Assembly (NCBI GenBank): GCA_028285415.1
Contig: JANQPF010000005.1
Location: forward strand, 434,001-498,000
DNA: 64,000 bases
Direction: 5' to 3'
Source of the DNA: Pseudomonadales bacterium
Lineage (GTDB): Bacteria; Pseudomonadota; Gammaproteobacteria; Pseudomonadales; Azotimanducaceae
In this document: positions 1 through 64,000 of the stretch, in pieces
Numbering within the stretch: position 1 is the stretch's first letter
How the letters are laid out: each line of letters opens with the position of its first letter
Program-made: the position numbers and the translations under genes
Notes under the pieces: model-generated
What the model saw: the letters and a program-made list of their open reading frames with translations, nothing else
What the model was told of the DNA's origin: nothing
The model's database searches: none

Positions 1-1
1 G

Positions 2-2401
2 AACGACCACGAGAGCTTTCGGGCAACCGAAAGCGGCGAAGGGGAGAAATTCTACTGCCTGGCCATGTTCCCGTACCCCAGCGGCCGCCTGCACATGGGT
101 CACGTGCGCTGCTACACCCTGGCGGATGTCATCGGCCGTTATCATCGCCTCAAAGGCTACAACGTCATGCAGCCGATGGGCTGGGACGCGTTTGGACTCC
201 CGGCGGAAAACGCCGCGATCAAGAACGGGATTCCACCCGCCACCTGGACCAAAGACAACATTGCCTACATGCGCGGTCAGATGCAGCGGCTTGGCTTTGG
301 CATCGATTGGTCGCGGGAATTTGCCACCTGTGATCCGGAGTACTACCACTGGGAGCAGTGGCTTTTCATCAAACTGTACGAAAAGGGTCTCGTCTACCGC
401 AAAAATGCGGTGGTCAACTGGGACCCGGTTGATCAGACCGTACTTGCGAACGAGCAGGTCGTTGACGGCAGAGGCTGGCGCTCGGGCGCCGTCGTCGAGC
501 GCCGTGAAATGGCGCAGTGGTTCCTGAAGATTACCGACTACGCGGAAGAGCTTCTGAACGAGCTCGACAAAATGACCGGCTGGCCCGAGTCGGTCAAAAG
601 CATGCAGCGCAACTGGATCGGTCAGTCCCAGGGCGTGGAAATCGACTTTGCCGTCAACGGACGCGATGACGTGCTCACGGTATTCACCACACGACCGGAT
701 ACGCTTCTTGGTGCAACTTACGTTGCGGTTGCCGCAGAGCACCCGCTGGCTGAAGCGGCTGCGGCCGTTGACGCGGAAGTGGCCGCGTTTGTCGAGACCT
801 GCAAACAGGCAACCACCGCCGAAGCGGATCTGGCTACGATGGAAAAGGCCGGTGTCGCGACGGCGTTGACGGTCAAGCATCCCCTCACCGGTGCGGATCT
901 GCCGGTCTGGGTCGCCAACTTCGTTCTGATGGAGTACGGCTCGGGCGCCGTCATGTCGGTACCGGGTCACGATCAGCGTGACTGGGAGTTTGCGCGTAAA
1001 TACGACATTCCGGTCGTGCAGGTCATTGCTCCGGAGGGTGACGATGACTGCGATCTGGAGGAAGCGGCGTTTACCGAGCCAGGCGTGCTCGTGAACTCCG
1101 GCGAGTTTGACGGGCTCACCTCCGCCGCCGCATTCGACGGCATTGCCGACGCGCTTGCCGCGAAAAGTGCCGGGCGTCGGGTGACCAATTATCGGCTTCG
1201 TGATTGGGGCGTCTCGCGCCAACGCTACTGGGGCTGCCCGATCCCCATGATTCACTGTGAGCACTGTGGCGTTGTGCCCGTGCCGGAGCAAGACCTGCCG
1301 GTTGTCCTGCCAACCGAAGTGCAGTTTGAAGGGGTGCGCTCGCCGCTCACGACCATGGAGAGCTTCCTGCAGGTCGACTGCCCGGAGTGCGGTGCGCCTG
1401 CGCGCCGGGAGACAGATACCTTCGATACGTTCATGGAGTCTTCCTGGTACTACGCGCGCTTCGCCTGCCCGGATGCCAACGAGCCGATGGTGGACGACCG
1501 GGTCAACTTCTGGGCGCCTGTCAACCACTATGTCGGCGGGATCGAGCATGCCATCCTGCATCTGCTGTACGCGCGCTTCTATTTCAAGCTGATGCGTGAC
1601 GAAGGCCTCGTCGATGCCGACGAGCCGTTCACCGACCTCCTGATGCTCGGCATGGTGCTGCAGGACGGTAAAAAGATGTCGAAATCGGCGGGTGATGCCG
1701 GTGATCCACAGAAGCTTCTCGACAAATACGGCGCGGATACGGTGCGTACAGCCATGATGATGGCGGCGCCACCGCATCAGTCCTTTGAGTGGGGTGAAGC
1801 GCAGCTTGAGGGTGCACTGCGTTTCCTGAAGCGGCTGTGGAGCATGGTTCACGAGCACGCCGTAGGCGGATTGGGTGGCGCGCTGAATCCTGCCGCTCTT
1901 GGTGAGACGGCGGCAGAGGTGCGGCGCAAGACGCATGAGACGATAGCGCGGGCTGATGACGATCTCGGCCGACGCGTGCAGTTCAATACGGTCGTTTCCG
2001 CCGTCATGGAGCTCACCAACGCGCTCAGTCGTTTCGATCCTGCGGACGACAACGAGCGGGCTGTGATGACGGAAGGGCTGCGCACCGCGCTCCTCGTCAT
2101 TTCTCCGATTGCGCCACACCTGACACACGTCCTCTGGCCGATGGTTGGGGGTGAGGGCGCGTTGATTGAGCAGGGCTGGCCCGAGCTCGACGAAAGCGCG
2201 CTTGCGCAGGCGGTCATTGAATACGTCGTGCAGGTAAACGGAAAAGTGCGAGGCAAAATCGAGGTGCCTGCCGACGCTGAGCAGGGCGTGGTGCTGGATC
2301 TCGCCAAAGCGGCTGACAACGTCGCTCGGCACATGGATGGAAAGGCCGTCGTCAAAGAAATTGTTGTGCCCAACAAACTCGTCAACATCGTTGTTCGTTG
2401 A
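2..2401 (+). CDS. leuS: Leucyl-tRNA synthetase (5' end missing)
   Basis: Class I aminoacyl-tRNA synthetase that charges tRNA-Leu in the cytoplasm. The reading frame is open from base 2, so about 20 N-terminal residues lie outside the window. The HIGH-type motif is HMGH (about 92-103) and the KMSKS loop is at about 1672-1689. The editing (CP1) domain is present: TTRPDT and the GHDQRDWEF segment with the conserved Asp are both visible. Two CxxC pairs (IHCEHCG and DCPECG) suggest a zinc-binding module. Unusually, the stretch before KMSKS is very short (GMVLQDGKKMSKSAGD), so the leucine-specific insertion seen in E. coli LeuRS appears to be absent. The stop codon abuts lptE, as in the common leuS-lptE-holA cluster. 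Confidence 0.97.
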   Translation, partial: NDHESFRATESGEGEKFYCLAMFPYPSGRLHMGHVRCYTLADVIGRYHRLKGYNVMQPMGWDAFGLPAENAAIKNGIPPATWTKDNIAYMRGQMQRLGFGIDWSREFATCDPEYYHWEQWLFIKLYEKGLVYRKNAVVNWDPVDQTVLANEQVVDGRGWRSGAVVERREMAQWFLKITDYAEELLNELDKMTGWPESVKSMQRNWIGQSQGVEIDFAVNGRDDVLTVFTTRPDTLLGATYVAVAAEHPLAEAAAAVDAEVAAFVETCKQATTAEADLATMEKAGVATALTVKHPLTGADLPVWVANFVLMEYGSGAVMSVPGHDQRDWEFARKYDIPVVQVIAPEGDDDCDLEEAAFTEPGVLVNSGEFDGLTSAAAFDGIADALAAKSAGRRVTNYRLRDWGVSRQRYWGCPIPMIHCEHCGVVPVPEQDLPVVLPTEVQFEGVRSPLTTMESFLQVDCPECGAPARRETDTFDTFMESSWYYARFACPDANEPMVDDRVNFWAPVNHYVGGIEHAILHLLYARFYFKLMRDEGLVDADEPFTDLLMLGMVLQDGKKMSKSAGDAGDPQKLLDKYGADTVRTAMMMAAPPHQSFEWGEAQLEGALRFLKRLWSMVHEHAVGGLGGALNPAALGETAAEVRRKTHETIARADDDLGRRVQFNTVVSAVMELTNALSRFDPADDNERAVMTEGLRTALLVISPIAPHLTHVLWPMVGGEGALIEQGWPELDESALAQAVIEYVVQVNGKVRGKIEVPADAEQGVVLDLAKAADNVARHMDGKAVVKEIVVPNKLVNIVVR

Positions 2402-2404
2402 GTG

Positions 2405-2929
2405 ATGCCGGCGTCTTTCCAACGTGCCGCCGTCTGTCTGTTGCTGTCAGCGCTGGTGCTGGTCAGCCTGGGCGGCTGCGGCTTCAAGCTGAGGTCTTAC
2501 AACTTTGCCGGTAGCGTCGACAGCTTTGCGGTCACTGGTAAAACCGGGCTTCCCATCAGTCAGGAACTGCGCCGCGGCTTGGGTCAGGCCGGCGTCATTG
2601 AGGTGGCGGCAAAAGAAGCAGCCATTAAGGTCGAGATTCTGGATCAGCGGCGCGAACGCCGCAGCGTTTCGGTGGCAGGGAGCGCACGCGCCGCCGAATA
2701 TGAAACGAGCCTCGCCGTGCGTTACCGCATTCTGGGAAGCGGTGAGGGGGAGCTTGCCCCGGCCGCGTGGATCGAACGTCGGCGGGTCTACCGGATCGAT
2801 CGCGACAACATTGTCGGTAGCAGTGAAGAACAGGCGCTGCTCGAGCGTGAACTCATGCAGGACATGGTCGGACAGATCATCCGCGCGATGGAGGCAGTGA
2901 GCAGAAACGTCAATGCAGGTCAGAGCTGA
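2405..2929 (+). CDS. lptE: LPS-assembly lipoprotein LptE
   Basis: Outer-membrane lipoprotein that plugs the LptD barrel and helps insert lipopolysaccharide. The N-terminus is a lipoprotein signal peptide with lipobox LGGC, followed by GFKLR, the usual start of mature LptE proteins. At about 174 residues the length fits the family. A GTG at 2402 directly after the leuS stop is an alternative start; the ATG at 2405 gives a cleaner signal peptide. The 3' end overlaps holA by 17 bases, which implies translational coupling. The assignment rests on the lipobox, length and the leuS-lptE-holA order more than on strong sequence motifs. Confidence 0.9.
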   Translation: MPASFQRAAVCLLLSALVLVSLGGCGFKLRSYNFAGSVDSFAVTGKTGLPISQELRRGLGQAGVIEVAAKEAAIKVEILDQRRERRSVSVAGSARAAEYETSLAVRYRILGSGEGELAPAAWIERRRVYRIDRDNIVGSSEEQALLERELMQDMVGQIIRAMEAVSRNVNAGQS

Positions 2930-3908
2930 AGAATTTGCGTCGCACATTGCCGGACCGCTGGCGTCTGTCTATCTGATATCGGGTGACGAAACGCTTCTTG
3001 TGGAGGAGTGCTGCGATCAGCTGATCCAGGCTGCTCGCCAGCAGGGCTATACAGAACGCTCTATACACCATGTCGAAACTGGGTTTCGCTGGCACAACCT
3101 GCACCACGATGCAGCCAGCTTGTCACTGTTTGCCGAACGCAAACTGCTCGACGTCCGCGTTCCTGTGAAAAAATTCGATCGTGAAGCATCAGAAGCGCTC
3201 CGCGAATGGACCGCCTCCGCGGCAGCGCAGGACGACGTCATTCTGCTACTGCGCACGGCGCGGTTGGATCCGCGCCAGCGCTCGAGCGCCTGGTTCAAAG
3301 CCCTGGACCAGGCTGGTGTCGTGACGCTCGTGTGGCCGGTGTCTCCCGGGCAGCTGCCGCGTTGGTTGAAAACCCGCAGCCAGGGCCTTGGAATTACTCT
3401 CGCGCCGGACGCGCTCACCTATCTGGCCGAACGGGTGGAAGGCAATCTGCTGGCCGCCGCGCAGGAATTGGACAAGCTTGCACTGCTCGACCTTCCGGAA
3501 CCGATTACTTTGGAAGCTCTGGTGGCGGCGCTCGAGGACGCTTCCCGCTACAACACATTCGATCTCCTGGATGCGGTCATGGTGGCGGATGCCGTTCAAA
3601 CGGCAAAGATCATCGCCAGCGTGCGCGAAGAAGGGGTCAGTCCTTTCTCGGTCCTCTACGCGCTTGCAAGTCAGCTCCGTCGCACCTCAACCCGGGGTCT
3701 TCCGCGTGACCGGCAGCGGGCTCTGGAAGCGTTCATGCGGAGAATCAAAGATCCCGGTGCCGTGCTTGCCGAGTGTGCGGTGATCGATCAACAGGGAAAA
3801 GGCCAGCTGCCGGGTGATGCCTGGCTATCTCTGGAAAACCTGCTCCTGCGGCTTGCCGGGATGCGGGTGTTGCCGCTGCCGAGTGAGGATCAGAACGCGT
3901 TGCGTTGA
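2913..3908 (+). CDS. holA: DNA polymerase III subunit delta
   Basis: Delta subunit of the DNA polymerase III clamp loader, which opens the beta clamp. The N-terminus shows the family pattern of a short lead followed by VYLISGDETLLVEE. The protein is 331 residues (E. coli HolA is about 343). There is a central AAA+-like region without a Walker A motif, as expected for delta, and a helical C-terminal collar (SLENLLLRLAGMR near the end). The gene starts inside the end of lptE and closes the leuS-lptE-holA unit. The 179 bases downstream are AT-rich and contain no gene. Confidence 0.92.
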   Translation: MQVRAEEFASHIAGPLASVYLISGDETLLVEECCDQLIQAARQQGYTERSIHHVETGFRWHNLHHDAASLSLFAERKLLDVRVPVKKFDREASEALREWTASAAAQDDVILLLRTARLDPRQRSSAWFKALDQAGVVTLVWPVSPGQLPRWLKTRSQGLGITLAPDALTYLAERVEGNLLAAAQELDKLALLDLPEPITLEALVAALEDASRYNTFDLLDAVMVADAVQTAKIIASVREEGVSPFSVLYALASQLRRTSTRGLPRDRQRALEAFMRRIKDPGAVLAECAVIDQQGKGQLPGDAWLSLENLLLRLAGMRVLPLPSEDQNALR

Positions 3909-4087
3909 TCGCTTTGTCTCAACCCGTTTATGAACGTTGCGTTACTTTGTTTGAGAAAAAACGCCACATATTGCCGTTTTCTGCACTTTTGCTTAACAAA
4001 AGATTCATACAACTGACCGATTTTTCATAAAGACATAACCTCTTTCGATTAGGGTACGGCCACCTCAGAAGCTTCCGGAGAGTGTTT

Positions 4088-6349
4088 GTGCTCAACCCCC
4101 TACCCCCCGAAGCGTTCTCGTTAGTAATTGGTTATGGATGGATTCTGGGCGTTATTGCCCTGATCGTGATGCTGCATGGACGTAAGCTGCTGGCCGCCGC
4201 GGGTTCGTTTCGCGGCTACGCGCTGACCCCTCGTGTATCACGATTCGTTTCCAGGCTTGTCGGAACCAGAAACCTTTCCGAAGAGCAGTTTTTTACCGCG
4301 GATGGTGCCGATGACAAATACGTCCTGGCACGCCGTCGCGGTCTGGAGCAGCTGGCGGGCGAGCTGAACGAGCGGAGTCCTCGGTCCAATGATTGGGCCG
4401 CGCAGCTACGCGAAAGTATGTCTGATTTACGATTCGCGGATGCGAACCGCGTGCCGTTTCCCTTTGCGGCTGTGATGCGTGACACGTTCAATCTTGCCGC
4501 CGTGGTGGAACGAACCGAAGGTCCGTACCTCTTTGATCTCGACGATAACAAGAGTCTTGATGTCAGCGGCTCCTATGGCGTCAACGTCGCGGGATACGAT
4601 CGCTATAAGTCCTGGATCAAGGAGGGTCTTGCGAAGGTCGAGGATCTTGGCCCGGTACTTGGCCCGCTGCACCCGATAGTTGTCGACAACATCCAGCGCC
4701 TGAAGCAGATCTCCAACCTGGACGAAATCTCCTTCCATACGAGTGGGACCGAGGCGGTCATGGCCGCCGTCAGGCTCGCCCGCTTCAATACACGGCGTAA
4801 GAAAATTGTCTGCTTTACCGGCGCTTACCATGGTTGGTGGGACGGCGTTCAGCCGGGGCTCGGCAGTGAAAGGGCAATCGGCGATTGCCTCACGTTGACG
4901 GAGATGAAACCCGGCGCGCTCAAAGTCATAAGGAGTCGGCGTCGGGAAATTGCGGGCATTCTCATCAACCCGGTTCAGTCTTTTCATCCCAACTCGCCGC
5001 CGCCCAACGATGCCGTGCTCCTGACCGACGAGGTGCGGAAAACTTCCGGCGGTTCGCTCGAGGATACGCGGGAATCCGACTACGCCGCCTGGCTGCGCGA
5101 CCTCAGAAAGGTGTGCGACGAGTGCGACATCCCACTCCTCTTCGACGAGGTTTACAGCGGTTTCCGCCTGGGGGTCGGCGGTGCCCAGGAGTACTTCGGC
5201 GTACAGGCTGACATGGTGATGTACGGCAAGACCGTGGCTGCGGGCCTGCCCATTGGCGTCGTTTGCGGCAAAGCCAATCTGATGCGCCGGTTCGACCCGG
5301 ACCATCCCATGCGGATTGCCTACGTTGTGGGCACGTTTTCCGCATACCCGGCGGCTATGGGCACCATGAACGAGTTTCTGCGCTGGTCCATGACGCCTGA
5401 AGCGGAGCAGGACTACAGCGCGTTAGAGCAGCGCATGGAAACCTGGGTTGGCGAGGCAAACGAATCCTTCGTCGCGGCCGATCTGCCGATACGGATCGAG
5501 CATCTGTCGACGATCTGGACGATCGAGTTCACGCAGCCGAGCCGTTTTCACTGGCTGCTGCAGTACTACATGCGTGCTGAAGGCATCGCATTGAGTTGGG
5601 TGGGGACCGGACGCTGTCTGGTGAGCATGGACTACACCGAGGCGGAGTTCGCGGCGCTCACCGCAAAACTTCACCGCGCGGCGAGCCGCATGCGTGATGA
5701 CAAATGGTGGTTGTCTGAAGCAGAGCAACCGGACAGAGCTAAAGCAACCCGTAGAGGGGTAGTTAAGGATATGGTTGGAAGTATGGTTCCAGGAACGCTG
5801 AGCGATTTTTACTCGGAGGTGATGCGGCGCAAGCATGATGACCATGAAGCGTCCCACAGCGATCGAACGAATCAGTTCTTACATCTCGTGAGTTCGAGCG
5901 TTTTTATCTATTGTTACTGGCTCGTTTTCTCGGATCTGGTCACTGCAATGTGGTTGGGTCTCGGCGCACTGTTCATTCGCCAGATAGGACACGCGCTCAT
6001 TGAGCCGCCTTGTCACGATGCTGAGCAGCTACTGCTGGGATTTGATACCCGCAGTAAAAGCGTCATCGTTGCTATTTACCTGCTGATCCCGACGGTCAAT
6101 ATCCTCGCGGCGCCGAACATGGCCTGGGCGACGCTGTTGGGACCCGTTGCCTCATCTGTTGCTGTGCAATGGTTTTACTTTACCGCCATGGTGATTTTTG
6201 GACGTGTGCTTCTGTTGATCCGGCGGCACGGCTTCAAAAACGCGATGGTATGGTTCGTGAAGCTGATCACCGATCCCTTTACGGACATCAAAGCCTACTA
6301 TTCGAGCGTAGACATTCTCGCGGGACGACGGGCAAAGAAAGCCGCTTGA
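4088..6349 (+). CDS. Class-III PLP aminotransferase fused to Mpo1/DUF962-like membrane domain
   Basis: Two-part protein of about 753 residues. Residues below are counted from an upstream GTG at 4082; the GTG at 4088 is preferred because GGAG at 4077-4080 is then correctly spaced. One membrane helix lies near residues 12-30. A fold-type I, class-III aminotransferase/aminomutase domain follows (about 110-560), with SGTEAVMAAVRLAR, YHGWWDG, Asp355 in FDEVYSGFR and the PLP lysine Lys383 in YGKTVAAGLPIG; it looks catalytically intact. After about residue 580 comes a hydrophobic domain with His592, NQFLH (His601) and IGHALIE (His637), resembling the N..hH and GH.hE motifs of DUF962/Mpo1 lipid alpha-oxidation proteins. 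The aminotransferase call is firm. The C-terminal call is tentative and the substrate is unknown. It is probably monocistronic, ending at a strong terminator. Confidence 0.78.
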   Translation: MLNPLPPEAFSLVIGYGWILGVIALIVMLHGRKLLAAAGSFRGYALTPRVSRFVSRLVGTRNLSEEQFFTADGADDKYVLARRRGLEQLAGELNERSPRSNDWAAQLRESMSDLRFADANRVPFPFAAVMRDTFNLAAVVERTEGPYLFDLDDNKSLDVSGSYGVNVAGYDRYKSWIKEGLAKVEDLGPVLGPLHPIVVDNIQRLKQISNLDEISFHTSGTEAVMAAVRLARFNTRRKKIVCFTGAYHGWWDGVQPGLGSERAIGDCLTLTEMKPGALKVIRSRRREIAGILINPVQSFHPNSPPPNDAVLLTDEVRKTSGGSLEDTRESDYAAWLRDLRKVCDECDIPLLFDEVYSGFRLGVGGAQEYFGVQADMVMYGKTVAAGLPIGVVCGKANLMRRFDPDHPMRIAYVVGTFSAYPAAMGTMNEFLRWSMTPEAEQDYSALEQRMETWVGEANESFVAADLPIRIEHLSTIWTIEFTQPSRFHWLLQYYMRAEGIALSWVGTGRCLVSMDYTEAEFAALTAKLHRAASRMRDDKWWLSEAEQPDRAKATRRGVVKDMVGSMVPGTLSDFYSEVMRRKHDDHEASHSDRTNQFLHLVSSSVFIYCYWLVFSDLVTAMWLGLGALFIRQIGHALIEPPCHDAEQLLLGFDTRSKSVIVAIYLLIPTVNILAAPNMAWATLLGPVASSVAVQWFYFTAMVIFGRVLLLIRRHGFKNAMVWFVKLITDPFTDIKAYYSSVDILAGRRAKKAA

Positions 6350-6365
6350 GCCTTCCCGGAAGACT

Positions 6366-6396
6366 AAAAAGGCCGCGCACTGCGCGGCCTTTTTTG
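6366..6396. terminator. Bidirectional intrinsic terminator
   Basis: A perfect 8-bp GC stem (GGCCGCGC / GCGCGGCC, loop ACT) spans 6371-6389, preceded by five A and followed by six T. It can terminate both the aminotransferase gene on the plus strand and the phosphoesterase gene on the minus strand. Confidence 0.9.
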
Positions 6397-6422
6397 TGGT
6401 AGATCGAGATCGAGCGAGCGTT

Positions 6423-7238
6423 TCAGGCGCTCTTGCGGGCAGGTGTCGGTGCGAGCTCGATTTGCGGTTCGAGCTCGATAATGTCCGCAGTTGTGGCAGC
6501 TTCGTCCCATTTGATGATGCGAAAACTGCCGTTAGCGTTTTCCACGAGGGCAGTGCAGCTCTCCACCCAGTCACCGCAGTTCATATAGGTCACGCCTTCA
6601 ATCTCGCTGATCTCAGCGTGGTGGATGTGGCCGCAGACGGCGCCGTCGTAGCCCAGGCGATTGCACTGGTGGGCGATTGCACCTTCGAATTCGCTGATGA
6701 AGTTCACCGCGCGTTTGACACGGTGTTTGATCCAGGCAGACAGCGACCAGTAGCCGTAACCGAAACGCGAACGGGCTGCGTTGACCAGTCTGTTTGCTTC
6801 CAGCAGAAACGTATAACCAATGTCTCCGGCGAACGCGAGCCATTTGTGGTAACGCGTGATGACATCAAACTCGTCACCGTGGATGACAAGCAGGCGCCTG
6901 CCGTCCTGAGTTTCGTGGACGTAGCGATCGACAACGTGCAGATTGCCTATCTGCATGTCCGAATACTTGCGCAGGAACTCGTCGTGGTTACCGGTCACAT
7001 AGATCACTTCGGTTCCATTTTTGGTCATCGTCAAAAACCGGCGTAGCACGTTGTTGTGTGCCTGCGGCCAGTAAAAGCCCGATTTCAGGCGCCAGCCGTC
7101 GACAATGTCGCCGACGAGATATAGACGGTCGCAGGAGTGTGCTTTGAGAAAGTCCACCAGCTTTTCGGCCTGGCAGCCCTTGGTGCCCAGGTGGATGTCC
7201 GAGAGAAAGATCGACGGGTAGTGAGTTTTTCCGCTCAT
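6423..7238 (-). CDS. LpxH-like UDP-2,3-diacylglucosamine diphosphatase family metallophosphoesterase
   Basis: Calcineurin-like metallophosphoesterase of about 271 residues. All metal-binding motifs are visible in order: SDIHLGT, VGDIVDGW, GNHDEF, IHGDEFD and CGHIHHAEI. This is the COG2908-type family that includes LpxH, which releases lipid X in lipid A synthesis, but the protein is longer than classical LpxH and belongs to the widespread paralogous branch, so the true substrate is uncertain. The start chosen is the ATG at 7238, because GAGGAA lies 9 bases upstream; a GTG two codons earlier is too close to it. It diverges from the RND adaptor gene across 172 bases. Confidence 0.85.
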   Translation of the reverse strand: MSGKTHYPSIFLSDIHLGTKGCQAEKLVDFLKAHSCDRLYLVGDIVDGWRLKSGFYWPQAHNNVLRRFLTMTKNGTEVIYVTGNHDEFLRKYSDMQIGNLHVVDRYVHETQDGRRLLVIHGDEFDVITRYHKWLAFAGDIGYTFLLEANRLVNAARSRFGYGYWSLSAWIKHRVKRAVNFISEFEGAIAHQCNRLGYDGAVCGHIHHAEISEIEGVTYMNCGDWVESCTALVENANGSFRIIKWDEAATTADIIELEPQIELAPTPARKSA

Positions 7239-7410
7239 AGCCACAGGTTCCTCAGGTTTGGCGCAGACTACGCGCGGACTGTGAACATCAGATGACGAAC
7301 GGCCGGAAGAAAACCCGCTAACTCATTGAAAATTTGCCGATATCCACAGCAGCAATGCGCACAGGCTCACGTTTTGGCGGTACACTGAGGTTCTGCTATC
7401 CGGGGGTCGA

Positions 7411-8475
7411 ATGGTCAGAGTCTTTGGGCTGATATCGTTGTTTCTGTTGAGCGGCTGTGCCGATCGTTCGGACCCGGACCCGGCTGATCAAAGCGTACGC
7501 CCGGCGCGTATCTTTGTCGTCAAAGACACCGGCGAAACGATGCAACAGGAATTTGTCGGGCGTGTGGAGGCGGTGCAGTCGATAGACATGACGTTCGAAG
7601 TGTCGGGCCCGTTGGAGCAGCTCCCCGTGCTCGAAGGGCAGACCATCGCCAGAGGCGAGCTGGTGGCGGCGCTCGATCCCACCGATTTCGAACTTGCCGT
7701 GCGTGAAGCCCAGGTGCAGCTACAGCTCGCCAAACAGGACCTGGAACGCAAACAGCAGGTTCTGGAACAGCGGGGGATCGCGCGCTCTGTCGTCGACGAT
7801 GCCAAGTCCATCTATGACCTGCAGCGCGTCCGGCTGGACAAGGCGCGTGAATCTCTCGCGGACTCGCGGTTGACAGCCCCGTTTGATGCCTACGTGGCAC
7901 GACGTTACGTGGATAACTTTGTTACGATTCGGGCAGGAGAAAAAGTCGTGCGTCTGCACGACCCGGATCGGCTCCTGGTTGTAGCAAGCATCCCGGAACA
8001 TCTGCTGGCAACGGTTACCGACGAGCAGGTGATTGGCATCGATGCGGTCTTCGACTTTGCGCCGGGGGAGAAATTTCCGCTGACACCCTACGAGAATCGT
8101 GGCGAGGCTGACGCAGTGGCGCAGACGTACGAAGTCAGTCTGGCGCTCGACCGGCCTGAGGGGTGGAACATCCTGCCAGGCATGACGGCAACCGTAATCG
8201 GGCGTTTTCGTGACAAGGACGCCGGTGCCAGCACGATGTACGTGCCCACCAGCGCGTTGGTCAGCGACGGCCAGGAGCAGTTTTATGTCTGGCTCTTCGA
8301 CCCGGAAACCCTCGGTGTAGCGCGGCGGGACATTGCCGTGGACGCCCCCCAGGGTGATGGTGTGCCGGTGCTCAACGGATTGCAGGATGGCGACATGATC
8401 GTGGCAACGGGCGCCAGCCAGCTGCGAGAGGGCATGCGGGTGCGTGTGCTGGGTGAACCGACGGTTGAGCTGTAG
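7411..8475 (+). CDS. RND efflux periplasmic adaptor (membrane fusion lipoprotein)
   Basis: Periplasmic adaptor linking an RND pump to an outer-membrane channel. The signal peptide ends in lipobox LLSGC, so it is a lipoprotein, like AcrA/MexA. It has a biotinyl-lipoyl half (VSGPLEQLPVLEGQTIARGELVAALD), a short helical hairpin (about residues 90-145) and a beta-barrel half. It is 354 residues. ATG 7411 is preceded by GGGGGTC. It lies 8 bases upstream of the RND permease gene, and the two surely form one operon. No outer-membrane factor is encoded alongside, so the pump must borrow one. Confidence 0.9.
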   Translation: MVRVFGLISLFLLSGCADRSDPDPADQSVRPARIFVVKDTGETMQQEFVGRVEAVQSIDMTFEVSGPLEQLPVLEGQTIARGELVAALDPTDFELAVREAQVQLQLAKQDLERKQQVLEQRGIARSVVDDAKSIYDLQRVRLDKARESLADSRLTAPFDAYVARRYVDNFVTIRAGEKVVRLHDPDRLLVVASIPEHLLATVTDEQVIGIDAVFDFAPGEKFPLTPYENRGEADAVAQTYEVSLALDRPEGWNILPGMTATVIGRFRDKDAGASTMYVPTSALVSDGQEQFYVWLFDPETLGVARRDIAVDAPQGDGVPVLNGLQDGDMIVATGASQLREGMRVRVLGEPTVEL

Positions 8476-8483
8476 ACGTATTC

Positions 8484-11400
8484 ATGAGGAGCGTCGCACA
8501 GTTTTCCATCGAGCAGCCCATCTATACCTGGATATTGGTGCTCGCTTGTCTGGTGGGCGGCGTTGTGGGTATCGACAGCATCGGCCGTCTCGAGGACCCT
8601 GCGTTTCCAATCAAAAACGTGCTCATCATCACCGCTTACGCGGGGGCTTCGGCTGAAGAAGTCGAGCAGGAAGTGACCGACGTCATCGAAGCGGCGCTTC
8701 AGGAACTGCCCTACCTCGAAGAGATTACTTCCAAATCGGTTGCCGGACGCTCGGAAGTCACCGTTGAACTCAAAGAGGAATTCGGTGCGGACGAAACTCC
8801 GCAGATATTCGACGAGTTGCGACGCCGAGTGACAGAGGCGGCCGGACGTCTGCCGCCGGGAGCCGGGGTGCCGCTTGTCGAAGATGACTTCGGCGATGTC
8901 TACGGTTTCATGTACGCGGTGCATGCGCCCGATTACACACCCGCTGAAATCAGGGATATGTCCCGATTCATGTCTCTGCGGCTCAACAACGTTCCCAACG
9001 TTGCGAAAGTGCAGACGGCGGGAGAGCCATACGAGGCGCTCTACGTAGAAATAGACCACGGCAGATTTACCCGGCTTGGCCTTTCGGTCGACAACCTGTT
9101 TTCGAGCATATCCGTCGAGAATCAGGTCACTCCCGCCGGATCGGTTGCCTATGATGGCCGCAGGCTGCGCGTTGCGCCGGAGATGGCTTTCGACAGCGAG
9201 CGAGCCGTCGGCGACATGCGGATTGGCAGGCCCGGCTCCACGGAGATCCTGCGTCTGGCGGACATAGCCACAATCTCCCGCGAATCCGTGGAAGTGCCGC
9301 CGCAGCTGATTCGCCACAATGGGCGACCCGTCTTCACCGTTGGTGTGTCCGTTGTACCCGGCAAAAACGTCGTTGAGGTGGGGCGTGCTGTCGACCGTGA
9401 GATCCAGGAACTCCTCCGGTCACTGCCTCTGGGCGTAGAGATTGACAGCATCTACGCCCAGCATGAGGTGGTGGATGAAGCCATTCTCGAGTTTTTGCGT
9501 AACCTCGGACTGTCCGTTGTCACAGTTGTTCTGGCGCTGTGCCTGTTCATGGGATGGCGCGCGGGGACGGTGGTTGGAGCGGTGTTGTTGCTAACCGTCC
9601 TCGGCACCATTTGCATCATGTCGATTGCGGGTATAGAGCTCCAGCGCATTTCCCTTGGCGCACTCATGATTGCCATGGGTATGCTCGTCGATAACGGCAT
9701 TGTCGTAGCGGAAGGCATGGTCATCGGTGTGCGTAAGGGGCTGAGTCCGGCGGATGCGGCCGGTGAATCCGTACAGCGCACCCAGTTTCCACTCCTCGGC
9801 GCCACCGTGATCGGAATCATCGCTTTTGGTCCCATCAGCCTCAGCGATGACAACGCGGGACATTTCCTGGTTTCCCTGTTTTACGTGGTCGGCATTTCTC
9901 TGCTGTTGAGCTGGGTACTTGCCATCACGGTGGTGCCGCTGTTTGGCAAATACCTGCTGCGTCCCGGTGAACCCGTCGCGGAAGACCAGCTTTATGCAGG
10001 CCGCCTTTATCGGCCATACCGCGCTCTGCTGACGTTCGGCGTCAGGCGGGCGTGGTGGATGTCGCTCCTGATTCTCATCATCACGATCGGCTGCATGTGG
10101 CTCTTTCAGTTCGTGAAGCAGGGGTTCTTCCCGCTTACCAATACGCCGCTTTTCTATATTGATTACCGGCTGCCGGAAGGTACCGACATCAACACGACCG
10201 CAGCTGATGTCAGCGAGGTGGAGACGCTCATTGCCGATATGCCGGGTATAGAGGACGTCACGAGTTTTATTGGTCGCGGGGCCACGCGCTTCACAACGAT
10301 CATGAATCCCGAGCAGCCCAACAGCGCGTATGCGCAGATGGTCGTGCGCGTGGCTGATGTGGCCCAGATGAACGACATCATGACGGCGGTTGATGACGAA
10401 CTCGTTGCAGGACGCCCGGATGCAGAGATTCAGATCAGCAGGGCCGAGTTCACCCCCTCCGGAAACTCGAAGATCGAAGCGCGGTTTTCCGGTCCGGATG
10501 CGGCGGTACTCAGAGATCTGGCTGATCAAGCGCTGGGTATATACCTCCAACACGATCTGCGCGATCGCAAAACGGACTGGCGTCAACCGGTCCTGCAGCT
10601 GGTGCCGAAGTTTGACGAATCAAGGGCCAGGGTTGCCGGGGTGACGCGGACGGATCTTTCGCAGGCGCTGGCGTTTGCAACCTACGGTGTACAGGTTGGG
10701 CTCTTCCGTGATGCGGACAAGCTGATACCGATCGTTGCGCGAGCGCCGGCCGATGAGCGGGGCGACGTCGAAGACCTGCTGGAACGGCAGGTGTGGAGTC
10801 CGGCACAACAGCGGCATATTCCCATGACGCAGGTGGTTGCGGAGCTTGCGCTCGAGCCCGACGACGCCACGATCTACCGGCGCGATCGCGAGCGGACCAT
10901 TCAAGCTCAGGCGAACCCGCCGTTCGGGCACAACGCCGCGCGTACGCTCGACCGCGTCAGGCCGGACGTTGAGGCGATCCCCCTGCCGCCGGGGTATGCG
11001 CTGGAGTGGGGTGGCGAGTTCGAAGGCTCTGAGGAAGCTAACGAAAGCCTGACGTCGAAAATTCCCATTGCGTTGGGTGCCATGTTTTTCATCACCATTC
11101 TGATGTTCGGCAGAATCCGCCAGCCGGTAGTCATCTGGCTGACGGTGCCCATGACCACCTGCGGCGTGGTGCTGGGCCTGCTTGCTACCGATCTGTCGTT
11201 CACGTTCCCATCTTTCCTGGGCTACCTCAGCCTTTCCGGCATGCTCATCAAGAACTGTATTGTCCTCGTCGATGAGATTGACAAACGGTTCGATGAACAG
11301 GGTTTTGCGCTGGAAACGCTGGTCGAGGCGAGCGTCAGCAGGCTGCGCCCGGTCATGCTCGCGGCGGGCACCACAATTGCGGGTATGGCGCCGCTCCTGG

Positions 11401-11540
11401 GGGATGCGTTTTTTCTAGAGATGGCGGTGTGCATCATGTCCGGCCTTGCGTTTGCGACGTTGATAACGCTCCTTGCGGTGCCGGTGTTTTACCGCGTTGC
11501 GCTGGGCCGCCGGGTCAGCAACCACCCGGCAGGCAGCTAG
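8484..11540 (+). CDS. RND-family multidrug efflux permease (HAE1 type)
   Basis: Inner-membrane proton-driven efflux transporter of 1018 residues with the duplicated RND architecture: one N-terminal helix, a large periplasmic loop, a six-helix bundle, and the same again. The N-terminus FSIEQPIYTWILVLACLVGG and the segment ISLGALMIAMGMLVDNG (helix 4) are diagnostic. The proton-relay pair, Asp-Asp in AcrB, is Asp403-Asn404 here. The second half carries FLGYLSLSGMLIKNCIVLVDEID, the helix-10 signature with its lysine. It is cotranscribed with the adaptor at 7411. Confidence 0.93.
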   Translation: MRSVAQFSIEQPIYTWILVLACLVGGVVGIDSIGRLEDPAFPIKNVLIITAYAGASAEEVEQEVTDVIEAALQELPYLEEITSKSVAGRSEVTVELKEEFGADETPQIFDELRRRVTEAAGRLPPGAGVPLVEDDFGDVYGFMYAVHAPDYTPAEIRDMSRFMSLRLNNVPNVAKVQTAGEPYEALYVEIDHGRFTRLGLSVDNLFSSISVENQVTPAGSVAYDGRRLRVAPEMAFDSERAVGDMRIGRPGSTEILRLADIATISRESVEVPPQLIRHNGRPVFTVGVSVVPGKNVVEVGRAVDREIQELLRSLPLGVEIDSIYAQHEVVDEAILEFLRNLGLSVVTVVLALCLFMGWRAGTVVGAVLLLTVLGTICIMSIAGIELQRISLGALMIAMGMLVDNGIVVAEGMVIGVRKGLSPADAAGESVQRTQFPLLGATVIGIIAFGPISLSDDNAGHFLVSLFYVVGISLLLSWVLAITVVPLFGKYLLRPGEPVAEDQLYAGRLYRPYRALLTFGVRRAWWMSLLILIITIGCMWLFQFVKQGFFPLTNTPLFYIDYRLPEGTDINTTAADVSEVETLIADMPGIEDVTSFIGRGATRFTTIMNPEQPNSAYAQMVVRVADVAQMNDIMTAVDDELVAGRPDAEIQISRAEFTPSGNSKIEARFSGPDAAVLRDLADQALGIYLQHDLRDRKTDWRQPVLQLVPKFDESRARVAGVTRTDLSQALAFATYGVQVGLFRDADKLIPIVARAPADERGDVEDLLERQVWSPAQQRHIPMTQVVAELALEPDDATIYRRDRERTIQAQANPPFGHNAARTLDRVRPDVEAIPLPPGYALEWGGEFEGSEEANESLTSKIPIALGAMFFITILMFGRIRQPVVIWLTVPMTTCGVVLGLLATDLSFTFPSFLGYLSLSGMLIKNCIVLVDEIDKRFDEQGFALETLVEASVSRLRPVMLAAGTTIAGMAPLLGDAFFLEMAVCIMSGLAFATLITLLAVPVFYRVALGRRVSNHPAGS

Positions 11541-11541
11541 G

Positions 11542-11570
11542 TTGACGAAACCCCTCAGCCGTCACATGAT
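11542..11570 (+). promoter_or_regulatory. Candidate sigma-70 promoter for the PRC-barrel/EF-hand gene
   Basis: TTGACG (11542-11547) and CATGAT (11565-11570) are separated by exactly 17 bases, immediately after the RND permease stop. The -35 matches 5 of 6 and the -10 matches 4 of 6 consensus positions. This would leave an untranslated leader of roughly 110 bases. Confidence 0.4.
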
Positions 11571-11685
11571 GGATGAGATACAGGTCTGGTTACGCCGCCT
11601 GCCGGGGCGCTAAGCTGGAACCCGAATTTTCTTCAGCCCGCAATGGACATGCCGGCTGTGCAGTACGAGCCGAAGGAGATTTCAC

Positions 11686-12432
11686 ATGACTCGCCAGATA
11701 TTCACGGTACTTCTGTTGGCGGCGGCCGCGCTCCTGTGGCTGCCGCAGGCGCATGCCGAAGTCACCAAAGCCAGCGACTGGGTAGGCCGTGTGGTGGTCA
11801 CCCCGGGTGGGGAACTGCTCGGGCGCATCGAGGATCTGGCGTTGGAGGACAAACGGATTGCGTTTTATGTCGTCTCCATCGGCAGCTTCCTCATTGACGA
11901 CAATTTGATTGCGGTGCACCCGGAAGCCCTGGGTGCCTCGAGCGATGGGCGCTATCTGGTGGTCTATTCGGACGACCTCGGCGGTGCCCGGCGGTTTGGT
12001 AAGGCGAACTGGCCGGACAGCCCCGACGTCATGCCAAGCGCCGAAAGAGCGGCCGTCACGGTGGATGAAAGCGTCACCGCAGAAGATGACGACAGCGGCT
12101 TCGAAGCTGATCGCATTGCGACGATCAGCGACGGCCGGCGCACCGCGACACTGAAGTCGGGCGAGCGTGCCGTCATCGAAACCGAAGGTCCGGCGCTGAC
12201 CGGGTCGGCTGAGATCGGGGTGCAGCCGAAAACGTATCGTGGTTCCAGAGGCAGTGATCCCATTGTCGCAGACAGCGAATTTGAACGTCTGGACGACGAT
12301 GGTGACGGCTATCTGAGCCGCCGGGAGATCGGTCCGCGGCTCAGACGCGACGTGCGGTATCAGGACTATGACCTCGATGGGAACGATGGCCTCGATCCAT
12401 TCGAGTACCAGGTGCTCAAAAACGATGCCTAG
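11686..12432 (+). CDS. Exported PRC-barrel protein with two EF-hand loops
   Basis: Secreted or periplasmic protein of 248 residues. A signal peptide (about 1-24, ending QAHA) precedes a PRC-barrel-like domain (about 29-85: DWVGRVVVTPGGELLGRIED). An acidic linker follows (DESVTAEDDDSGFE). The C-terminal EF-hand pair consists of D203-x-D205-x-D207-G...E214 and D229-x-D231-x-N233...E240; the second lacks the central Gly at position 6. A calcium-sensing or calcium-binding role in the periplasm is inferred. ATG 11686 has AAGGAG at good spacing. Its stop codon overlaps that of the convergent adaptor gene. It sits between two RND systems, but no direct link is shown. Confidence 0.75.
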   Translation: MTRQIFTVLLLAAAALLWLPQAHAEVTKASDWVGRVVVTPGGELLGRIEDLALEDKRIAFYVVSIGSFLIDDNLIAVHPEALGASSDGRYLVVYSDDLGGARRFGKANWPDSPDVMPSAERAAVTVDESVTAEDDDSGFEADRIATISDGRRTATLKSGERAVIETEGPALTGSAEIGVQPKTYRGSRGSDPIVADSEFERLDDDGDGYLSRREIGPRLRRDVRYQDYDLDGNDGLDPFEYQVLKNDA

Positions 12433-13694
12433 CTGTCGTTTGCCACGTCCACCAGCAGCCCGCTTATCGCGCGCGGCAGCTGGGTGGTAATGACCTGGTC
12501 ACCCGTCCCGATGGCGTCGCTGCGGATCAATATGCGATAGCCTTCGTGCTCGTTTTCGTACTCTCCGACCCGCTCGACGTCGTAACCGACGAGGCGGCTC
12601 TCACGCACGGCATAGATCCGCCCGTTGTCGTAGATTGACTGCACCGGCACTGCAATCAGGTCCGGCTGTGGCGGCAGGCTGATACGCAGATTGAAAACCC
12701 GCCCCAGCGCGGGTGCGGCCACCGCGCCGGCGTCGAACTCGAAAAACGCGTCCATGCCGGTCTGGCCGGCACGGACGTGACGGGCGAGACGCGTCATGGT
12801 CAGCGCCGCGCCGTTCTCAGCGCTTGCCGTCACCGCATTTTCCTGGAGCCTTTCAAACTGCACGGCATAGTCGTCCGGCACCTGTACGCGCACCTCAAAG
12901 CCGCTGGCGTCCGCCATTTCGATGAGCGGTGCGCTCAGGTTGCTGTGATCGCCGGGTGCCGCCTGTACGGCGAGCACCGGACCCGAGAAAGGCGCGCGAA
13001 TAGCGGTGTTGTCGAGGTCCAGGCGGGCCTGGGCGAGCAACGCTTCGGCGCGCGCAACGCCGGCTTCGTGGGCGGCGATCTGGTTGGGCAGGTTGCTCAG
13101 CACCTGCATGTGGTTGCGGAACTCGATGCTGGCCTCGTCTGCTTGCGCCTGGACCTCGTCGTAGAGGGACTTGGCGATCAGACGTTTGCTCAGAAGGTCT
13201 GCGTGGCGCTCGAGCTTGTCCTGAGCCACGCGGTATTTGGACTCGAAGTGGCTGGCGCTCTCCTGCTCGAGCTTCAGCTGCACGCGCATTGCGGCCAGGT
13301 TGGCTTCGTGCTGCTTGAGCTCTGCTTCGCGTTCGAGAACGTGCAGTGATGCCTCACGATTGTCGAGCTGTACGAGCAGCGTGCCTGCTTCCACCCAGTC
13401 ACCCTCACGAACGTTCACCGTTTCGATGCGCGCGACGAGATCGGAGCGCAGATGAGCAACGCGATTCGACTCCAGTCTGCCGAATGCCGAAAACGTGGGC
13501 TGCAGGCGTTGAGGCACTACCGGCATGACAGATACCGGCCAGGCCTTTTCCACGTGCGCGGCAGGATTTGCGGTAGGCCCGGTTGCAAAGATCGAGGCGC
13601 TGGTCAGCGCCGCAGCGCCGATGATTCCGGCGGATACGGCCACCTGGCGGCGCCTAGGCGTTGACAGCAGGCGTGCTTTCAGTTTCGACAGCAT
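12429..13694 (-). CDS. RND efflux periplasmic adaptor, HlyD/AcrA type
   Basis: Membrane-fusion protein for the RND permease encoded just upstream on the same strand. It has one N-terminal membrane helix or signal anchor (VAVSAGIIGAAALTSASIF), a lipoyl half-motif, a long coiled-coil hairpin (about residues 95-190, rich in E/Q/L and A) and the closing lipoyl/beta-barrel part. It is about 421 residues. ATG 13694 is preferred over a TTG at 13706 because GGAAAAAACG precedes it. The gene begins 41 bases inside the end of the permease gene, so translation is coupled. Confidence 0.88.
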   Translation of the reverse strand: MLSKLKARLLSTPRRRQVAVSAGIIGAAALTSASIFATGPTANPAAHVEKAWPVSVMPVVPQRLQPTFSAFGRLESNRVAHLRSDLVARIETVNVREGDWVEAGTLLVQLDNREASLHVLEREAELKQHEANLAAMRVQLKLEQESASHFESKYRVAQDKLERHADLLSKRLIAKSLYDEVQAQADEASIEFRNHMQVLSNLPNQIAAHEAGVARAEALLAQARLDLDNTAIRAPFSGPVLAVQAAPGDHSNLSAPLIEMADASGFEVRVQVPDDYAVQFERLQENAVTASAENGAALTMTRLARHVRAGQTGMDAFFEFDAGAVAAPALGRVFNLRISLPPQPDLIAVPVQSIYDNGRIYAVRESRLVGYDVERVGEYENEHEGYRILIRSDAIGTGDQVITTQLPRAISGLLVDVANDS

Positions 13695-16600
13695 CGTTTT
13701 TTCCAATGAAGTTGGCGGTGCGCGTGCTGACGCGCGATTTCAGTTGTTCGAGGAGCAGGATTAGGGCCGGCACGACAATCAGCACCAGGAGCGTCGCAAG
13801 GCTGAGACCAAAACAGATCGTGACCGCAATCGGTGCGAAGTACATCGCCAGCGTCGACGTTTCGAACATCAGCGGCAAGAGACCGGCGACGGTGGTGAGC
13901 GAGGTCAGGATGACCGCGCGGAAGCGCGCCCGCGCCGCGTCGCGCAGCGCTTTTTTAAGCGGCGTGCCGGCGTCGATGTGACGACGCAGGAAGCTGATGA
14001 GGACAATCGAATCGTTCACGACAATGCCCGTCAGCGAGAAAAAGGCCAGGAGCGACATGGCGCCAATGTCCCAGCCGGTGATCCAGTGGCCGAAAATTGC
14101 GCCGGTGAAACCGAACGGTATGGCCATCATGATGGCAAGCGGCCAGATGTAGGACGAGAATACCCAGGCCAGGATCAGGTAGATGAGGCCAAGCGTCAGC
14201 ACGCCGCCGAGCGCCATGGTCTGCATCATGACCTGGTCCTGCTCGCTCTGCCCACCCAGGCCGAAGGTCAGCTCGTAGCGATCGAGAATGGCGTTGAGCT
14301 GGTTGTCCTCTATGTCGCTGACGATGGATATGGCGTTGTTGACGTCTTCATTGACGTCGGCGGAGATGGCAGCCGCCAGCTGGGTGTCGGAGTGGCGGAT
14401 GACGTCGATGCCGCGACGGTTGTACAGCGTTGCCACGCTCGCCAGCGGGACGAAGCTGCCATCTGCCGTGCGGACGGGAAATTTCTGCAGGGCGCCGAGG
14501 CTGTCACGTTCCGCGTCCGGCAGCATCACGCGTACTTCCAGCTCCGAATCTTCTTCGTTGAAAATCTGCACTCTGGTTCCGGAGTAGGCAGAGCGAAGCT
14601 GCGCGCCGATGCTGTCTGCGGTCAGACCCAGGGTGCGGCCGCGGGGCGTCATCTCGAAGATGATCTGCTCTTTGCCGTAGGGCAGGTTGTCGGTCACGTT
14701 GGTGACGCCCGGATAGCTTGCGAGGACCGCCGACAGCTCCTCCGCGCCCTGCTTCAGCTTGTCGATGGCATTGCCGCGCAGAATGAGGGTGATGTCGGAT
14801 CTGCCGTTGTTGGCACCGCCGTCCATGCCGATGGTGAGCTGCTCCACCCAGGCAGGCCGCTCAACGCGAGCGAGCCAGGCCTCCGCGAAATCCTTGGGCG
14901 CCATGTTGCGGTCTTCCTCGTACGCGTATTGCACCTCAATGGCGGCGTACTGCTCCCCGTTCAGCCGGTCGTTGTTGAAGATGGCGCGGTTGTATTTTGC
15001 CGTCCAGCCGAGCACGTTCTGACGCGCGGTTTCGATGTGGGTGTCCTCGAGCGTGGTTTCGAGGTGGGCAACAAAGTTCTGTCTCTGGCGGTCGGTCGCT
15101 GAGCTCGAAAACTCGACGTTCGCTTCAACTGATTCGAAATCGAAGCCGGTGACCAGGTTGAAGCCGACGTGCTGGGAGGCGACCAGCGAAAACGCCACCA
15201 TCATGCCGGCAAACGCCGTGCAGAGCGTGGTGCCGGGATTGTCGAGCGCTCGCTCGACGAGCGGGAGGAAGCGCTGATCCCGAAAGTGCTCGAACCGCTG
15301 TTCGAACCGCTCGCGCCACGCGGGTTTCTCAGTCGGCGCTTTTTCCAGAGAGCTGCGTAGATGACCGGGCAGCACCCAGAAACACTCGATGAGACTGGCG
15401 GCAATGACGCAAAGGAGCACCGTTGGCAGCGCAAGAATCATGTCGCCCATGACGCCGCCGATGATCAGGAGCGGAATGAAAGCGGCCATGGTCGTGAGCG
15501 ATGAGGTCATGACGGGTACCCACATGCGCTCGGCGCCCGCAACCGCGGCTTCGGCCGGGGTGGCACCATTTTCGTGGTGGGTGACAATGTCTTCGCCGAC
15601 GACAATGGCGTCGTCCACGACGATGCCGAGCGCCATGATGAGTCCAATGAGGGCGACGATGGAGATGCCGAAGCCGAACACGGTGTGGAAGATGGCGAGC
15701 GCCAGCATGAAGCTCACGGGAATGCCGATCGTCACCCACAGGCCGGCGCGCGCGTTCAGGAACAGAAACAGCACGCCAATCACGAGCACCAGCCCGCTGA
15801 GGCCGTTTTCGACAATCATGCCCAGCTGTGCGCCGAGGACGCGCCAGATGTTCATGATCTCCTTGACTTCAACCCCCGGCGGCAGGCTCGCCTGGGTTTC
15901 AGTAAGCCACCGCTCCACAATCATGTTCGAGGTGTAGGCGTCCGTCTCTGTCGTGCGCCACAGCATCATTTCGATGGCGGGCTTACCCTCCGCGGTCAGG
16001 ATGGGCTGCCCAAGCTGCGGACGCCGCACCACTTCAGCAAAGTCTTTCAGGCGTATGAGCTGGCCTTCTGATTCGATGTGCAGCTGTTCGAACGCCAGCG
16101 GGTCGCGGCGTTGATCGAGGCTGCGCAGCTGCCGCGAGCCGTGTCCGCGTCCAACCGCTCCGGCGGGTACGTTGCGGCTCACCCGGGCCACCTCGGCGGC
16201 CACCTCGTCGAGAGTCATGCCCAGTTGCTGCAGCCGGTTGCCGCCGATGAGGAGCGCAATTTCTTCGGTTGGCAGGCCGTCGTACCAGACACCCTCCACG
16301 CCGCGACGCAGGAGCTCTTTCTCAAACCGGCGGGCGAGCGGAATGAGCTCGGCAAGGGTGCCTTCACCCGTAATCAGGATGGCGGTGATCGGCTCGGTAT
16401 CGATATGCCGGCGAATGAGCGGCGGCTCGATCCCTGCTGGAAGATTGCGGATGTTGGCGACACGCTGTTTGACGGCGTCGAGGGCCAGCGTCATGTCCGC
16501 GTCGAAGTTGAAGACCGCTTCGATGAACGTATGGCCGTTGACCGTGCGGGAATTGAGGTCTTTGAGATCGTTGACCGTGCGCAGCTGCTGCTCGATCGGG

Positions 16601-16788
16601 GTGGTGACCAGCGACTCGATGTCCTCTGCGGCGGCACCAACCCAGGATATTTCCACGAAGACCAGCGGAAAGTTTGCCGGTGGATCCAGCATGGTGGGCA
16701 TGGTGCGCACCGCCCAGATCCCGGCCAGGATCATCATGATCATGACGAGGTTGGCGGCGACCCGATGTCTGGCGAATTTTTCTATCAA
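13654..16788 (-). CDS. RND-family efflux permease with intact Asp-Asp relay
   Basis: Inner-membrane RND transporter of 1044 residues. The N-terminus MIEKFARHRVAANLVMIMMI and the helix-4 segment MALGIVVDDAIVVGED, with the canonical Asp pair, identify the family; SLTGIVVNDSIVLISFLRRH is the matching C-terminal-half signature. Compared with the plus-strand pump at 8484 it has a different helix-4 chemistry and a different gene order (permease before adaptor), so the two are not a recent duplication. Translation seems to start at TTG 16788; no ATG or GTG fits upstream. It is cotranscribed with the adaptor at 12429. Confidence 0.92.
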   Translation of the reverse strand: MIEKFARHRVAANLVMIMMILAGIWAVRTMPTMLDPPANFPLVFVEISWVGAAAEDIESLVTTPIEQQLRTVNDLKDLNSRTVNGHTFIEAVFNFDADMTLALDAVKQRVANIRNLPAGIEPPLIRRHIDTEPITAILITGEGTLAELIPLARRFEKELLRRGVEGVWYDGLPTEEIALLIGGNRLQQLGMTLDEVAAEVARVSRNVPAGAVGRGHGSRQLRSLDQRRDPLAFEQLHIESEGQLIRLKDFAEVVRRPQLGQPILTAEGKPAIEMMLWRTTETDAYTSNMIVERWLTETQASLPPGVEVKEIMNIWRVLGAQLGMIVENGLSGLVLVIGVLFLFLNARAGLWVTIGIPVSFMLALAIFHTVFGFGISIVALIGLIMALGIVVDDAIVVGEDIVTHHENGATPAEAAVAGAERMWVPVMTSSLTTMAAFIPLLIIGGVMGDMILALPTVLLCVIAASLIECFWVLPGHLRSSLEKAPTEKPAWRERFEQRFEHFRDQRFLPLVERALDNPGTTLCTAFAGMMVAFSLVASQHVGFNLVTGFDFESVEANVEFSSSATDRQRQNFVAHLETTLEDTHIETARQNVLGWTAKYNRAIFNNDRLNGEQYAAIEVQYAYEEDRNMAPKDFAEAWLARVERPAWVEQLTIGMDGGANNGRSDITLILRGNAIDKLKQGAEELSAVLASYPGVTNVTDNLPYGKEQIIFEMTPRGRTLGLTADSIGAQLRSAYSGTRVQIFNEEDSELEVRVMLPDAERDSLGALQKFPVRTADGSFVPLASVATLYNRRGIDVIRHSDTQLAAAISADVNEDVNNAISIVSDIEDNQLNAILDRYELTFGLGGQSEQDQVMMQTMALGGVLTLGLIYLILAWVFSSYIWPLAIMMAIPFGFTGAIFGHWITGWDIGAMSLLAFFSLTGIVVNDSIVLISFLRRHIDAGTPLKKALRDAARARFRAVILTSLTTVAGLLPLMFETSTLAMYFAPIAVTICFGLSLATLLVLIVVPALILLLEQLKSRVSTRTANFIGKNDAVETESTPAVNA

Positions 16789-17101
16789 GCTACACCCGTT
16801 GGCTCGCGGTTTTTACCGCTGTTTATCCCTAGAGCCGCGAACGGCGCTATCGGTTGCATTTCATGATTCGTGCCAGGTTAGAAGTCGCGGCAAACCCGCA
16901 TAAAGTTTGGCCGCGCGGGACTTGTCTGGGGTGATACCCATGCGCCGGGTGGTGTGTTTCACCAGATCTTGGCTTGAATCGGACAATCTTGACTTTGATC
17001 AAGCGGATCTATTGACGGCACGGTACCGTTTACCCTAGGTTTCGCGCCTGGTGAGTCTGGAGAGCTCCCAACATCAATCAACCATTGGGGATTTAGCAAT
17101 T
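16789..17101. other. Divergent intergenic region, no gene seen
   Basis: These 313 bases separate the minus-strand RND operon from the plus-strand TonB receptor gene. They contain a perfect 5-bp inverted repeat with a T4 loop (16806-16819), 18 bases before the RND start codon, an 8-bp palindrome TTGATCAA (16995-17002), and TTGACT/TTGACG hexamers near 16989 and 17012. None pairs with a good -10 box at correct spacing. I see no RNA gene or small ORF that I would defend. Confidence 0.5.
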
Positions 17102-20026
17102 ATGGAAGTAATGCGATCTGTGCGGCGGGCTTTGGCCGCTGGCACGGGTGTGCTTGGCATGTTTGCCTTCAGTACGCCGGTGCTTGCCGCAGAAGATGTG
17201 ATCGAAGAAGTCATCGTCACCGGCTCCTTTATCAGGGGAACACCGGAAGACGCAGCGTTGCCAGTCGACGTGCTCGACCGTTCCGATCTGGAGGACGTCG
17301 GCGACCCAACCATCAACGAAATGATTCGTAATCTGAACGTCAGCTCGGGCGCGCTGGCGGAAACCAACCAGTTCGATACCCGCGGCGGTCAGGCCAACGA
17401 AGGCGTGTCGACGGTGAATCTGCGCGGCCTCGGTTCCGCACGGACCCTCGTGCTGATCAACAGCAAGCGCCATGTCGCGACCGAAGGCCTCGGTGTGGAC
17501 ATCAGCGCGGTGCCGAGCATCGCCATTCGCCGCGTTGAGGTGCTCAAAGACGGCGCCGCGGCAACCTACGGTTCCGACGCCATCGGCGGTGTCGTGAACT
17601 TCATTACCCGCGACGACTTCGAAGGCTTCGAAGTGCGTGGCTCGTTCCAGGACATCGAAGATTCCGACGGCGATACGAACATCGGCGCCATCTGGGGCGG
17701 TTCTGCCGGGAACGCGAGCTGGACGCTGGCCGCGGAGTACACCGAGCGTACTGAGCTGCGCATACGCGATCGCGACTGGGCGCTGCGTCCGTTCCCGGAA
17801 AATCCCGCGCCGGGTGGCTGGTCCTCCATCGGTAACCCGGGTACCTATTTCCCGGCGGTTCCGAATGGTGACGGCACGGCCACACTGGTTGCAGGTGCGC
17901 GTCCGGATCCGAACTGTGAAGCGCTCGGCAACTTCGCCGACAGCCCAACCGCTGGCTTCTGCCGTTTCCAGTACACGTTTTTCGACAACCTCATCGAAGA
18001 CGAGGAAAACACCAAAGTCTGGGGTGAGCTCAACATCGACCTGACCGACAGCATCAGCTTCCACGCCGAAGCCCTGTGGCACGAGATGGACATGCCGGAA
18101 TGGAAAACGTCTCCGTCCTATCCGCCGCAGGCGCTCCTCGGACCGGATCGCTTCATTGATCCGTCGCACCCCGGCCTGCAGAGCCTGAAGGCGCAGAATC
18201 CGGGTCTCTTCGACATCGATCTCGACGCTGACGGTGTCGTTGACATTCCCGAAGCCGCCGTCGGTGCGGTCAGCTGGTCGCGGATGCTCGGCGCCGGTGG
18301 ACGCAACGGCCGTCCGGAATCCCGTTCCCGGGAAACCGAAACGCAGCGGTTCTCCATGGGCCTCGACGGCTCGTTCGAAAACGGCATTGGCTTCGACGTG
18401 AGCCTCAGCTGGTCCGAGCGTGAACGTTACATCACGGGCAGTGACATGTTCATCGAGCGCATGGCCTTTGCTTTCGACGGTCTGGGTGGCCCGGGCTGTG
18501 ATCCGGCAACCGGCACGCCGGGTGTCGGCCCCTGTGAGTACTACAACCCCTTCGGCAACGCGCTGCCGTTCTCGGCGGTCACCGGACAGCCGAACCCGAA
18601 TTTCGATCCCACGGTCGCCAACTCGGATGAGCTGATCAACTGGTTGACCGCGTTCACCGCTTCCACGGCGACGAACGAGACGCTGGTGTTTGAAGCCATT
18701 TTCAATGGCGAGACCAACTGGGAGCTCGGCGGCGGTGTGGTCGGCTGGGCGGCCGGTGCGCAGGTGCGCCAGGATGAGTACGACTTCGAAGTGCTCGATG
18801 TCGCCAACCGCGCAATCAACCCGTGTCCGTTCAACAACCCGGTCTCAATCACGCTGGGACACACGACCACGCTCGACTGTGGCGCCGGCGGAGCCGGACA
18901 GCTCGCGTTCCTCGCGGCGACTGACGAAGAGAGCACCGATCGGGACATCTACGCGGTATTCTCCGAATTCAACCTGCCGCTCTCCGATACCTTCGAGGTG
19001 CAGGTTGCGTTCCGCTATGAAGACTACGGCGACAACGACGGCGGCGATTCCTTCGATCCGAAGGTTGCCGCACGTTGGGATGCCACCGAAAACCTGACGT
19101 TCCGCGGCTCTGCCTCGACGACGTTCCGCGGCCCGCCGTCGAGCGCGCTGAGCGGCACGGCCACGGCGCTCGGTTTCATCACGCCGGCGCTTGCGTTCAA
19201 AGCCGTCGACACCACGGGCAACCCGAGTCTGCAGCCTGAAGAGGCGACGGCGCTCAACTTCGGCGCTATCTTCCAGACCGATGCGTTCTACGGCTCGCTC
19301 GACTACTGGTCGTTCGATTTCAGCGACCCGCTGCAGCTGGAAAATGCCAACCAGATCGTGAATGCCTATGGTGCCAACGGTTGTGAAGACGGCGGCGCGG
19401 GTGTTGGATCAGCCGCTTGTGACGTTCTGCGTGGCCGTCTGACGCCGACCGGTACGTCGGTTGCCGGCGTGCAGCGTATTCAGCGCTTCGTCATCAACGG
19501 CGCCGACATCGAAACCTCAGGTATCGACTTCGTAGCCCGCTACTCCTTCGAGGGCGTTGGTAACGGCTCCCTCGACGTTGGTGTCGAAGGTACCTACCAG
19601 CTGGAATACGAGTCAGACGACTTCGTTTCGCTCGAAGGTCTGGTGCTTGCTGAGGGCGGCGATTTCGTTGGCAAGTCCAACGAAGGCACGCCGTTTACGC
19701 CGCTGCCCGAGCTGAAGAGCAACTTCTTCATCCGCTGGGGTAACGAGCAGCATCGCATTGGCTACACCGGCCGCTGGGTCTCAGGCTACGACGACGAAGC
19801 CTCGGATACACCGGCGCGACTGCGTGACATTGACGACCATCTCACCCACGACATCACGTACGTGAACAACATGGTCGATAACCTCACGATCTCGTTGTCC
19901 GTGTTCAACGTCACGGACGAGGATCCGCCTCAAGTGGCGAACGACCTCAACTACGATCCATACAACCACAGCCCGTTCGGGCGTATGATCAAGCTTGGTC
20001 TGGCCTATACCTTCGGTCAGAACTGA
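17102..20026 (+). CDS. TonB-dependent outer-membrane receptor
   Basis: Large TonB-dependent receptor of about 974 residues. A signal peptide ends VLAAED and is followed by a TonB-box-like IEEVIVTGSF. The plug domain runs from about 45 to 165 (NLRGLGSARTLVLINSKRH; DGAAATYGSDAIGGVVNFITR). The long beta-barrel ends in an aromatic strand, MIKLGLAYTFGQN. The plug type resembles receptors common in oligotrophic marine bacteria and Caulobacter, whose ligands are often unknown. ATG 17102 is preferred over the upstream GTG at 17051 because it gives a clean signal peptide. No biosynthetic or ABC genes flank it, so the ligand cannot be inferred. It is monocistronic, with a terminator after it. Confidence 0.93.
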   Translation: MEVMRSVRRALAAGTGVLGMFAFSTPVLAAEDVIEEVIVTGSFIRGTPEDAALPVDVLDRSDLEDVGDPTINEMIRNLNVSSGALAETNQFDTRGGQANEGVSTVNLRGLGSARTLVLINSKRHVATEGLGVDISAVPSIAIRRVEVLKDGAAATYGSDAIGGVVNFITRDDFEGFEVRGSFQDIEDSDGDTNIGAIWGGSAGNASWTLAAEYTERTELRIRDRDWALRPFPENPAPGGWSSIGNPGTYFPAVPNGDGTATLVAGARPDPNCEALGNFADSPTAGFCRFQYTFFDNLIEDEENTKVWGELNIDLTDSISFHAEALWHEMDMPEWKTSPSYPPQALLGPDRFIDPSHPGLQSLKAQNPGLFDIDLDADGVVDIPEAAVGAVSWSRMLGAGGRNGRPESRSRETETQRFSMGLDGSFENGIGFDVSLSWSERERYITGSDMFIERMAFAFDGLGGPGCDPATGTPGVGPCEYYNPFGNALPFSAVTGQPNPNFDPTVANSDELINWLTAFTASTATNETLVFEAIFNGETNWELGGGVVGWAAGAQVRQDEYDFEVLDVANRAINPCPFNNPVSITLGHTTTLDCGAGGAGQLAFLAATDEESTDRDIYAVFSEFNLPLSDTFEVQVAFRYEDYGDNDGGDSFDPKVAARWDATENLTFRGSASTTFRGPPSSALSGTATALGFITPALAFKAVDTTGNPSLQPEEATALNFGAIFQTDAFYGSLDYWSFDFSDPLQLENANQIVNAYGANGCEDGGAGVGSAACDVLRGRLTPTGTSVAGVQRIQRFVINGADIETSGIDFVARYSFEGVGNGSLDVGVEGTYQLEYESDDFVSLEGLVLAEGGDFVGKSNEGTPFTPLPELKSNFFIRWGNEQHRIGYTGRWVSGYDDEASDTPARLRDIDDHLTHDITYVNNMVDNLTISLSVFNVTDEDPPQVANDLNYDPYNHSPFGRMIKLGLAYTFGQN

Positions 20027-20047
20027 GAACGGCGCGGATAGCGCAAA

Positions 20048-20075
20048 AGCCCGGCCTCCGGCCGGGCTTTTTTTT
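20048..20075 (+). terminator. Intrinsic terminator after the TonB receptor gene
   Basis: A 9-bp perfect stem (AGCCCGGCC / GGCCGGGCT) with loop TCC is followed by eight T. It lies 22 bases after the receptor stop and before the convergent histidine-phosphatase gene. Confidence 0.92.
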
Positions 20076-20119
20076 GCCCGGTTTTTTACCCGGTCAACGC
20101 GTGGGCGAGCCGGATCCGT

Positions 20120-20668
20120 TCAGTTGATTTTCGTCTCTGCGGTGCGGCCGAGGGCAACGGCGTGCAGCATGCCGTCGATGTGTTCGATCGTTGTGACGGA
20201 GCAGTTGTCCGGGGCAAAGATGCGCAGGCGCTCGTCCCCCTGGGCGACCCCCACCGCGGCGTTGATGGCGACATAGTGGCTGAACATCACGCAGTCCTCG
20301 TCCGCCGCCCGCAGGCACTCAGCCACGCCGTCACGCCACTGCTGATAAGCAGGCTCGAGCGCCTGCCAGGTGCCCTGCATCGCTTGTCCCAGCCACGCGG
20401 CGCGCTCTTCGAGATCGTCCGAAGGCGAGGGGATTTCCGCAACGCGGGGTTCGAGCTGTACTTCACACCCCCACTTTGCAGCCAGCGGCTGCGCCGTTTC
20501 GAACGCGCGCGCGAGAGGGCTCGAATAGACGGGCAGCGGTCCCAGCGGCGCCAGCAGGTCGGCGACGGCCTCAGCCTGCCGGCGTCCAAGGGCGCTGAGT
20601 CCCGGGTCTTTGTGGGCGCCGAAGCCGGCGGCGGCCTGGCCATGGCGCACGAGGTGAATCCTGGTCAT
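20120..20668 (-). CDS. Histidine phosphatase (phosphoglycerate mutase-like) family protein
   Basis: Branch-1 histidine phosphatase of 182 residues. The catalytic phosphohistidine motif HLVRHGQA is at the N-terminus. YSSPLARAFETAQ supplies the conserved Arg and Thr, and VMFSHYVAINA carries the second catalytic His. Members dephosphorylate small phosphorylated metabolites or proteins; the substrate here is unknown. It diverges from cobS across 81 bases. Confidence 0.85.
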   Translation of the reverse strand: MTRIHLVRHGQAAAGFGAHKDPGLSALGRRQAEAVADLLAPLGPLPVYSSPLARAFETAQPLAAKWGCEVQLEPRVAEIPSPSDDLEERAAWLGQAMQGTWQALEPAYQQWRDGVAECLRAADEDCVMFSHYVAINAAVGVAQGDERLRIFAPDNCSVTTIEHIDGMLHAVALGRTAETKIN

Positions 20669-20749
20669 CTGGTCCTACTTTATTTACTGCTTTTTGGCTG
20701 CGGTGCCGTACAATAGCCGGCTTGCTGTAATTAATGTAGAGAGAGTGAC

Positions 20750-21754
20750 GTGAACGAGCATGCAGCCGAGGGGCTGAGCACTAACCTGGTGCCCGATACA
20801 ACCATCGACGTCCGCGAAGCGTTTGGCCTGGATCTGGACCTGACGGTACCGGCGTTCAGCGAGCGCACGGAGTATGTGCCGGTGATCGACCAGGACTACC
20901 GTTTTGACCATGACACGACGCTGGCGATCCTGGCTGGCTTTGCGCACAACCGCCGCGTCATGATCCAGGGTTATCACGGCACCGGAAAGTCGACCCACAT
21001 TGAGCAGGTGGCGGCGCGTCTCAACTGGCCATGCATCCGCATCAATCTCGACAGCCACATCAGCCGGATCGATCTCGTAGGCAAAGACGCGATCGTGTTG
21101 CAGGAGGGCAAGCAGGTCACGGAATTCCGGGAAGGCATCCTGCCCTGGGCGCTGCAGCACCCTGTGGCGCTCGTATTCGATGAGTACGACGCCGGCCGGC
21201 CCGACGTCATGTTCGTGATTCAGCGCGTGCTCGAGGTCGAGGGTAAGCTGACGCTGCTCGACCAGAACAAAGTGATCCAACCGCACTCCCACTTTCGCCT
21301 CTTCGCGACGACGAACACCGTGGGCCTGGGGGATACGACGGGTCTTTACCACGGCACCCAGCAGATCAACCAGGGTCAGATGGACCGCTGGAGCATCGTC
21401 TCGACGCTGAACTACCTCGAGCACGAGGCTGAGTGTGAGATTGTGCTCGGCAAAGCCAAGTCCTACGCCGAGACCGACGCCGGACATCGGATGATTTCCA
21501 ACATGGTCAGCGTTGCGGACCTCACCCGTAAAGGGTTCATCAACGGCGACGTGTCGATTGTGATGTCGCCGCGGACGGTGCTCACCTGGGCGGAGAACGC
21601 CGAGATTTTCGGCGACGTGGGTTTTGCGTTCAAAGTCACGTTCCTCAACAAGTGCGACGAGCTCGAACGTCCCATCGTTGCCGAGTACTACCAGCGCTGC
21701 ATGGGCGAAGACCTGGGTGAAGCCACGCAGGGCATCACGCTGAAGAGCGCGTAA
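20750..21754 (+). CDS. cobS: CobS-like AAA+ ATPase (cobaltochelatase subunit family)
   Basis: MoxR/CobS-type AAA+ ATPase of 334 residues. Walker A is GYHGTGKST (Lys80), Walker B is VFDEYDAG (Asp144-Glu145), and FATTNTVG is sensor 1. The sequence follows CobS over its whole length, including the N-terminal [21 protein letters not shown]-type segment. In aerobic B12 synthesis CobS works with CobT and CobN to insert cobalt, but no cobN or other cobalamin gene is in the window. The GTG start at 20750 is preceded by GAGAGAG; a TACAAT -10-like hexamer lies at 20709-20714. cobT starts 14 bases downstream, so this is a two-gene operon. Confidence 0.9.
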
Positions 21755-21768
21755 CACCTGGCCCCGTC

Positions 21769-23580
21769 ATGAGTGAAGCCGAGAGCCCGCTGGAGCCGTT
21801 CAAGCGCGCGATGACCGCAACCATGCGCGCGCTTGCTGAGGATGAGGAGCTGGAAGTCAGCTTCGGTCCCGGCGCACCCTCCGTGCGCGGCAACCGCATG
21901 CGCGTGCCGCTGCCGACCATCGGCTGCACTGAAACTGAGATTAACTCCGTGCGCGGCGTCGGCGATCAGTTTGCGCTGAGACTTCGTCATCATGACGATG
22001 CGCTGCACGCCCGCTACACCCCTCAAGGTGGCCCCGCTCAGGAAATGTTCGAGTGGATTGAAGATGCGCGTATCGCCTCCATCGGCAGCATGCGGATGGA
22101 GGGGGTGGCGCAGAATCTCGACGCCCGTCTGGAAACCCAGTGTCAGCAGGCGGCATTCGACACCATTACCGCGGAAACGGAGGCGCCTCTCTCCGTAGCT
22201 GTTGGCTTGCTTGTCAGGCAGGAACTGACCGGGCGAGAGCTGCCGCCCAGCGCGGAGAACGTCGTCCGTTTCTGGCGCGATCACATCGAGGCCCATGCGG
22301 GTGAGCACATCCGCGCATTGAAAGACAAAGTCACGGACCAGGCTGAGTTCGCCATGATGTGCCGCAGCATCATCGCCGATCTCGGCCTCGCTGCGGATTT
22401 CGACGATCAGCCTGAGGGTGAGAACAACCAGGACGAAATCGAAACCATGGACGAGTCGGAGAACAGCGAAACCGACTTCAGTCCTGAAGACGTCATGCTC
22501 GACGATGAGTCGATGGCGGACGAGAACGCCGATGGCGACGCCACCATGGTCGAGATGGACGCGGACATGGACATGGACGAGTCCGGTGCGGAAGCAGATC
22601 CGGACGAGGCGCCGGTCCCGATGCCCGACGAGGCCGGACGGATTGCCGTCGACATCAACTACCAGGCCTATTGTCAGGACTTCGATGAGATGATCCGCGC
22701 AGAGGAGCTCTGTGATGCGGAGGAGATGGCGCGCCTCAGACAGCTGCTCGATCAGCAGCTCGTCTCGCTTCAGCACACGACGTCGAAGCTTGCCAACCGC
22801 CTGCAGCGCAAGCTCATGGCGAAGCAGAACCGCACGTGGGAATTTGATCTCGAAGAAGGTGTGCTCGACGCTGCCCGCCTGACGCAGGTGGTTGTCGACC
22901 CGGTCAACCCGCTGGCGTACAAGCAGGAAAAAGAGATGAACTTCCGTGACACCGTGGTCACGCTCCTCATCGACAGCTCCGGCTCCATGCGCGGCCGTTC
23001 GATCACCATCGCCGCGATGTGTGCGGACATTCTGGGGCGTACGCTCGAGCGCTGCTCGGTGCGGGTGGAGATTCTCGGCTTCACGACGCGCGCCTGGCGG
23101 GGCGGACAATCTCGCGAGAAGTGGATCAACGACGGCAAACCGTCGAATCCGGGACGCCTGAACGACCTGCGCCACATCGTTTACAAAGCCGCGGACGATA
23201 CCTGGGCGAGAACGCGAAGAAATCTCGGCCTGATGATGCGCGAAGAGCTCTTGAAGGAGAATATCGACGGAGAGGCGCTCATCTGGGCGCACAATCGGAT
23301 CGTGACGCGCACCGAGCAGCGCAAGATTCTCATGGTCATCTCCGACGGGCTGCCGGTGGACAATTCGACGCTGCTGGTCAACCCGAGCAATTACCTCGAG
23401 CAGCACCTGAAGTACGCGATAGACATGATCGAAAACTACTCACCCGTGCAGCTTGTGGCCATCGGCATCGGCCACGACGTTACGCACCACTACATGCGCG
23501 CGGTGACGATCACCGACGCTGAACAGCTGGGCGGGGCGATGACGGAACAGCTTGCGGACCTCTTTGACGTCAAAACCTGA
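21769..23580 (+). CDS. cobT: CobT-like VWA-domain protein (cobaltochelatase subunit family)
   Basis: Partner of the CobS-like ATPase, 603 residues. The N-terminal part matches CobT, with the segment RPP-type core and [15 protein letters not shown]. Next comes a strongly acidic, low-complexity linker (about residues 210-290, rich in D/E/M). The C-terminal von Willebrand A domain carries the MIDAS motif [10 protein letters not shown], with Asp402, Ser404 and Ser406 intact. AAA+/VWA pairs act as metal-insertion or protein-remodelling chaperones; whether this one serves cobalamin or another client is open, since cobN is not nearby. Confidence 0.88.
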
Positions 23581-23590
23581 CGAGCAATAA

Positions 23591-23612
23591 AAAGGGCGCT
23601 TTCGCACCCTTT
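23591..23612. terminator. Hairpin between convergent genes (probable terminator)
   Basis: AAAGGGCGC pairs with GCACCCTTT around a TTTC loop with one C-A mismatch. It lies 10 bases after cobT and faces the convergent ABM-domain gene. The T run is only three long, so strength is uncertain. Confidence 0.55.
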
Positions 23613-23632
23613 GTGATTTGGTCGTAACGCCG

Positions 23633-23920
23633 CTAACGCGTTACCGCACGCATCCGCTTGATTTCCGGTGGTCCACCCATTTTGCCTTTGAAACCTCCGC
23701 CAGCCGCTTTGAAGTGCTCGGACTGGCCGTGCACAGCCAGGGCCTCCTCGCTATCGTAGAGCTCGAGCACCCAGTAGTCACCGTCGTCGTCCTTACAGAG
23801 CTGGTACATCAGACAGCCCGGCTCGTTGGCCTTGACAGCGTCCATGAGGTCGAGAAAAACGCCTTCGAATTCTTCGGCCGCCTCCGGTTTGACGTTCAGC
23901 TTTGCGGTTACTCCGATCAT
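23633..23920 (-). CDS. ABM-domain (antibiotic biosynthesis monooxygenase-like) protein
   Basis: Small dimeric ferredoxin-like fold protein of 95 residues. The pattern MIGVTAKLNVKPEAAEEFE...EPGCLMYQL...YWVLELYDSEEALAVHGQSEHF is typical of the ABM/YgiN family, whose members include quinol monooxygenases and heme-degrading enzymes. The specific reaction is unknown. A strong ribosome binding site (GGGAGGAATT) precedes the ATG. It diverges from the NUDIX gene across 45 bases. Confidence 0.8.
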   Translation of the reverse strand: MIGVTAKLNVKPEAAEEFEGVFLDLMDAVKANEPGCLMYQLCKDDDGDYWVLELYDSEEALAVHGQSEHFKAAGGGFKGKMGGPPEIKRMRAVTR

Positions 23921-23965
23921 AATTCCTCCCGGTAATTGTCATTCGACCTCAGCATAAGGAGTCCC

Positions 23966-24520
23966 ATGCACCGGCGCAATCTGCTTCAAGCGATCAGCGA
24001 GTATGCCGCCAGGCACCCGGAAGAGAGCGCGGTGACCGAACGTTTCACGCGCTTTGTCGAAAGTGAGGTGCGATGCTTCGAGCGGGATTGCTGGCGCGGC
24101 CACGTTACGGGTTCAGCGTGGCTGATGGACCCTGACGAGCGTGCCTTGCTTCTGACACATCACAAGAAGCTCGACATCTGGGTGCAGCTCGGCGGGCACA
24201 GCGACGGTGATCCCGACACGCTGGCGGTTGCCTGCAAAGAGGCTGAGGAGGAATCAGGCGTGAGCGTGGACGTCATCACGCCTCAGGTGTTCGATCTGGA
24301 CATCCACGAGATTCCGGCGCGCAAAGACGACCCGGCGCACTTCCACTTCGACGTGCGGTTTGTGCTCCGGGCGCGCAGTCGCGACGTGGTGGTGAGCGGG
24401 GAATCCAACGATCTGGCCTGGGTGGCGCTGCCGGAGATTGCAGCGCTCACGCAGGAAACGTCGATATTGCGGATGCGGGACAAATGGCTCGCCCGACAGG
24501 CCTCAACGCAGAGCCGTTGA
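23966..24520 (+). CDS. NUDIX hydrolase
   Basis: Nucleotide-diphosphate-linked-moiety hydrolase of about 184 residues. The NUDIX helix is present as GGHSDGDPDTLAVACKEAEE followed by ESGV. The catalytic core KEAEEESG keeps the metal-binding glutamates, while the first Glu of GX5EX7REUXEEXGU is replaced (Pro in this alignment) and Arg by Lys. Substrate is unknown. ATG 23966 is chosen because AAGGAG stands directly upstream; an earlier TTG at 23936 has no ribosome binding site. The last codons overlap the -35 box of the TonB receptor promoter. Confidence 0.85.
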   Translation: MHRRNLLQAISEYAARHPEESAVTERFTRFVESEVRCFERDCWRGHVTGSAWLMDPDERALLLTHHKKLDIWVQLGGHSDGDPDTLAVACKEAEEESGVSVDVITPQVFDLDIHEIPARKDDPAHFHFDVRFVLRARSRDVVVSGESNDLAWVALPEIAALTQETSILRMRDKWLARQASTQSR

Positions 24521-24546
24521 CAGCAAGGGTGTCCGCTCGCTATAAG
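24517..24546 (+). promoter_or_regulatory. Strong sigma-70 promoter for TonB receptor paralogue 1
   Basis: TTGACA (24517-24522) and TATAAG (24541-24546) are separated by 18 bases. The -35 box is a perfect match and overlaps the stop codon of the NUDIX gene. The leader to the ATG at 24691 would be about 140 bases. The same two hexamers precede the paralogous receptor. Confidence 0.75.
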
Positions 24547-24690
24547 GGGCGTGGGAGAGTACGCAGTTACGCGCGATATTTGATTGTACGGGTATACGAC
24601 TTAAGTTTGGAAAACCGTCCGGTTTGCTGAGGTAAGTTGTAGCGACGAACAACCTGCAACGGGTTGGGACAGTCAAGTTGGAGGGGAACA

Positions 24691-27600
24691 ATGCCTTCAC
24701 GTTTCGTACGTGTCGGTGGTCTTGCGCTCATCATTGCGATACTGCCTGCGTATACCTCAGTGTATGCGGCTCAGGGTCGCCAGATCGAAGAAGTTGTCGT
24801 TACGGCCGAGCGCCGTGAATCGACCGTACAGGACACCGCCATATCCATCACCGCCTTCACCGGCGAATTCATTGAAGACTTTGGTCTGCGCAATCAGGAA
24901 GATCTGCAGAACTACATTCCGGCAACCACCATACAACCGTATGACCTGTCCATCCGCGGGGTAGGACGGCTGTTTCGAGCGCTGGGCGGAGATCCGGGCA
25001 TCGCCACCTACTATGACGGCGCGTATTCCGAAGACTTCGGCATCGCCTCGACGGAAGGTGGGCTCTTCGATCTCGAACGGATTGAGGTCCTGCGCGGACC
25101 GCAAGGCACGCTGTACGGACGCAACGGCGTCGGCGGCGCGGTCAACTTCCACAGCAAAAAGCCTTCGGAAGAATTTGAAGGTGAGGTCAAGGTGATTGTC
25201 GGCTCCTACGAGCAGAAAGAGATCTTCGGCGTACTTTCGGGGCCGATCATCGACGGCTTTCTGAACGCCCGCGTGACCGGCGTAAAGCGGACCCGCGACG
25301 GCTTCATCAACGACGTTGAACCGGGCAACCCCGACATCAACAACTACGGCGACGAAAACTACTCACTGTCACTCGAATTCACGCCGAGCGAAACGCTCTC
25401 GATCTACATGCGAGGCAACGAACGCAGCTACCGGCGCATGATGTCCGGCGCTCAAGGCGCGGGTGCGATTGTCGTGTCGGAACAAGGCGGAATACGTGAC
25501 CCCGTGAGCGGCGGCGAGCGCTGGACGTCTGTGCCGGTGCATGGCTGGCGCGTGGTGCAGGATCCGATGGCAGCCGGTGCGGACTTCTGCGCGAGCGCAA
25601 CCGACCGCACCGTCGCGGACTGTATCGTGCCCACGGGTCTGGTGCCTTACATCAACGCAACTGCGCCGGGCTCGGTGACGGGTACCGGGGTGTACCGCTT
25701 TGACCTGAACGGCATCGTCCGCTACGCCCAGCCGCTGGTTGGCGGGGTGGACTCCGCAGGTGTTGCCCGCGGCGGCACGACAACAACGGGCTTTTCACGA
25801 CCCAACTACGCGTATCAGGCGTTCGGCCTGCCCGATGAGCTTGCGCGGGCCGACCAGAGTATCCAGGGGAACGGCCGGGAGATTCCGGAGCTGACCGGGG
25901 ACGATCTCGATGCCTGGACCAACGGCTTTCAGGACGAGTTTTTCGACCACCAGGCGGCGTACGTGTCCGTCACCTGGGATGCGGCGGACTGGTTGAGCTT
26001 CAAGTACATCGGCGCCTATACCGACTACTTCTACGACCGCACCACGGAAGACGACCGGACCGGTCTGCCGCACGATCAGCAGTTCTACGCGGCGCAGGAA
26101 AACGAGAACTACCAGCACGAGCTGCAGATGTTCATGGACATCGGTGAAGACATCACCTTGACGGGTGGCTACTTCTATTATGAAAACGACATCGATCAGC
26201 AGCTCGACTTCTACTCCACCGACAGCTGGTCGCGCTACACCAGTCCGGACAACATCTACGGTGACGCGGGCGCAAGCGCCTTCCTCGCCGCCGACCCGAC
26301 GGCCTTCCTTTATATCGGACCGGTGCACGTCAACCATCGCAGCGCGCAGAACATTGCGCCAGCCAATCTGGCGGGCGCAATTCCGCTTCCCTCTTTCTCC
26401 GATCCCAACATCACCGAGGTGCAGTTTGCCGATGGTGCATGGCTCGGCGACACCCTCGCAACGGGCGGACGGGTGGATCACGGCCCGGTATCTGACGGCA
26501 CCACCTTCATCTGGGATACGGAAAACCGCACCAAAGCGTGGGCGGTGTATCTGCAGGGTGAATGGCAGATCAACGATACGTGGGCGATCACGCTGGGCGC
26601 GCGCTATGCGGAAGACGACAAGGAAGCGGAAGAAAACCTCTTCCTCTATAACGAATCGGTCAGCGCGCTGGCTACCTGCGTGGCAAACACCGGTGATTCG
26701 GTCCTGTGCGGAGACGACCCCCTGGCGCCCGATGGCGTGGTGACGCTGGCGGAGTACAACCAGAACATCACCGGCGGCATAGACGCGTCCGGCAACGTCG
26801 TCGATTTCGACCGGGTAAGGTTCCGCGGCGTGCCGTTCAGTCGATCGATCTACCGGGCGATCGAGAACGAATTCGACGAAGTGACCTACAGGGTCAATCT
26901 CGATTTCACCCCCACGGAGGACGATCTGTTCTACCTGTCGATGACTACCGGGTACCGTGCGGGAGGATTCAATCTCGGCTACTTCTCGTTCATTCCAACC
27001 TACGATCCCGAAGACATCACCGCCTATGAGCTGGGTTACAAGGGTCAGCTCTTCGACGGCACCCTGCAGCTGAACGCGTCGGTCTACTACTACGACTACG
27101 AAGGCGTGCACCTGCAGTACTCAGTGTCTTCGTTCACAGGTGTGTCCACGTCGGTCAGAAATGCGCCCGGGGCGGTGACCATCGGCGGTGAGCTCGAGAT
27201 CCTCTGGCTTGCGACCGACAACCTCACGCTCGGCGCAACCTATAGCTACACGGATGCCAAGTACGACGGTGAGCTGGTCGAGCCGGCCACGGGCACCACC
27301 GGCGTTGTCGACGAAAACAATCCGTACGCACCGGCGTCGGTGTATTCGCTGGCCGAACGCAACTTCCCCATCGACGACGAGCCGCTGCCGCGCGTGCCGG
27401 AAAACAAATTCACCGGTTGGGCGGAGTACGTGCTGGAGCTGGGTGACAACGGCAAGGTCACGTTTCTGACCTCGGTCGCCTATACCGGCGAGTTTCAGGC
27501 GGCGGGTCGTCCCGTGCCGGAAAGCCCGCTCTCTGTGGCACCCGAGTACATCCGCTGGGATGCGCGCGTGACCTGGAATAGCGCGAACGAACAGTGGGGC

Positions 27601-27750
27601 GTCAGCGGATTTGTCAACAACATCATGGACGATCTTGGCGTGCGCAATCAGTTCACGTACCCGGAGTCCCAGGGGCATCGCCGCGTGATCGAACCGACGA
27701 ACCCGCGCATGGCGGGTCTGGAGATCCAATATAAATTCGGCGCGTTCTGA
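24691..27750 (+). CDS. TonB-dependent receptor, paralogue 1
   Basis: Outer-membrane TonB-dependent receptor of about 1019 residues. A signal peptide ends VYAAQG, followed by the TonB-box-like IEEVVVTAERRES. The plug follows (TTIQPYDLSIRGVGR; ERIEVLRGPQGTLYGRNG), then a long beta-barrel ending GLEIQYKFGAF with the C-terminal Phe needed for barrel assembly. The type resembles receptors annotated for siderophores or other substrates in marine bacteria; the ligand is unknown. It is clearly paralogous to the next gene over its full length. The ATG has GGAGGGG upstream. A region aligning with an EF-hand-like loop in the paralogue is degenerate here (about 26716-26757). Confidence 0.95.
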   Translation: MPSRFVRVGGLALIIAILPAYTSVYAAQGRQIEEVVVTAERRESTVQDTAISITAFTGEFIEDFGLRNQEDLQNYIPATTIQPYDLSIRGVGRLFRALGGDPGIATYYDGAYSEDFGIASTEGGLFDLERIEVLRGPQGTLYGRNGVGGAVNFHSKKPSEEFEGEVKVIVGSYEQKEIFGVLSGPIIDGFLNARVTGVKRTRDGFINDVEPGNPDINNYGDENYSLSLEFTPSETLSIYMRGNERSYRRMMSGAQGAGAIVVSEQGGIRDPVSGGERWTSVPVHGWRVVQDPMAAGADFCASATDRTVADCIVPTGLVPYINATAPGSVTGTGVYRFDLNGIVRYAQPLVGGVDSAGVARGGTTTTGFSRPNYAYQAFGLPDELARADQSIQGNGREIPELTGDDLDAWTNGFQDEFFDHQAAYVSVTWDAADWLSFKYIGAYTDYFYDRTTEDDRTGLPHDQQFYAAQENENYQHELQMFMDIGEDITLTGGYFYYENDIDQQLDFYSTDSWSRYTSPDNIYGDAGASAFLAADPTAFLYIGPVHVNHRSAQNIAPANLAGAIPLPSFSDPNITEVQFADGAWLGDTLATGGRVDHGPVSDGTTFIWDTENRTKAWAVYLQGEWQINDTWAITLGARYAEDDKEAEENLFLYNESVSALATCVANTGDSVLCGDDPLAPDGVVTLAEYNQNITGGIDASGNVVDFDRVRFRGVPFSRSIYRAIENEFDEVTYRVNLDFTPTEDDLFYLSMTTGYRAGGFNLGYFSFIPTYDPEDITAYELGYKGQLFDGTLQLNASVYYYDYEGVHLQYSVSSFTGVSTSVRNAPGAVTIGGELEILWLATDNLTLGATYSYTDAKYDGELVEPATGTTGVVDENNPYAPASVYSLAERNFPIDDEPLPRVPENKFTGWAEYVLELGDNGKVTFLTSVAYTGEFQAAGRPVPESPLSVAPEYIRWDARVTWNSANEQWGVSGFVNNIMDDLGVRNQFTYPESQGHRRVIEPTNPRMAGLEIQYKFGAF

Positions 27751-27772
27751 GTCATTTACATGAGGCCATCTG

Positions 27773-27801
27773 CCCGGGCCCGGCCGTCGGCCGGGCCCGG
27801 G
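27773..27801 (+). other. Long GC hairpin without T tract between receptor genes
   Basis: A perfect 13-bp stem (CCCGGGCCCGGCC / GGCCGGGCCCGGG) with a GTC loop lies 22 bases after paralogue 1. No run of T follows, so it is either a weak or Rho-assisted terminator or a 3'-end stabilising structure. It precedes the promoter of paralogue 2. Confidence 0.7.
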
Positions 27802-27839
27802 GCGGTGCAAAATGTCTTACAACCTGCTGATCTGGTGCG

Positions 27840-27868
27840 TTGACACGCTGCCCTGAGACCTCTATAAG
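27840..27868 (+). promoter_or_regulatory. Strong sigma-70 promoter for TonB receptor paralogue 2
   Basis: TTGACA (27840-27845) and TATAAG (27863-27868) stand exactly 17 bases apart. The leader to the ATG at 27976 would be about 100 bases. The hexamers are identical to those before paralogue 1, so each receptor gene has its own promoter. Confidence 0.8.
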
Positions 27869-27975
27869 CTAGTCTTAGGAAATCGTAATCGACGGGGTCT
27901 ACCGTGGGAACGATGCGAACTTCCTAGAGAGGCCTGCAAAGGGCCGAAGTACTTATTGGAGTTGGAGGGGAAAAC

Positions 27976-30900
27976 ATGCTTTCACGTGTTTATCGCGTGA
28001 GCACTGCTGCGCTCGCGGCGGTTGTTCTTCTGCCCGCATTTACCACATCCGCATTTGCCGCTGAGGGGCGGCAGATCGAGGAAGTAGTGGTCACGGCGGA
28101 GCGGCGCGAATCATCGGTGCAGGACACCGCGATCTCGATTACGGCCTTTACGGGCGAATTCATTGAAGACTTCGGTCTTCGCAACCAGGAAGACCTGCAG
28201 AACTACATTCCGGCAACGACCATTCAGCCTTACGACCTTTCGGTCCGGGGCATTGGCCGTCTGTACCGCGCGCTTGGTGGCGACCCGGGCGTGGCAACCT
28301 ATTTCGACGGCGCCTATTCCGAGGACTTCGGTATTGCGTCCACGGAAGGCGGGCTCTTCGACCTCGAACGTATTGAGGTCCTGCGCGGACCGCAGGGTAC
28401 GCTCTACGGCCGTAACGGCATCGGCGGCGCGGTGAACTTCATCAGCAAGCGCCCGACCGAAGAGTTCGAGGGTGAGATCAAAACCATCTGGGGTTCATAC
28501 GACACCAAAGAAATTTACGGCGTGCTGTCCGGACCGGTCATCGACGGCTTCCTGAATGCCCGAGTCACCGGCGTCAAGCGTACCCGTGACGGCTTCATGG
28601 ACGAGCTGGGTGACGGTACCGATACCGCCGGCAATCCGGTGAGCACCGGTCGCAACCGCGATCTCAACAACTACGGTGACGAGAACTACGCACTGACCTT
28701 GGAATTTACGCCGACAGACAGCTTGAACATCCTGATTCGCGGCAACGAGCGCAGCTATCGCCGGAATATGTCCGGCGCGCAGGGCGCGGGCTCGCTGGTC
28801 GTGTCTGAGGCTGGCGGTCTTCGCGATCCCGTCACAGGCGGTGAACGGTGGACCAGCACGCCGATGTATGGCTGGCGAACTGTCCAGGATCCCATGTCCG
28901 CAGGCGCGACGTTCTGTGCCGACGCCATCGACCGGTCCACGCCGGACTGCATTGTGCCCACCGGAATCGTGCCGTACATCAACGGAACGGCGCCTGGATC
29001 CATTCAGGGAACGGGTGTTTACGAGTTCAACTTCAACGGCATCACTCGCTATGCACAACCCATCGTGGCCGGCGTGGATAGCCGCGGCGACACGAACGCG
29101 CGCAACAACTACGCGTACAACGCCAACGCAGGGCAGATTGCCAAGCTGAACGCGTCCACCATCGGTCCGGGTAACGAACTTCCGGAACTCGAAGGTGACG
29201 ATCTGGTCGCCTGGACAAACGGCTTCAACGACGAGTTCTTCGACCAGCAGGCGGCATACGCTTCGGTCACCTGGGACGTGCGCGACAACCTGACGATCAA
29301 GTACATCGGTGGCTACACCGACTACTGGTACGATCGCACGACTGAAGACGATCGCACGGGTATGCCGCATGACCATCAGTTCTACGCGGCGCAGGAGAAC
29401 GAGAACTACCAGCACGAGCTGCAGTTCTTCTGGGACATCAACGAAAACCTCAACGTTACCGCCGGTCTTTTCGTCTATGAAAACGACATCGACCAGCAGC
29501 TCGACTTCTACCACACCGATTCCTGGACCAAGTACACCGACAACAACGAGGCGGAAATGTACGGTGTTCTGGCACCGCTGTACGCCGCGTTCTTCCCCGG
29601 TGAAGATGGCATGGGTTCGATGGTCAACCATCGTTCTGCACAGAACATGGTTCGTGCCTCCCCCGGTCTGGGTGCGGTAGTCGACGATCCGACGACGGCT
29701 GTCGACGAAACGTTTGGTGGCGCGCTCAAGACCAGCTTCCAGATCAACTCGCTGTGGCAGGGAGACAACTTGGAAAATGGCCGCGTCGACCACGGCCCTG
29801 TTTCCGATGGGACGACCTTTATTTGGGACACCGAAAACCGCACCAGCGCCAAGGCGGTCTACTTCCAGGGTGAGTGGCAGATAAACGACACGTGGGCGCT
29901 GACTTTAGGCGGTCGCTGGGCTGAAGACAAAAAAGAAGCTGAAGAGAATCTTTTTGTTTACGCCGAAGCGGCGGTCCTGGGACTGTGTGACGCGTTCGGC
30001 CCGGATCCGGCACTTTGTGGTGATGGCAATGGCGACGGCGTCACGACGCTGGCGGAATACAACCAGAACATCACCGGCGCACTCGATGCAGACGGCAACC
30101 TGATCAATTTCGACACGCTGCGTACGCAAGGCGTACCGCTGGCCGCTTCCATCTATCGTGAGATGGAAGAGACGTTCGACGATGTCACCTGGCGGGTGAA
30201 CGTCGATTTCACGCCAACCGAAGACGACCTGGTGTACTTCTCGGTCACCACGGGATATCGCGCAGGTGGATTCAACCTGGGCTTCAACTCACCGACTCCG
30301 GTGTACGACAAAGAAGACATCATTGCGTACGAAATTGGCTATAAAGGTCAATGGTTCGACGGCACGATGCAGGTCAACGCGGCGGCCTACCTCTACGAAT
30401 ACGAAGGCATTGCGCTGCAGTTCCGTGAGAACGGCGGAACCTTCGGACCAGGCACGTCTGTCACCAATGGCCCAGATGTCGACACCATTGGCTTTGAAGG
30501 TGATGTTCTGTGGCTTGCGACCGATAACCTGACGCTTGGCCTGAACTACAGCTATACCAACACCGAGTATCAGGGTGATTCCGACCGGCTGATCATCGAC
30601 AACTCCAACCCTTATGCGCCGATACCGGTGTATGCGGAGTCGGAGTTGGAAGTCAGTATCGACGGCGAGCCGGTACCGCGAATCCCGGAAAACAAAGCCA
30701 CGATCTGGGCTGAGTACACGATGAACCTCGGCGACAATGGCAAAGTCATTTTCCTGAGCTCGCTCAACTGGACGGACGAGTTTGCGGCCCGCGGTTCACC
30801 GCGTCCGGAAACGCCGCTGACGGTTGCGCCCGACTACATGCGCTGGGATGCCCGCATTACGTGGAACAGCGCGGACGAGCAGTGGGGCGTGTCCGGATTT

Positions 30901-31038
30901 GTCAACAACATCCTCGACGAGGTTGGCGTGCGCAACATGAATGTGGAAGATCATAACCAGAACTTCCGCTACACCGTTGAGCCCTCCAACCCGCGGATGG
31001 CAGGTCTGGAAATTCAGTACAAGTTCGGCGCTTTCTAA
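27976..31038 (+). CDS. TonB-dependent receptor, paralogue 2, with EF-hand-like loop
   Basis: Outer-membrane TonB-dependent receptor of 1020 residues: signal peptide ending AFAAEG, TonB-box-like IEEVVVTAERRES, plug (QPYDLSVRGIGRLYRALGG; GPQGTLYGRNGIGG) and a barrel ending GLEIQYKFGAF. The plug is almost identical to that of paralogue 1, whereas some segments predicted to be surface loops diverge, so the two probably bind related ligands. Residues 683-694 form a canonical EF-hand loop pattern (D-G-N-G-D-G...E) that is broken in paralogue 1. The start codon follows GGAGGGGAAAAC. A terminator closes the gene. Confidence 0.95.
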   Translation: MLSRVYRVSTAALAAVVLLPAFTTSAFAAEGRQIEEVVVTAERRESSVQDTAISITAFTGEFIEDFGLRNQEDLQNYIPATTIQPYDLSVRGIGRLYRALGGDPGVATYFDGAYSEDFGIASTEGGLFDLERIEVLRGPQGTLYGRNGIGGAVNFISKRPTEEFEGEIKTIWGSYDTKEIYGVLSGPVIDGFLNARVTGVKRTRDGFMDELGDGTDTAGNPVSTGRNRDLNNYGDENYALTLEFTPTDSLNILIRGNERSYRRNMSGAQGAGSLVVSEAGGLRDPVTGGERWTSTPMYGWRTVQDPMSAGATFCADAIDRSTPDCIVPTGIVPYINGTAPGSIQGTGVYEFNFNGITRYAQPIVAGVDSRGDTNARNNYAYNANAGQIAKLNASTIGPGNELPELEGDDLVAWTNGFNDEFFDQQAAYASVTWDVRDNLTIKYIGGYTDYWYDRTTEDDRTGMPHDHQFYAAQENENYQHELQFFWDINENLNVTAGLFVYENDIDQQLDFYHTDSWTKYTDNNEAEMYGVLAPLYAAFFPGEDGMGSMVNHRSAQNMVRASPGLGAVVDDPTTAVDETFGGALKTSFQINSLWQGDNLENGRVDHGPVSDGTTFIWDTENRTSAKAVYFQGEWQINDTWALTLGGRWAEDKKEAEENLFVYAEAAVLGLCDAFGPDPALCGDGNGDGVTTLAEYNQNITGALDADGNLINFDTLRTQGVPLAASIYREMEETFDDVTWRVNVDFTPTEDDLVYFSVTTGYRAGGFNLGFNSPTPVYDKEDIIAYEIGYKGQWFDGTMQVNAAAYLYEYEGIALQFRENGGTFGPGTSVTNGPDVDTIGFEGDVLWLATDNLTLGLNYSYTNTEYQGDSDRLIIDNSNPYAPIPVYAESELEVSIDGEPVPRIPENKATIWAEYTMNLGDNGKVIFLSSLNWTDEFAARGSPRPETPLTVAPDYMRWDARITWNSADEQWGVSGFVNNILDEVGVRNMNVEDHNQNFRYTVEPSNPRMAGLEIQYKFGAF

Positions 31039-31063
31039 ACGTCGGACGACTTGTCTGAAACAG

Positions 31064-31092
31064 AAAAGGGCGCCTTTCCGGCGCCCTTTTTT
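31064..31092 (+). terminator. Intrinsic terminator after receptor paralogue 2
   Basis: An 11-bp perfect stem (AAAAGGGCGCC / GGCGCCCTTTT) with loop TTTCC is followed by further T, 25 bases after the stop codon. Confidence 0.93.
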
Positions 31093-31295
31093 GTGGATGT
31101 TGCCCCCATCTTGTCAGACGATTTCCCTATTTCTGTCATTAAAACTTGATTGTGGTCTTTGTAGGCTTCACGTAGTCTTCGCCCCATGTCTCGCCCAATT
31201 TCGGTTACTTGGAAGTTCCAATGGTTGATTGGTCGGAACGGAAGGCGACAATGTGTCGTGGTAAACACTGATCAATTGATAAGGATCTGGAACTC

Positions 31296-31592
31296 GTGAA
31301 GAAACTGTATGTAGGTAACCTCGCCTGGGGGGTCACCGATGATGATTTGCGCAACACCTTTGCCGATTTCGGCAGCGTTGCTTCTGCGGTAGTGATAACG
31401 GACCGTGAAACCGGTCGATCGCGCGGCTTTGGCTTCGTGGAACTGGAAGACGGCGGCGATCAGGCGATCGAAGCGCTGAACGGCCAGGATCTGCAGGGCC
31501 GACCCATGCGCGTCAACGAAGCGCAGAGCAAAGGTGGCGGCGGTCGCGGCGGTCGCGATGGCGGCAACCGCGGTGGCGGGCGCCCGTTCTAG
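31296..31592 (+). CDS. Glycine-rich RNA-binding (RRM) protein, cold-shock type
   Basis: Single RNA-recognition-motif protein of 98 residues. RNP2 is LYVGNL (4-9) and RNP1 is RGFGFVEL (43-50); the RRM ends near 78 and a Gly/Arg-rich tail (GGGGRGGRDGGNRGGG) follows. Bacterial members are typically cold-inducible RNA chaperones. The start is GTG 31296, with AAGGATCTGGAA upstream. The leader region is long and contains a 10-bp palindrome (ATCAATTGAT, 31271-31280) just before the ribosome binding site, which could form local structure. No convincing promoter hexamers were found. A terminator follows directly. Confidence 0.93.
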   Translation: MKKLYVGNLAWGVTDDDLRNTFADFGSVASAVVITDRETGRSRGFGFVELEDGGDQAIEALNGQDLQGRPMRVNEAQSKGGGGRGGRDGGNRGGGRPF

Positions 31593-31609
31593 AGCATCAT
31601 CTCGATGTC

Positions 31610-31636
31610 AAAACCCCGCCTCGTGCGGGGTTTTTT
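31610..31636. terminator. Bidirectional intrinsic terminator
   Basis: A 10-bp stem (AAAACCCCGC / GCGGGGTTTT) with loop CTCGT is followed by more T on the plus strand and by A on the other side. It serves the RRM gene and can also stop the convergent NIPSNAP gene. Confidence 0.92.
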
Positions 31637-31678
31637 GTGTCCGTAGCCGTGGGGTCACGGATAGCCGTTGCTCCCAGC

Positions 31679-32020
31679 CTAGAGTAACGCCTCGGTGAAC
31701 TTCGCTTCCATGCGCTTGTAGCTGTCCATGCCGCCCGGCACGTCGTTGAAAATGGCGCCCCACGCATCGCCCGTGAACACGCTTGCCATCTGCTCATCCC
31801 GAGTTGCCCTGTCGGGCCAGCGGATAACCCAGGTGATATTGGCTGAACCCATGTCGTCCATGGGCGCGCCGTTCACCTCGGCAGGCTCGTCGAGATTTGC
31901 CCAGAAGCCGACCAGATCGAGGTGCTCGTCGAGAAAAGGCAGGGCTTTATCCCTGGCCCAGGATTTGTACTCGTCGAAGCGCGCCGGATCGAAGTGATAG
32001 TTGCGGATTTCGTAGATCAT
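31679..32020 (-). CDS. NIPSNAP family protein
   Basis: Small dimeric alpha/beta-barrel protein of 113 residues, recognised by MIYEIRNYHFDPARFDEYKSW, WANLDEP and ITWVIRWPDRATRDEQ. NIPSNAP/ABM-like proteins have ill-defined roles; no substrate can be inferred. The ATG follows a very strong ribosome binding site (GGGGAGGAACAC). It is placed 31 bases upstream... of no further same-strand gene until the terminator, and 31 bases after the end of the Opp unit, so read-through from that operon is possible. Confidence 0.8.
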   Translation of the reverse strand: MIYEIRNYHFDPARFDEYKSWARDKALPFLDEHLDLVGFWANLDEPAEVNGAPMDDMGSANITWVIRWPDRATRDEQMASVFTGDAWGAIFNDVPGGMDSYKRMEAKFTEALL

Positions 32021-32051
32021 GTGTTCCTCCCCTTGGTTGGAGAGGATTCTA

Positions 32052-33029
32052 TCAGTCGCGGCTGAAAAGGTGACAGGCCACTTCTCTGGGGTGTTCCTCG
32101 GTCACGTCGTTCACCGGAATCAGCTGCGGCGTTTCGCTGCGGCACCGGTCCATCACCTCAGGGCAGCGGTTGGCGAAGCGACACCCTTCCGGCACGTTCA
32201 CGGGGGAGGGGATTTCACCCTGGATGGTGGTGGAAGCGCGATGACGCTCGTGACGCGGATCCGGTTCGGGATTGGAGCCCACCAGGATTTTGGTATAGGG
32301 ATGTTTCGGCTCGAAGAAGACTTCGTTGGCACGGCCGACCTCCACCAGGCTGCCGAGATACATGACCGCCATGCGATCGCTCACGTAGCGCACCATGGAA
32401 AGATCGTGGGCAATGAACAAGAGCGTCAGCCCCATACTCTCTTTCAGCTCGTCGAGCAGATTGATGACCTGGGCCTGGACGGACACGTCGAGCGCTGAGA
32501 TCGGTTCGTCGCAGACGACAAACTCGGGTTCCAGGATGAGCGCGCGTGCAATACCAATGCGCTGGCGCTGACCGCCGGAAAATTCGTGCGGATAGCGCGA
32601 CATGTGATCAGCCTGCAGTCCAACCCGTTCCAACCAGCTGGCCACGCTGTCGCGTACCGCGCTGTTGCCGAGGCCGCGATGCAGCTTCAGACCTTCACCG
32701 ATGATCTCTCCTACGGTCATACGCGGATTCAGCGACGAATACGGGTCCTGGAAGATCATCTGCATGTCGGTGGCGTGGGCTTGAAAGTCCGCCGGTGCGT
32801 ATCTGGCCGGCATTTCTTTGCCTTTGAACGTCACCGTACCGCCGGTTTTGTCGTGCAGCCCAACCACCGCTTTGCCGAGAGTCGACTTACCCGAGCCGCT
32901 TTCCCCCACCAGACCGACAATCTCACGCTCGCCGATCTCGAGGCTGACGTGATCCACCGCGTGGACGCGCTGGTCCCGGCCGATATCGAAGTACTTCACC
33001 AGGTTGTCGATTTTGATGAGGTCAGTCAT
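32052..33029 (-). CDS. oppF: Oligopeptide/dipeptide ABC transporter ATP-binding protein OppF
   Basis: Second nucleotide-binding subunit of the Opp-type importer, about 325 residues. Walker A is GESGSGKST, the signature is SGGQRQR, Walker B is VVCDEPISALDVS, and the switch His is in IAHDLSMV. The C-terminal oligopeptide/dipeptide transporter extension with cysteines (EGCRFANRCPEVMDRC) is the OppD/F hallmark and may bind an Fe-S cluster in this family. The ATG at 33029 lies inside the end of oppD (8-base overlap ATGACTGA). It is the last gene of the minus-strand MoxR-VWA-Opp unit. Confidence 0.93.
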   Translation of the reverse strand: MTDLIKIDNLVKYFDIGRDQRVHAVDHVSLEIGEREIVGLVGESGSGKSTLGKAVVGLHDKTGGTVTFKGKEMPARYAPADFQAHATDMQMIFQDPYSSLNPRMTVGEIIGEGLKLHRGLGNSAVRDSVASWLERVGLQADHMSRYPHEFSGGQRQRIGIARALILEPEFVVCDEPISALDVSVQAQVINLLDELKESMGLTLLFIAHDLSMVRYVSDRMAVMYLGSLVEVGRANEVFFEPKHPYTKILVGSNPEPDPRHERHRASTTIQGEIPSPVNVPEGCRFANRCPEVMDRCRSETPQLIPVNDVTEEHPREVACHLFSRD

Positions 33030-34050
33030 TGACGGCCTCACCGGCGTGGTGGATTTCGGGTACCACCTGGGTGTTACTCTCGTGATGCAACCAGCATGCC
33101 GCTTCGTGGCCTTCGCTGAGGGTATAGGTTGGCGGTGGAGTGTCGATGCAGACCTGCATCGAGTACGGACAGCGGGCGCAGTAGCCGCATCCTGCGGGCG
33201 GGTGAAAAAGATCGGGAGGCGAGCCGTCGATTGGCGTCAACCGCGATTCCGCCTCGGGATCGTTGGTTGGCATGGCGGCATGCAGGCCGAGGTTATACGG
33301 ATGCCCGGGGCGGTAAAAAATGTCGTCGACGCTGCCACGCTCCACAACCTGACCGGCATACATCACCAGCACTTCCTGGGCCATGCGGGCCACCACACCA
33401 AGATCGTGTGTGATGAGGATGATCGACATGCCGTTTTCGCGCTGCAGGTCGTTCAGCAGGTCCAGAATCTGCGCCTGTATCGTCACGTCCAGCGCGGTAG
33501 TCGGCTCGTCGGCGATCAGGATTTCGGGCTCACAGGCAATGGCCATGGCAATCATCGCACGCTGCAGCATGCCGCCGGAGAATTCAAACGGATACTGTTT
33601 GGCGCGCTTTTCCGCTTCGGGAATTTTGCTCATGTCGAGGAGCTCAACCGCACGTGCAAACGCCTGCTTCTTGGAATAGCCGCGATGGACAATGAGCGTC
33701 TCGGCAATCTGACTGCCGATGTTCATCGTCGGGTTCAACGACGTCATCGGGTCCTGAAAAATCATGCCGATCTTGTCGCCGCGGATATCCTCTCCGTTGA
33801 TGGTCTTGCGGCCGAGAATGTCGACGCCGTTCAAGAGCGCGTTGCCGGAAGTGATGCGTCCGGGTGGCATCGGCGTCAGACCCATGATGCTCTGTACGGT
33901 CACGGATTTGCCGCAGCCGGATTCGCCGACAATCGCAAGCGTCTCGCCCGGCTGCACATCGAAGCTCACGCCGCGAACCGCCTGCACGGTGCCGCCGTAG
34001 GTGTCGAACTCGACGGCCAGATCGTTGACGCTCAAAATCGGTTCGGCCAT
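33022..34050 (-). CDS. oppD: Oligopeptide/dipeptide ABC transporter ATP-binding protein OppD
   Basis: First nucleotide-binding subunit of the importer, 342 residues. Walker A is GESGCGKSV, the signature region is FSGGMLQR (a slightly altered signature usual in OppD), Walker B is ILIADEPTTALDV, and the switch His is in ITHDLGVV. The C-terminal cysteine-containing extension PPAGCGYCARCPYSMQVC is present. The gene starts 2 bases after oppC ends and overlaps oppF. With OppF it powers uptake through OppB/OppC. Confidence 0.94.
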   Translation of the reverse strand: MAEPILSVNDLAVEFDTYGGTVQAVRGVSFDVQPGETLAIVGESGCGKSVTVQSIMGLTPMPPGRITSGNALLNGVDILGRKTINGEDIRGDKIGMIFQDPMTSLNPTMNIGSQIAETLIVHRGYSKKQAFARAVELLDMSKIPEAEKRAKQYPFEFSGGMLQRAMIAMAIACEPEILIADEPTTALDVTIQAQILDLLNDLQRENGMSIILITHDLGVVARMAQEVLVMYAGQVVERGSVDDIFYRPGHPYNLGLHAAMPTNDPEAESRLTPIDGSPPDLFHPPAGCGYCARCPYSMQVCIDTPPPTYTLSEGHEAACWLHHESNTQVVPEIHHAGEAVND

Positions 34051-34052
34051 GC

Positions 34053-35423
34053 CTACTCCCGTCCCCGCATGCGTGCATCCAGCGCGTCGCGCAGTCCGTC
34101 ACCCAGGAGGTTGAAGGCGAGCACCGTGACGCTGATGAAAAGCGCCGGGAAAATGAGCTCGTGCGGCGTGGTCAGCATGGTTTTGATGCCTTCGTTGCAC
34201 ATGGACCCCCAGCTTGGCGTCGGGGGTGCCACGCCCATGCCGATGAACGACAGGAACGCTTCGGTGAAGATGGCGCTCGGCACCGCAAACGTAATCGTGA
34301 CGAGAATGACGCCCATGGTGTTGGGGATCATGTGCCGCAGCACCAGGTAGTTGGTTTTGGCGCCGAGGAGTCTCGAGGCGCTGATGTAACCTTCCTCGCG
34401 TATCTGCAGAATCTGTCCGCGCACGAGGCGCGCGGTGGCGGGCCAGAGCAGGATCACCATGGCAAGCAGCATCGGCATGATGCCGGACTCGCCGGGTCCA
34501 ATGGCGAACACCACTTTGAAGAGAATCATGAAAAGCAGGAACGGCAGCGCGACGACAAAGTCGGCAAAGCGCATGAGGACCTGATCGCCAACCCCGCCGA
34601 CGAAACCCGCAATGCTGCCGTAGATGACGCCGATCAGAACGAAGAGCAATGGCGCAAAAAAGCCGATAAAAAGCGACACCCGGGCGCCGTGCATGAGGCG
34701 CGCCAGCATGTCGCGTCCCAGGTAGTCCGTGCCGAGCGGGTGCGTGGCCAGCCGGAACTGAGTGCCGACGGCGGCGTTTTCACCTTCGGCCAGAAGCCCT
34801 CGTCCGCGCGCCTCCGACGGAGTGATGACCCGCGTCACGTCACCGCTGATGGTCTCGACGGACTCGGTTTCGTAGCCTGCGGCGTCGAGCGCCACGATGC
34901 TGTAGTAGTAGGTGGTCGGCTGCAGGTCCAGACGATCTTCGAAGAACCGTTTCCCGGGTTCCGTTTCGATCAGCGGCAGCCCGTAGGCCCGTTCCGGACC
35001 GATGGGGAAAAGGTTCCGATACACGCGGTAGCCACCGGCAGCCCCGGGCAGCTCGTCCCACACCAGACGGATGTACTGAGTGGTCGGGTCTTCGACGAAC
35101 CTCAGCCCCTCGCCAGCGACGGCACCCTCGCCGTACCAGGGTTCGTACTCGGTCACCAGCGTGACGGTGCGGTCGGCAAACGGCGGCTGGCTGATCTGGT
35201 CAACATCCTGCTGTGCGGGGTCAACCTGCCACACGACCGGCCCGAGGAAGGTGAAGATCAGGAGGCCGATGATCAGATACAGAGAGATGAGCGCGCGGCG
35301 ATTGGCCTTCAAGCGGATCCACGCGTCCTGCCAGTAGGACAGGGACGGCCGGCTGATCGACTGGATTTCCTGTTCCTGATGGATGGGCGCAAAGGCATTT
35401 GCGTCGAGCTTGAGTTCTGCCAT
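34053..35423 (-). CDS. oppC: Oligopeptide ABC transporter permease OppC with periplasmic Fn3-like insertion
   Basis: Inner-membrane permease subunit of 456 residues, against about 300 for typical OppC. The N-terminal cytoplasmic part and first helix (ALISLYLIIGLLIFTFLGPV) and the permease core after HPLGTDYLGRDML are ordinary, including the coupling motif EGYISASRLLGAKTNYLVLRH-type EAA loop. Between them, residues about 85-200 form an extra periplasmic domain with the beta-strand pattern of a fibronectin type III module: IRLVWDELPGAAGGYRVYR, then TYYYSIVALDAAGYETE. I infer it contacts the binding protein, the substrate or the cell wall. It lies 2 bases after oppB and 2 bases before oppD. Confidence 0.9.
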   Translation of the reverse strand: MAELKLDANAFAPIHQEQEIQSISRPSLSYWQDAWIRLKANRRALISLYLIIGLLIFTFLGPVVWQVDPAQQDVDQISQPPFADRTVTLVTEYEPWYGEGAVAGEGLRFVEDPTTQYIRLVWDELPGAAGGYRVYRNLFPIGPERAYGLPLIETEPGKRFFEDRLDLQPTTYYYSIVALDAAGYETESVETISGDVTRVITPSEARGRGLLAEGENAAVGTQFRLATHPLGTDYLGRDMLARLMHGARVSLFIGFFAPLLFVLIGVIYGSIAGFVGGVGDQVLMRFADFVVALPFLLFMILFKVVFAIGPGESGIMPMLLAMVILLWPATARLVRGQILQIREEGYISASRLLGAKTNYLVLRHMIPNTMGVILVTITFAVPSAIFTEAFLSFIGMGVAPPTPSWGSMCNEGIKTMLTTPHELIFPALFISVTVLAFNLLGDGLRDALDARMRGRE

Positions 35424-35425
35424 GA

Positions 35426-36358
35426 CTACTCCAGCCTCACGCGCGGGTCGATCAGCCCGTAGATGAGGTCAACCAGGATGACCATGAACACGAGAAATGC
35501 ACCGTAGAAGACGGTGGTACCCATGATGACGGTGTAGTCGAGCTGTTGGACCGCCTGCACAAAATAGCGGCCGAGGCCGGGGATGGCGAAAATGATCTCG
35601 ACGACGAAGCCGCCGGTTGTGATCGTCGCGATCGATGGTCCGAGCACCGTGATGACCGGCAGGATCGCGTTTCTGAGCTGATGGCGGGTGAAAATCTGCG
35701 TGGGTGGCACACCTTTGGACTTGGCGGTGCGGACGAAATCGGAATTGATGATCTCCAGCATGGATGAGCGCATCAGACGCGTGAGATACGCCATGGTGCC
35801 AAGGCCCAGCACCATCGACGGCACGATCATGTGCCAGACCGTGCCCCAGCCTCCGACCGGCAGGATCGAGACGCCGGTCCATTCGTTGATATTGACGAGC
35901 GAAAGCTGGCCGAGTGCCGCGATGACAAAGCTTGGCACCGAGATGCCGAGAATCACGAGGAACATGATGATCGTGTCGGGCAGCCGGTTGCGGTAGATGG
36001 CGGTCAGCGCTCCCCAGAGAACACCGCCGAGACCCGCAAAGACGATCGCGAGTATCCCGAGCGTCGCAGAAACCGGGAAATGCTCGCGGATGATGTCGTT
36101 GACTTCCCGATTCTCCTGGGTGAACGAGATGCCGAAGTCACCCTGCGCGATATTGCCGAGGTAGATCGCGTACTGCGTCATCAGCGGTTGGTCGAGACCG
36201 TACTTGGCTTCGAGATTGGCGCGGATTTTTTCGGTCAGCGCTTTGTCGCCGGAAAGGGGGTCGCCGGGCACGGCATGCATGGCAAAAAAGGTGGCCGTCG
36301 CTATGAACCAGACGGTGATCACGCCCTGGATCAGTCGTTTGACTGCGTACCGCCCCAT
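35426..36358 (-). CDS. oppB: Oligopeptide ABC transporter permease OppB
   Basis: Inner-membrane permease subunit of 310 residues with six predicted helices. It has the family N-terminus RLIQGVITVWFIATATFFAMH, the conserved PGDPL segment and TGGFVVEIIFAIPGLGRYFV; the EAA-type coupling loop is in FVRTAKSKGVPPTQIFTRHQ. The length is normal for OppB/DppB. A 103-base gap separates it from oppA upstream; all genes after it are nearly fused. The gap contains no clear terminator. Confidence 0.94.
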   Translation of the reverse strand: MGRYAVKRLIQGVITVWFIATATFFAMHAVPGDPLSGDKALTEKIRANLEAKYGLDQPLMTQYAIYLGNIAQGDFGISFTQENREVNDIIREHFPVSATLGILAIVFAGLGGVLWGALTAIYRNRLPDTIIMFLVILGISVPSFVIAALGQLSLVNINEWTGVSILPVGGWGTVWHMIVPSMVLGLGTMAYLTRLMRSSMLEIINSDFVRTAKSKGVPPTQIFTRHQLRNAILPVITVLGPSIATITTGGFVVEIIFAIPGLGRYFVQAVQQLDYTVIMGTTVFYGAFLVFMVILVDLIYGLIDPRVRLE

Positions 36359-36461
36359 GTATCCCTTGTGTGCCTCTTTTGTTTTTATCAGCGCCGCGAT
36401 GTGAAAAGGGCGCTCACCTGATTAAACGTTTGAACCGCCCAATCCCACAGCCGCATATTGT

Positions 36462-38171
36462 CTAACTATCCTCGTCTACGACATACGCGTTGGTGAAATC
36501 GATTTCCGGTCCGATGACCCGACGCTTGACGTCCTTCAGCTGGTCGTGGACAACGAAGGTCACACCCCTTTCGTACATCGGCAGCAACACCACGTCGTCG
36601 AAAGCAAGCTGTTGGATGGCGGCAAATGCCTCCATGCGTTCGCGCGGGTCCACGGACTCCTGCGCGCGGGCGATCAGCACATCCATCTCGTCGCTGGCGT
36701 AGCGACCGCGGTTGTTCAAGTTCCACGAGGCAAATAGATCGCCGAACGTCAGCGGGTCGTCGTAGTCCGGGCCCCAGCCTGCAAGCACCAGATCAAAGTC
36801 GCCGGCCGTCATTTTTGCGAGCCGTTGCTTGAAGATCTGCTTGTCGATCTTGAGGTCAATGCCAAGCTCGGTCTTCAACACCGCCTGCACCCACTCGGAC
36901 TGAATGTTGGAAATGGGGTTGTCCCCGGACAGGAGTACAATCTCCGGAATCTCATCGACGCCGAGCTCCTGCTTGGCGAGCTCCAGGTGCTCCAGCGCTT
37001 TCTCCCGGTTGAGGCGCAGCTGCGGCGCCGGATATTCCTTGCGGAATTTGTCGTTGACGCCCTGCAGCCAGCCGGGGAAGAGCGACTCTCCGGGAATGTA
37101 GCCCGGCAGCTTGGTCACCTTGTAGACGAGTTCCTCCATGTCCATCACGAGCTGCATGGCTTTGCGCAGATTCAGATTCTCTGTCACGCGGCCTTCGCGA
37201 TGGTTGAACTCGATGAAAAACACCGTGCCGTCCTGCTCGCGCTGAATGTGCCAGCGTTGCTCGAGAGCGTTGGTCAGGTTTTCGGCAAGGAGCGTCGTGT
37301 AGGCGATCTTGTCGTCCTTGAAGAAGTTCAGCGTCGCCCCGGCGTCGGAGGTGATGTAACCGATGTTGATGCGGTTCAGATGAATGCGTTCGTTGTCCCA
37401 GTAGTAGGGATTACGCTCCAATAGAAGGCTCGAGCCGTGTACCCAGCTGGTGATCATGAACGGGCCGGAGTAGAGGAGCTCCCATGAATCGGCGCCGAAA
37501 CGGCCTTCGGTGGCGTTGTAGAAGTCCTCGCGAATCGGCAGATAGGTCTGGAAGGTGACCATCTTGTCGAAGAAAGCCACGGGACGTTCGAGCTCAACCA
37601 CCAGCGTCAGGTCGTCGGGTGCGGAAAGCCCCAGCTCGTCGGGTGACATTGAACCTTCGTTGATCGCCCGGGCGTTCTTGATCGGGTACAGCAGAAAAGC
37701 GTATTCCGAGGCGTTTTCGGGCAGGAGCGCGGTACGCCACGAGAAGATGAAGTCTTGTGCGGTGATCGGCTCGCCGTCGCTCCATTTTGCGTTGTCGCGC
37801 AGCCAGAACGTGGCGTGGGTTTCGGTCACCTCCCAGCTGTGTGCAATTGCGGGTTCGAGCTGATCATCCATGCTCATGCGCAGGAGACCTTCCATGACGT
37901 GGCCGAGGATGAAACCGGAGCTTGCGTCGGTGGCAAGCGCCGAGTTCAGCTGTGGCGGCTCCTCGCGAATGGCAATGGTGATGGATTGGGCCTCAGTATC
38001 AACTGCCTTGGCGGCTTCGGTGGACGAGCCGACCATGCTGGCAAGCACCTGCAGCCCCCACATCAGCGAACCGACCAGGACAATGGCCGCCAGGGCAAAG
38101 ATCAGCAGCTGTTTGCCGGCGGATTTGGCGAAAGATTCGTCGGTATCGGCGACAATGTTCGTATTGCTCAC
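36462..38171 (-). CDS. oppA: Extracellular solute-binding protein, family 5 (OppA-like), apparently membrane-anchored
   Basis: Peptide-binding protein of the Opp system, about 569 residues. The SBP_bac_5 fold is shown by AIREEPPQLNSALATDASSG, EGLLRMSMD, WLRDNAKWSDGEPITAQDF, and a C-terminal half with LVLAGWGPDYDDPLTF. Instead of a cleavable signal or lipobox it has about 20 polar cytoplasmic residues, then one hydrophobic helix (about 22-46, LLIFALAAIVLVGSLMWGL), so it should stay tethered to the inner membrane. GTG 38171 is chosen because GAGG lies 5 bases upstream; a TTG at 38186 overlapping the previous stop is the alternative. It is translationally close to the VWA gene. Confidence 0.88.
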   Translation of the reverse strand: MSNTNIVADTDESFAKSAGKQLLIFALAAIVLVGSLMWGLQVLASMVGSSTEAAKAVDTEAQSITIAIREEPPQLNSALATDASSGFILGHVMEGLLRMSMDDQLEPAIAHSWEVTETHATFWLRDNAKWSDGEPITAQDFIFSWRTALLPENASEYAFLLYPIKNARAINEGSMSPDELGLSAPDDLTLVVELERPVAFFDKMVTFQTYLPIREDFYNATEGRFGADSWELLYSGPFMITSWVHGSSLLLERNPYYWDNERIHLNRINIGYITSDAGATLNFFKDDKIAYTTLLAENLTNALEQRWHIQREQDGTVFFIEFNHREGRVTENLNLRKAMQLVMDMEELVYKVTKLPGYIPGESLFPGWLQGVNDKFRKEYPAPQLRLNREKALEHLELAKQELGVDEIPEIVLLSGDNPISNIQSEWVQAVLKTELGIDLKIDKQIFKQRLAKMTAGDFDLVLAGWGPDYDDPLTFGDLFASWNLNNRGRYASDEMDVLIARAQESVDPRERMEAFAAIQQLAFDDVVLLPMYERGVTFVVHDQLKDVKRRVIGPEIDFTNAYVVDEDS

Positions 38172-38182
38172 ATTAGCCTCAC

Positions 38183-39679
38183 TCAAGTGACCTGGCGCAG
38201 AAGATTACCCACAACCCGCTCCAAATGCATGAGCGAGTTGCACTCTTCCACCTGGTGTGAATAGGCGCCGTAGCGGCGCATTTCCGAGTCGCCCGTATTC
38301 CAGGACAACCGTGCTTCCGGATTCAACCAGATAACGCGCTTCGACCGGTCGTACATTTCTTTCAGAATCTCGGCGTGTGGGTCGCCGTAGTTATTGCGCG
38401 CATCGCCGAGGATGATGATGGTCGTACGGTTGTCGACGTCGTCCATGCAGAGTTTGCGGAAGTCGACGAACGCCTGGCCATAGTCGGTGGAGCCACCGCT
38501 GTAGTCCCTCAGCACCTTGGCAATGGCATCTTCGATCTTGTTGCGGTTGAACAGATCCGTGACTTCCGCCAGGTCCGAGGAGAAAGCGAAGCTGCGCACT
38601 TTGGGCATGACTTCATCGAGACTGTAGAGAAACATGAGCATGAAGCGCGCGTAGTTGGCCACCGAGCCGGAGACGTCGCAGATGGCAAACACCTTGGGGC
38701 GGTCGATTTTTACCGATTTCCAGTGCAGGTCGAAGATGGCACCGTCGTAGGACATGTTGTGGCGCAGCGTCCGCGGGACGTTCAAAAGCCCGCGTTTGTA
38801 CACTTTCTTGCGCCGCGAGTGCATCGTCGTCAGCTTCTTCGCCATCTTGTAGACAATTTCCTGGATGAGTCGGAAATTGCGGTGCTCGACGTTGGAGAGC
38901 TTCACTTTGCGCAGCAGCTCTTCGCGGAGTTTTTTGCCGGTGACATCGGCATTCAGCAGAAACTGACGCTCGACATAGTCGCGCACCTGCTCGCGCAGCC
39001 AGTCGCGACGGCGTTTCAGCTCCTGGCCGAGGCGCCGGGCGGGGACGGCGGGTGATTCCCTGAGATCGCTGATTTCGCGGTTCAGATCAGCCAGGCCCAT
39101 CTCGTCCATGATGCGCCGCGCATAGAGACCCTTCTGGGTGAAAATCTGGATTTCACGGACGTTGATCGCTTCCCCGGCTGCTGCCATGCGCATGGTGAGC
39201 TCCACCTTGGAGTCACCCATGAGCAGCTCGCCAAGCTCGCTTGTCGCTTCGGTCATCGCACCCGGACCGAGATCCTCTTCCTCTTCTTCTTCGAAGAGAT
39301 TGTTGTTCGGCTTTTTCTTTTTACTCTTCTTCCGCTTGCCGCCGGCGGGCTCGCCAGGCTGGCGTTCGCCACCCGAACCGCCGCCCTCGCCGCCTTCTCC
39401 CGTCTGCTCATCGCCGTGCTCTTCGCCCTCGGCATGGGCTTCTTCGCCGCGTTCGCCGCTGACGTCCTCAAAGGCAAAAAACTCGTCGAAGCAGTTGTAG
39501 AAGGTTTCCTTTTCGTCGGCGGTTTTCGGCAGCACCATGGCCAGGCTGTCGCGCAGAAACTCACGGTTTTTATAACCGACCAGCTCTACGGTGTTCATGG
39601 CGTCCAGCGTTTCCGCGGTCGAAATCCTCACATCGGCCATGCGCAGCGAGCGGATGAAGTTGGTGAGGGTACGGTCCAT
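38183..39679 (-). CDS. VWA-domain protein, CoxE-like
   Basis: Protein of 498 residues ending in a von Willebrand A domain with MIDAS motif FAICDVSGSVANY and the later Thr/Asp positions (GGSTDYG; IIILGDARNN). The middle part (about 80-140) is low complexity: acidic and Gly-rich, then KRKKSKKKK, then a run of Glu. CoxE-type VWA proteins work with MoxR AAA+ ATPases as maturation or assembly chaperones, for example of Mo-hydroxylases. Here the MoxR partner is 3 bases upstream and the next gene is an Opp binding protein. It is distinct from the CobT-like VWA protein at 21769. Confidence 0.87.
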   Translation of the reverse strand: MDRTLTNFIRSLRMADVRISTAETLDAMNTVELVGYKNREFLRDSLAMVLPKTADEKETFYNCFDEFFAFEDVSGERGEEAHAEGEEHGDEQTGEGGEGGGSGGERQPGEPAGGKRKKSKKKKPNNNLFEEEEEEDLGPGAMTEATSELGELLMGDSKVELTMRMAAAGEAINVREIQIFTQKGLYARRIMDEMGLADLNREISDLRESPAVPARRLGQELKRRRDWLREQVRDYVERQFLLNADVTGKKLREELLRKVKLSNVEHRNFRLIQEIVYKMAKKLTTMHSRRKKVYKRGLLNVPRTLRHNMSYDGAIFDLHWKSVKIDRPKVFAICDVSGSVANYARFMLMFLYSLDEVMPKVRSFAFSSDLAEVTDLFNRNKIEDAIAKVLRDYSGGSTDYGQAFVDFRKLCMDDVDNRTTIIILGDARNNYGDPHAEILKEMYDRSKRVIWLNPEARLSWNTGDSEMRRYGAYSHQVEECNSLMHLERVVGNLLRQVT

Positions 39680-39682
39680 CGC

Positions 39683-40618
39683 TTATTTGATCTTGGCCGC
39701 CAGGGCGTTCAGCTCCGAGTCGACATTTTCGATGTCTTCCTGGAACTTGAGGATGACGTTCAAGGTGTCTCTGACGAGATCGGCATCGAGAGACTCCGTG
39801 TGCAGGAGCAGGAGCGTGCGGGCCCAGTCGATGGTCTCGGAAATGGCCGGCACCTTCTTCAGATCGAGATCCCTGAGCTCGTGGATGAACGCCACCAGCT
39901 GACGGCGCAGCTCCTCCGGCACCTCGGGTACCCGCGCGTGGATAATGCGCTGTTCGAGCTCCACGTCCGGAAACGGGATGTACAGATGCAGGCAGCGGCG
40001 CTTCAGTGCGTCGGAGATCTCCCGGGTGTTGTTCGACGTCAGAAACACCATCGGCGGTTCCCGGTTGGCCTTGACCGTGCCGATTTCGGGGATGGACACC
40101 TGGAAGTCGGAGAGAATCTCCAGCAGGAGCGATTCAAACTCGTGGTCGGACTTGTCGACCTCGTCGATGAGCAGCACGCAGCCATCTTCCTCTTTCAGCG
40201 CTTTCAATAACGGTCGAGGTTCCAGGAATTCTTCGGAAAAGAAGATGTCGCCGAATTCGTGCAGCCGGTTTACGGACTGTGCAAATCCCTTGGCACCGGC
40301 GAGTACCTCGTCCAGCGCCTCTTTCAACACCTGCGTGTAGAGCAGCTGTTTGCCGTATTTCCATTCGTAGATGGCCTTGGCTTCGTCCAGACCTTCATAA
40401 CACTGCAGGCGGATGAGGGGCAGCTCGAACATCTCGGACGTGGTCTTGGCAAGCTCGGTTTTGCCGACGCCGGGTGGGCCTTCGATGAGGATGGGTTTGC
40501 GCAGGTGGTAGGCGAGATACACCGCCGTCGCAATCTGATCGCTGCAGATATAGCGGTGGTTTTCGAAGTGTTCTTTGAGCGACGCAACGGACGCCGCCAT
40601 TTGTTCGATGTCAGCCAT
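39683..40618 (-). CDS. MoxR-family AAA+ ATPase
   Basis: ATPase of 311 residues. Walker A is EGPPGVGKTE, Walker B is LLIDEVDKSD, sensor 1 is FLTSNNTRE, and the arginine finger region is LKRRCLHLYIPFPD. This is the CoxD/MoxR type that partners VWA proteins in remodelling or cofactor insertion. It is the first gene of the minus-strand unit moxR-vwa-oppABCDF; the 167 bases upstream hold no other gene, so the promoter should lie there, although I find no good -35/-10 pair. Confidence 0.92.
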   Translation of the reverse strand: MADIEQMAASVASLKEHFENHRYICSDQIATAVYLAYHLRKPILIEGPPGVGKTELAKTTSEMFELPLIRLQCYEGLDEAKAIYEWKYGKQLLYTQVLKEALDEVLAGAKGFAQSVNRLHEFGDIFFSEEFLEPRPLLKALKEEDGCVLLIDEVDKSDHEFESLLLEILSDFQVSIPEIGTVKANREPPMVFLTSNNTREISDALKRRCLHLYIPFPDVELEQRIIHARVPEVPEELRRQLVAFIHELRDLDLKKVPAISETIDWARTLLLLHTESLDADLVRDTLNVILKFQEDIENVDSELNALAAKIK

Positions 40619-40785
40619 GGACGATAAGCCTTAAGTCCCTCAGCCCTCTGTTGATGTTGTTCTCGAGTGGCCTGGTTGCAAGAATGCGTGCCGACATTCG
40701 GCCGCGCACAAACGGCTTATTATCGCTCCGAACGGGTTTCTGCGCCAGCTGGGGTTGTTCTGGTTATGTCAGCCGGGAATTGAGC

Positions 40786-41646
40786 TCAGGAATCGTGCAG
40801 ACGCATCAGGCCTTCCTGGGTGGCTGATGCCACCAGCTCACCTGCTCGATTGTAGATGAGGCCGCGGTTATAGCCCCGTGCGCCGCTCGAGGCGGGGCTG
40901 TCCTGGGCGTACAGCAGCCACTCGTCCGCGCGGAACGGGCGGTGAAACCACATCGCGTGGTCCAGGCTTGCAACCTGCACGTTATCCTGCAGAAAGCTGA
41001 TGGCGTGGGGGCGGGTCGCCGTATCGAGGAGCGACCAGTCGGACAGATACGCCAGCACGCACTGGTGCAGACGCGGATCATCCGGCAGTTCCTCACGGGT
41101 TTTCATCCAGCACAGCTGCACGGGTGCGCTCGGCGCAGGATTGAGCATGTCCATCGGGTCGACCTGGCGAACCTGGATGGCGGACGACGTGCTGTATGAA
41201 TCGCGCAGCTCTTCCGGCCATTCTTTCGACTGCTCCCGGCGCAGCTCGTCCTCGTCCATGAGCGTATCCGGATCGGGTGCATCCGGCATGGGGAACTGGT
41301 GCATGAGGCCATCTTCGAGCACCTGAAAAGAAATCAGCATGCTGAAAATGGTGCGGCCCTGCTGGATTGCATCCACCCGGCGGGTCGTGAAGCTTCTGCC
41401 GTCGCGCAGGCGATCCACTTTGTAGAGAATCGGCACGCTGGTATCGCCAGCGCGCAGAAAGTAGCCGTGCAGGCTGTGGGCATGACGGGCTGCTTCAACC
41501 GTACGGGAAGCCGCCACCAGGGCCTGCCCGATGACCTGGCCGCCGTAGACCCGTTGCCAGCCCTCATTGGGGCTGGTGGCGCGATAGTGGTTTTTTTCGA
41601 TTTCCTCGAGATCCAGGATCTCGATGACTTTCTGCAGCGACTGCAT
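40786..41646 (-). CDS. tesB: Acyl-CoA thioesterase II
   Basis: Double-hotdog thioesterase of 286 residues that hydrolyses medium- and long-chain acyl-CoA. It shows the N-terminal hotdog (VYGGQVIGQALVAASRTV; HSLHGYFLRAGDTSVPILY) and the C-terminal one (LAYLSDWSLLDTA with the catalytic Asp; SLDHAMWFHRPFRADEWLLY; SATQEGLMR with the catalytic Gln). The order and length agree with E. coli TesB. It stands alone between the MoxR gene and ahcY on the minus strand. Confidence 0.95.
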   Translation of the reverse strand: MQSLQKVIEILDLEEIEKNHYRATSPNEGWQRVYGGQVIGQALVAASRTVEAARHAHSLHGYFLRAGDTSVPILYKVDRLRDGRSFTTRRVDAIQQGRTIFSMLISFQVLEDGLMHQFPMPDAPDPDTLMDEDELRREQSKEWPEELRDSYSTSSAIQVRQVDPMDMLNPAPSAPVQLCWMKTREELPDDPRLHQCVLAYLSDWSLLDTATRPHAISFLQDNVQVASLDHAMWFHRPFRADEWLLYAQDSPASSGARGYNRGLIYNRAGELVASATQEGLMRLHDS

Positions 41647-41691
41647 GACACCACGAGTGTTTTAAGAGGCGCGCACCTTATATGAGGACGC

Positions 41692-41714
41692 GCGGGGACG
41701 CAAAGCGTCCCCGC
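41692..41714 (-). other. Intercistronic hairpin after ahcY
   Basis: A perfect 10-bp stem (GCGGGGACGC / GCGTCCCCGC) with an AAA loop lies between the ahcY stop and the tesB start on the minus strand. No T tract follows on either side, so it may slow polymerase or protect the ahcY mRNA end instead of acting as a classical terminator. Confidence 0.65.
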
Positions 41715-41726
41715 TTGCGAGCGGTC

Positions 41727-43080
<1,354 letters not shown>

Positions 43081-43088
<8 letters not shown>

Positions 43089-44100
43089 GAGGTTTTCCCG
43101 TTCTTTGGTGTTTGAGATTGAGCACAAACGCGGCCACCTGGACACGGAAGCCGTTGCGTTGCGCGAGAAATTGGTGATGGGTCGACGTGAAGCCTGCTTC
43201 CGCCGCCCAGCGGTTGAGCTGGTCTGGTGCAAAGCCGAGCCACACGTCACCGCAAAGCGGCTTCACCCAGTCGAAGCTGTGGTCGCAGAGCTCAGCCACA
43301 ATCAAACGTCCGTTCGCTTTCAGCACCCTGGATGCCTGGCTGAAAAACGCGCTGGGTGACGGCATGTGGTGCAACACCATGGCCGCCACCATCGCATCGT
43401 ACTTACGGACGGCAGGCAGTTCGTTGAAGTCGCGTTCGACGAGCCGAACGTTGTCGTGAGCCTCGACGGCAAGCCGCGCGCGGTCGAGCATCTGCCCCGC
43501 CATGTCGACGCCGACGACCTGCTGATACAAGCCGGCCAGCTCCGTGAGCAGCGTGCCGCTGCCGGGACCTACCTCCAGGGCAGCACCGCCGTGTGATTTT
43601 GATTCCCCGCTCAAAGCGCTCAGCACGGTGGGCGCGTACACGCTCGGGTCGCAGATGAGCGCGGTCTGCTGCGCGAGCGCGTCTGCCTGATTGGCGAAGA
43701 AGTCGAGTGAGCGCTGCTGGCGGACCTTGTGGATACCGGCGATCTTGCGTTTGAGGTCTGCATCGGGCGCTTCGGCGTCGATTGCCGCGAAGAGCCCTGC
43801 CACCCACGCGCCATCGGCGCCCTCCGCACTGGGATAAAAGGCGCGCTGGTAGAAAATGGTGGTCCCCTCGCGCCGTTTGGTGACGAGGCCAGCCGCCGCG
43901 AGGATTTTCAGATGGTGACTCATGGCGGGCTGTGACATGGCGAACACGTCGCCAAGCTCCTGCACGGCAAAAGAATCCCGCGCCAGCACGCGCAGGACGT
44001 TTGCGCGCAGCGGATCGCCAATGGCTTTGGCGACCTGCACGACGTCGGGGTTGCCCGGCGTGGTGGGAGATGGCGTCTGAGTTGAGCTTGCAGTATGCAC
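43081..44100 (-). CDS. ArsR-family HTH regulator fused to SAM-dependent methyltransferase (SahR-like)
   Basis: Fusion protein of 339 residues. The N-terminal winged helix-turn-helix (about 18-95: [38 protein letters not shown]) is ArsR type. The C-terminal Rossmann methyltransferase has motif [15 protein letters not shown], then [11 protein letters not shown] and [10 protein letters not shown]. Proteins of this kind linked to ahcY are thought to sense SAM or SAH and repress methionine-cycle genes. That role is an inference here, supported by the coupled ahcY and by a near-perfect 20-bp palindrome immediately upstream. No metal-binding cysteine motif of arsenic-type ArsR is seen. Confidence 0.88.
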
Positions 44101-44128
44101 GGCGGCTGGATTGATTCGATCGGGCGCT

Positions 44129-44156
44129 ATGCTAGCAGCGCGGCACCGGAATACAA
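44129..44156 (-). promoter_or_regulatory. Candidate promoter for the regulator-ahcY operon
   Basis: Read on the minus strand, TTGTAT (44156-44151) and TAGCAT (44134-44129) are 16 bases apart. The palindrome at 44160-44179 ends three bases upstream of this -35 box, a suitable position for repression. Confidence 0.45.
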
Positions 44157-44159
44157 CCT

Positions 44160-44179
44160 ATATAAAAATATTTTGATAT
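44160..44179. promoter_or_regulatory. 20-bp palindrome, likely operator of the ArsR-type regulator
   Basis: The sequence is ATAT-A-AAAATATTTT-G-ATAT: symmetrical at every position except one pair (A/G at positions 5 and 16). It lies between the divergent regulator-ahcY and ybdL-yafV-cytochrome genes. AT-rich palindromes of this shape are typical ArsR-family operators. Binding by the neighbouring regulator is inferred. Confidence 0.65.
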
Positions 44180-44240
44180 TTAGTTGTGGGTGCCGTTGTG
44201 CCAGTATGCGCGTTCTTTTTTTTACCAGCGAGAGTTTGGC

Positions 44241-45398
44241 TTGACGCCTCCTTTCGACAGCAAGCTACCCGACGTCGGCACCACCATCTTCACGGTCATG
44301 AGTGCCATGGCCGCGGAACACGACGCCATCAACCTTTCCCAGGGGTATCCGGACTTCGACGGCCCCGAAGCGCTGAAAGAACGGGTGCGTCACTACGTCT
44401 CCGCCGGCTTCAATCAATACCCGCCCATGGCCGGCGTGCCCGCGCTGCGCGAGGCTGTTGCCCAAAAAGTTGATTCGCTTTACGGGCTGACCGTCGACGC
44501 GGAGGCGGAGATCACCGTCACCGCGGGTGCCACCGAAGCGCTCTTCTGCGCCATCGCCGCGGTCGTGCGGCCTGGGGACGAAGTCATCGTCTTCGATCCG
44601 GCCTACGACAGCTATGAGCCGGTCGTGCGGCTGCAGGGCGGTTGCACGGTCCACGTGCCGCTGCGCGGACCGCAGTTTGCAGTGGACTGGGACGAGGTCG
44701 CCGACGCCGTCACCGAACGAACGCGTTTGATCATCATCAATACGCCACACAACCCAACGGGCAGCGTATGGCGCGAGCACGACATCAGTGCGCTGCGTGC
44801 CATCATCGCCGATCGCGACATTTACCTCGTGGCAGACGAGGTGTACGAGCACATCGTCTTCGACGGGGTTGAGCATGTGAGCCTGTGCCGGTACCCCGAT
44901 CTCTGGGCGCGCAGTTTCGTGATCTCTTCGTTCGGTAAAACCTACCACGTGACCGGCTGGAAGGTGGGTTACTGCGTGGCCCCGAGCGCGCTCAGTCTGG
45001 AATTTCGCAAGATCCATCAGTTCGTGAACTTCACGGTCAACACGCCCATGCAGCATGCGCTTGCGGACTTTCTGAGCAGTTGTCCGGAGCATCATCTGGA
45101 GTTACCCGCGTTTTATCAGGGCAAGCGCGATCTCTTCTGTAATCTTCTGAGCGAGTCGCGCTTCAGCGTTGCGCCCTCGGCAGGTACCTACTTCCAGCTC
45201 CTCAACTACGGCGAAATCAGTAACGCCGACGACGTCAGCCTCGCGGCTGACTGGACGCGGGAACTCAAGGTGGCGTCGATTCCCATCTCGGTTTTCTACC
45301 GTAATCCGGATGCGCTCGAGGAGCCTGTGCTGCGGTTCTGCTTTGCCAAGGACGACGCCACTCTCAGTCGGGCCGCGGAGGTGCTGTGCAGCCTCTGA
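44241..45398 (+). CDS. ybdL: Methionine aminotransferase, YbdL type
   Basis: Fold-type I, class-I PLP aminotransferase of about 385 residues, close to E. coli YbdL throughout: LPDVGTTIFTVMSAMA, INLSQGYPDFDGPEAL, ITVTAGATEALFCAI, NTPHNPTGSVW, VADEVYEHIVFDG, and the PLP lysine in SSFGKTYHVTGWKVGY. It transaminates methionine/ketomethylthiobutyrate, commonly with glutamine as amino donor. The start is probably TTG 44241 (upstream GAG-rich segment, matches the family length); a TTG at 44184 is possible but would add 19 poor residues. It overlaps yafV by 13 bases and is probably controlled by the palindrome upstream. Confidence 0.93.
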   Translation: MTPPFDSKLPDVGTTIFTVMSAMAAEHDAINLSQGYPDFDGPEALKERVRHYVSAGFNQYPPMAGVPALREAVAQKVDSLYGLTVDAEAEITVTAGATEALFCAIAAVVRPGDEVIVFDPAYDSYEPVVRLQGGCTVHVPLRGPQFAVDWDEVADAVTERTRLIIINTPHNPTGSVWREHDISALRAIIADRDIYLVADEVYEHIVFDGVEHVSLCRYPDLWARSFVISSFGKTYHVTGWKVGYCVAPSALSLEFRKIHQFVNFTVNTPMQHALADFLSSCPEHHLELPAFYQGKRDLFCNLLSESRFSVAPSAGTYFQLLNYGEISNADDVSLAADWTRELKVASIPISVFYRNPDALEEPVLRFCFAKDDATLSRAAEVLCSL

Positions 45399-46165
45399 AC
45401 GTTGCCCTCATTCAGACAGAGACACACTGGCACGACCCCGCTGCGAATCGAGACCTCTTCGACGACTGGTTTGCCAGGGTACCGGATGAAGCCGGCCTGA
45501 TCGTGCTGCCGGAGATGTTCAGCACCGGCTTCACGATGGCCAGCGCCGAGGTTGCGGAGCAGATGGACGGCATAACCGTAGCGTGGATGAGCGATCGGGC
45601 GCGTAAGCTCGATGCTGTGGTGTGCGGCAGCCTCGTCATCGAGGAGGATGGCCGCTACTTCAACCGGTTCATCTGGGCGCAGCCCGACGGAGGCGTGGGG
45701 ACTTACGACAAACGTCATCTCTTCAGGATGGCCGGAGAGCATGAGCACTACAGCGCCGGTGGGGCAAAAGTATTGTTCGACATTCACGGCTGGCGACTGT
45801 GTCCGATGGTTTGTTATGATTTGAGGTTCCCGGTGTGGTTCCGCAATCGTGAGGACTATGACGTTCTCCTGTGCGTCGCCAACTGGCCCGCAGCGCGCCT
45901 GCCGGCATGGAACACGCTGCTGCGAGCCCGTGCCATCGAAAATCAGGCCTATGTTGCCGCAGTGAACATCCTCGGCGAGGACGGTAACGCCGTCGAGTAC
46001 GGCGGCGGGACGGCTGCATATGCGCCCGACGGCGAGGTGCTCGTGGAGCGCTTCGATGTGGCCGAGGTCGTCATGCAGACGCTGAACCCGGCGCGGCTGG
46101 ATGAGCTGCGGGCGGCGTTCCCGGTGGCCGAAGATGCAGACAGCTTTAATCTGAATTTGGAGTAG
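45386..46165 (+). CDS. yafV: Omega-amidase (nitrilase family), YafV type
   Basis: Carbon-nitrogen hydrolase of 259 residues. The catalytic triad is visible: Glu in VLPEMFSTGF, Lys in YDKRHLFRM and Cys in MVCYDLRFPVWFRN. YafV/Nit2-type enzymes hydrolyse alpha-ketoglutaramate, the product when glutamine donates its amino group, which pulls the YbdL reaction forward. The start GTG 45386 lies inside the end of ybdL, so the two are coupled and form a transaminase-amidase methionine-salvage pair. Confidence 0.93.
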   Translation: MQPLNVALIQTETHWHDPAANRDLFDDWFARVPDEAGLIVLPEMFSTGFTMASAEVAEQMDGITVAWMSDRARKLDAVVCGSLVIEEDGRYFNRFIWAQPDGGVGTYDKRHLFRMAGEHEHYSAGGAKVLFDIHGWRLCPMVCYDLRFPVWFRNREDYDVLLCVANWPAARLPAWNTLLRARAIENQAYVAAVNILGEDGNAVEYGGGTAAYAPDGEVLVERFDVAEVVMQTLNPARLDELRAAFPVAEDADSFNLNLE

Positions 46166-46167
46166 AA

Positions 46168-46518
46168 GTGAAGATCGGAAAAATCTTTGGCGTATTCTGC
46201 GCAAGCCTCGCGCTTGCTGCCTGCTCAGAGCCGAGCGCACCCGATGCCGCCGGCACAGCCTCCGCGGTTGAAGCTCATCCCGGAGAGCGCACGTATAACC
46301 TCTATTGTGTGTCCTGCCATGGCGCCGGGATTGCCGGTGCACCGGCGTTGGGCGACGTCGAGGCATGGGCGCCGCGTATTGCCAAAGGTCAGGAGCTGCT
46401 GCTGCAGACGACCATAGAAGGCATTCTGCCGCAGATGCCGGCACGCGGGCTGTGTTCAGATTGTACGGACGAGCAGCTTGCGGAGGTGGTCGACTACATG
46501 GTGCAGAAGAGCCAGTAA
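46168..46518 (+). CDS. Small c-type cytochrome lipoprotein
   Basis: Class I cytochrome c of 116 residues. The signal peptide carries lipobox LAAC, so it is probably membrane-tethered in the periplasm. The heme motif is CVSCH and the axial Met is likely in ILPQMPARG. A second cysteine pair (CSDCTDEQLAEVVDYM) matches cytochrome c5-like proteins. It starts two bases after yafV (GTG, with GGAG upstream), so it shares that operon, although a functional link to methionine salvage is not obvious. Confidence 0.88.
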   Translation: MKIGKIFGVFCASLALAACSEPSAPDAAGTASAVEAHPGERTYNLYCVSCHGAGIAGAPALGDVEAWAPRIAKGQELLLQTTIEGILPQMPARGLCSDCTDEQLAEVVDYMVQKSQ

Positions 46519-46769
46519 AACCAGGGCACTTACGCGGCGCGGGCGCACTTCGTCAGCCGGGCGGCCGGCTCGGGCTGATTTCGAGTTTGTAGCTATTTCG
46601 AGAAAGTGTGAGCCCCGTCACGCGACGGCTTAGCCTGCCTGTCAGGATAGTCAGGTTAAGAATTCCTTAGGAATCAATGTGTCGCAGCCTGAGAAGATTC
46701 CACCCCACCAGATCAGTAGGGTGAGCGCGATCCCGCTCTCCCCGGTGCGCGGGCGTTGAGGAAACGGAC

Positions 46770-49529
46770 GTGAGGGAGGACCTGCATCAGCCGTTGCGCC
46801 GCAATGTGATCGCCATTGTGGTCGGCCTTCTCTTTGCCGCCGCGGTCATGTTGACTCCCTTCCGGGAGGTGCTGCGTAACGGCGTGCTGGATACCGGTTT
46901 TGCAATGCTGGGCAAGACCCCGGCGGAGCCGGTGCTGGTCGTCGAGGTGGACGCCAAGTCGTTGCAGGCGCTCGGTTCCTGGCCGTGGCAGCGCAGCGTG
47001 CATGCGCAGCTGCTGCAGAGTTTGAGTGGGCGTGGTATCGATCAGCTGGTCTTCGACATCGACTTCAGCGCGCCGAGTCTCGATCCCGTCGAAGACCAGT
47101 ACTTTGCCAGCGCCCTGCGCGGCGCGGACATGCCGGTTTATCTGCCCTCGTTCCGGCAGGCGCTAAGCAGTGATGTCCCGCAGCTTGTCCTGACGCAACC
47201 CCACTCCGACTTTGCACCATATGTCCGTACCGGCCTCGTGGACATCAGGGCCGATGCGGACGGTCTGGTGCGGCGTCTGGTGCACAGTCAGTCGAATCTG
47301 AATGGGCATTACCTGTCGCTCGCGTCAACGCTCAACCCGGCAACGCCCCTGCAGCCCGATGTGGCATACCCTTTAGACTTTGCCTACGACCCGGATATGG
47401 TCCAGCGGGTGTCCTACGTCGACGTCTTGAACAACGTCGTACCTGATCAGGCGTTCGATCGCGCCGTCGTTTTCATCGGCACTACCGCGCTCGAGCTCGG
47501 GGATCACGTGGTCGTACCCGTGTATCAATCGATACCGGGGGTGTACCTGCAGGTGCTCGCGCACCTGACCATGCAGGCGCCGCTCGAGGCTGCTGACCCG
47601 CTGACCACCGTGGGGCTGCTGTTCCTGATTGCGTTCGTGTTTCTGCTGACCTCCAAACTGCGCTGGTCGCAACAGCTCGCGATGTTCAGTCTGCAGGTTG
47701 CGGGTATTGTTGGTATCGCCTGGACGCTGCAGCTGCAGTATCAGCTGCAGATTACCGTCAGCTTTCCGTTGATCTATCTGTTTGGCATCTATCTTCTCAG
47801 CTTTGTCATGACGCTGGATGCCCAACGTGTCCTGCTCATCGGCTCGCAGGTCAGCGCGGAGCGCCAGGCGGCGTTGATCGATTCTCTGTTTTCCGGATCG
47901 GTGGACGGCATTCTCATCGTCGATGAGCTCCTGACTATCCGCCACGCCAACCAGGCGGCCAAAGAGCTGCTGTTCGGCGGCCGCGGTCTCGTGGACGAGT
48001 CGCTGAGCCGCTTCATCCCGCGGCTGATTGACAGCGTCGCGCTCAAAGAGGCCATGCGGTCCTGTGACGACGGTGGTCTGGCGCGTTGGACGGCAACCAT
48101 AGGCGGTGCGGAATGTGTGCTGGATGTGGCCGTATCCGAGCTCGATCGTCAGGAAGCCGGTCGTTATCTGATCATTGTCCGGGACGTCACGGAGCAGCAG
48201 CATCAGGCCGAGCGTCTCGAGTATCAGGCGAGCCATGACGCGCTGACCGGGCTTCTCAATCGGCGCAGCCTCAACGATGCGCTCACGAGCATGCTTGACG
48301 GCGGCAACGTGGCGCTCCTGATGGTTGATCTCGATCGTTTCAAACACATCAACGATACCCTTGGGCACGTCATCGGGGATGACGTGCTGCGCATTGTTGC
48401 GCGGCGCATGAGCGAGCAGATGCCCGCGGGCAGCGTCGTTGCGAGGTTTGGCGGCGATGAGTTCTGCATCTGCGTGGAGGACGTGGACATCACGGCCGCA
48501 GCGCTTGCCGCCGAAGTGCTGCTCGATTCCCTGCGCGCACCCATTGCCGTGGCTGGCGTTGGGCTGGAAGTTGGCGCCAGCGTCGGCATTGCCATGGCAC
48601 CGGATCATGCAGCCGATGGGGACGGGCTGCTGCAGAAGGCGGACATTGCGCTCTATCAGGCGAAGACCAGCCGCACGGGCGTTGAGGTTTTCGATCCGCA
48701 GATCAACGGTCCAAGCGTGCGCCAGCTGCAGATCGCCGGCGCGCTGCGCAACGCCATCGAATACTCCAAGCTGCGCATGAACTATCAGCCGAAGATCTGC
48801 GTGGCCACCGGCGGCATTGTCGGCGTCGAGGCGCTGGTGCGCTGGCGGGACGCAAAGCTCGGCGACATTCCTCCCGTCGAGTTCGTCACGCTTGCCGAAG
48901 AAACGGACCTCATACACCCGCTGACGGAGTGGACGCTCAATCGGGCCGTGGCCGACATGGCTGAACTGGCAGAGGCCGGTCACGAGCTGTCCTGCGCCAT
49001 CAACATCTCGGCGCGGCACTTCCGTGATTTTGCGTTTGCGTCGCTCTTTGCCGAGCTCATGCAGCGGGAGTCTCTGCGGCCCGGCGCGCTGGAGCTCGAA
49101 ATCACCGAGTCCGCCTTGATGGACGATCCGCAGCTGGCCATTCAGGTCATCGAGAAGCTCCGCGAGGCGGGCGCAACGCTCGCGGTGGATGACTTCGGGA
49201 CCGGTTTTTCTTCGCTCGCCTATCTGAAGCAGTTCCAGCTCAACTGCCTGAAGGTGGATAAATGTTTTGTCGACGACGTGGTCGACGATGAGGCGGATGA
49301 AGCCATTGTGCGCTCGGTCATCATGCTCGCTCACGACCTTGGCATGACGGTGGTCGCCGAAGGGGTCGAGACCGCGCAGCAGCTCGACAAACTCGACCGG
49401 CTCGGCTGTGACACCGTGCAGGGATTTCACCTGTCCGCGCCGCTCGAGCTCGATGCGCTCCGCCGCAGGCTCGACGCCGATCGCGCCCGGGGTGAAGTGC
49501 TCGCCTGGCCGGGGCTGAAGTCGGTTTAG
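46770..49529 (+). CDS. CHASE2-PAS-GGDEF-EAL c-di-GMP signalling protein
   Basis: Membrane sensor of 919 residues. The order is an N-terminal helix (about 12-30), a periplasmic CHASE2 domain (about 35-285: VLVVEVDAKSLQALGSWPWQR), three helices (about 288-360), a PAS domain (about 375-480), a GGDEF domain (GGDEF at 561-565, intact) and an EAL domain (E687-A-L, with DDFGTGFSS and the metal-binding residues visible). Both the cyclase and the phosphodiesterase halves look active. The RxxD inhibitory site before GGDEF is absent. GTG 46770 follows GAGG at 8 bases. It senses an unknown periplasmic signal and sets cyclic-di-GMP levels. Confidence 0.93.
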   Translation: MREDLHQPLRRNVIAIVVGLLFAAAVMLTPFREVLRNGVLDTGFAMLGKTPAEPVLVVEVDAKSLQALGSWPWQRSVHAQLLQSLSGRGIDQLVFDIDFSAPSLDPVEDQYFASALRGADMPVYLPSFRQALSSDVPQLVLTQPHSDFAPYVRTGLVDIRADADGLVRRLVHSQSNLNGHYLSLASTLNPATPLQPDVAYPLDFAYDPDMVQRVSYVDVLNNVVPDQAFDRAVVFIGTTALELGDHVVVPVYQSIPGVYLQVLAHLTMQAPLEAADPLTTVGLLFLIAFVFLLTSKLRWSQQLAMFSLQVAGIVGIAWTLQLQYQLQITVSFPLIYLFGIYLLSFVMTLDAQRVLLIGSQVSAERQAALIDSLFSGSVDGILIVDELLTIRHANQAAKELLFGGRGLVDESLSRFIPRLIDSVALKEAMRSCDDGGLARWTATIGGAECVLDVAVSELDRQEAGRYLIIVRDVTEQQHQAERLEYQASHDALTGLLNRRSLNDALTSMLDGGNVALLMVDLDRFKHINDTLGHVIGDDVLRIVARRMSEQMPAGSVVARFGGDEFCICVEDVDITAAALAAEVLLDSLRAPIAVAGVGLEVGASVGIAMAPDHAADGDGLLQKADIALYQAKTSRTGVEVFDPQINGPSVRQLQIAGALRNAIEYSKLRMNYQPKICVATGGIVGVEALVRWRDAKLGDIPPVEFVTLAEETDLIHPLTEWTLNRAVADMAELAEAGHELSCAINISARHFRDFAFASLFAELMQRESLRPGALELEITESALMDDPQLAIQVIEKLREAGATLAVDDFGTGFSSLAYLKQFQLNCLKVDKCFVDDVVDDEADEAIVRSVIMLAHDLGMTVVAEGVETAQQLDKLDRLGCDTVQGFHLSAPLELDALRRRLDADRARGEVLAWPGLKSV

Positions 49530-49611
49530 CCAAATTGTGGCCGATATGGCGAATGCCGCGAGTGCTTGATCCCCGAAAAAGTCAATAAAAACAAAAGGTT
49601 AAGGTTGGCAG

Positions 49612-49655
49612 GATATCTGCATGACATCTGCATGAGATCTGTCTGAGATCTACGT
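49612..49655. repeat. Four-copy 11-bp tandem repeat
   Basis: Four adjoining 11-base units share the form GANATCTNNNT: GATATCTGCAT, GACATCTGCAT, GAGATCTGTCT, GAGATCTACGT. The first two differ at one base. The period is about one DNA helical turn, so protein sites would lie on the same face. It lies 73 bases before the LRAT-like gene. Confidence 0.75.
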
Positions 49656-49728
49656 CAGAGAATCTGTGGCAGGGGTATCCGACGCCCTGGCGATTCAGAA
49701 AAACTCCATTGAGAAGGGATATTGATAG

Positions 49729-50154
49729 ATGGCTCGAGCAAGACCCGGTGATGTCGTTTCACGTCGCAAAGGACTGGTCATGCACCGTGGCATTGCCCTG
49801 GGTGATGGCCGCGTGCTGCACAACACGCCGTTTCGCGGTGAACACATCTGCAGCGAGGCAGAGTTTCGTGCCGGCAAACGCATGTATGTGCACAACCACG
49901 ACGGTGAACTGCGCCAGCGCACGCTGCGCAGCGCCCGCACCGGTGACGGCGCGCGTGGCTACAACCTTCTCACCAACAACTGCGAACACACCGTCTCGCG
50001 CCATACGCACGGGCGAGCGGAAAGTCCCCAGCTGCGCTCCTGGGTGGTGGGTACGGGACTTGCCGCCGCGGCCTTTGCGGTGACCCGGCATCCGGCGGCT
50101 GCCGCCGCCGCGTATGTATTCGGGCGCAAGCTGAGCGCACGCCTGTCGCGCTGA
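49729..50154 (+). CDS. LRAT/PLAAT-like acyltransferase-fold protein
   Basis: Protein of 141 residues with the circularly permuted NlpC/P60 fold pattern of the LRAT family. The likely triad is His19 (MHRGIALGDG), His31 (RVLHNTP) and Cys85 in NNCEHTVSR; the 12-residue His-His spacing and the NCEH motif match vertebrate HRASLS/PLAAT enzymes. A C-terminal hydrophobic Ala-rich helix (about 108-132) could anchor it to a membrane, as in PLAATs. In that family the Cys takes an acyl chain from phospholipid; activity here is inferred. The gene is preceded by the 11-bp repeat and AAGGG. Confidence 0.78.
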   Translation: MARARPGDVVSRRKGLVMHRGIALGDGRVLHNTPFRGEHICSEAEFRAGKRMYVHNHDGELRQRTLRSARTGDGARGYNLLTNNCEHTVSRHTHGRAESPQLRSWVVGTGLAAAAFAVTRHPAAAAAAYVFGRKLSARLSR

Positions 50155-50168
50155 GGCGGCTTCACGGG

Positions 50169-50891
50169 TCAGGAAGTCTCTGATCCCACAAACGTCGCTG
50201 GCGCTGGCGTGCGGAACACCCCCCAGCCGGGAACGTGCAGGCAGTGGCAATGCAGCATCAGGCGGGATGCCTGTTGCGCCGGATCTGCCGGTTTGCCATA
50301 TAGATGCTCGCCGAGCAGCGGATACCCCAGCCAGCTCAGATGGACTCGGATCTGATGGGTGCGACCGGTCAGTGGTTTGACGAGGAGCAGGCTGCGGTTG
50401 TCCACATAGGCCAGTCGGCGTACCCGCGTTTGTGCATCGACACCTTCACGATCCGCGACCAGGCGATAGGTGTGGCCCTTCCGGATGATGGCATCGCGGG
50501 GCCCTGCCAGCCGGTAGCGACTCTTGCGGCCCCGGCACATTGGAAGGTCGAGCGTCAACGACGCGCCGCCGGGAAACTCGCCGCTGACCCAGGCCAGATA
50601 AAACTTGTCGACGCGTCGATCTGCGAATGCACGCGTGAGCGCCCGCTGGGCGTCCTGGGTTGTTGCGATCAGCAGCGTGCCGCTGGTGCCTTTGTCCAGC
50701 CTGTGGACCAGATACGGCTTCTCGGTGCCCTGTTTGAGCTGGTTCCACAGGTTGTCCGCGCCGCTGCGGTCGGCGAGCAGTGAGAGGCCAGCGGGTTTGT
50801 CGTAGACCCGCAGCGGGCCAACTTCAGCGACGAGTTCAAGCACGGTTGATGTTGGCGACGGGAGATGGAGGCATGGCGTCTGCTTCAGCAA
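50169..50891 (-). CDS. RluA-family pseudouridine synthase
   Basis: RNA pseudouridine synthase of up to 240 residues. The catalytic motif is VHRLDKGTSGTLLIA with the active Asp, and KPLTGRTHQIRVHLSWLGYPLLGEHLYG is the C-terminal family signature. No S4 domain is present, as in short RluA/TruC-like members. The target RNA is unknown. The start is uncertain: the frame opens with TTG 50891 and a GTG occurs 16 codons later. It diverges from oxyR across 45 bases. Confidence 0.9.
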   Translation of the reverse strand: MLKQTPCLHLPSPTSTVLELVAEVGPLRVYDKPAGLSLLADRSGADNLWNQLKQGTEKPYLVHRLDKGTSGTLLIATTQDAQRALTRAFADRRVDKFYLAWVSGEFPGGASLTLDLPMCRGRKSRYRLAGPRDAIIRKGHTYRLVADREGVDAQTRVRRLAYVDNRSLLLVKPLTGRTHQIRVHLSWLGYPLLGEHLYGKPADPAQQASRLMLHCHCLHVPGWGVFRTPAPATFVGSETS

Positions 50892-50936
50892 GTCCCGAAT
50901 ACGTTAACATAGCGCCGCCACGAGAAAGGACCACCT

Positions 50937-51845
50937 ATGAACCTGCGAGACCTGCGTTATCTCACCGCGGTAGCCGAGCACAAGCATTTCGGACGGGCGG
51001 CCGAAGCTTGCTTCGTCAGCCAGCCGACGCTCTCGACTCAGCTCAAGAAGCTCGAAGAGACGCTGGGGGTGACGCTCATTGAACGCACCAACCGGCAGGT
51101 GATGTTGTCTCCGGCAGGCGAGCAGATTGTGGCTCAGGCGGAGCGTGTGCTGCGCGAGGTCAACACCCTCACCGCCATGGCGGAGCAGTTCCGCGACCCC
51201 ATGGGCGGCGACTTCCGGCTGGGGATCATTCCGACCGTTGCTCCGTATCTCTTGCCGAAGATCCTCGGACCACTGAAAAAAGCCTTCCCGAATCTCCGCC
51301 TGCAGCTGCACGAAGGCCAGACCGCGCAGATCACCCGCATGTTGAAACAGGGTGACCTCGACGCCGTGCTGCTGGCGCTGCCGCTGCAGGAGGAAAACGT
51401 GTGCGAAGAGCCCCTCTTCGACGAGCCGTTCCTGTTCGCCGCCGCCAAATCGCACCCCAAGGCCAAGCAGAAATCAGTCACGCTCGATGATCTCGAAGAC
51501 GAGGTGGTGCTGCTGCTCGAAGACGGGCACTGCCTCCGGGATCAGGCGCTCGACGTCTGCAACACCCACAAAGCCGTGGAAAGCGCCAACTTCCGTGGCA
51601 CCAGCCTGGAAACCGTACGGCAGATGGTGGCCGCCGGTGCGGGCATCACGCTCATGCCGCAGCTCGCCTCTCAGCAGCGCGGTGGCAGCGTGAAATACCT
51701 GCCGTTCCGCGGACCCTTCCGCGGCAAGGCGCCGCATCGCACGGTTGGGTTGTGCTGGCGCAACACTTCGACGCGAAAAGCGCTGCTCGAGGAAATGGCC
51801 AAAGTGCTGAAGTCGGCGGCTGACGAGGAGCTCGAGGTGGCGTGA
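50937..51845 (+). CDS. oxyR: Hydrogen-peroxide-sensing LysR regulator OxyR
   Basis: LysR-family regulator of 302 residues. The HTH is at the N-terminus (NLRDLRYLTAVAEHKHFGRA; SQPTLSTQLKKLEE). Peroxide-sensing cysteines Cys199 (LLEDGHCLRDQAL) and Cys208 (DVCN) fall at exactly the E. coli residue numbers, and the flanking ATSLETVRQMVAAG-type region is conserved, so a redox-active OxyR is well supported. It activates peroxide-defence genes; an ATAG-N7-CTAT site stands upstream of the rubrerythrin gene 4 kb away. Its stop overlaps the SGNH hydrolase start. Confidence 0.96.
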   Translation: MNLRDLRYLTAVAEHKHFGRAAEACFVSQPTLSTQLKKLEETLGVTLIERTNRQVMLSPAGEQIVAQAERVLREVNTLTAMAEQFRDPMGGDFRLGIIPTVAPYLLPKILGPLKKAFPNLRLQLHEGQTAQITRMLKQGDLDAVLLALPLQEENVCEEPLFDEPFLFAAAKSHPKAKQKSVTLDDLEDEVVLLLEDGHCLRDQALDVCNTHKAVESANFRGTSLETVRQMVAAGAGITLMPQLASQQRGGSVKYLPFRGPFRGKAPHRTVGLCWRNTSTRKALLEEMAKVLKSAADEELEVA

Positions 51846-53146
51846 TGCCCGCACCGGCGCCGTCGGCCACGGCTGCGGGCATACCCCGCTCGACGAAAAT
51901 CCTGCTCGCTCTGCTTGCCCTGATTGCAGGAGGCGCCCTCGTCTTTCTCGCGTCTCTGGCGGATGGTGCTTTCTTCTGGTTGGTGCTTACAGCCGGCGTG
52001 ACGGTGCTCTGCGCCGCCGCAAGGCTCGCAGTTGTGCTGCTCCGCCCGGCCTGGACCGGTGCGATGACCAATCTGACGCTGGCGGTTGCGTCGGTGGGTC
52101 TGACCGTTTGTGCTGTCGAGCTGGTTGTTACCGGCTGGCTTGCCAACCCGGAAGTTGTCGACACAACCGATGAAGTCATGGAGCTTGCAGAGCCGCTGCT
52201 CGTGCCGGGGTTGTTGAGTGATGCGGCGCTCGAGCGCGTGCGCGGTCGAGCGGGCATGGCGGCGCTTCCGGACGCTTGGCAGAAGCGCACGGTTGAGGTA
52301 CCCGGCGCGCAAACCGCCTTCCGCTGGCACGGTACGCTGCACGTCATGGATGGCAACCGGTTCCGGCGCGCCACCACGCTGCCGCCGCCCACGGGGGAGC
52401 GGTTCCGGATTGTGGTGGTCGGCGACAGCTTGACCTACGGTACCGGCATCGCCGCTGAAGATACCTATGCGGCGCTGATCGAAAGGCAGCTCAGCGGCAC
52501 GCATGCCGTCGAAAGCATCAATCTGGGTGTGACCGGTCATCAGAGTGCAGACGTCCTCAACGTTGTGCGGAAGTTTGTGCCGCAATTGGAGCCGGATCTC
52601 GTCATCTATGGCGTCTGCCTGAACGACTTCCTGCCGGCGGGCGTCGATCAGTATCAGTCCGATGCGTTCAGCGTGCCGCTGCCGGCGTGGCTGAAGGATT
52701 ACTTCGTGCGGCACTCGCGCCTTGCCGCACTCCTCGAGAGCCGCTACGACGTCATGTTGATCAATCTGGGTCTGCGCCGCGATTTTATCGAAGACCTCTT
52801 GAGCCGCGGCTTCGAGGAAAATCGTGAGCGCTTCGGCGCTGACGTGCGCGGCATGGCGGACGTGCTCCAAAGCCAGGGGATACCGGGCATTGCCATGGTT
52901 CTGCATCAGAACCCCGATGCTGAAGGACCCAGCCGTCAGACCGCGGCCATCGCCGAGCGCCTGCTCGCGGAAGCGGGATTTCGGGTGGTCGGGAGCCAGG
53001 ACTACTTTGAACGATTTGACGGCCGTGCGCTCAGGGTGAGCGCCTGGGAAGGCCACCCCAATGAGATTGGCCACGCGGTGTTTGCTTCCTTGCTCCTGGT
53101 GCCGGTCAAAGAGATGCCGGCCCTCGAAGCGTATCGTCTGCGCTAG
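51845..53146 (+). CDS. Membrane-anchored SGNH/GDSL-family hydrolase
   Basis: Protein of 433 residues with three hydrophobic helices in the first 105 residues, then a soluble SGNH hydrolase domain. Block I is VVVGDSLTYGTG with the nucleophile Ser195. The Gly/Asn blocks are LGVTGHQ and GVCLNDF, and block V is EGHPNEIGH with His404, where Glu replaces the more usual Asp. Such enzymes act as esterases or polysaccharide deacetylases/acetylhydrolases; the substrate is unknown. ATG 51845 overlaps the oxyR stop by one base, so it is in an operon with oxyR. Its stop overlaps the convergent DUF3501 gene. Confidence 0.83.
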   Translation: MPAPAPSATAAGIPRSTKILLALLALIAGGALVFLASLADGAFFWLVLTAGVTVLCAAARLAVVLLRPAWTGAMTNLTLAVASVGLTVCAVELVVTGWLANPEVVDTTDEVMELAEPLLVPGLLSDAALERVRGRAGMAALPDAWQKRTVEVPGAQTAFRWHGTLHVMDGNRFRRATTLPPPTGERFRIVVVGDSLTYGTGIAAEDTYAALIERQLSGTHAVESINLGVTGHQSADVLNVVRKFVPQLEPDLVIYGVCLNDFLPAGVDQYQSDAFSVPLPAWLKDYFVRHSRLAALLESRYDVMLINLGLRRDFIEDLLSRGFEENRERFGADVRGMADVLQSQGIPGIAMVLHQNPDAEGPSRQTAAIAERLLAEAGFRVVGSQDYFERFDGRALRVSAWEGHPNEIGHAVFASLLLVPVKEMPALEAYRLR

Positions 53147-53721
53147 GCGGTCAGGTCGCCCAGCAGGCTGTCCCGCACGGCCTCGTCGACTGACTTACGG
53201 TACGGTATCGCGTCGTGATCGATGCCCATCTCCAAGGCGGCGCCGGCACGCAGCGCTGCCACCGCGCCGGCTGACAGCTCGAAGCGCAGAAAGTGCACGG
53301 CAGAAGCCTTGTCTTCGGTAGAACGGTCCAGATCCTCGTTGGCAACGGCAAATATCTGCTCCTCGCCGATCCGTACCCAGACTTTGTGCTCCACCCCCGG
53401 CATGCTGGCGAGCGCAACGCGGCGCTCTTCCACGTCGGGGTATTCGATCATGAACGTCGCTTTCCAATTGCTGCCGTCCGGAATGAGCGGGTTATAGGCG
53501 TCAAGCTCCTCTTCGATTTCTGCGGCGGTGAAAATACGTTCCACCCGCAGCATCTCCTGTATCTGATATTTCATTGTCATGGCGTCTTCGAAGTAGAGCG
53601 TTGCGTGCTCGCCCAGACGCACCTGTCGGTGCTTCTTGTGTGCGAGAACTTCCGCGCGGAAGGCCGGGCGCGCTTCGGCGTAATCTTCGAGACTCCAGAG
53701 ATCGGCGCGATTCAGCTTCAT
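53143..53721 (-). CDS. DUF3501 family protein
   Basis: Soluble protein of 192 residues with the N-terminus KLNRADLWSLEDYAEARPAFR typical of the DUF3501 family, plus LGEHATLYFEDAMTMKYQIQEML and YNPLIPDGSNWKATFMIEY. Function is unknown. In many proteobacteria this family sits next to rubrerythrin and a GlpC/HdrD-like Fe-S protein, and the same trio is here, so a joint oxidative-stress or electron-transfer role is likely. The start ATG 53721 follows the upstream stop by one base and fits the family; a longer frame from 53739 has no ribosome binding site. Confidence 0.82.
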   Translation of the reverse strand: MKLNRADLWSLEDYAEARPAFRAEVLAHKKHRQVRLGEHATLYFEDAMTMKYQIQEMLRVERIFTAAEIEEELDAYNPLIPDGSNWKATFMIEYPDVEERRVALASMPGVEHKVWVRIGEEQIFAVANEDLDRSTEDKASAVHFLRFELSAGAVAALRAGAALEMGIDHDAIPYRKSVDEAVRDSLLGDLTA

Positions 53722-53722
53722 A

Positions 53723-55081
53723 TCATATTCCGTATGCATATCTGACCATGGATATTGGATGTTGTGGCTCCGCCTCTCCGTCTATCTCGCCCTCCAGGCC
53801 CTCTTTCTTCAAACCATGAGCGATGAGGCGACCGGCCATCGGGCAGTCGGAGCCGAACGTGTCCGCTTCAGCTTCCTTGACCCGGCGTACCACGGGCCGG
53901 GCAATTTTCATCGCTTTCTCGTAAGTTTCGGATTTTACGGCGTACGTACCGTCGTGACCTGAGCAACGCTCGATGGCCGTCACCTCCGTCTCGGGGATGA
54001 GCTCGAGAAACTCCCGCGTCTTCATGCCAAAACTCTGCACGCGCTGGTGGCAGGCGACGTGATAGGCCACCTTGCCGAGCCCGCGCTTGAACTCGGTGTT
54101 CGCTAAACCGGCCTTTTCTCTGAGGCTCAAGTATTCGAACGGATCGAAAAAGTGCTGCTTCACGCGTTCGATGTCAGCGTCCTCCGGAAACATCAGCGGC
54201 AGCTCCTGCTTGTACATCAGGACGCACGAGGGGATTGGCGCCATGATGTCGTAGCCTTCTTCGATGGCCGCGAGGAACGTAGGCAGATTGGCGTCTTTGA
54301 GCGCGGCAACTTTCTGCAGATCGCCCAGTTCCAGCTTGGGCATGCCGCAGCACTTGGCGTCTTTCAGGATTTTCACCTCAACGCCGTTGTGGGTGAGCAC
54401 CGCAATCATGTCCTCGACGACCTGCGGCTCGTTGTGGTCGCCGTAGCAGGTGACGTAGATAGCAACCTTACCGGTGGTGCGCTCGGTAGCGGTGGCTGTC
54501 GTTTCCGGCTTGTACGTATCTGCGACGCGCTTCGATAGCGCCTTGGTTTCGAAGTGCGGCAGGGGGGCATCTGCGTGCAGGCCGAGCAGCTTGTCGCCGG
54601 CCTTGCGCAGCGCTTTCGAGCCCGCAGCAGCGTTAGCGAGTGTGGCGACGCCGGGGGTTGAGATGGCGTCGAAGATCGGATCGGTTGAGGTGATCAGCCG
54701 ATCGCGCCACTTGGTGTCCTGCTGTTTGAATTTGTAGGCTTTGGCACGCAGCATCAGATGGGGGAAATCGACCGCCCACTCGTGTGGCGGCAGGTAGGGG
54801 CATTTGGTTTCGGCGCACAGATCGCAGAGAAAACACTGGTCGACGACCTTCATGTAGTCGTCTTTGTCTACACCATCAACTTCGAAGGTATCCGATTCGT
54901 CTACCAGATCGAACAAGGTCGGGAACGAATCGCAGAGGCTGACGCAGCGACGGCATCCGTGGCAGATGTCGTAGACGCGCTCGAGTTCCTGATAGAGGTC
55001 TTCTTTGTCGTAAAACGCATCACTGCGCCAATCGATGGGCTGGCGTTCGGGTGCTTCCAGGCTGCCTTCTCTGACGGACAT
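53723..55081 (-). CDS. GlpC/HdrD-like Fe-S oxidoreductase
   Basis: Protein of 452 residues with two [4Fe-4S] cluster motifs, CHGCRRCVSLC (about 40-50) and CFLCDLCAETKCPY (about 83-96). Two cysteine-rich CCG-type domains follow. The first has VTCYGDH and AKCCGM. The second has VACHQRVQSFG and ERCSGHDG, where the usual Cys-Cys pair is Cys-Ser. Proteins of this family pass electrons from reduced partners to quinones or thiols. Neighbours are rubrerythrin upstream and DUF3501 downstream, so it may supply electrons for peroxide reduction; that is inferred. The partner flavoprotein is not encoded nearby. Confidence 0.87.
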   Translation of the reverse strand: MSVREGSLEAPERQPIDWRSDAFYDKEDLYQELERVYDICHGCRRCVSLCDSFPTLFDLVDESDTFEVDGVDKDDYMKVVDQCFLCDLCAETKCPYLPPHEWAVDFPHLMLRAKAYKFKQQDTKWRDRLITSTDPIFDAISTPGVATLANAAAGSKALRKAGDKLLGLHADAPLPHFETKALSKRVADTYKPETTATATERTTGKVAIYVTCYGDHNEPQVVEDMIAVLTHNGVEVKILKDAKCCGMPKLELGDLQKVAALKDANLPTFLAAIEEGYDIMAPIPSCVLMYKQELPLMFPEDADIERVKQHFFDPFEYLSLREKAGLANTEFKRGLGKVAYHVACHQRVQSFGMKTREFLELIPETEVTAIERCSGHDGTYAVKSETYEKAMKIARPVVRRVKEAEADTFGSDCPMAGRLIAHGLKKEGLEGEIDGEAEPQHPISMVRYAYGI

Positions 55082-55123
55082 GTGTTTGCTCGCTTGTTGT
55101 TTGCCGTAAGTTATCGGGTTTGG

Positions 55124-55150
55124 AAAAAAAAGGGCTCATTGCTGAGCCCT
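55124..55150 (-). terminator. Intrinsic terminator after rubrerythrin
   Basis: On the minus strand an 8-bp perfect stem (AGGGCTCA / TGAGCCCT, loop GCAA) is followed by eight T. It separates rubrerythrin from the Fe-S oxidoreductase gene 43 bases further on, so the downstream pair needs read-through or its own promoter. Confidence 0.9.
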
Positions 55151-55183
55151 TCTTCGCGTTCGTGCGCGTACGGTCGGGTACGA

Positions 55184-55600
55184 CTACGCCATGCCGTCCA
55201 GAGCTTTCTGGAAGCGGTTCGCGTGTGAACGCTCGGCTTTGGCCAGCGTTTCGAACCAGTCGGCAATCTCGTCGAAGCCTTCGTCGCGAGCGGTAGAGGC
55301 CATGCCCGGGTACATGTCGGTGTACTCGTGGGTCTCACCGGCAATTGCCGCTTTCAGGTTGTCGGCCGTCGAGCCGATCGGCAGGCCGGTGGCAGGATCG
55401 CCGACCGCTTCCATGTACTCGAGGTGACCATGTGCGTGCCCGGTTTCACCTTCAGCGGTGGAACGGAACACCGCGGCGACGTCGTTTTCGCCCTCGACGT
55501 CGGCTTTTGCAGCGAAGTAGAGGTAGCGGCGGTTGGCTTGAGATTCACCGGCGAAGGCGTCCTTCAGATTCTGCAGCGTGCTGCTGTCCTTCAGGTCCAT
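55184..55600 (-). CDS. rbr: Rubrerythrin (diiron domain only)
   Basis: Diiron peroxidase of 138 residues. The four-helix ferritin-like core shows both pairs of metal ligands: [11 protein letters not shown] and [10 protein letters not shown], then [11 protein letters not shown] and [10 protein letters not shown]. The C-terminal rubredoxin domain of classical rubrerythrin is missing, as in the short erythrin type, so an external electron donor is needed. ATG 55600 is supported by AGGGAG. The divergent region upstream holds an OxyR-like half-site. A terminator stands between it and the Fe-S oxidoreductase gene. Confidence 0.93.
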
Positions 55601-55713
55601 GTTGAACTCCCTATATGTGAAGTGTGTTGTTTTCTCGCGAGTCACACTCGTCGTGACTGTGCCAGTATACGGCGCCGTCGCGGCGAGGCCATTTGATTGT
55701 CTGAATGATCATG

Positions 55714-55728
55714 ATAGGTGATGCCTAT
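55714..55728. promoter_or_regulatory. OxyR-like half-site ATAG-N7-CTAT
   Basis: The 15-base element ATAGGTGATGCCTAT matches one ATAG-N7-CTAT half of the E. coli OxyR consensus and is a 5-bp inverted repeat. The adjoining half-site positions (CTGG and AGAG) fit poorly. It lies 114 bases upstream of the rubrerythrin start, and oxyR itself is in this window. Confidence 0.5.
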
Positions 55729-55759
55729 TGATCGTCTGGATTGTTAAGAGCACATCAAT

Positions 55760-55778
55760 GATAATGATTCTCATTTGC
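55760..55778. promoter_or_regulatory. Fur-like box
   Basis: The 19 bases GATAATGATTCTCATTTGC match the classical Fur consensus GATAATGATAATCATTATC at 15 positions. The box lies between the rubrerythrin and MATE genes, 28 bases before a TACAAT -10-like hexamer (55806-55811) that would serve the MATE operon. Confidence 0.6.
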
Positions 55779-55845
55779 GCTTAGGGTCTGACCCGCCGGC
55801 GACTGTACAATGCGGCTCTTTTGCCTGACCGGATCTGGAGGGGAG

Positions 55846-57210
55846 TTGCAGCACTACGTCGACGAGCTGGGCCGTCTGGGTCGCCTTGCGCTGCCGCTGG
55901 TGTTCACGCAGCTGGCGCAGATGGGCATGAGCGTCGCCGATACCGTCATGGCCGGTCGGGTGAGTGCCGTCGATCTCGCCGGAGTTGCGCTTGCGACGGT
56001 GGTGTTCTGGCCGCTGATGCTGCTGGTCTCGGGAACCATCATGGCAATTACGCCCTCGGTATCCCAGTTGCACGGCGCCGGCCGCAGCGACGAGGCGGGT
56101 GAGGTCGTGCGCCAGGCGCAGTGGATTGCCCTGGTCGGAGGACTGGTGCTCATCCTCGTCTATTGCAACCTCACGCCATTGTATCACTTCGTGGGTGTCG
56201 ATCCGCTCGCGCTGCCGGTCACAGAGGCGTACCTGAACGCCGTGAGCTGGGGTGTCATTCCCGTGCTCTTCTACTTTTCCATGCGTTATCTCTGCGAGGG
56301 CCTGGGCTGGACGCTGCCGGCGATGATCATTGCCGGTTCAGCGCTTGCACTGAAAATCCCGCTGAACTACTGGTTCATTCACGGTGGGCTTGGTGTGCCT
56401 GCCATGGGCGGAGAAGGCTGTGGCTGGGCAACCGTCATCGTGCACTGCTATCAGGCCTGCGCGATGGCGCTGATCGTGCGGTTTTCCCGGATCAACGGTG
56501 CCGGTCTCTTTGCCCGCTTCTCCCTGCCCGATGGTGCTGCCATCAAAAAGCTGGCGCTGCTCGGCGCGCCGATCGGGCTGTCGACCTTCTTCGAGTTTTC
56601 CGTTTTTTCGATCATGACCCTGCTGATCGGCCGTCTGGGTGTCGAGACGGTTGCCGCGCACCAGATTGCCTCCAACGTCGGGGGGCTGACGTTCATGGTG
56701 CCGCTTGCGCTCGGCATGGCCGCCTCCATTCGCGTGGGCTACAACGTGGGTGCCGGAGATCTGGACGGCGCGAGACGCAGCGGCTGGGTTGCCATCGGCG
56801 CATCGTTCGGTTTTGCGCTGGTTGCCGCGTTCATTCTGGTTGTCGCCAATGACGCCATTGCGGGACTCTACACCCGGGAATCCGCCGTGCTGGTGACGGC
56901 GGCGGAGCTGCTTCTACTGGTTGCCATTTACCAGCCGGTCGACGACGTGCAGGCCACCGCCATTGGTGCGCTGCGCGGTTACAAGGATACCCGCACCCCG
57001 TTTTTTGTGGCGGTTTGTGCCTACTGGCTGGTCGGCTTCCCCATTTCCTGGTCGCTCGGATTCGGCTACTTCGAGGCGATTGACCTCGGTGTCTACGGCT
57101 ACTGGGTGGGTCTCATTGTGGGTCTTGGCGTGGCGGCGATCGCGCTGGTGGGCAGGTTCGCCTATCTCTCTCGCAATCAGGAGCACGTGGCGCTGCTGGC
57201 GCAGCGCTGA
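55846..57210 (+). CDS. MATE-family efflux transporter
   Basis: Multidrug and toxic compound extrusion transporter (NorM type) of about 454 residues with twelve predicted helices. It has the family start LGRLALPLVFTQLAQMGMSVADTVMAGRVS and the mid-protein repeat KLALLGAPIGLSTFFEFSVF with GMAASIRVGYNVGAG. It uses Na+ or H+ to export cationic compounds. A GGAGGGGAG ribosome site points to TTG 55846; an ATG at 55810 lacks one and would sit within a TACAAT hexamer. A Fur-like box upstream suggests iron control. It is followed by a DMT transporter after 16 bases. Confidence 0.93.
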   Translation: MQHYVDELGRLGRLALPLVFTQLAQMGMSVADTVMAGRVSAVDLAGVALATVVFWPLMLLVSGTIMAITPSVSQLHGAGRSDEAGEVVRQAQWIALVGGLVLILVYCNLTPLYHFVGVDPLALPVTEAYLNAVSWGVIPVLFYFSMRYLCEGLGWTLPAMIIAGSALALKIPLNYWFIHGGLGVPAMGGEGCGWATVIVHCYQACAMALIVRFSRINGAGLFARFSLPDGAAIKKLALLGAPIGLSTFFEFSVFSIMTLLIGRLGVETVAAHQIASNVGGLTFMVPLALGMAASIRVGYNVGAGDLDGARRSGWVAIGASFGFALVAAFILVVANDAIAGLYTRESAVLVTAAELLLLVAIYQPVDDVQATAIGALRGYKDTRTPFFVAVCAYWLVGFPISWSLGFGYFEAIDLGVYGYWVGLIVGLGVAAIALVGRFAYLSRNQEHVALLAQR

Positions 57211-57226
57211 CGCGGAGCGCGGCAGG

Positions 57227-58108
57227 ATGGAGCTGTGGCTGGGCATCACCATCGTGGCGGCGTTTCTGCAGAACGCCCGCTCGCTCTTGCAGAAGCGCAT
57301 GACGGGAATGCTCTCTGTCAATGGGGCGACTTATGTCCGCTTCCTCTACGCGCTGCCGTTCGCCTGGATGTATGCGCTGTGGCTCTGGGACGGCCGGCCG
57401 GCAGGATTTACGCCCGAATTTTTTATCTACGTGACCGTGGGTGCCATTGCGCAGATCATCGCCACCGCGTGCCTGCTCGCTTCATTCACGACGGGCAAGT
57501 TTGCTGTCGGCACGTCGTTCTCCAAAACCGAAGCCGCGCAGGCGGCGCTTGTCGGGCTTGTGCTTCTCGGCGACAGCGTGAGCGCGTGGGTCATCGGCGG
57601 GATTGCCGTGAGCCTGATTGGGGTGGTGCTGCTGTCAGACCAGTTCGAGTGGCGCGAGCTTCTTAAGCCCCAGCGCGCCATGTGGCTGGGCCTTGCGGCG
57701 GGTGCCGGATTTGCGGTGTCAGCAGTGGGATTTCGCGGTGCGAGTCTGGCGCTTGCGGGCGGTGAATATCTGGAGCGTGCCGGGCTCACCGTGGCGGTTG
57801 CGGTCTCCGTACAGACGCTGGTGCTCGGGGTGTATCTGCTCGCACGCGAGCCCGGAGAAGTCCGCCGCGTGCTGGCAAGCTACCGAACTGCCGTGTGGGT
57901 TGGCGTCATCGGCATGGTTGCCTCGGTGGGCTGGTTTACGGCGATGACGCTCAAGAATGCGGCGGTTGTCAGGGCGGTTGGGCAGGTCGAGCTGTTGTTT
58001 ACGGTTGCGACCTCGGTATGGTTGCTGCGTGAGCGTCTGAGGGCGCGGGAGGTGCTCGGCATGGCGCTGATTGTGGCGGGTATCTTTTTGTTGATTGGAG
58101 GTTCGTGA
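57227..58108 (+). CDS. EamA/DMT-superfamily transporter
   Basis: Inner-membrane drug/metabolite transporter of 293 residues with about ten helices in two repeats; the second repeat ends VRAVGQVELLFTVATSVWLLRERLRAREVLGMALIVAG, the usual EamA C-terminal pattern. The substrate is unknown. ATG 57227 is chosen by AGG just before it and by homologous N-terminal helix start; the frame is open much further upstream but overlaps the MATE gene. The stop overlaps the crotonase ATG (TGATG). Confidence 0.9.
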   Translation: MELWLGITIVAAFLQNARSLLQKRMTGMLSVNGATYVRFLYALPFAWMYALWLWDGRPAGFTPEFFIYVTVGAIAQIIATACLLASFTTGKFAVGTSFSKTEAAQAALVGLVLLGDSVSAWVIGGIAVSLIGVVLLSDQFEWRELLKPQRAMWLGLAAGAGFAVSAVGFRGASLALAGGEYLERAGLTVAVAVSVQTLVLGVYLLAREPGEVRRVLASYRTAVWVGVIGMVASVGWFTAMTLKNAAVVRAVGQVELLFTVATSVWLLRERLRAREVLGMALIVAGIFLLIGGS

Positions 58109-58839
58109 TGGCGGCGGTGAAAACGGTACAGCACGACGGCTGGGCAGAAATTGTGCTCAACCGGCCTGAGGTGAAAAACGCCATAGACGGACCGTTGGGG
58201 ATTGCGCTGGCGCAGTCGCTGTTGGATGCCTCAGCCGATACCGACAATCGCGTTTTGCTGCTGCGCGGCGCGGGGGGTGCGTTCTGTTCCGGTCTCGATC
58301 TCAAGGCGTTCAATGCCGAACCCGCCCCCGCCTGGCTGAGTGAGTTTCAGGCCATATGGCGGGCGGCGCACCGAGCGCTCTTCGAGACGCCGATGCCGGT
58401 CGTCGGCGCGCTCGAGCGCTACGCCATCAACGGCGGGGCGGCTCTGGCACTGGCCTGTGACCTGCTGGTCGTCGGTGAAGCGTCCTTCCTCCAGGTGGGT
58501 GAAGCGCAGATTGGCATGGCTGCGCCCTACAACCTGGCATGGATGAGCCTGCGTCACAGCGAAGCGCTGATGGCGGAAGTTGCGCTACAGGGCGAGCGTA
58601 TTCGCGGAGAAGCGCTCGTCGGGATGGGAATTGCCCAGCACTGCGTTGAGGACGGGCAGGTGCTCGAGACGGCGCAGCAGCTCTGCGACACGCTGGCGGG
58701 TTACCCGGATGGCGGCCTCAGACGCATCAAAGCGGGACTGCGCGCGCGCCTCCGCGTCGACGCGGACGGCTGGTTCGATCGGTTCACGGGTGTCGACCCG
58801 GTCGGGTCGCGGCCGAAACCGCGCCGCATGCAGAGCTGA
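58108..58839 (+). CDS. Enoyl-CoA hydratase/isomerase (crotonase) family protein
   Basis: Crotonase-fold protein of 243 residues. The oxyanion-hole segments are LRGAGGAFCSGLDLKAF and INGGAALALACDLLVV. The Glu that corresponds to Glu164 of rat crotonase is kept (LQVGEAQIGM), but the position of Glu144 is Ala, so a plain hydratase reaction is doubtful; an isomerase, hydrolase or dehalogenase-like reaction on an acyl-CoA is possible. It is coupled to the DMT gene upstream and converges on idi. Confidence 0.87.
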   Translation: MAAVKTVQHDGWAEIVLNRPEVKNAIDGPLGIALAQSLLDASADTDNRVLLLRGAGGAFCSGLDLKAFNAEPAPAWLSEFQAIWRAAHRALFETPMPVVGALERYAINGGAALALACDLLVVGEASFLQVGEAQIGMAAPYNLAWMSLRHSEALMAEVALQGERIRGEALVGMGIAQHCVEDGQVLETAQQLCDTLAGYPDGGLRRIKAGLRARLRVDADGWFDRFTGVDPVGSRPKPRRMQS

Positions 58840-58851
58840 CAGGCGCTGCCT

Positions 58852-59421
58852 TCAGTCGGTCAAGGGCAGCGCTTCGGTGAACTCACTGCGTAAGCGCTGC
58901 CATTCCAGCTTGAACCAGGGCGTAAACTCATCTCCGTCGGCCGCGAGTGCTGCATCGACGTCCCGGGGCGACATCCAGCGAACGGCTTGAACCTCTGTGG
59001 TATTGACCACCGGATCGCCATCGTAAGAGCCGACGAATACGGAGCAGAGTTCGTGCTCACTGCCGAGATCGCCAAATTGCGCTGAGTACTCGAATTTGTA
59101 GACGAATCGCAATGGGGTGCGAAACCCGAGCTCCTGCTCACAGCGCCGTTGCACGGCGACCTCCAGCGATTCACCCTGACGTGGATGCGAGCAACAGGAA
59201 TTCGACCAGTAGTCCGGCCACAGCCGCTTTTCCGCAGCGCGCTGCTGTAGCAGCAGCTGCCCGTCCGGATTGAAGATGAACAGCGAAAAGGCGCGATGCA
59301 GCACGCCATCACCGTCGTGGCATGCGGATTTCGACAGATGCCCGATTTCATTGTCGTGGCTGTCGACGAGGATCAGGCTTTCACCTTCGTCAGAGACGAT
59401 ATGGCTCGTTACGTTGTCCAG
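58852..59421 (-). CDS. idi: Isopentenyl-diphosphate delta-isomerase, type 1 (unusual start)
   Basis: NUDIX-fold isomerase interconverting IPP and DMAPP. Motifs are HRAFSLFIFN, LLLQQRAAEKRLWPDYWSNSCCSHP with the catalytic Cys, and EHELCSVFVG with the catalytic Glu region. The homology runs upstream of the first ordinary start (GTG 59304) through LILVDSHDNEIGHLSKSA, which matches the N-terminus of Idi. In this frame there is no ATG, GTG or TTG before the next stop; a CTG at 59421 (189 residues) or ATT at 59424 would give the full length. Either a non-standard start or a sequence change is needed. Confidence 0.85.
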   Translation of the reverse strand: MDNVTSHIVSDEGESLILVDSHDNEIGHLSKSACHDGDGVLHRAFSLFIFNPDGQLLLQQRAAEKRLWPDYWSNSCCSHPRQGESLEVAVQRRCEQELGFRTPLRFVYKFEYSAQFGDLGSEHELCSVFVGSYDGDPVVNTTEVQAVRWMSPRDVDAALAADGDEFTPWFKLEWQRLRSEFTEALPLTD

Positions 59422-59569
59422 AATGGCATCCGGGTGGTGGCTGGATAGCGATTGTACCGTGTTTGCTCACGACGCTGAATGTAAAAACCCCGTCAAAGCC
59501 CGCTTCCTCGCTTGCCCGCAACGCGGCCGGGGAACACACTCACGGCAAGTGCAATGAGAGGAGTTGGCT

Positions 59570-59824
59570 ATGGGTATCATTTCCTGGCTGGTATTGGGTC
59601 TAATCGTCGGCGTACTTGCGAAGTGGATCATGCCGGGTGACGATCCGGGTGGTTTCATCGTGACGATTCTGATCGGCATTGCTGGTGCATTCGTCGGCGG
59701 TTTCATCGGCTCGCTGGTTGGCCTTGGCGACGTCACCGGGTTCAATTTCGTCAGTATCGGTCTTGCCACGCTGGGCGCGGTGATTCTGCTTTTCGTCTAC
59801 CGCAAGGTGAAGTCCTCCGGTTGA
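59570..59824 (+). CDS. GlsB/YeaQ/YmgE-family stress membrane protein
   Basis: Small inner-membrane protein of 84 residues with three hydrophobic helices and the Gly-rich family pattern GLIVGVLAKWIMPGDDPGGFIVTILIGIAGAFVGG, formerly called transglycosylase-associated. Such genes are often stress or stationary-phase induced, and the function is unknown. ATG 59570 has AGAGGAG at good spacing. Confidence 0.9.
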   Translation: MGIISWLVLGLIVGVLAKWIMPGDDPGGFIVTILIGIAGAFVGGFIGSLVGLGDVTGFNFVSIGLATLGAVILLFVYRKVKSSG

Positions 59825-59887
59825 CGCCGAGACCCCTGACGGTATCCGCGCTACCATGTGGCGTTCACATACAGTTTGGGGTCTCAC

Positions 59888-60742
59888 ATGAAAATTGGTG
59901 TCGCCATGGCGTTCAGCCAGCATACGTCGGCTGAGTTCATCCGCGATGCGGTGCAGGTGGTGGAGGAGAAGGACATACACGCCATCTGGGTACCGGAACA
60001 CGTGCTCTTCTTCCCCGATTATGCATCCACTTACCCATATAGCGACAACGGACGGATCCCGGGTGATCCGGTTGGGCTCCTGGATCCGTTCACCGCACTG
60101 ACCTTCATTGCCAGCCATACGAGCCGCGTGCGCCTCGCCACCGGCATCTGTCTGGTCCCGCAGCGCCAACCCGTTTACACGGCGAAGATGGTGGCCGACG
60201 TCGACTTTCTGTCCGGCGGACGGGTAGATTTCGGAGTTGGGATCGGCTGGCTGAAAGAAGAGTTCGACAGCCTGGGTGCAGACTTTTCTAAACGCGCACG
60301 TTTGAGCGACGAGTACATCGACGCCATGAAAGCGCTCTGGTCCGAAGGCGTTACGTCGTTCGAAGGGGAGACCGTGCGCCTGACGCCCTGCCATTTCAAT
60401 CCCAAGCCCGTGCAGCAGCCCCACCCACCCATCTACTTCGGTGGCGAGAGTGATGCGGCGTTGCGGCGTGTCGCCCGTCAGGGAGACGGCTGGTATGGCT
60501 ACGACATGACGCCGGAGCAGCTGGCCGCGCGCCTGCCTGCGCTAGATGCTGCGCTTGCCGCAGAAGGGCGCAGCCGCGATGACGTCACGCTGATTGTCGG
60601 GCCCAATCGTCATCCGGTGAATGCCGGTACCATTGGCCAGTATGCGGCACTGGGCGTCGATCAGCTGGTTGTGCCGCTCTTTGCCTCTTCCGTCGAAAAG
60701 CTTGCCGTACGTGCGGATGCGCTCCTTGCGGAGGCGGGATAG
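59888..60742 (+). CDS. LLM-class (luciferase-like) flavin/F420-dependent oxidoreductase 1
   Basis: Luciferase-like TIM-barrel protein of 284 residues: MKIGVAMAF start, EKDIHAIWVPEHV, RVRLATGICLVPQRQP, GGRVDFGVGIGWLKEEFDSLG, HPPIYFGGES. This subfamily is often predicted to use F420, but no F420 synthesis gene is visible and FMN is equally possible. The substrate is unknown. The GTG-like leader frame upstream of ATG 59888 is not favoured. Another LLM protein is encoded 0.4 kb away on the other strand. Confidence 0.87.
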   Translation: MKIGVAMAFSQHTSAEFIRDAVQVVEEKDIHAIWVPEHVLFFPDYASTYPYSDNGRIPGDPVGLLDPFTALTFIASHTSRVRLATGICLVPQRQPVYTAKMVADVDFLSGGRVDFGVGIGWLKEEFDSLGADFSKRARLSDEYIDAMKALWSEGVTSFEGETVRLTPCHFNPKPVQQPHPPIYFGGESDAALRRVARQGDGWYGYDMTPEQLAARLPALDAALAAEGRSRDDVTLIVGPNRHPVNAGTIGQYAALGVDQLVVPLFASSVEKLAVRADALLAEAG

Positions 60743-60834
60743 GGCTCTTACAACCCGGCGACATCTTCCGCACAGACTGCAGGGCGCGCTTCGGTGACAC
60801 TTCCCGGCGCTTGAATGTATTGGTGTGTCGCTGA

Positions 60835-61131
60835 ATGAAAGTAGCTCGTCACAACGAGCCGGAGCGTGTCTGGTTTCGCTCCGAGCGCGTTTTTCTGTCC
60901 TCCGGAGAATGGTGGTTTCACACGCGTGAAGGCGTGGAAGTTGGACCCTACGAATCACAGTTCGAGGCGGAAATCGAAGCTGGCCTGCTGAAAGAGCTGC
61001 TTGCCGAAGCAGAGGGCCGGCTTGCCGTGCAGGCTGCCATCCGCGAGTTTGTGCTCGATTCTTATGCCATGGGCCGACCCCTGAGTCCGCGCTTTCGCGA
61101 CGAGACCCAGAAGCTCCAAGCCACCGGCTGA
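60835..61131 (+). CDS. Conserved hypothetical protein, DUF6316-like
   Basis: Protein of 98 residues, probably cytoplasmic. It contains VWFRSERVFLSSGEWWFHTREG followed by EVGPYESQFEAEIEA, which resembles the small DUF6316 family of gammaproteobacteria (aromatic WYF.TREG and GPY/F motifs). No function is known. The coding call is supported by open frame, codon use like the neighbours and a following terminator. The ribosome binding site is weak. Confidence 0.65.
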   Translation: MKVARHNEPERVWFRSERVFLSSGEWWFHTREGVEVGPYESQFEAEIEAGLLKELLAEAEGRLAVQAAIREFVLDSYAMGRPLSPRFRDETQKLQATG

Positions 61132-61133
61132 AA

Positions 61134-61162
61134 GCCGTGAGCGTTCAGCTCACGGCGTTTTT
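61134..61162 (+). terminator. Intrinsic terminator overlapping the end of the next gene
   Basis: A 9-bp perfect stem (GCCGTGAGC / GCTCACGGC, loop GTTCA) followed by GTTTTT. It ends the DUF6316-like gene on the plus strand, and its second arm forms the last codons of the convergent LLM gene. Confidence 0.85.
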
Positions 61163-62005
61163 ATACCGCTCCAGTGCGCGTAGATGTTCGTCGACGCTGC
61201 CCAATCCTGCGCTGTCGGTACGCACCGCGAGATGGGTGGCACCCAGTCCGCGCCAGCGTTCAGCGTGCTTGTGCCAGCGTTCTTCGTCGCCACCGGCGAA
61301 CATGGCCTGAGCCTGGATGCCGAACCCGTCCCATGCGAGACCCGCCGCGATGCGGGCCTCGCGCAGCGCTTCGATGATCTCAGCAGAGGCTGCCCCCGGT
61401 CCGCCAAGTGGCATCCAGCCGTCGCCAAGCGCCGCGGCGCGTCGAATCAGAGCGGGCGCAGCGCCGCCGAACCAGACCGGGATGGGTTGGGACGGACGTG
61501 GGTTGATACTTGCGAGCGTCACGCGATGATAGTCGCCGCTGAAGTCGAGCACGTCTTCGCGCCACAGCTGGCGTAGCAGGTCTACCTGCTCCGCCTGGCG
61601 CTTGCCGCGTTCGGCAAACGGCACGCCAAGGGCTTCGTACTCCACCTGATTCCAGCCTGTGCCGACACCCAGGCGCAGACGGTTGTTGGATAGGATCGCC
61701 ACCTGCGCGGCCTGTTTTGCCACCAGCGCGGTTTGCCGCTGCGGCAGTACCAGCACGTTCGTAACCATCTCCAGCGTTTCGGTGACCGCGGCGATGAACG
61801 CAAACGTGGTCAGCGGCTCGTGAAATGCGACGTCTTTGTCGTACGGCCCTTCAAAGCCGCCCGGGCGGTTGCGGTCGGCTCCCAGCACGTGGTCGTAGAG
61901 CAGCACGTGGGTAAACCCCTGGGCCTCCACGCCCTGTGCATACGCTTTCATCGCGCCCGGGTCGGTGCCAATTTCGTTGTGCGGCAGGACAGCGCCGAGT
62001 TCCAT
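61145..62005 (-). CDS. LLM-class (luciferase-like) flavin/F420-dependent oxidoreductase 2
   Basis: Luciferase-like oxidoreductase of 286 residues: MELGAVLPHNEIG start, EAQGFTHVLLYDHVLG, NVLVLPQRQTALVAKQAAQVA, NNRLRLGVGTGWNQVEYEALG, PIPVWFGGAAPALIRRAA. It shares the fold with the enzyme at 59888 but is clearly a different subfamily (F420-dependent Rv2161c-like pattern). Cofactor and substrate are unknown. ATG 62005 is supported by GGGGAGAAGAAC. It diverges from ileS across 145 bases. Confidence 0.87.
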   Translation of the reverse strand: MELGAVLPHNEIGTDPGAMKAYAQGVEAQGFTHVLLYDHVLGADRNRPGGFEGPYDKDVAFHEPLTTFAFIAAVTETLEMVTNVLVLPQRQTALVAKQAAQVAILSNNRLRLGVGTGWNQVEYEALGVPFAERGKRQAEQVDLLRQLWREDVLDFSGDYHRVTLASINPRPSQPIPVWFGGAAPALIRRAAALGDGWMPLGGPGAASAEIIEALREARIAAGLAWDGFGIQAQAMFAGGDEERWHKHAERWRGLGATHLAVRTDSAGLGSVDEHLRALERYKNAVS

Positions 62006-62150
62006 GTTCTTCTCCCCGTCTTTCAAAACAAAGGCGTTAGTTTACGGCAGGGGCCCTGTAACGAGCGACGGCGAACAGTGAACGGCAACGGATGCAACTT
62101 ACAGGCGCCATCGGTAAGATACGCGCCTCATTTTTTCCGGTGCGAGGCCC

Positions 62151-64000
62151 ATGTCAGAAGCCGCGGACAGCGCGCAATTCTCTTTTGTCGAAATGGAACA
62201 CGCCATTCTCGAAGTCTGGGATAAGACGGGCGCGTTTCAGCAGACGCTGGACAATACCAAGGAGAAAAAGCCCTACATTTTTTACGACGGCCCGCCGTTT
62301 GCGACCGGTCTGCCGCACCACGGGCACCTCGTTGCCAGCACTATCAAGGACATCGTGCCGCGCTACTGGACGATGAACGGCCGGTATGTGCTGCGCCGTT
62401 TCGGCTGGGACTGCCATGGATTGCCTATCGAGCACGAGATCGACAAGCAGCTCAACATGTCGGCGCAGCAGGCGGTCGACGAGCTGGGCGTTGCCGGCTA
62501 CAACAACGAATGTCGCGCGATTGTGCAGCGCTATGTGAAAGAGTGGCGCCATACGATCACCCGCCTGGGCCGCTGGATCGATTTCGACAACGACTATAAG
62601 ACCATGGATACCGACTACATGGAGTCGGTCTGGTGGGTGTTCAAACAGCTGTGGGATGCGGATCTCATCTATCAGGGCGTCAAAGTCATGCCCATCTCTA
62701 CCGCTCTTGCCACTCCGCTTGCGAATTTCGAGGCGACCTCCAATTACGTCGACGTGCAGGATCCCGCCATCACGGTGCTGTTCAAGCTGGCTGAGGAAGA
62801 CGCCTATATTGCCGCGTGGACGACCACGCCCTGGACGCTGCCTTCCAATCTGGCGCTCTGCGTCGGCGACGACATCGACTACGTGCTTGCGCATGACGAA
62901 ACACTGGGCGCGGACATCTATTTTGCCGAGGAGCGTCTGGCTGACTATGGCGAGCTGAGCGTCAAGGCCAGAGTGAAAGGCAGCGATCTGGTCGGCAAGT
63001 CGTACGAACCGATGTTCCCGTATTTTGCGGAACAGCAGGCCGCAGGCGCATTTGTCGTCGTCAGCGACGAATACGTCACCACAGAAAGCGGCACCGGGAT
63101 TGTGCATCAAGCGCCCGCGTTCGGTGAAGACGACTATCGGGTGCTGCGCGCTCACGACATCGAAGCGTTTGCCTGCCCCGTGACCTTGGAAGGCATTTTC
63201 ACGGACGAGGTGACGGACTTTGCCGGCAGCTACGTCAAAGACGCGGACAAGGACATCATCCGGCATCTCAAAGACGCCGGCGTGCTCTACCGCCAGGACG
63301 TCATCCAGCACAGCTATCCATACTGCTACCGTTCGGATACGCCGCTCATCTACCGCGCCATTCCATCGTGGTACGTGAGCGTCGCGCCCCTGCGGGAAAA
63401 GCTCCTGGCCAACAACCAGGAAGTGCACTGGGTGCCGGGCCACATCAAAGACGGACGCTTCGGGAACTGGCTCGAAGGTGCCATTGATTGGTCGATCTCA
63501 CGCAACCGCGTATGGGGCACGCCGCTGCCCGTCTGGATCAACGACACGACGGATAACGCCGTGTGCATGGGCTCCATCGAGGAGCTGGCGAGCTACACCG
63601 GCGTTACGGTAGACGACCTGCACCGCGAATTCGTCGATCCGCTCGAGTTTTCGATCGACGGCGAGGAAGGCACCTACCGGCGTATCAGCGAGGTGCTCGA
63701 CTGCTGGTTCGAGTCCGGGTCGATGCCCTACGCGCAGCTGCATTATCCATTCGAGAACGCCAACGTCTTCGCCGCGGGCTTTCCCGCGGAGTTCATTGCC
63801 GAAGGTCTCGACCAGACTCGCGGCTGGTTTTACACCCTCATGGTGCTGGCAACGGCCATCTACGACAAACCGGCGTTTCGCAACGTCATCGTCAACGGCA
63901 TGGTGATGGCCGAAGACGGCAAGAAGATGTCGAAGCGGTTGCGCAACTACACGCCGCCGGACGAGCTCATGGAGCGCTACGGCGCCGATGCCCTGCGCCT
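62151..64000 (+). CDS. ileS: Isoleucyl-tRNA synthetase, type 2 (eukaryote-like), 3' end missing
   Basis: Class I synthetase open from ATG 62151 to the window edge (616 codons; full length should be about 1050). The signature motif is FATGLPHHGHL (HHGH), and the KMSK loop is DGKKMSKRLRNY near the end, Arg in place of the final Ser as in type-2 enzymes. GRWIDFDNDYKTMD and KVMPISTALATPLANFE are also characteristic of the eukaryote-like IleS2 group. The editing domain is present (WTTTPWTLPSNLAL; TESGTGIVHQAPAFGEDDY). Type-2 enzymes are known for low mupirocin sensitivity; for this protein that is an inference. Because the gene runs off the window, other ileS copies cannot be excluded. Confidence 0.96.
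   Translation, partial: MSEAADSAQFSFVEMEHAILEVWDKTGAFQQTLDNTKEKKPYIFYDGPPFATGLPHHGHLVASTIKDIVPRYWTMNGRYVLRRFGWDCHGLPIEHEIDKQLNMSAQQAVDELGVAGYNNECRAIVQRYVKEWRHTITRLGRWIDFDNDYKTMDTDYMESVWWVFKQLWDADLIYQGVKVMPISTALATPLANFEATSNYVDVQDPAITVLFKLAEEDAYIAAWTTTPWTLPSNLALCVGDDIDYVLAHDETLGADIYFAEERLADYGELSVKARVKGSDLVGKSYEPMFPYFAEQQAAGAFVVVSDEYVTTESGTGIVHQAPAFGEDDYRVLRAHDIEAFACPVTLEGIFTDEVTDFAGSYVKDADKDIIRHLKDAGVLYRQDVIQHSYPYCYRSDTPLIYRAIPSWYVSVAPLREKLLANNQEVHWVPGHIKDGRFGNWLEGAIDWSISRNRVWGTPLPVWINDTTDNAVCMGSIEELASYTGVTVDDLHREFVDPLEFSIDGEEGTYRRISEVLDCWFESGSMPYAQLHYPFENANVFAAGFPAEFIAEGLDQTRGWFYTLMVLATAIYDKPAFRNVIVNGMVMAEDGKKMSKRLRNYTPPDELMERYGADALR

Follow-up and report, generated by a model that had tools for sequence, protein, structure and literature searches.

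The closest described systems are the lipid-remodelling pathways of phosphate-starved bacteria, of which PlcP, Agt and BtaAB are established genes according to the available sections of PMC4796936 and PMC9239053. In the accessible part of PMC4796936, PlcP strips the headgroups from lipids, putative aminolipids are reported, the way in which marine heterotrophic bacteria make DGTA awaits characterisation, and the known kit of PlcP, Agt, BtaAB and OlsBA leaves some of the observed lipids unexplained. The word aminotransferase has no occurrence in the text of PMC4796936 at hand, and the word decarboxylase has none in that of PMC9239053. The gene set described here resembles PlcP-Agt-BtaAB remodelling, as far as these sections of the two papers (PMC4796936, PMC9239053) describe it, in that its relatives have PlcP-like, GT4 and BtaA/BtaB genes as neighbours together with Pho boxes. 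In contrast, it also includes a transaminase, an Mpo1-like protein and a second type of phosphatidylserine decarboxylase (PSD). Phosphate-limitation lipid remodelling is already known, and the enzymes named here would be new to such systems; a search of open-licence papers brought up no report of the fusion or of the module.

We analyzed a fused gene in a 64-kb stretch of DNA, referred to below in its entirety as the window. The features of the locus are as follows.

4077..4080, plus strand: Shine-Dalgarno-like GGAG, 7 nt before the GTG at 4088
4088..6349, plus strand: fused gene, 753 aa plus stop; the alternative start GTG 4082 gives 755 aa
4109..4201, plus strand: N-terminal membrane helix, residues 8-38, by hydropathy (helix 9-39 in the structure model, in the 4082 numbering)
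4418..5671, plus strand: class-III PLP transaminase domain, residues 111-528 (Pfam Aminotran_3; phmmer to 6kfm/6kfu)
5144..5146, plus strand: Asp353, cofactor-binding Asp (FDE), invariant in 27/27 aligned rows
5228..5230, plus strand: Lys381, PLP Schiff-base Lys (YGK), invariant in 27/27 aligned rows
5795..6310, plus strand: Mpo1-like C-terminal domain, about residues 570-741 (family matches to PF06127; all-helical model)
5837..5884, plus strand: first half of the His/Asp cluster, D584 D585 H586, H590, N595, Q596 and H599, invariant in 55 rows
5987..6007, plus strand: second half of the cluster, G634 H635 ... E639 P640, invariant in 55 rows
6366..6395, no strand: terminator-like inverted repeat with flanking A and T runs, between the convergent fused and PlcP-like genes
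6423..7244, minus strand: PlcP-like metallophosphoesterase, convergent neighbour (Metallophos; BtaA-BtaB-metallophosphoesterase synteny of relatives)

Read from GTG 4082, the frame stays open until the stop codon ending at 6349. The spacing from GGAG is good for GTG 4088 and too short for GTG 4082; therefore, 4088 is the better start, which bears out the start chosen in the first-pass annotation. That annotation had described a single protein in which an intact class-III PLP domain is joined to a C-terminal domain and preceded by a membrane helix at the N-terminus, and the 753-aa frame confirmed this composition. Its Asp355 and Lys383, counted from GTG 4082, are present and correspond to Asp353 and Lys381 in the 4088 numbering used here, in which its NQFLH and IGHALIE motifs are residues 595-599 and 633-639. 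The hydrophobic stretch at residues 8-38, together with the helix that the structure model predicts there with moderate confidence, indicated that the fused protein is membrane-anchored. Only transaminase rows went into the full-length model, which is consequently poor in its C-terminal part and supports no claim on interdomain geometry.

The PLP domain matched Aminotran_3 (PF00202) at 115.8 bits, compared to a curated cut-off of 30.5 (E 2.5e-33). Judged from its residues, the PLP chemistry of the fused protein is predicted with confidence to be intact. The protein is similar to known class-III aminotransferases, such as the mycosubtilin AMT domain and glutamate-1-semialdehyde aminomutase, in matching over the whole domain and in having the catalytic Lys and Asp. 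However, it differs from them in its membrane anchor and in a conserved family N-terminus, whose consensus SDxxFTxAYRVPF reads SDLRFADANRVPF in the window protein. No NCBIfam model reached its cut-off among the best 25 of 69 matches (best 162 bits compared to 398), and in a further comparison of the transaminase the best 25 of 57 were likewise all far below their cut-offs; by sequence, the domain therefore looks like a class-III subfamily of its own.

The C-terminal domain had previously been read as Mpo1/DUF962-like, and this reading holds up at the family level. As many as 47 of 55 aligned rows matched PF06127 at E<=0.001, with no match to any other Pfam family, and one homologue from the genome search (G082) exceeded the PF06127 cut-off with 25.3 bits. 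The window copy, however, was among the eight non-matching rows and scored 16.7 bits, under the 24-bit cut-off, and it is called Mpo1-like because its relatives match PF06127. Comparison with small PF06127 alignments by hhalign was modest, giving a probability of 71% with the short forms and 11% with the long forms. The residues of the His/Asp cluster were similarly invariant in a 22-row set that includes two other fusions. Two small sets of accepted PF06127 proteins have invariant His pairs spaced exactly as H590 and H599 are, with eight residues between them. H635 and E639 are spaced like H75 and E79 of the short PF06127 set, and four of the five rows of the long set showed GHxxE, one residue shorter. 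Thus, the domain is best described as a remote PF06127 (DUF962; yeast Mpo1) homologue, sharing with that family the His pair, a later H/E and several hydrophobic helices. In contrast to PF06127, the window family is about 200 aa long when separate, has extra invariant residues such as DDH and is linked to headgroup enzymes, and the window copy is fused to a PLP enzyme and scores below the Pfam cut-off.

An AlphaFold2 model of the C-terminal domain was all helical, with a mean pLDDT of 82.9. Foldseek gave no match to this model at E<=0.001 in PDB or BFVD, so that an unrelated membrane fold was not seen there, but positive fold evidence was not obtained either; profile searches of PDB sequences also found no relative. 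By order, the first three His residues of the cluster precede the first hydrophobic helix or coincide with its beginning, and H635 falls towards the end of the second such helix; they would thereby share one membrane face.

The mycosubtilin AMT domain aminates a 3-oxoacyl chain, and yeast Mpo1 carries out Fe(II)-dependent alpha-oxidation of 2-hydroxy fatty acids. An alternative reading is thus acyl-chain or long-chain-base chemistry, in which the transaminase would aminate a 3-oxoacyl chain and the Mpo1-like domain would perform alpha-oxidation as in yeast. The phmmer search of PDB points in this direction, since the best matches of the PLP domain were the AMT domain of mycosubtilin synthase (6kfm and 6kfu, E 4.7e-51 and 1.1e-50), ahead of glutamate-1-semialdehyde aminomutases (E 1.5e-31), and so does the name of PF06127, which Pfam takes from 2-hydroxy-palmitic acid dioxygenase. 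We nevertheless consider it quite unlikely, as the high-frequency partners among the gene families counted by tblastn in the loci below are headgroup enzymes.

The same architecture was then sought in other genomes and found in four besides the window's (G128, G329, G314 and G327), whose fused frames are 57-64% identical to it over 702-742 aa. In a midpoint-rooted tree without outgroup, which left out four repeats (L050, L056, L073 and L082) and rows below 480 aa, the five fused transaminases grouped as a single clade (support 100), distinct from the 85 separate transaminases. The fusion occurred in the window's genome and G128 within a class sample of 274 genomes, and in four of the 36 genomes of the family of G128, G128 included. 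Elsewhere, the two halves are encoded by separate genes that for the most part lie near each other. The fused and separate forms also differed in their company. Among 17 chosen genomes, all five fused ones had one PSD copy, whereas all 12 with the separate form had at least two. BtaA was present in four of the five fused genomes, the window's being the exception, compared to one of 17 chosen separate-form genomes, where it is in two pieces. At the four other fused loci, BtaA is divergent from the fusion and is followed by BtaB and then a PlcP-like gene (the same order in 4/4), with a GT4 beside. An unassigned ORF of about 246 aa, HAD-looking by eye, was also seen beside the fusion at these loci (L042, L160, L161 and L162); the copy from L161 matched no Pfam or NCBIfam family.

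The neighborhoods of the relatives were analyzed next. Scanning with the C-terminal family gave at least 591 confirmed relatives, of which the best 80 were kept with up to 10 kb on each side and their neighbors counted by tblastn; the hosts among these 80 include Bradyrhizobium, Marinobacter, Colwellia and Paraglaciecola. The transaminase was found within 10 kb in 78 loci and a distinct second PSD-family decarboxylase in 76. The sequence ends near the module in both loci that lack the transaminase and in three of the four that lack the PSD; in the fourth, L108, it does not. A GT4 was found in 49 loci and a larger GT4 fusion in 21 others (70 in all), leaving ten with no clear GT4; some of those counted may be other GT4s, because the counts reach down to 27% identity to one reference. 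A PlcP-like metallophosphoesterase occurred in 20 loci, BtaA in three and BtaB in four (one at 28% identity). BtaA and the second PSD stood together in three loci (L075, L114 and L127), indicating that the split between them is not absolute. Of eight distinct module PSDs, seven were 49-58% identical to the eighth, used as the reference, compared to 29-34% for 13 housekeeping PSDs, those of the fused genomes included, and two module PSDs passed the equivalog cut-off for phosphatidylserine decarboxylase (166.5 and 168.1 bits compared to 111.75). A PmtA-like methyltransferase was present in 21 loci, all alphaproteobacterial by title and with copies 58-100% identical to one of them. It lies between the GT4 and the Mpo1-like gene in Bradyrhizobium loci such as L094 and L117, and its best NCBIfam match was PmtA, with 144 bits, under the cut-off of 390. 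Besides this methyltransferase, the most frequent of the top 30 clusters of recurring neighbors, which are unannotated and were read by eye, occurred in 18 of the 80 loci (median 7.1 kb).

The first-pass annotation had proposed a membrane-bound route acting on an amino-lipid or a long-chain amino alcohol. The gene context supported a membrane-bound lipid route; the long-chain amino alcohol, however, is not supported as substrate, since the recurring neighbors are headgroup and phosphate-starvation lipid genes.

The larger GT4 protein has about 900 aa (e.g., L043:5843-8551), with the GT4 at its C-terminus and an N-terminal part that has no Pfam match; tblastn gave 24 matches to it, three of them weak, and 21 were counted. 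A PHP domain, proposed by eye for the N-terminal part, had no support in Pfam. Of 25 chosen module genomes, 20 had PlcP and no larger fusion, all four with the larger fusion were without PlcP, and G346 had neither. The absence of PlcP from these four suggests that the N-terminal part of the larger fusion replaces PlcP.

We also observed that four metagenome bins titled Bordetella parapertussis (L075, L076, L085 and L100) carry the module. In the tree, three of their transaminases shared an unresolved group with a bin of betaproteobacterial origin, and the remaining one was placed next to an Acidobacteriota bin; because of this placement, the titles may be wrong.

Pho boxes were then scored with an 18-bp sequence that we take to be the consensus, requiring at least 11/14 within 200 bp upstream, and the expectation was derived from dinucleotide shuffles. 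To limit redundancy, 13 Bradyrhizobium loci were dropped, leaving 67 of the 80, as were short genes and upstream pieces below 150 bp. Boxes were found upstream of 25 of 65 Mpo1-like genes (shuffle 1.45), 16 of 60 transaminase genes (shuffle 1.6) and 9 of 19 PlcP-like metallophosphoesterase genes (shuffle 0.45), compared to 9 of 302 control ORFs of the same loci (expected 4.67). The GT4 genes gave 20 of 51, or 20 of 34 without rows inside larger fusions (16 of the 51 rows were of this kind). The PSD was barely enriched, with 5 of 62 (shuffle 1.05). Fisher values compared to the control ORFs were 3e-14 for the Mpo1-like gene, 3e-8 for the transaminase, 1e-16 for the filtered GT4 and 0.07 for the PSD, and they are optimistic, given the common descent of the loci and the upstream regions that divergent genes have in common. 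At least one box preceded a module gene in 41 of the 67 loci; among those with the larger GT4 fusion the proportion was lower, at 8 of 21. A 14/14 box was present upstream of the GT4 in at least four Bradyrhizobium loci (L094, L107, L117 and L121). At the other fused loci, 11/14 boxes lie between BtaA and the fusion in L042 and L160, and none was found in L161 and L162. In the class sample, which was drawn evenly, PlcP was present in seven of the nine genomes that have the C-terminal domain, compared to 73 of the 265 others.

The fusion can thus be regarded as a Rosetta stone: it joins two proteins that elsewhere are separate neighbors of each other, of a second PSD and of a GT4 and, in subsets, of PlcP, BtaA/BtaB and a PmtA-like enzyme. 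Since other bacteria usually encode the two enzymes as separate neighbors next to phosphate-starvation lipid genes, the fusion suggests an uncharacterised route by which nitrogen enters membrane lipids under phosphate scarcity. That the fused enzyme belongs to phosphate-limitation lipid remodelling is, in our judgment, probable. As for its part in that pathway, we favor by a little over even chances a two-domain inner-membrane enzyme that builds or edits a nitrogen-bearing headgroup. In such an enzyme, the PLP domain, held at the cytosolic face by the N-terminal helix, would transaminate a lipid-borne carbonyl or amine. The helical Mpo1-like domain would hold a metal in the H586/H590/H599/H635/E639 cluster at the membrane surface and perform an oxygen-dependent step on the same lipid, which would either generate the carbonyl or remove one carbon. 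PlcP and the GT4 would provide diacylglycerol or glycosyl-diacylglycerol, on which the two domains would jointly supply or edit a nitrogen-bearing headgroup. PSD-type decarboxylation in the separate form, or BtaAB chemistry in most fused forms, would act in the same pathway, and the fusion may channel an unstable intermediate. This specific division of labor between the two domains is tentative, and we would sooner doubt it than rely on it.

The same neighbors could be read in the opposite direction. Class-III enzymes commonly use terminal amines, and the makers of amine headgroups in these loci (the second PSD, BtaA and the PmtA-like enzyme) could supply a substrate for headgroup salvage. The transaminase would then deaminate phosphatidylethanolamine, phosphatidylserine or a homoserine lipid. 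What remains would be removed oxidatively by the Mpo1-like domain, so that nitrogen and carbon are recovered and phosphate is saved. We regard salvage as unlikely: co-located N-methyltransferases and PSD would suggest building over breaking, and PlcP, in the available part of PMC4796936, already strips headgroups.

The window itself was less complete than the loci of its relatives. The PlcP-like gene converges on the fused gene across the inverted repeat; an LpxH identity was rejected for it (43.3 and 44.6 bits compared to cut-offs of 190.35 and 134), and by synteny and this exclusion it is a putative PlcP-like phospholipase C. No Pho box of at least 11/14 was found in the window, the best upstream of the fusion or the PlcP-like gene being 9/14. 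The genome had no BtaA and no module-type PSD, its single PSD being of the housekeeping type. No module-type GT4 was found within the 64-kb window; the nearest GT4 relative in the genome, 50% identical to that of one fused locus, lies about 190 kb from the fusion (G000:C15:630107-631057). These observations count against a headgroup-building enzyme here, and because of them we describe the window as carrying the core enzyme and PlcP, with the remaining parts of the module missing or dispersed. Elsewhere in the window, two tandem TonB-receptor-like ORFs (24664-27750 and 27976-31038) resemble each other by eye, N-terminal stretches included, and are probably a duplication, and two RND-type efflux pump gene pairs, also called by eye, lie close together on opposite strands (7411-11540 and 12429-16788).

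The absence of BtaA, of the module PSD and of a Pho box at the locus would also fit a transferred orphan that has a different or reduced role in the window's genome, whatever the module does elsewhere. In line with this, 24 genomes of the same genus, some of them incomplete, had no match to the whole fusion, and two of them (G006 and G013) had the separate form. However, the fusion retains its full set of catalytic residues and an intact His cluster, and the PlcP-like gene has stayed next to it; we consider an orphan role improbable and retain the headgroup-building enzyme as the preferred reading.

A more specific proposal for the module, which we offer as a long shot, is that it makes a phosphorus-free zwitterionic lipid mimicking phosphatidylethanolamine or phosphatidylcholine, by a route so far undescribed in bacteria. 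The GT4 would add a sugar or uronic acid to diacylglycerol, and the Mpo1-like protein, acting as an iron oxygenase, would cleave the headgroup so made. The transaminase would aminate the cleaved headgroup to a serine-like residue, which the second PSD would decarboxylate to an ethanolamine-like group, and the PmtA-like enzyme would N-methylate the latter. Such a product would be akin to betaine lipids, for instance DGCC or DGTA, and the fused form would be the one employed by genomes that usually have BtaAB. BtaAB make DGTS, and we know of no bacterial genes for DGCC or DGTA. A search of 100 sources for UDP-glucose dehydrogenase, whose presence would support a uronic-acid headgroup, gave matches in only 6, and in two of these the identity did not exceed 30%.

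When phosphate is limiting, bacteria replace phospholipids with other lipids, and the conserved module provides a concrete candidate gene set for such a replacement: a dedicated transaminase, an Mpo1-like protein and a second phosphatidylserine decarboxylase, the Mpo1-like member alone having at least 591 relatives. If this is true, Mpo1-like proteins would extend from fatty-acid alpha-oxidation towards bacterial headgroup chemistry.
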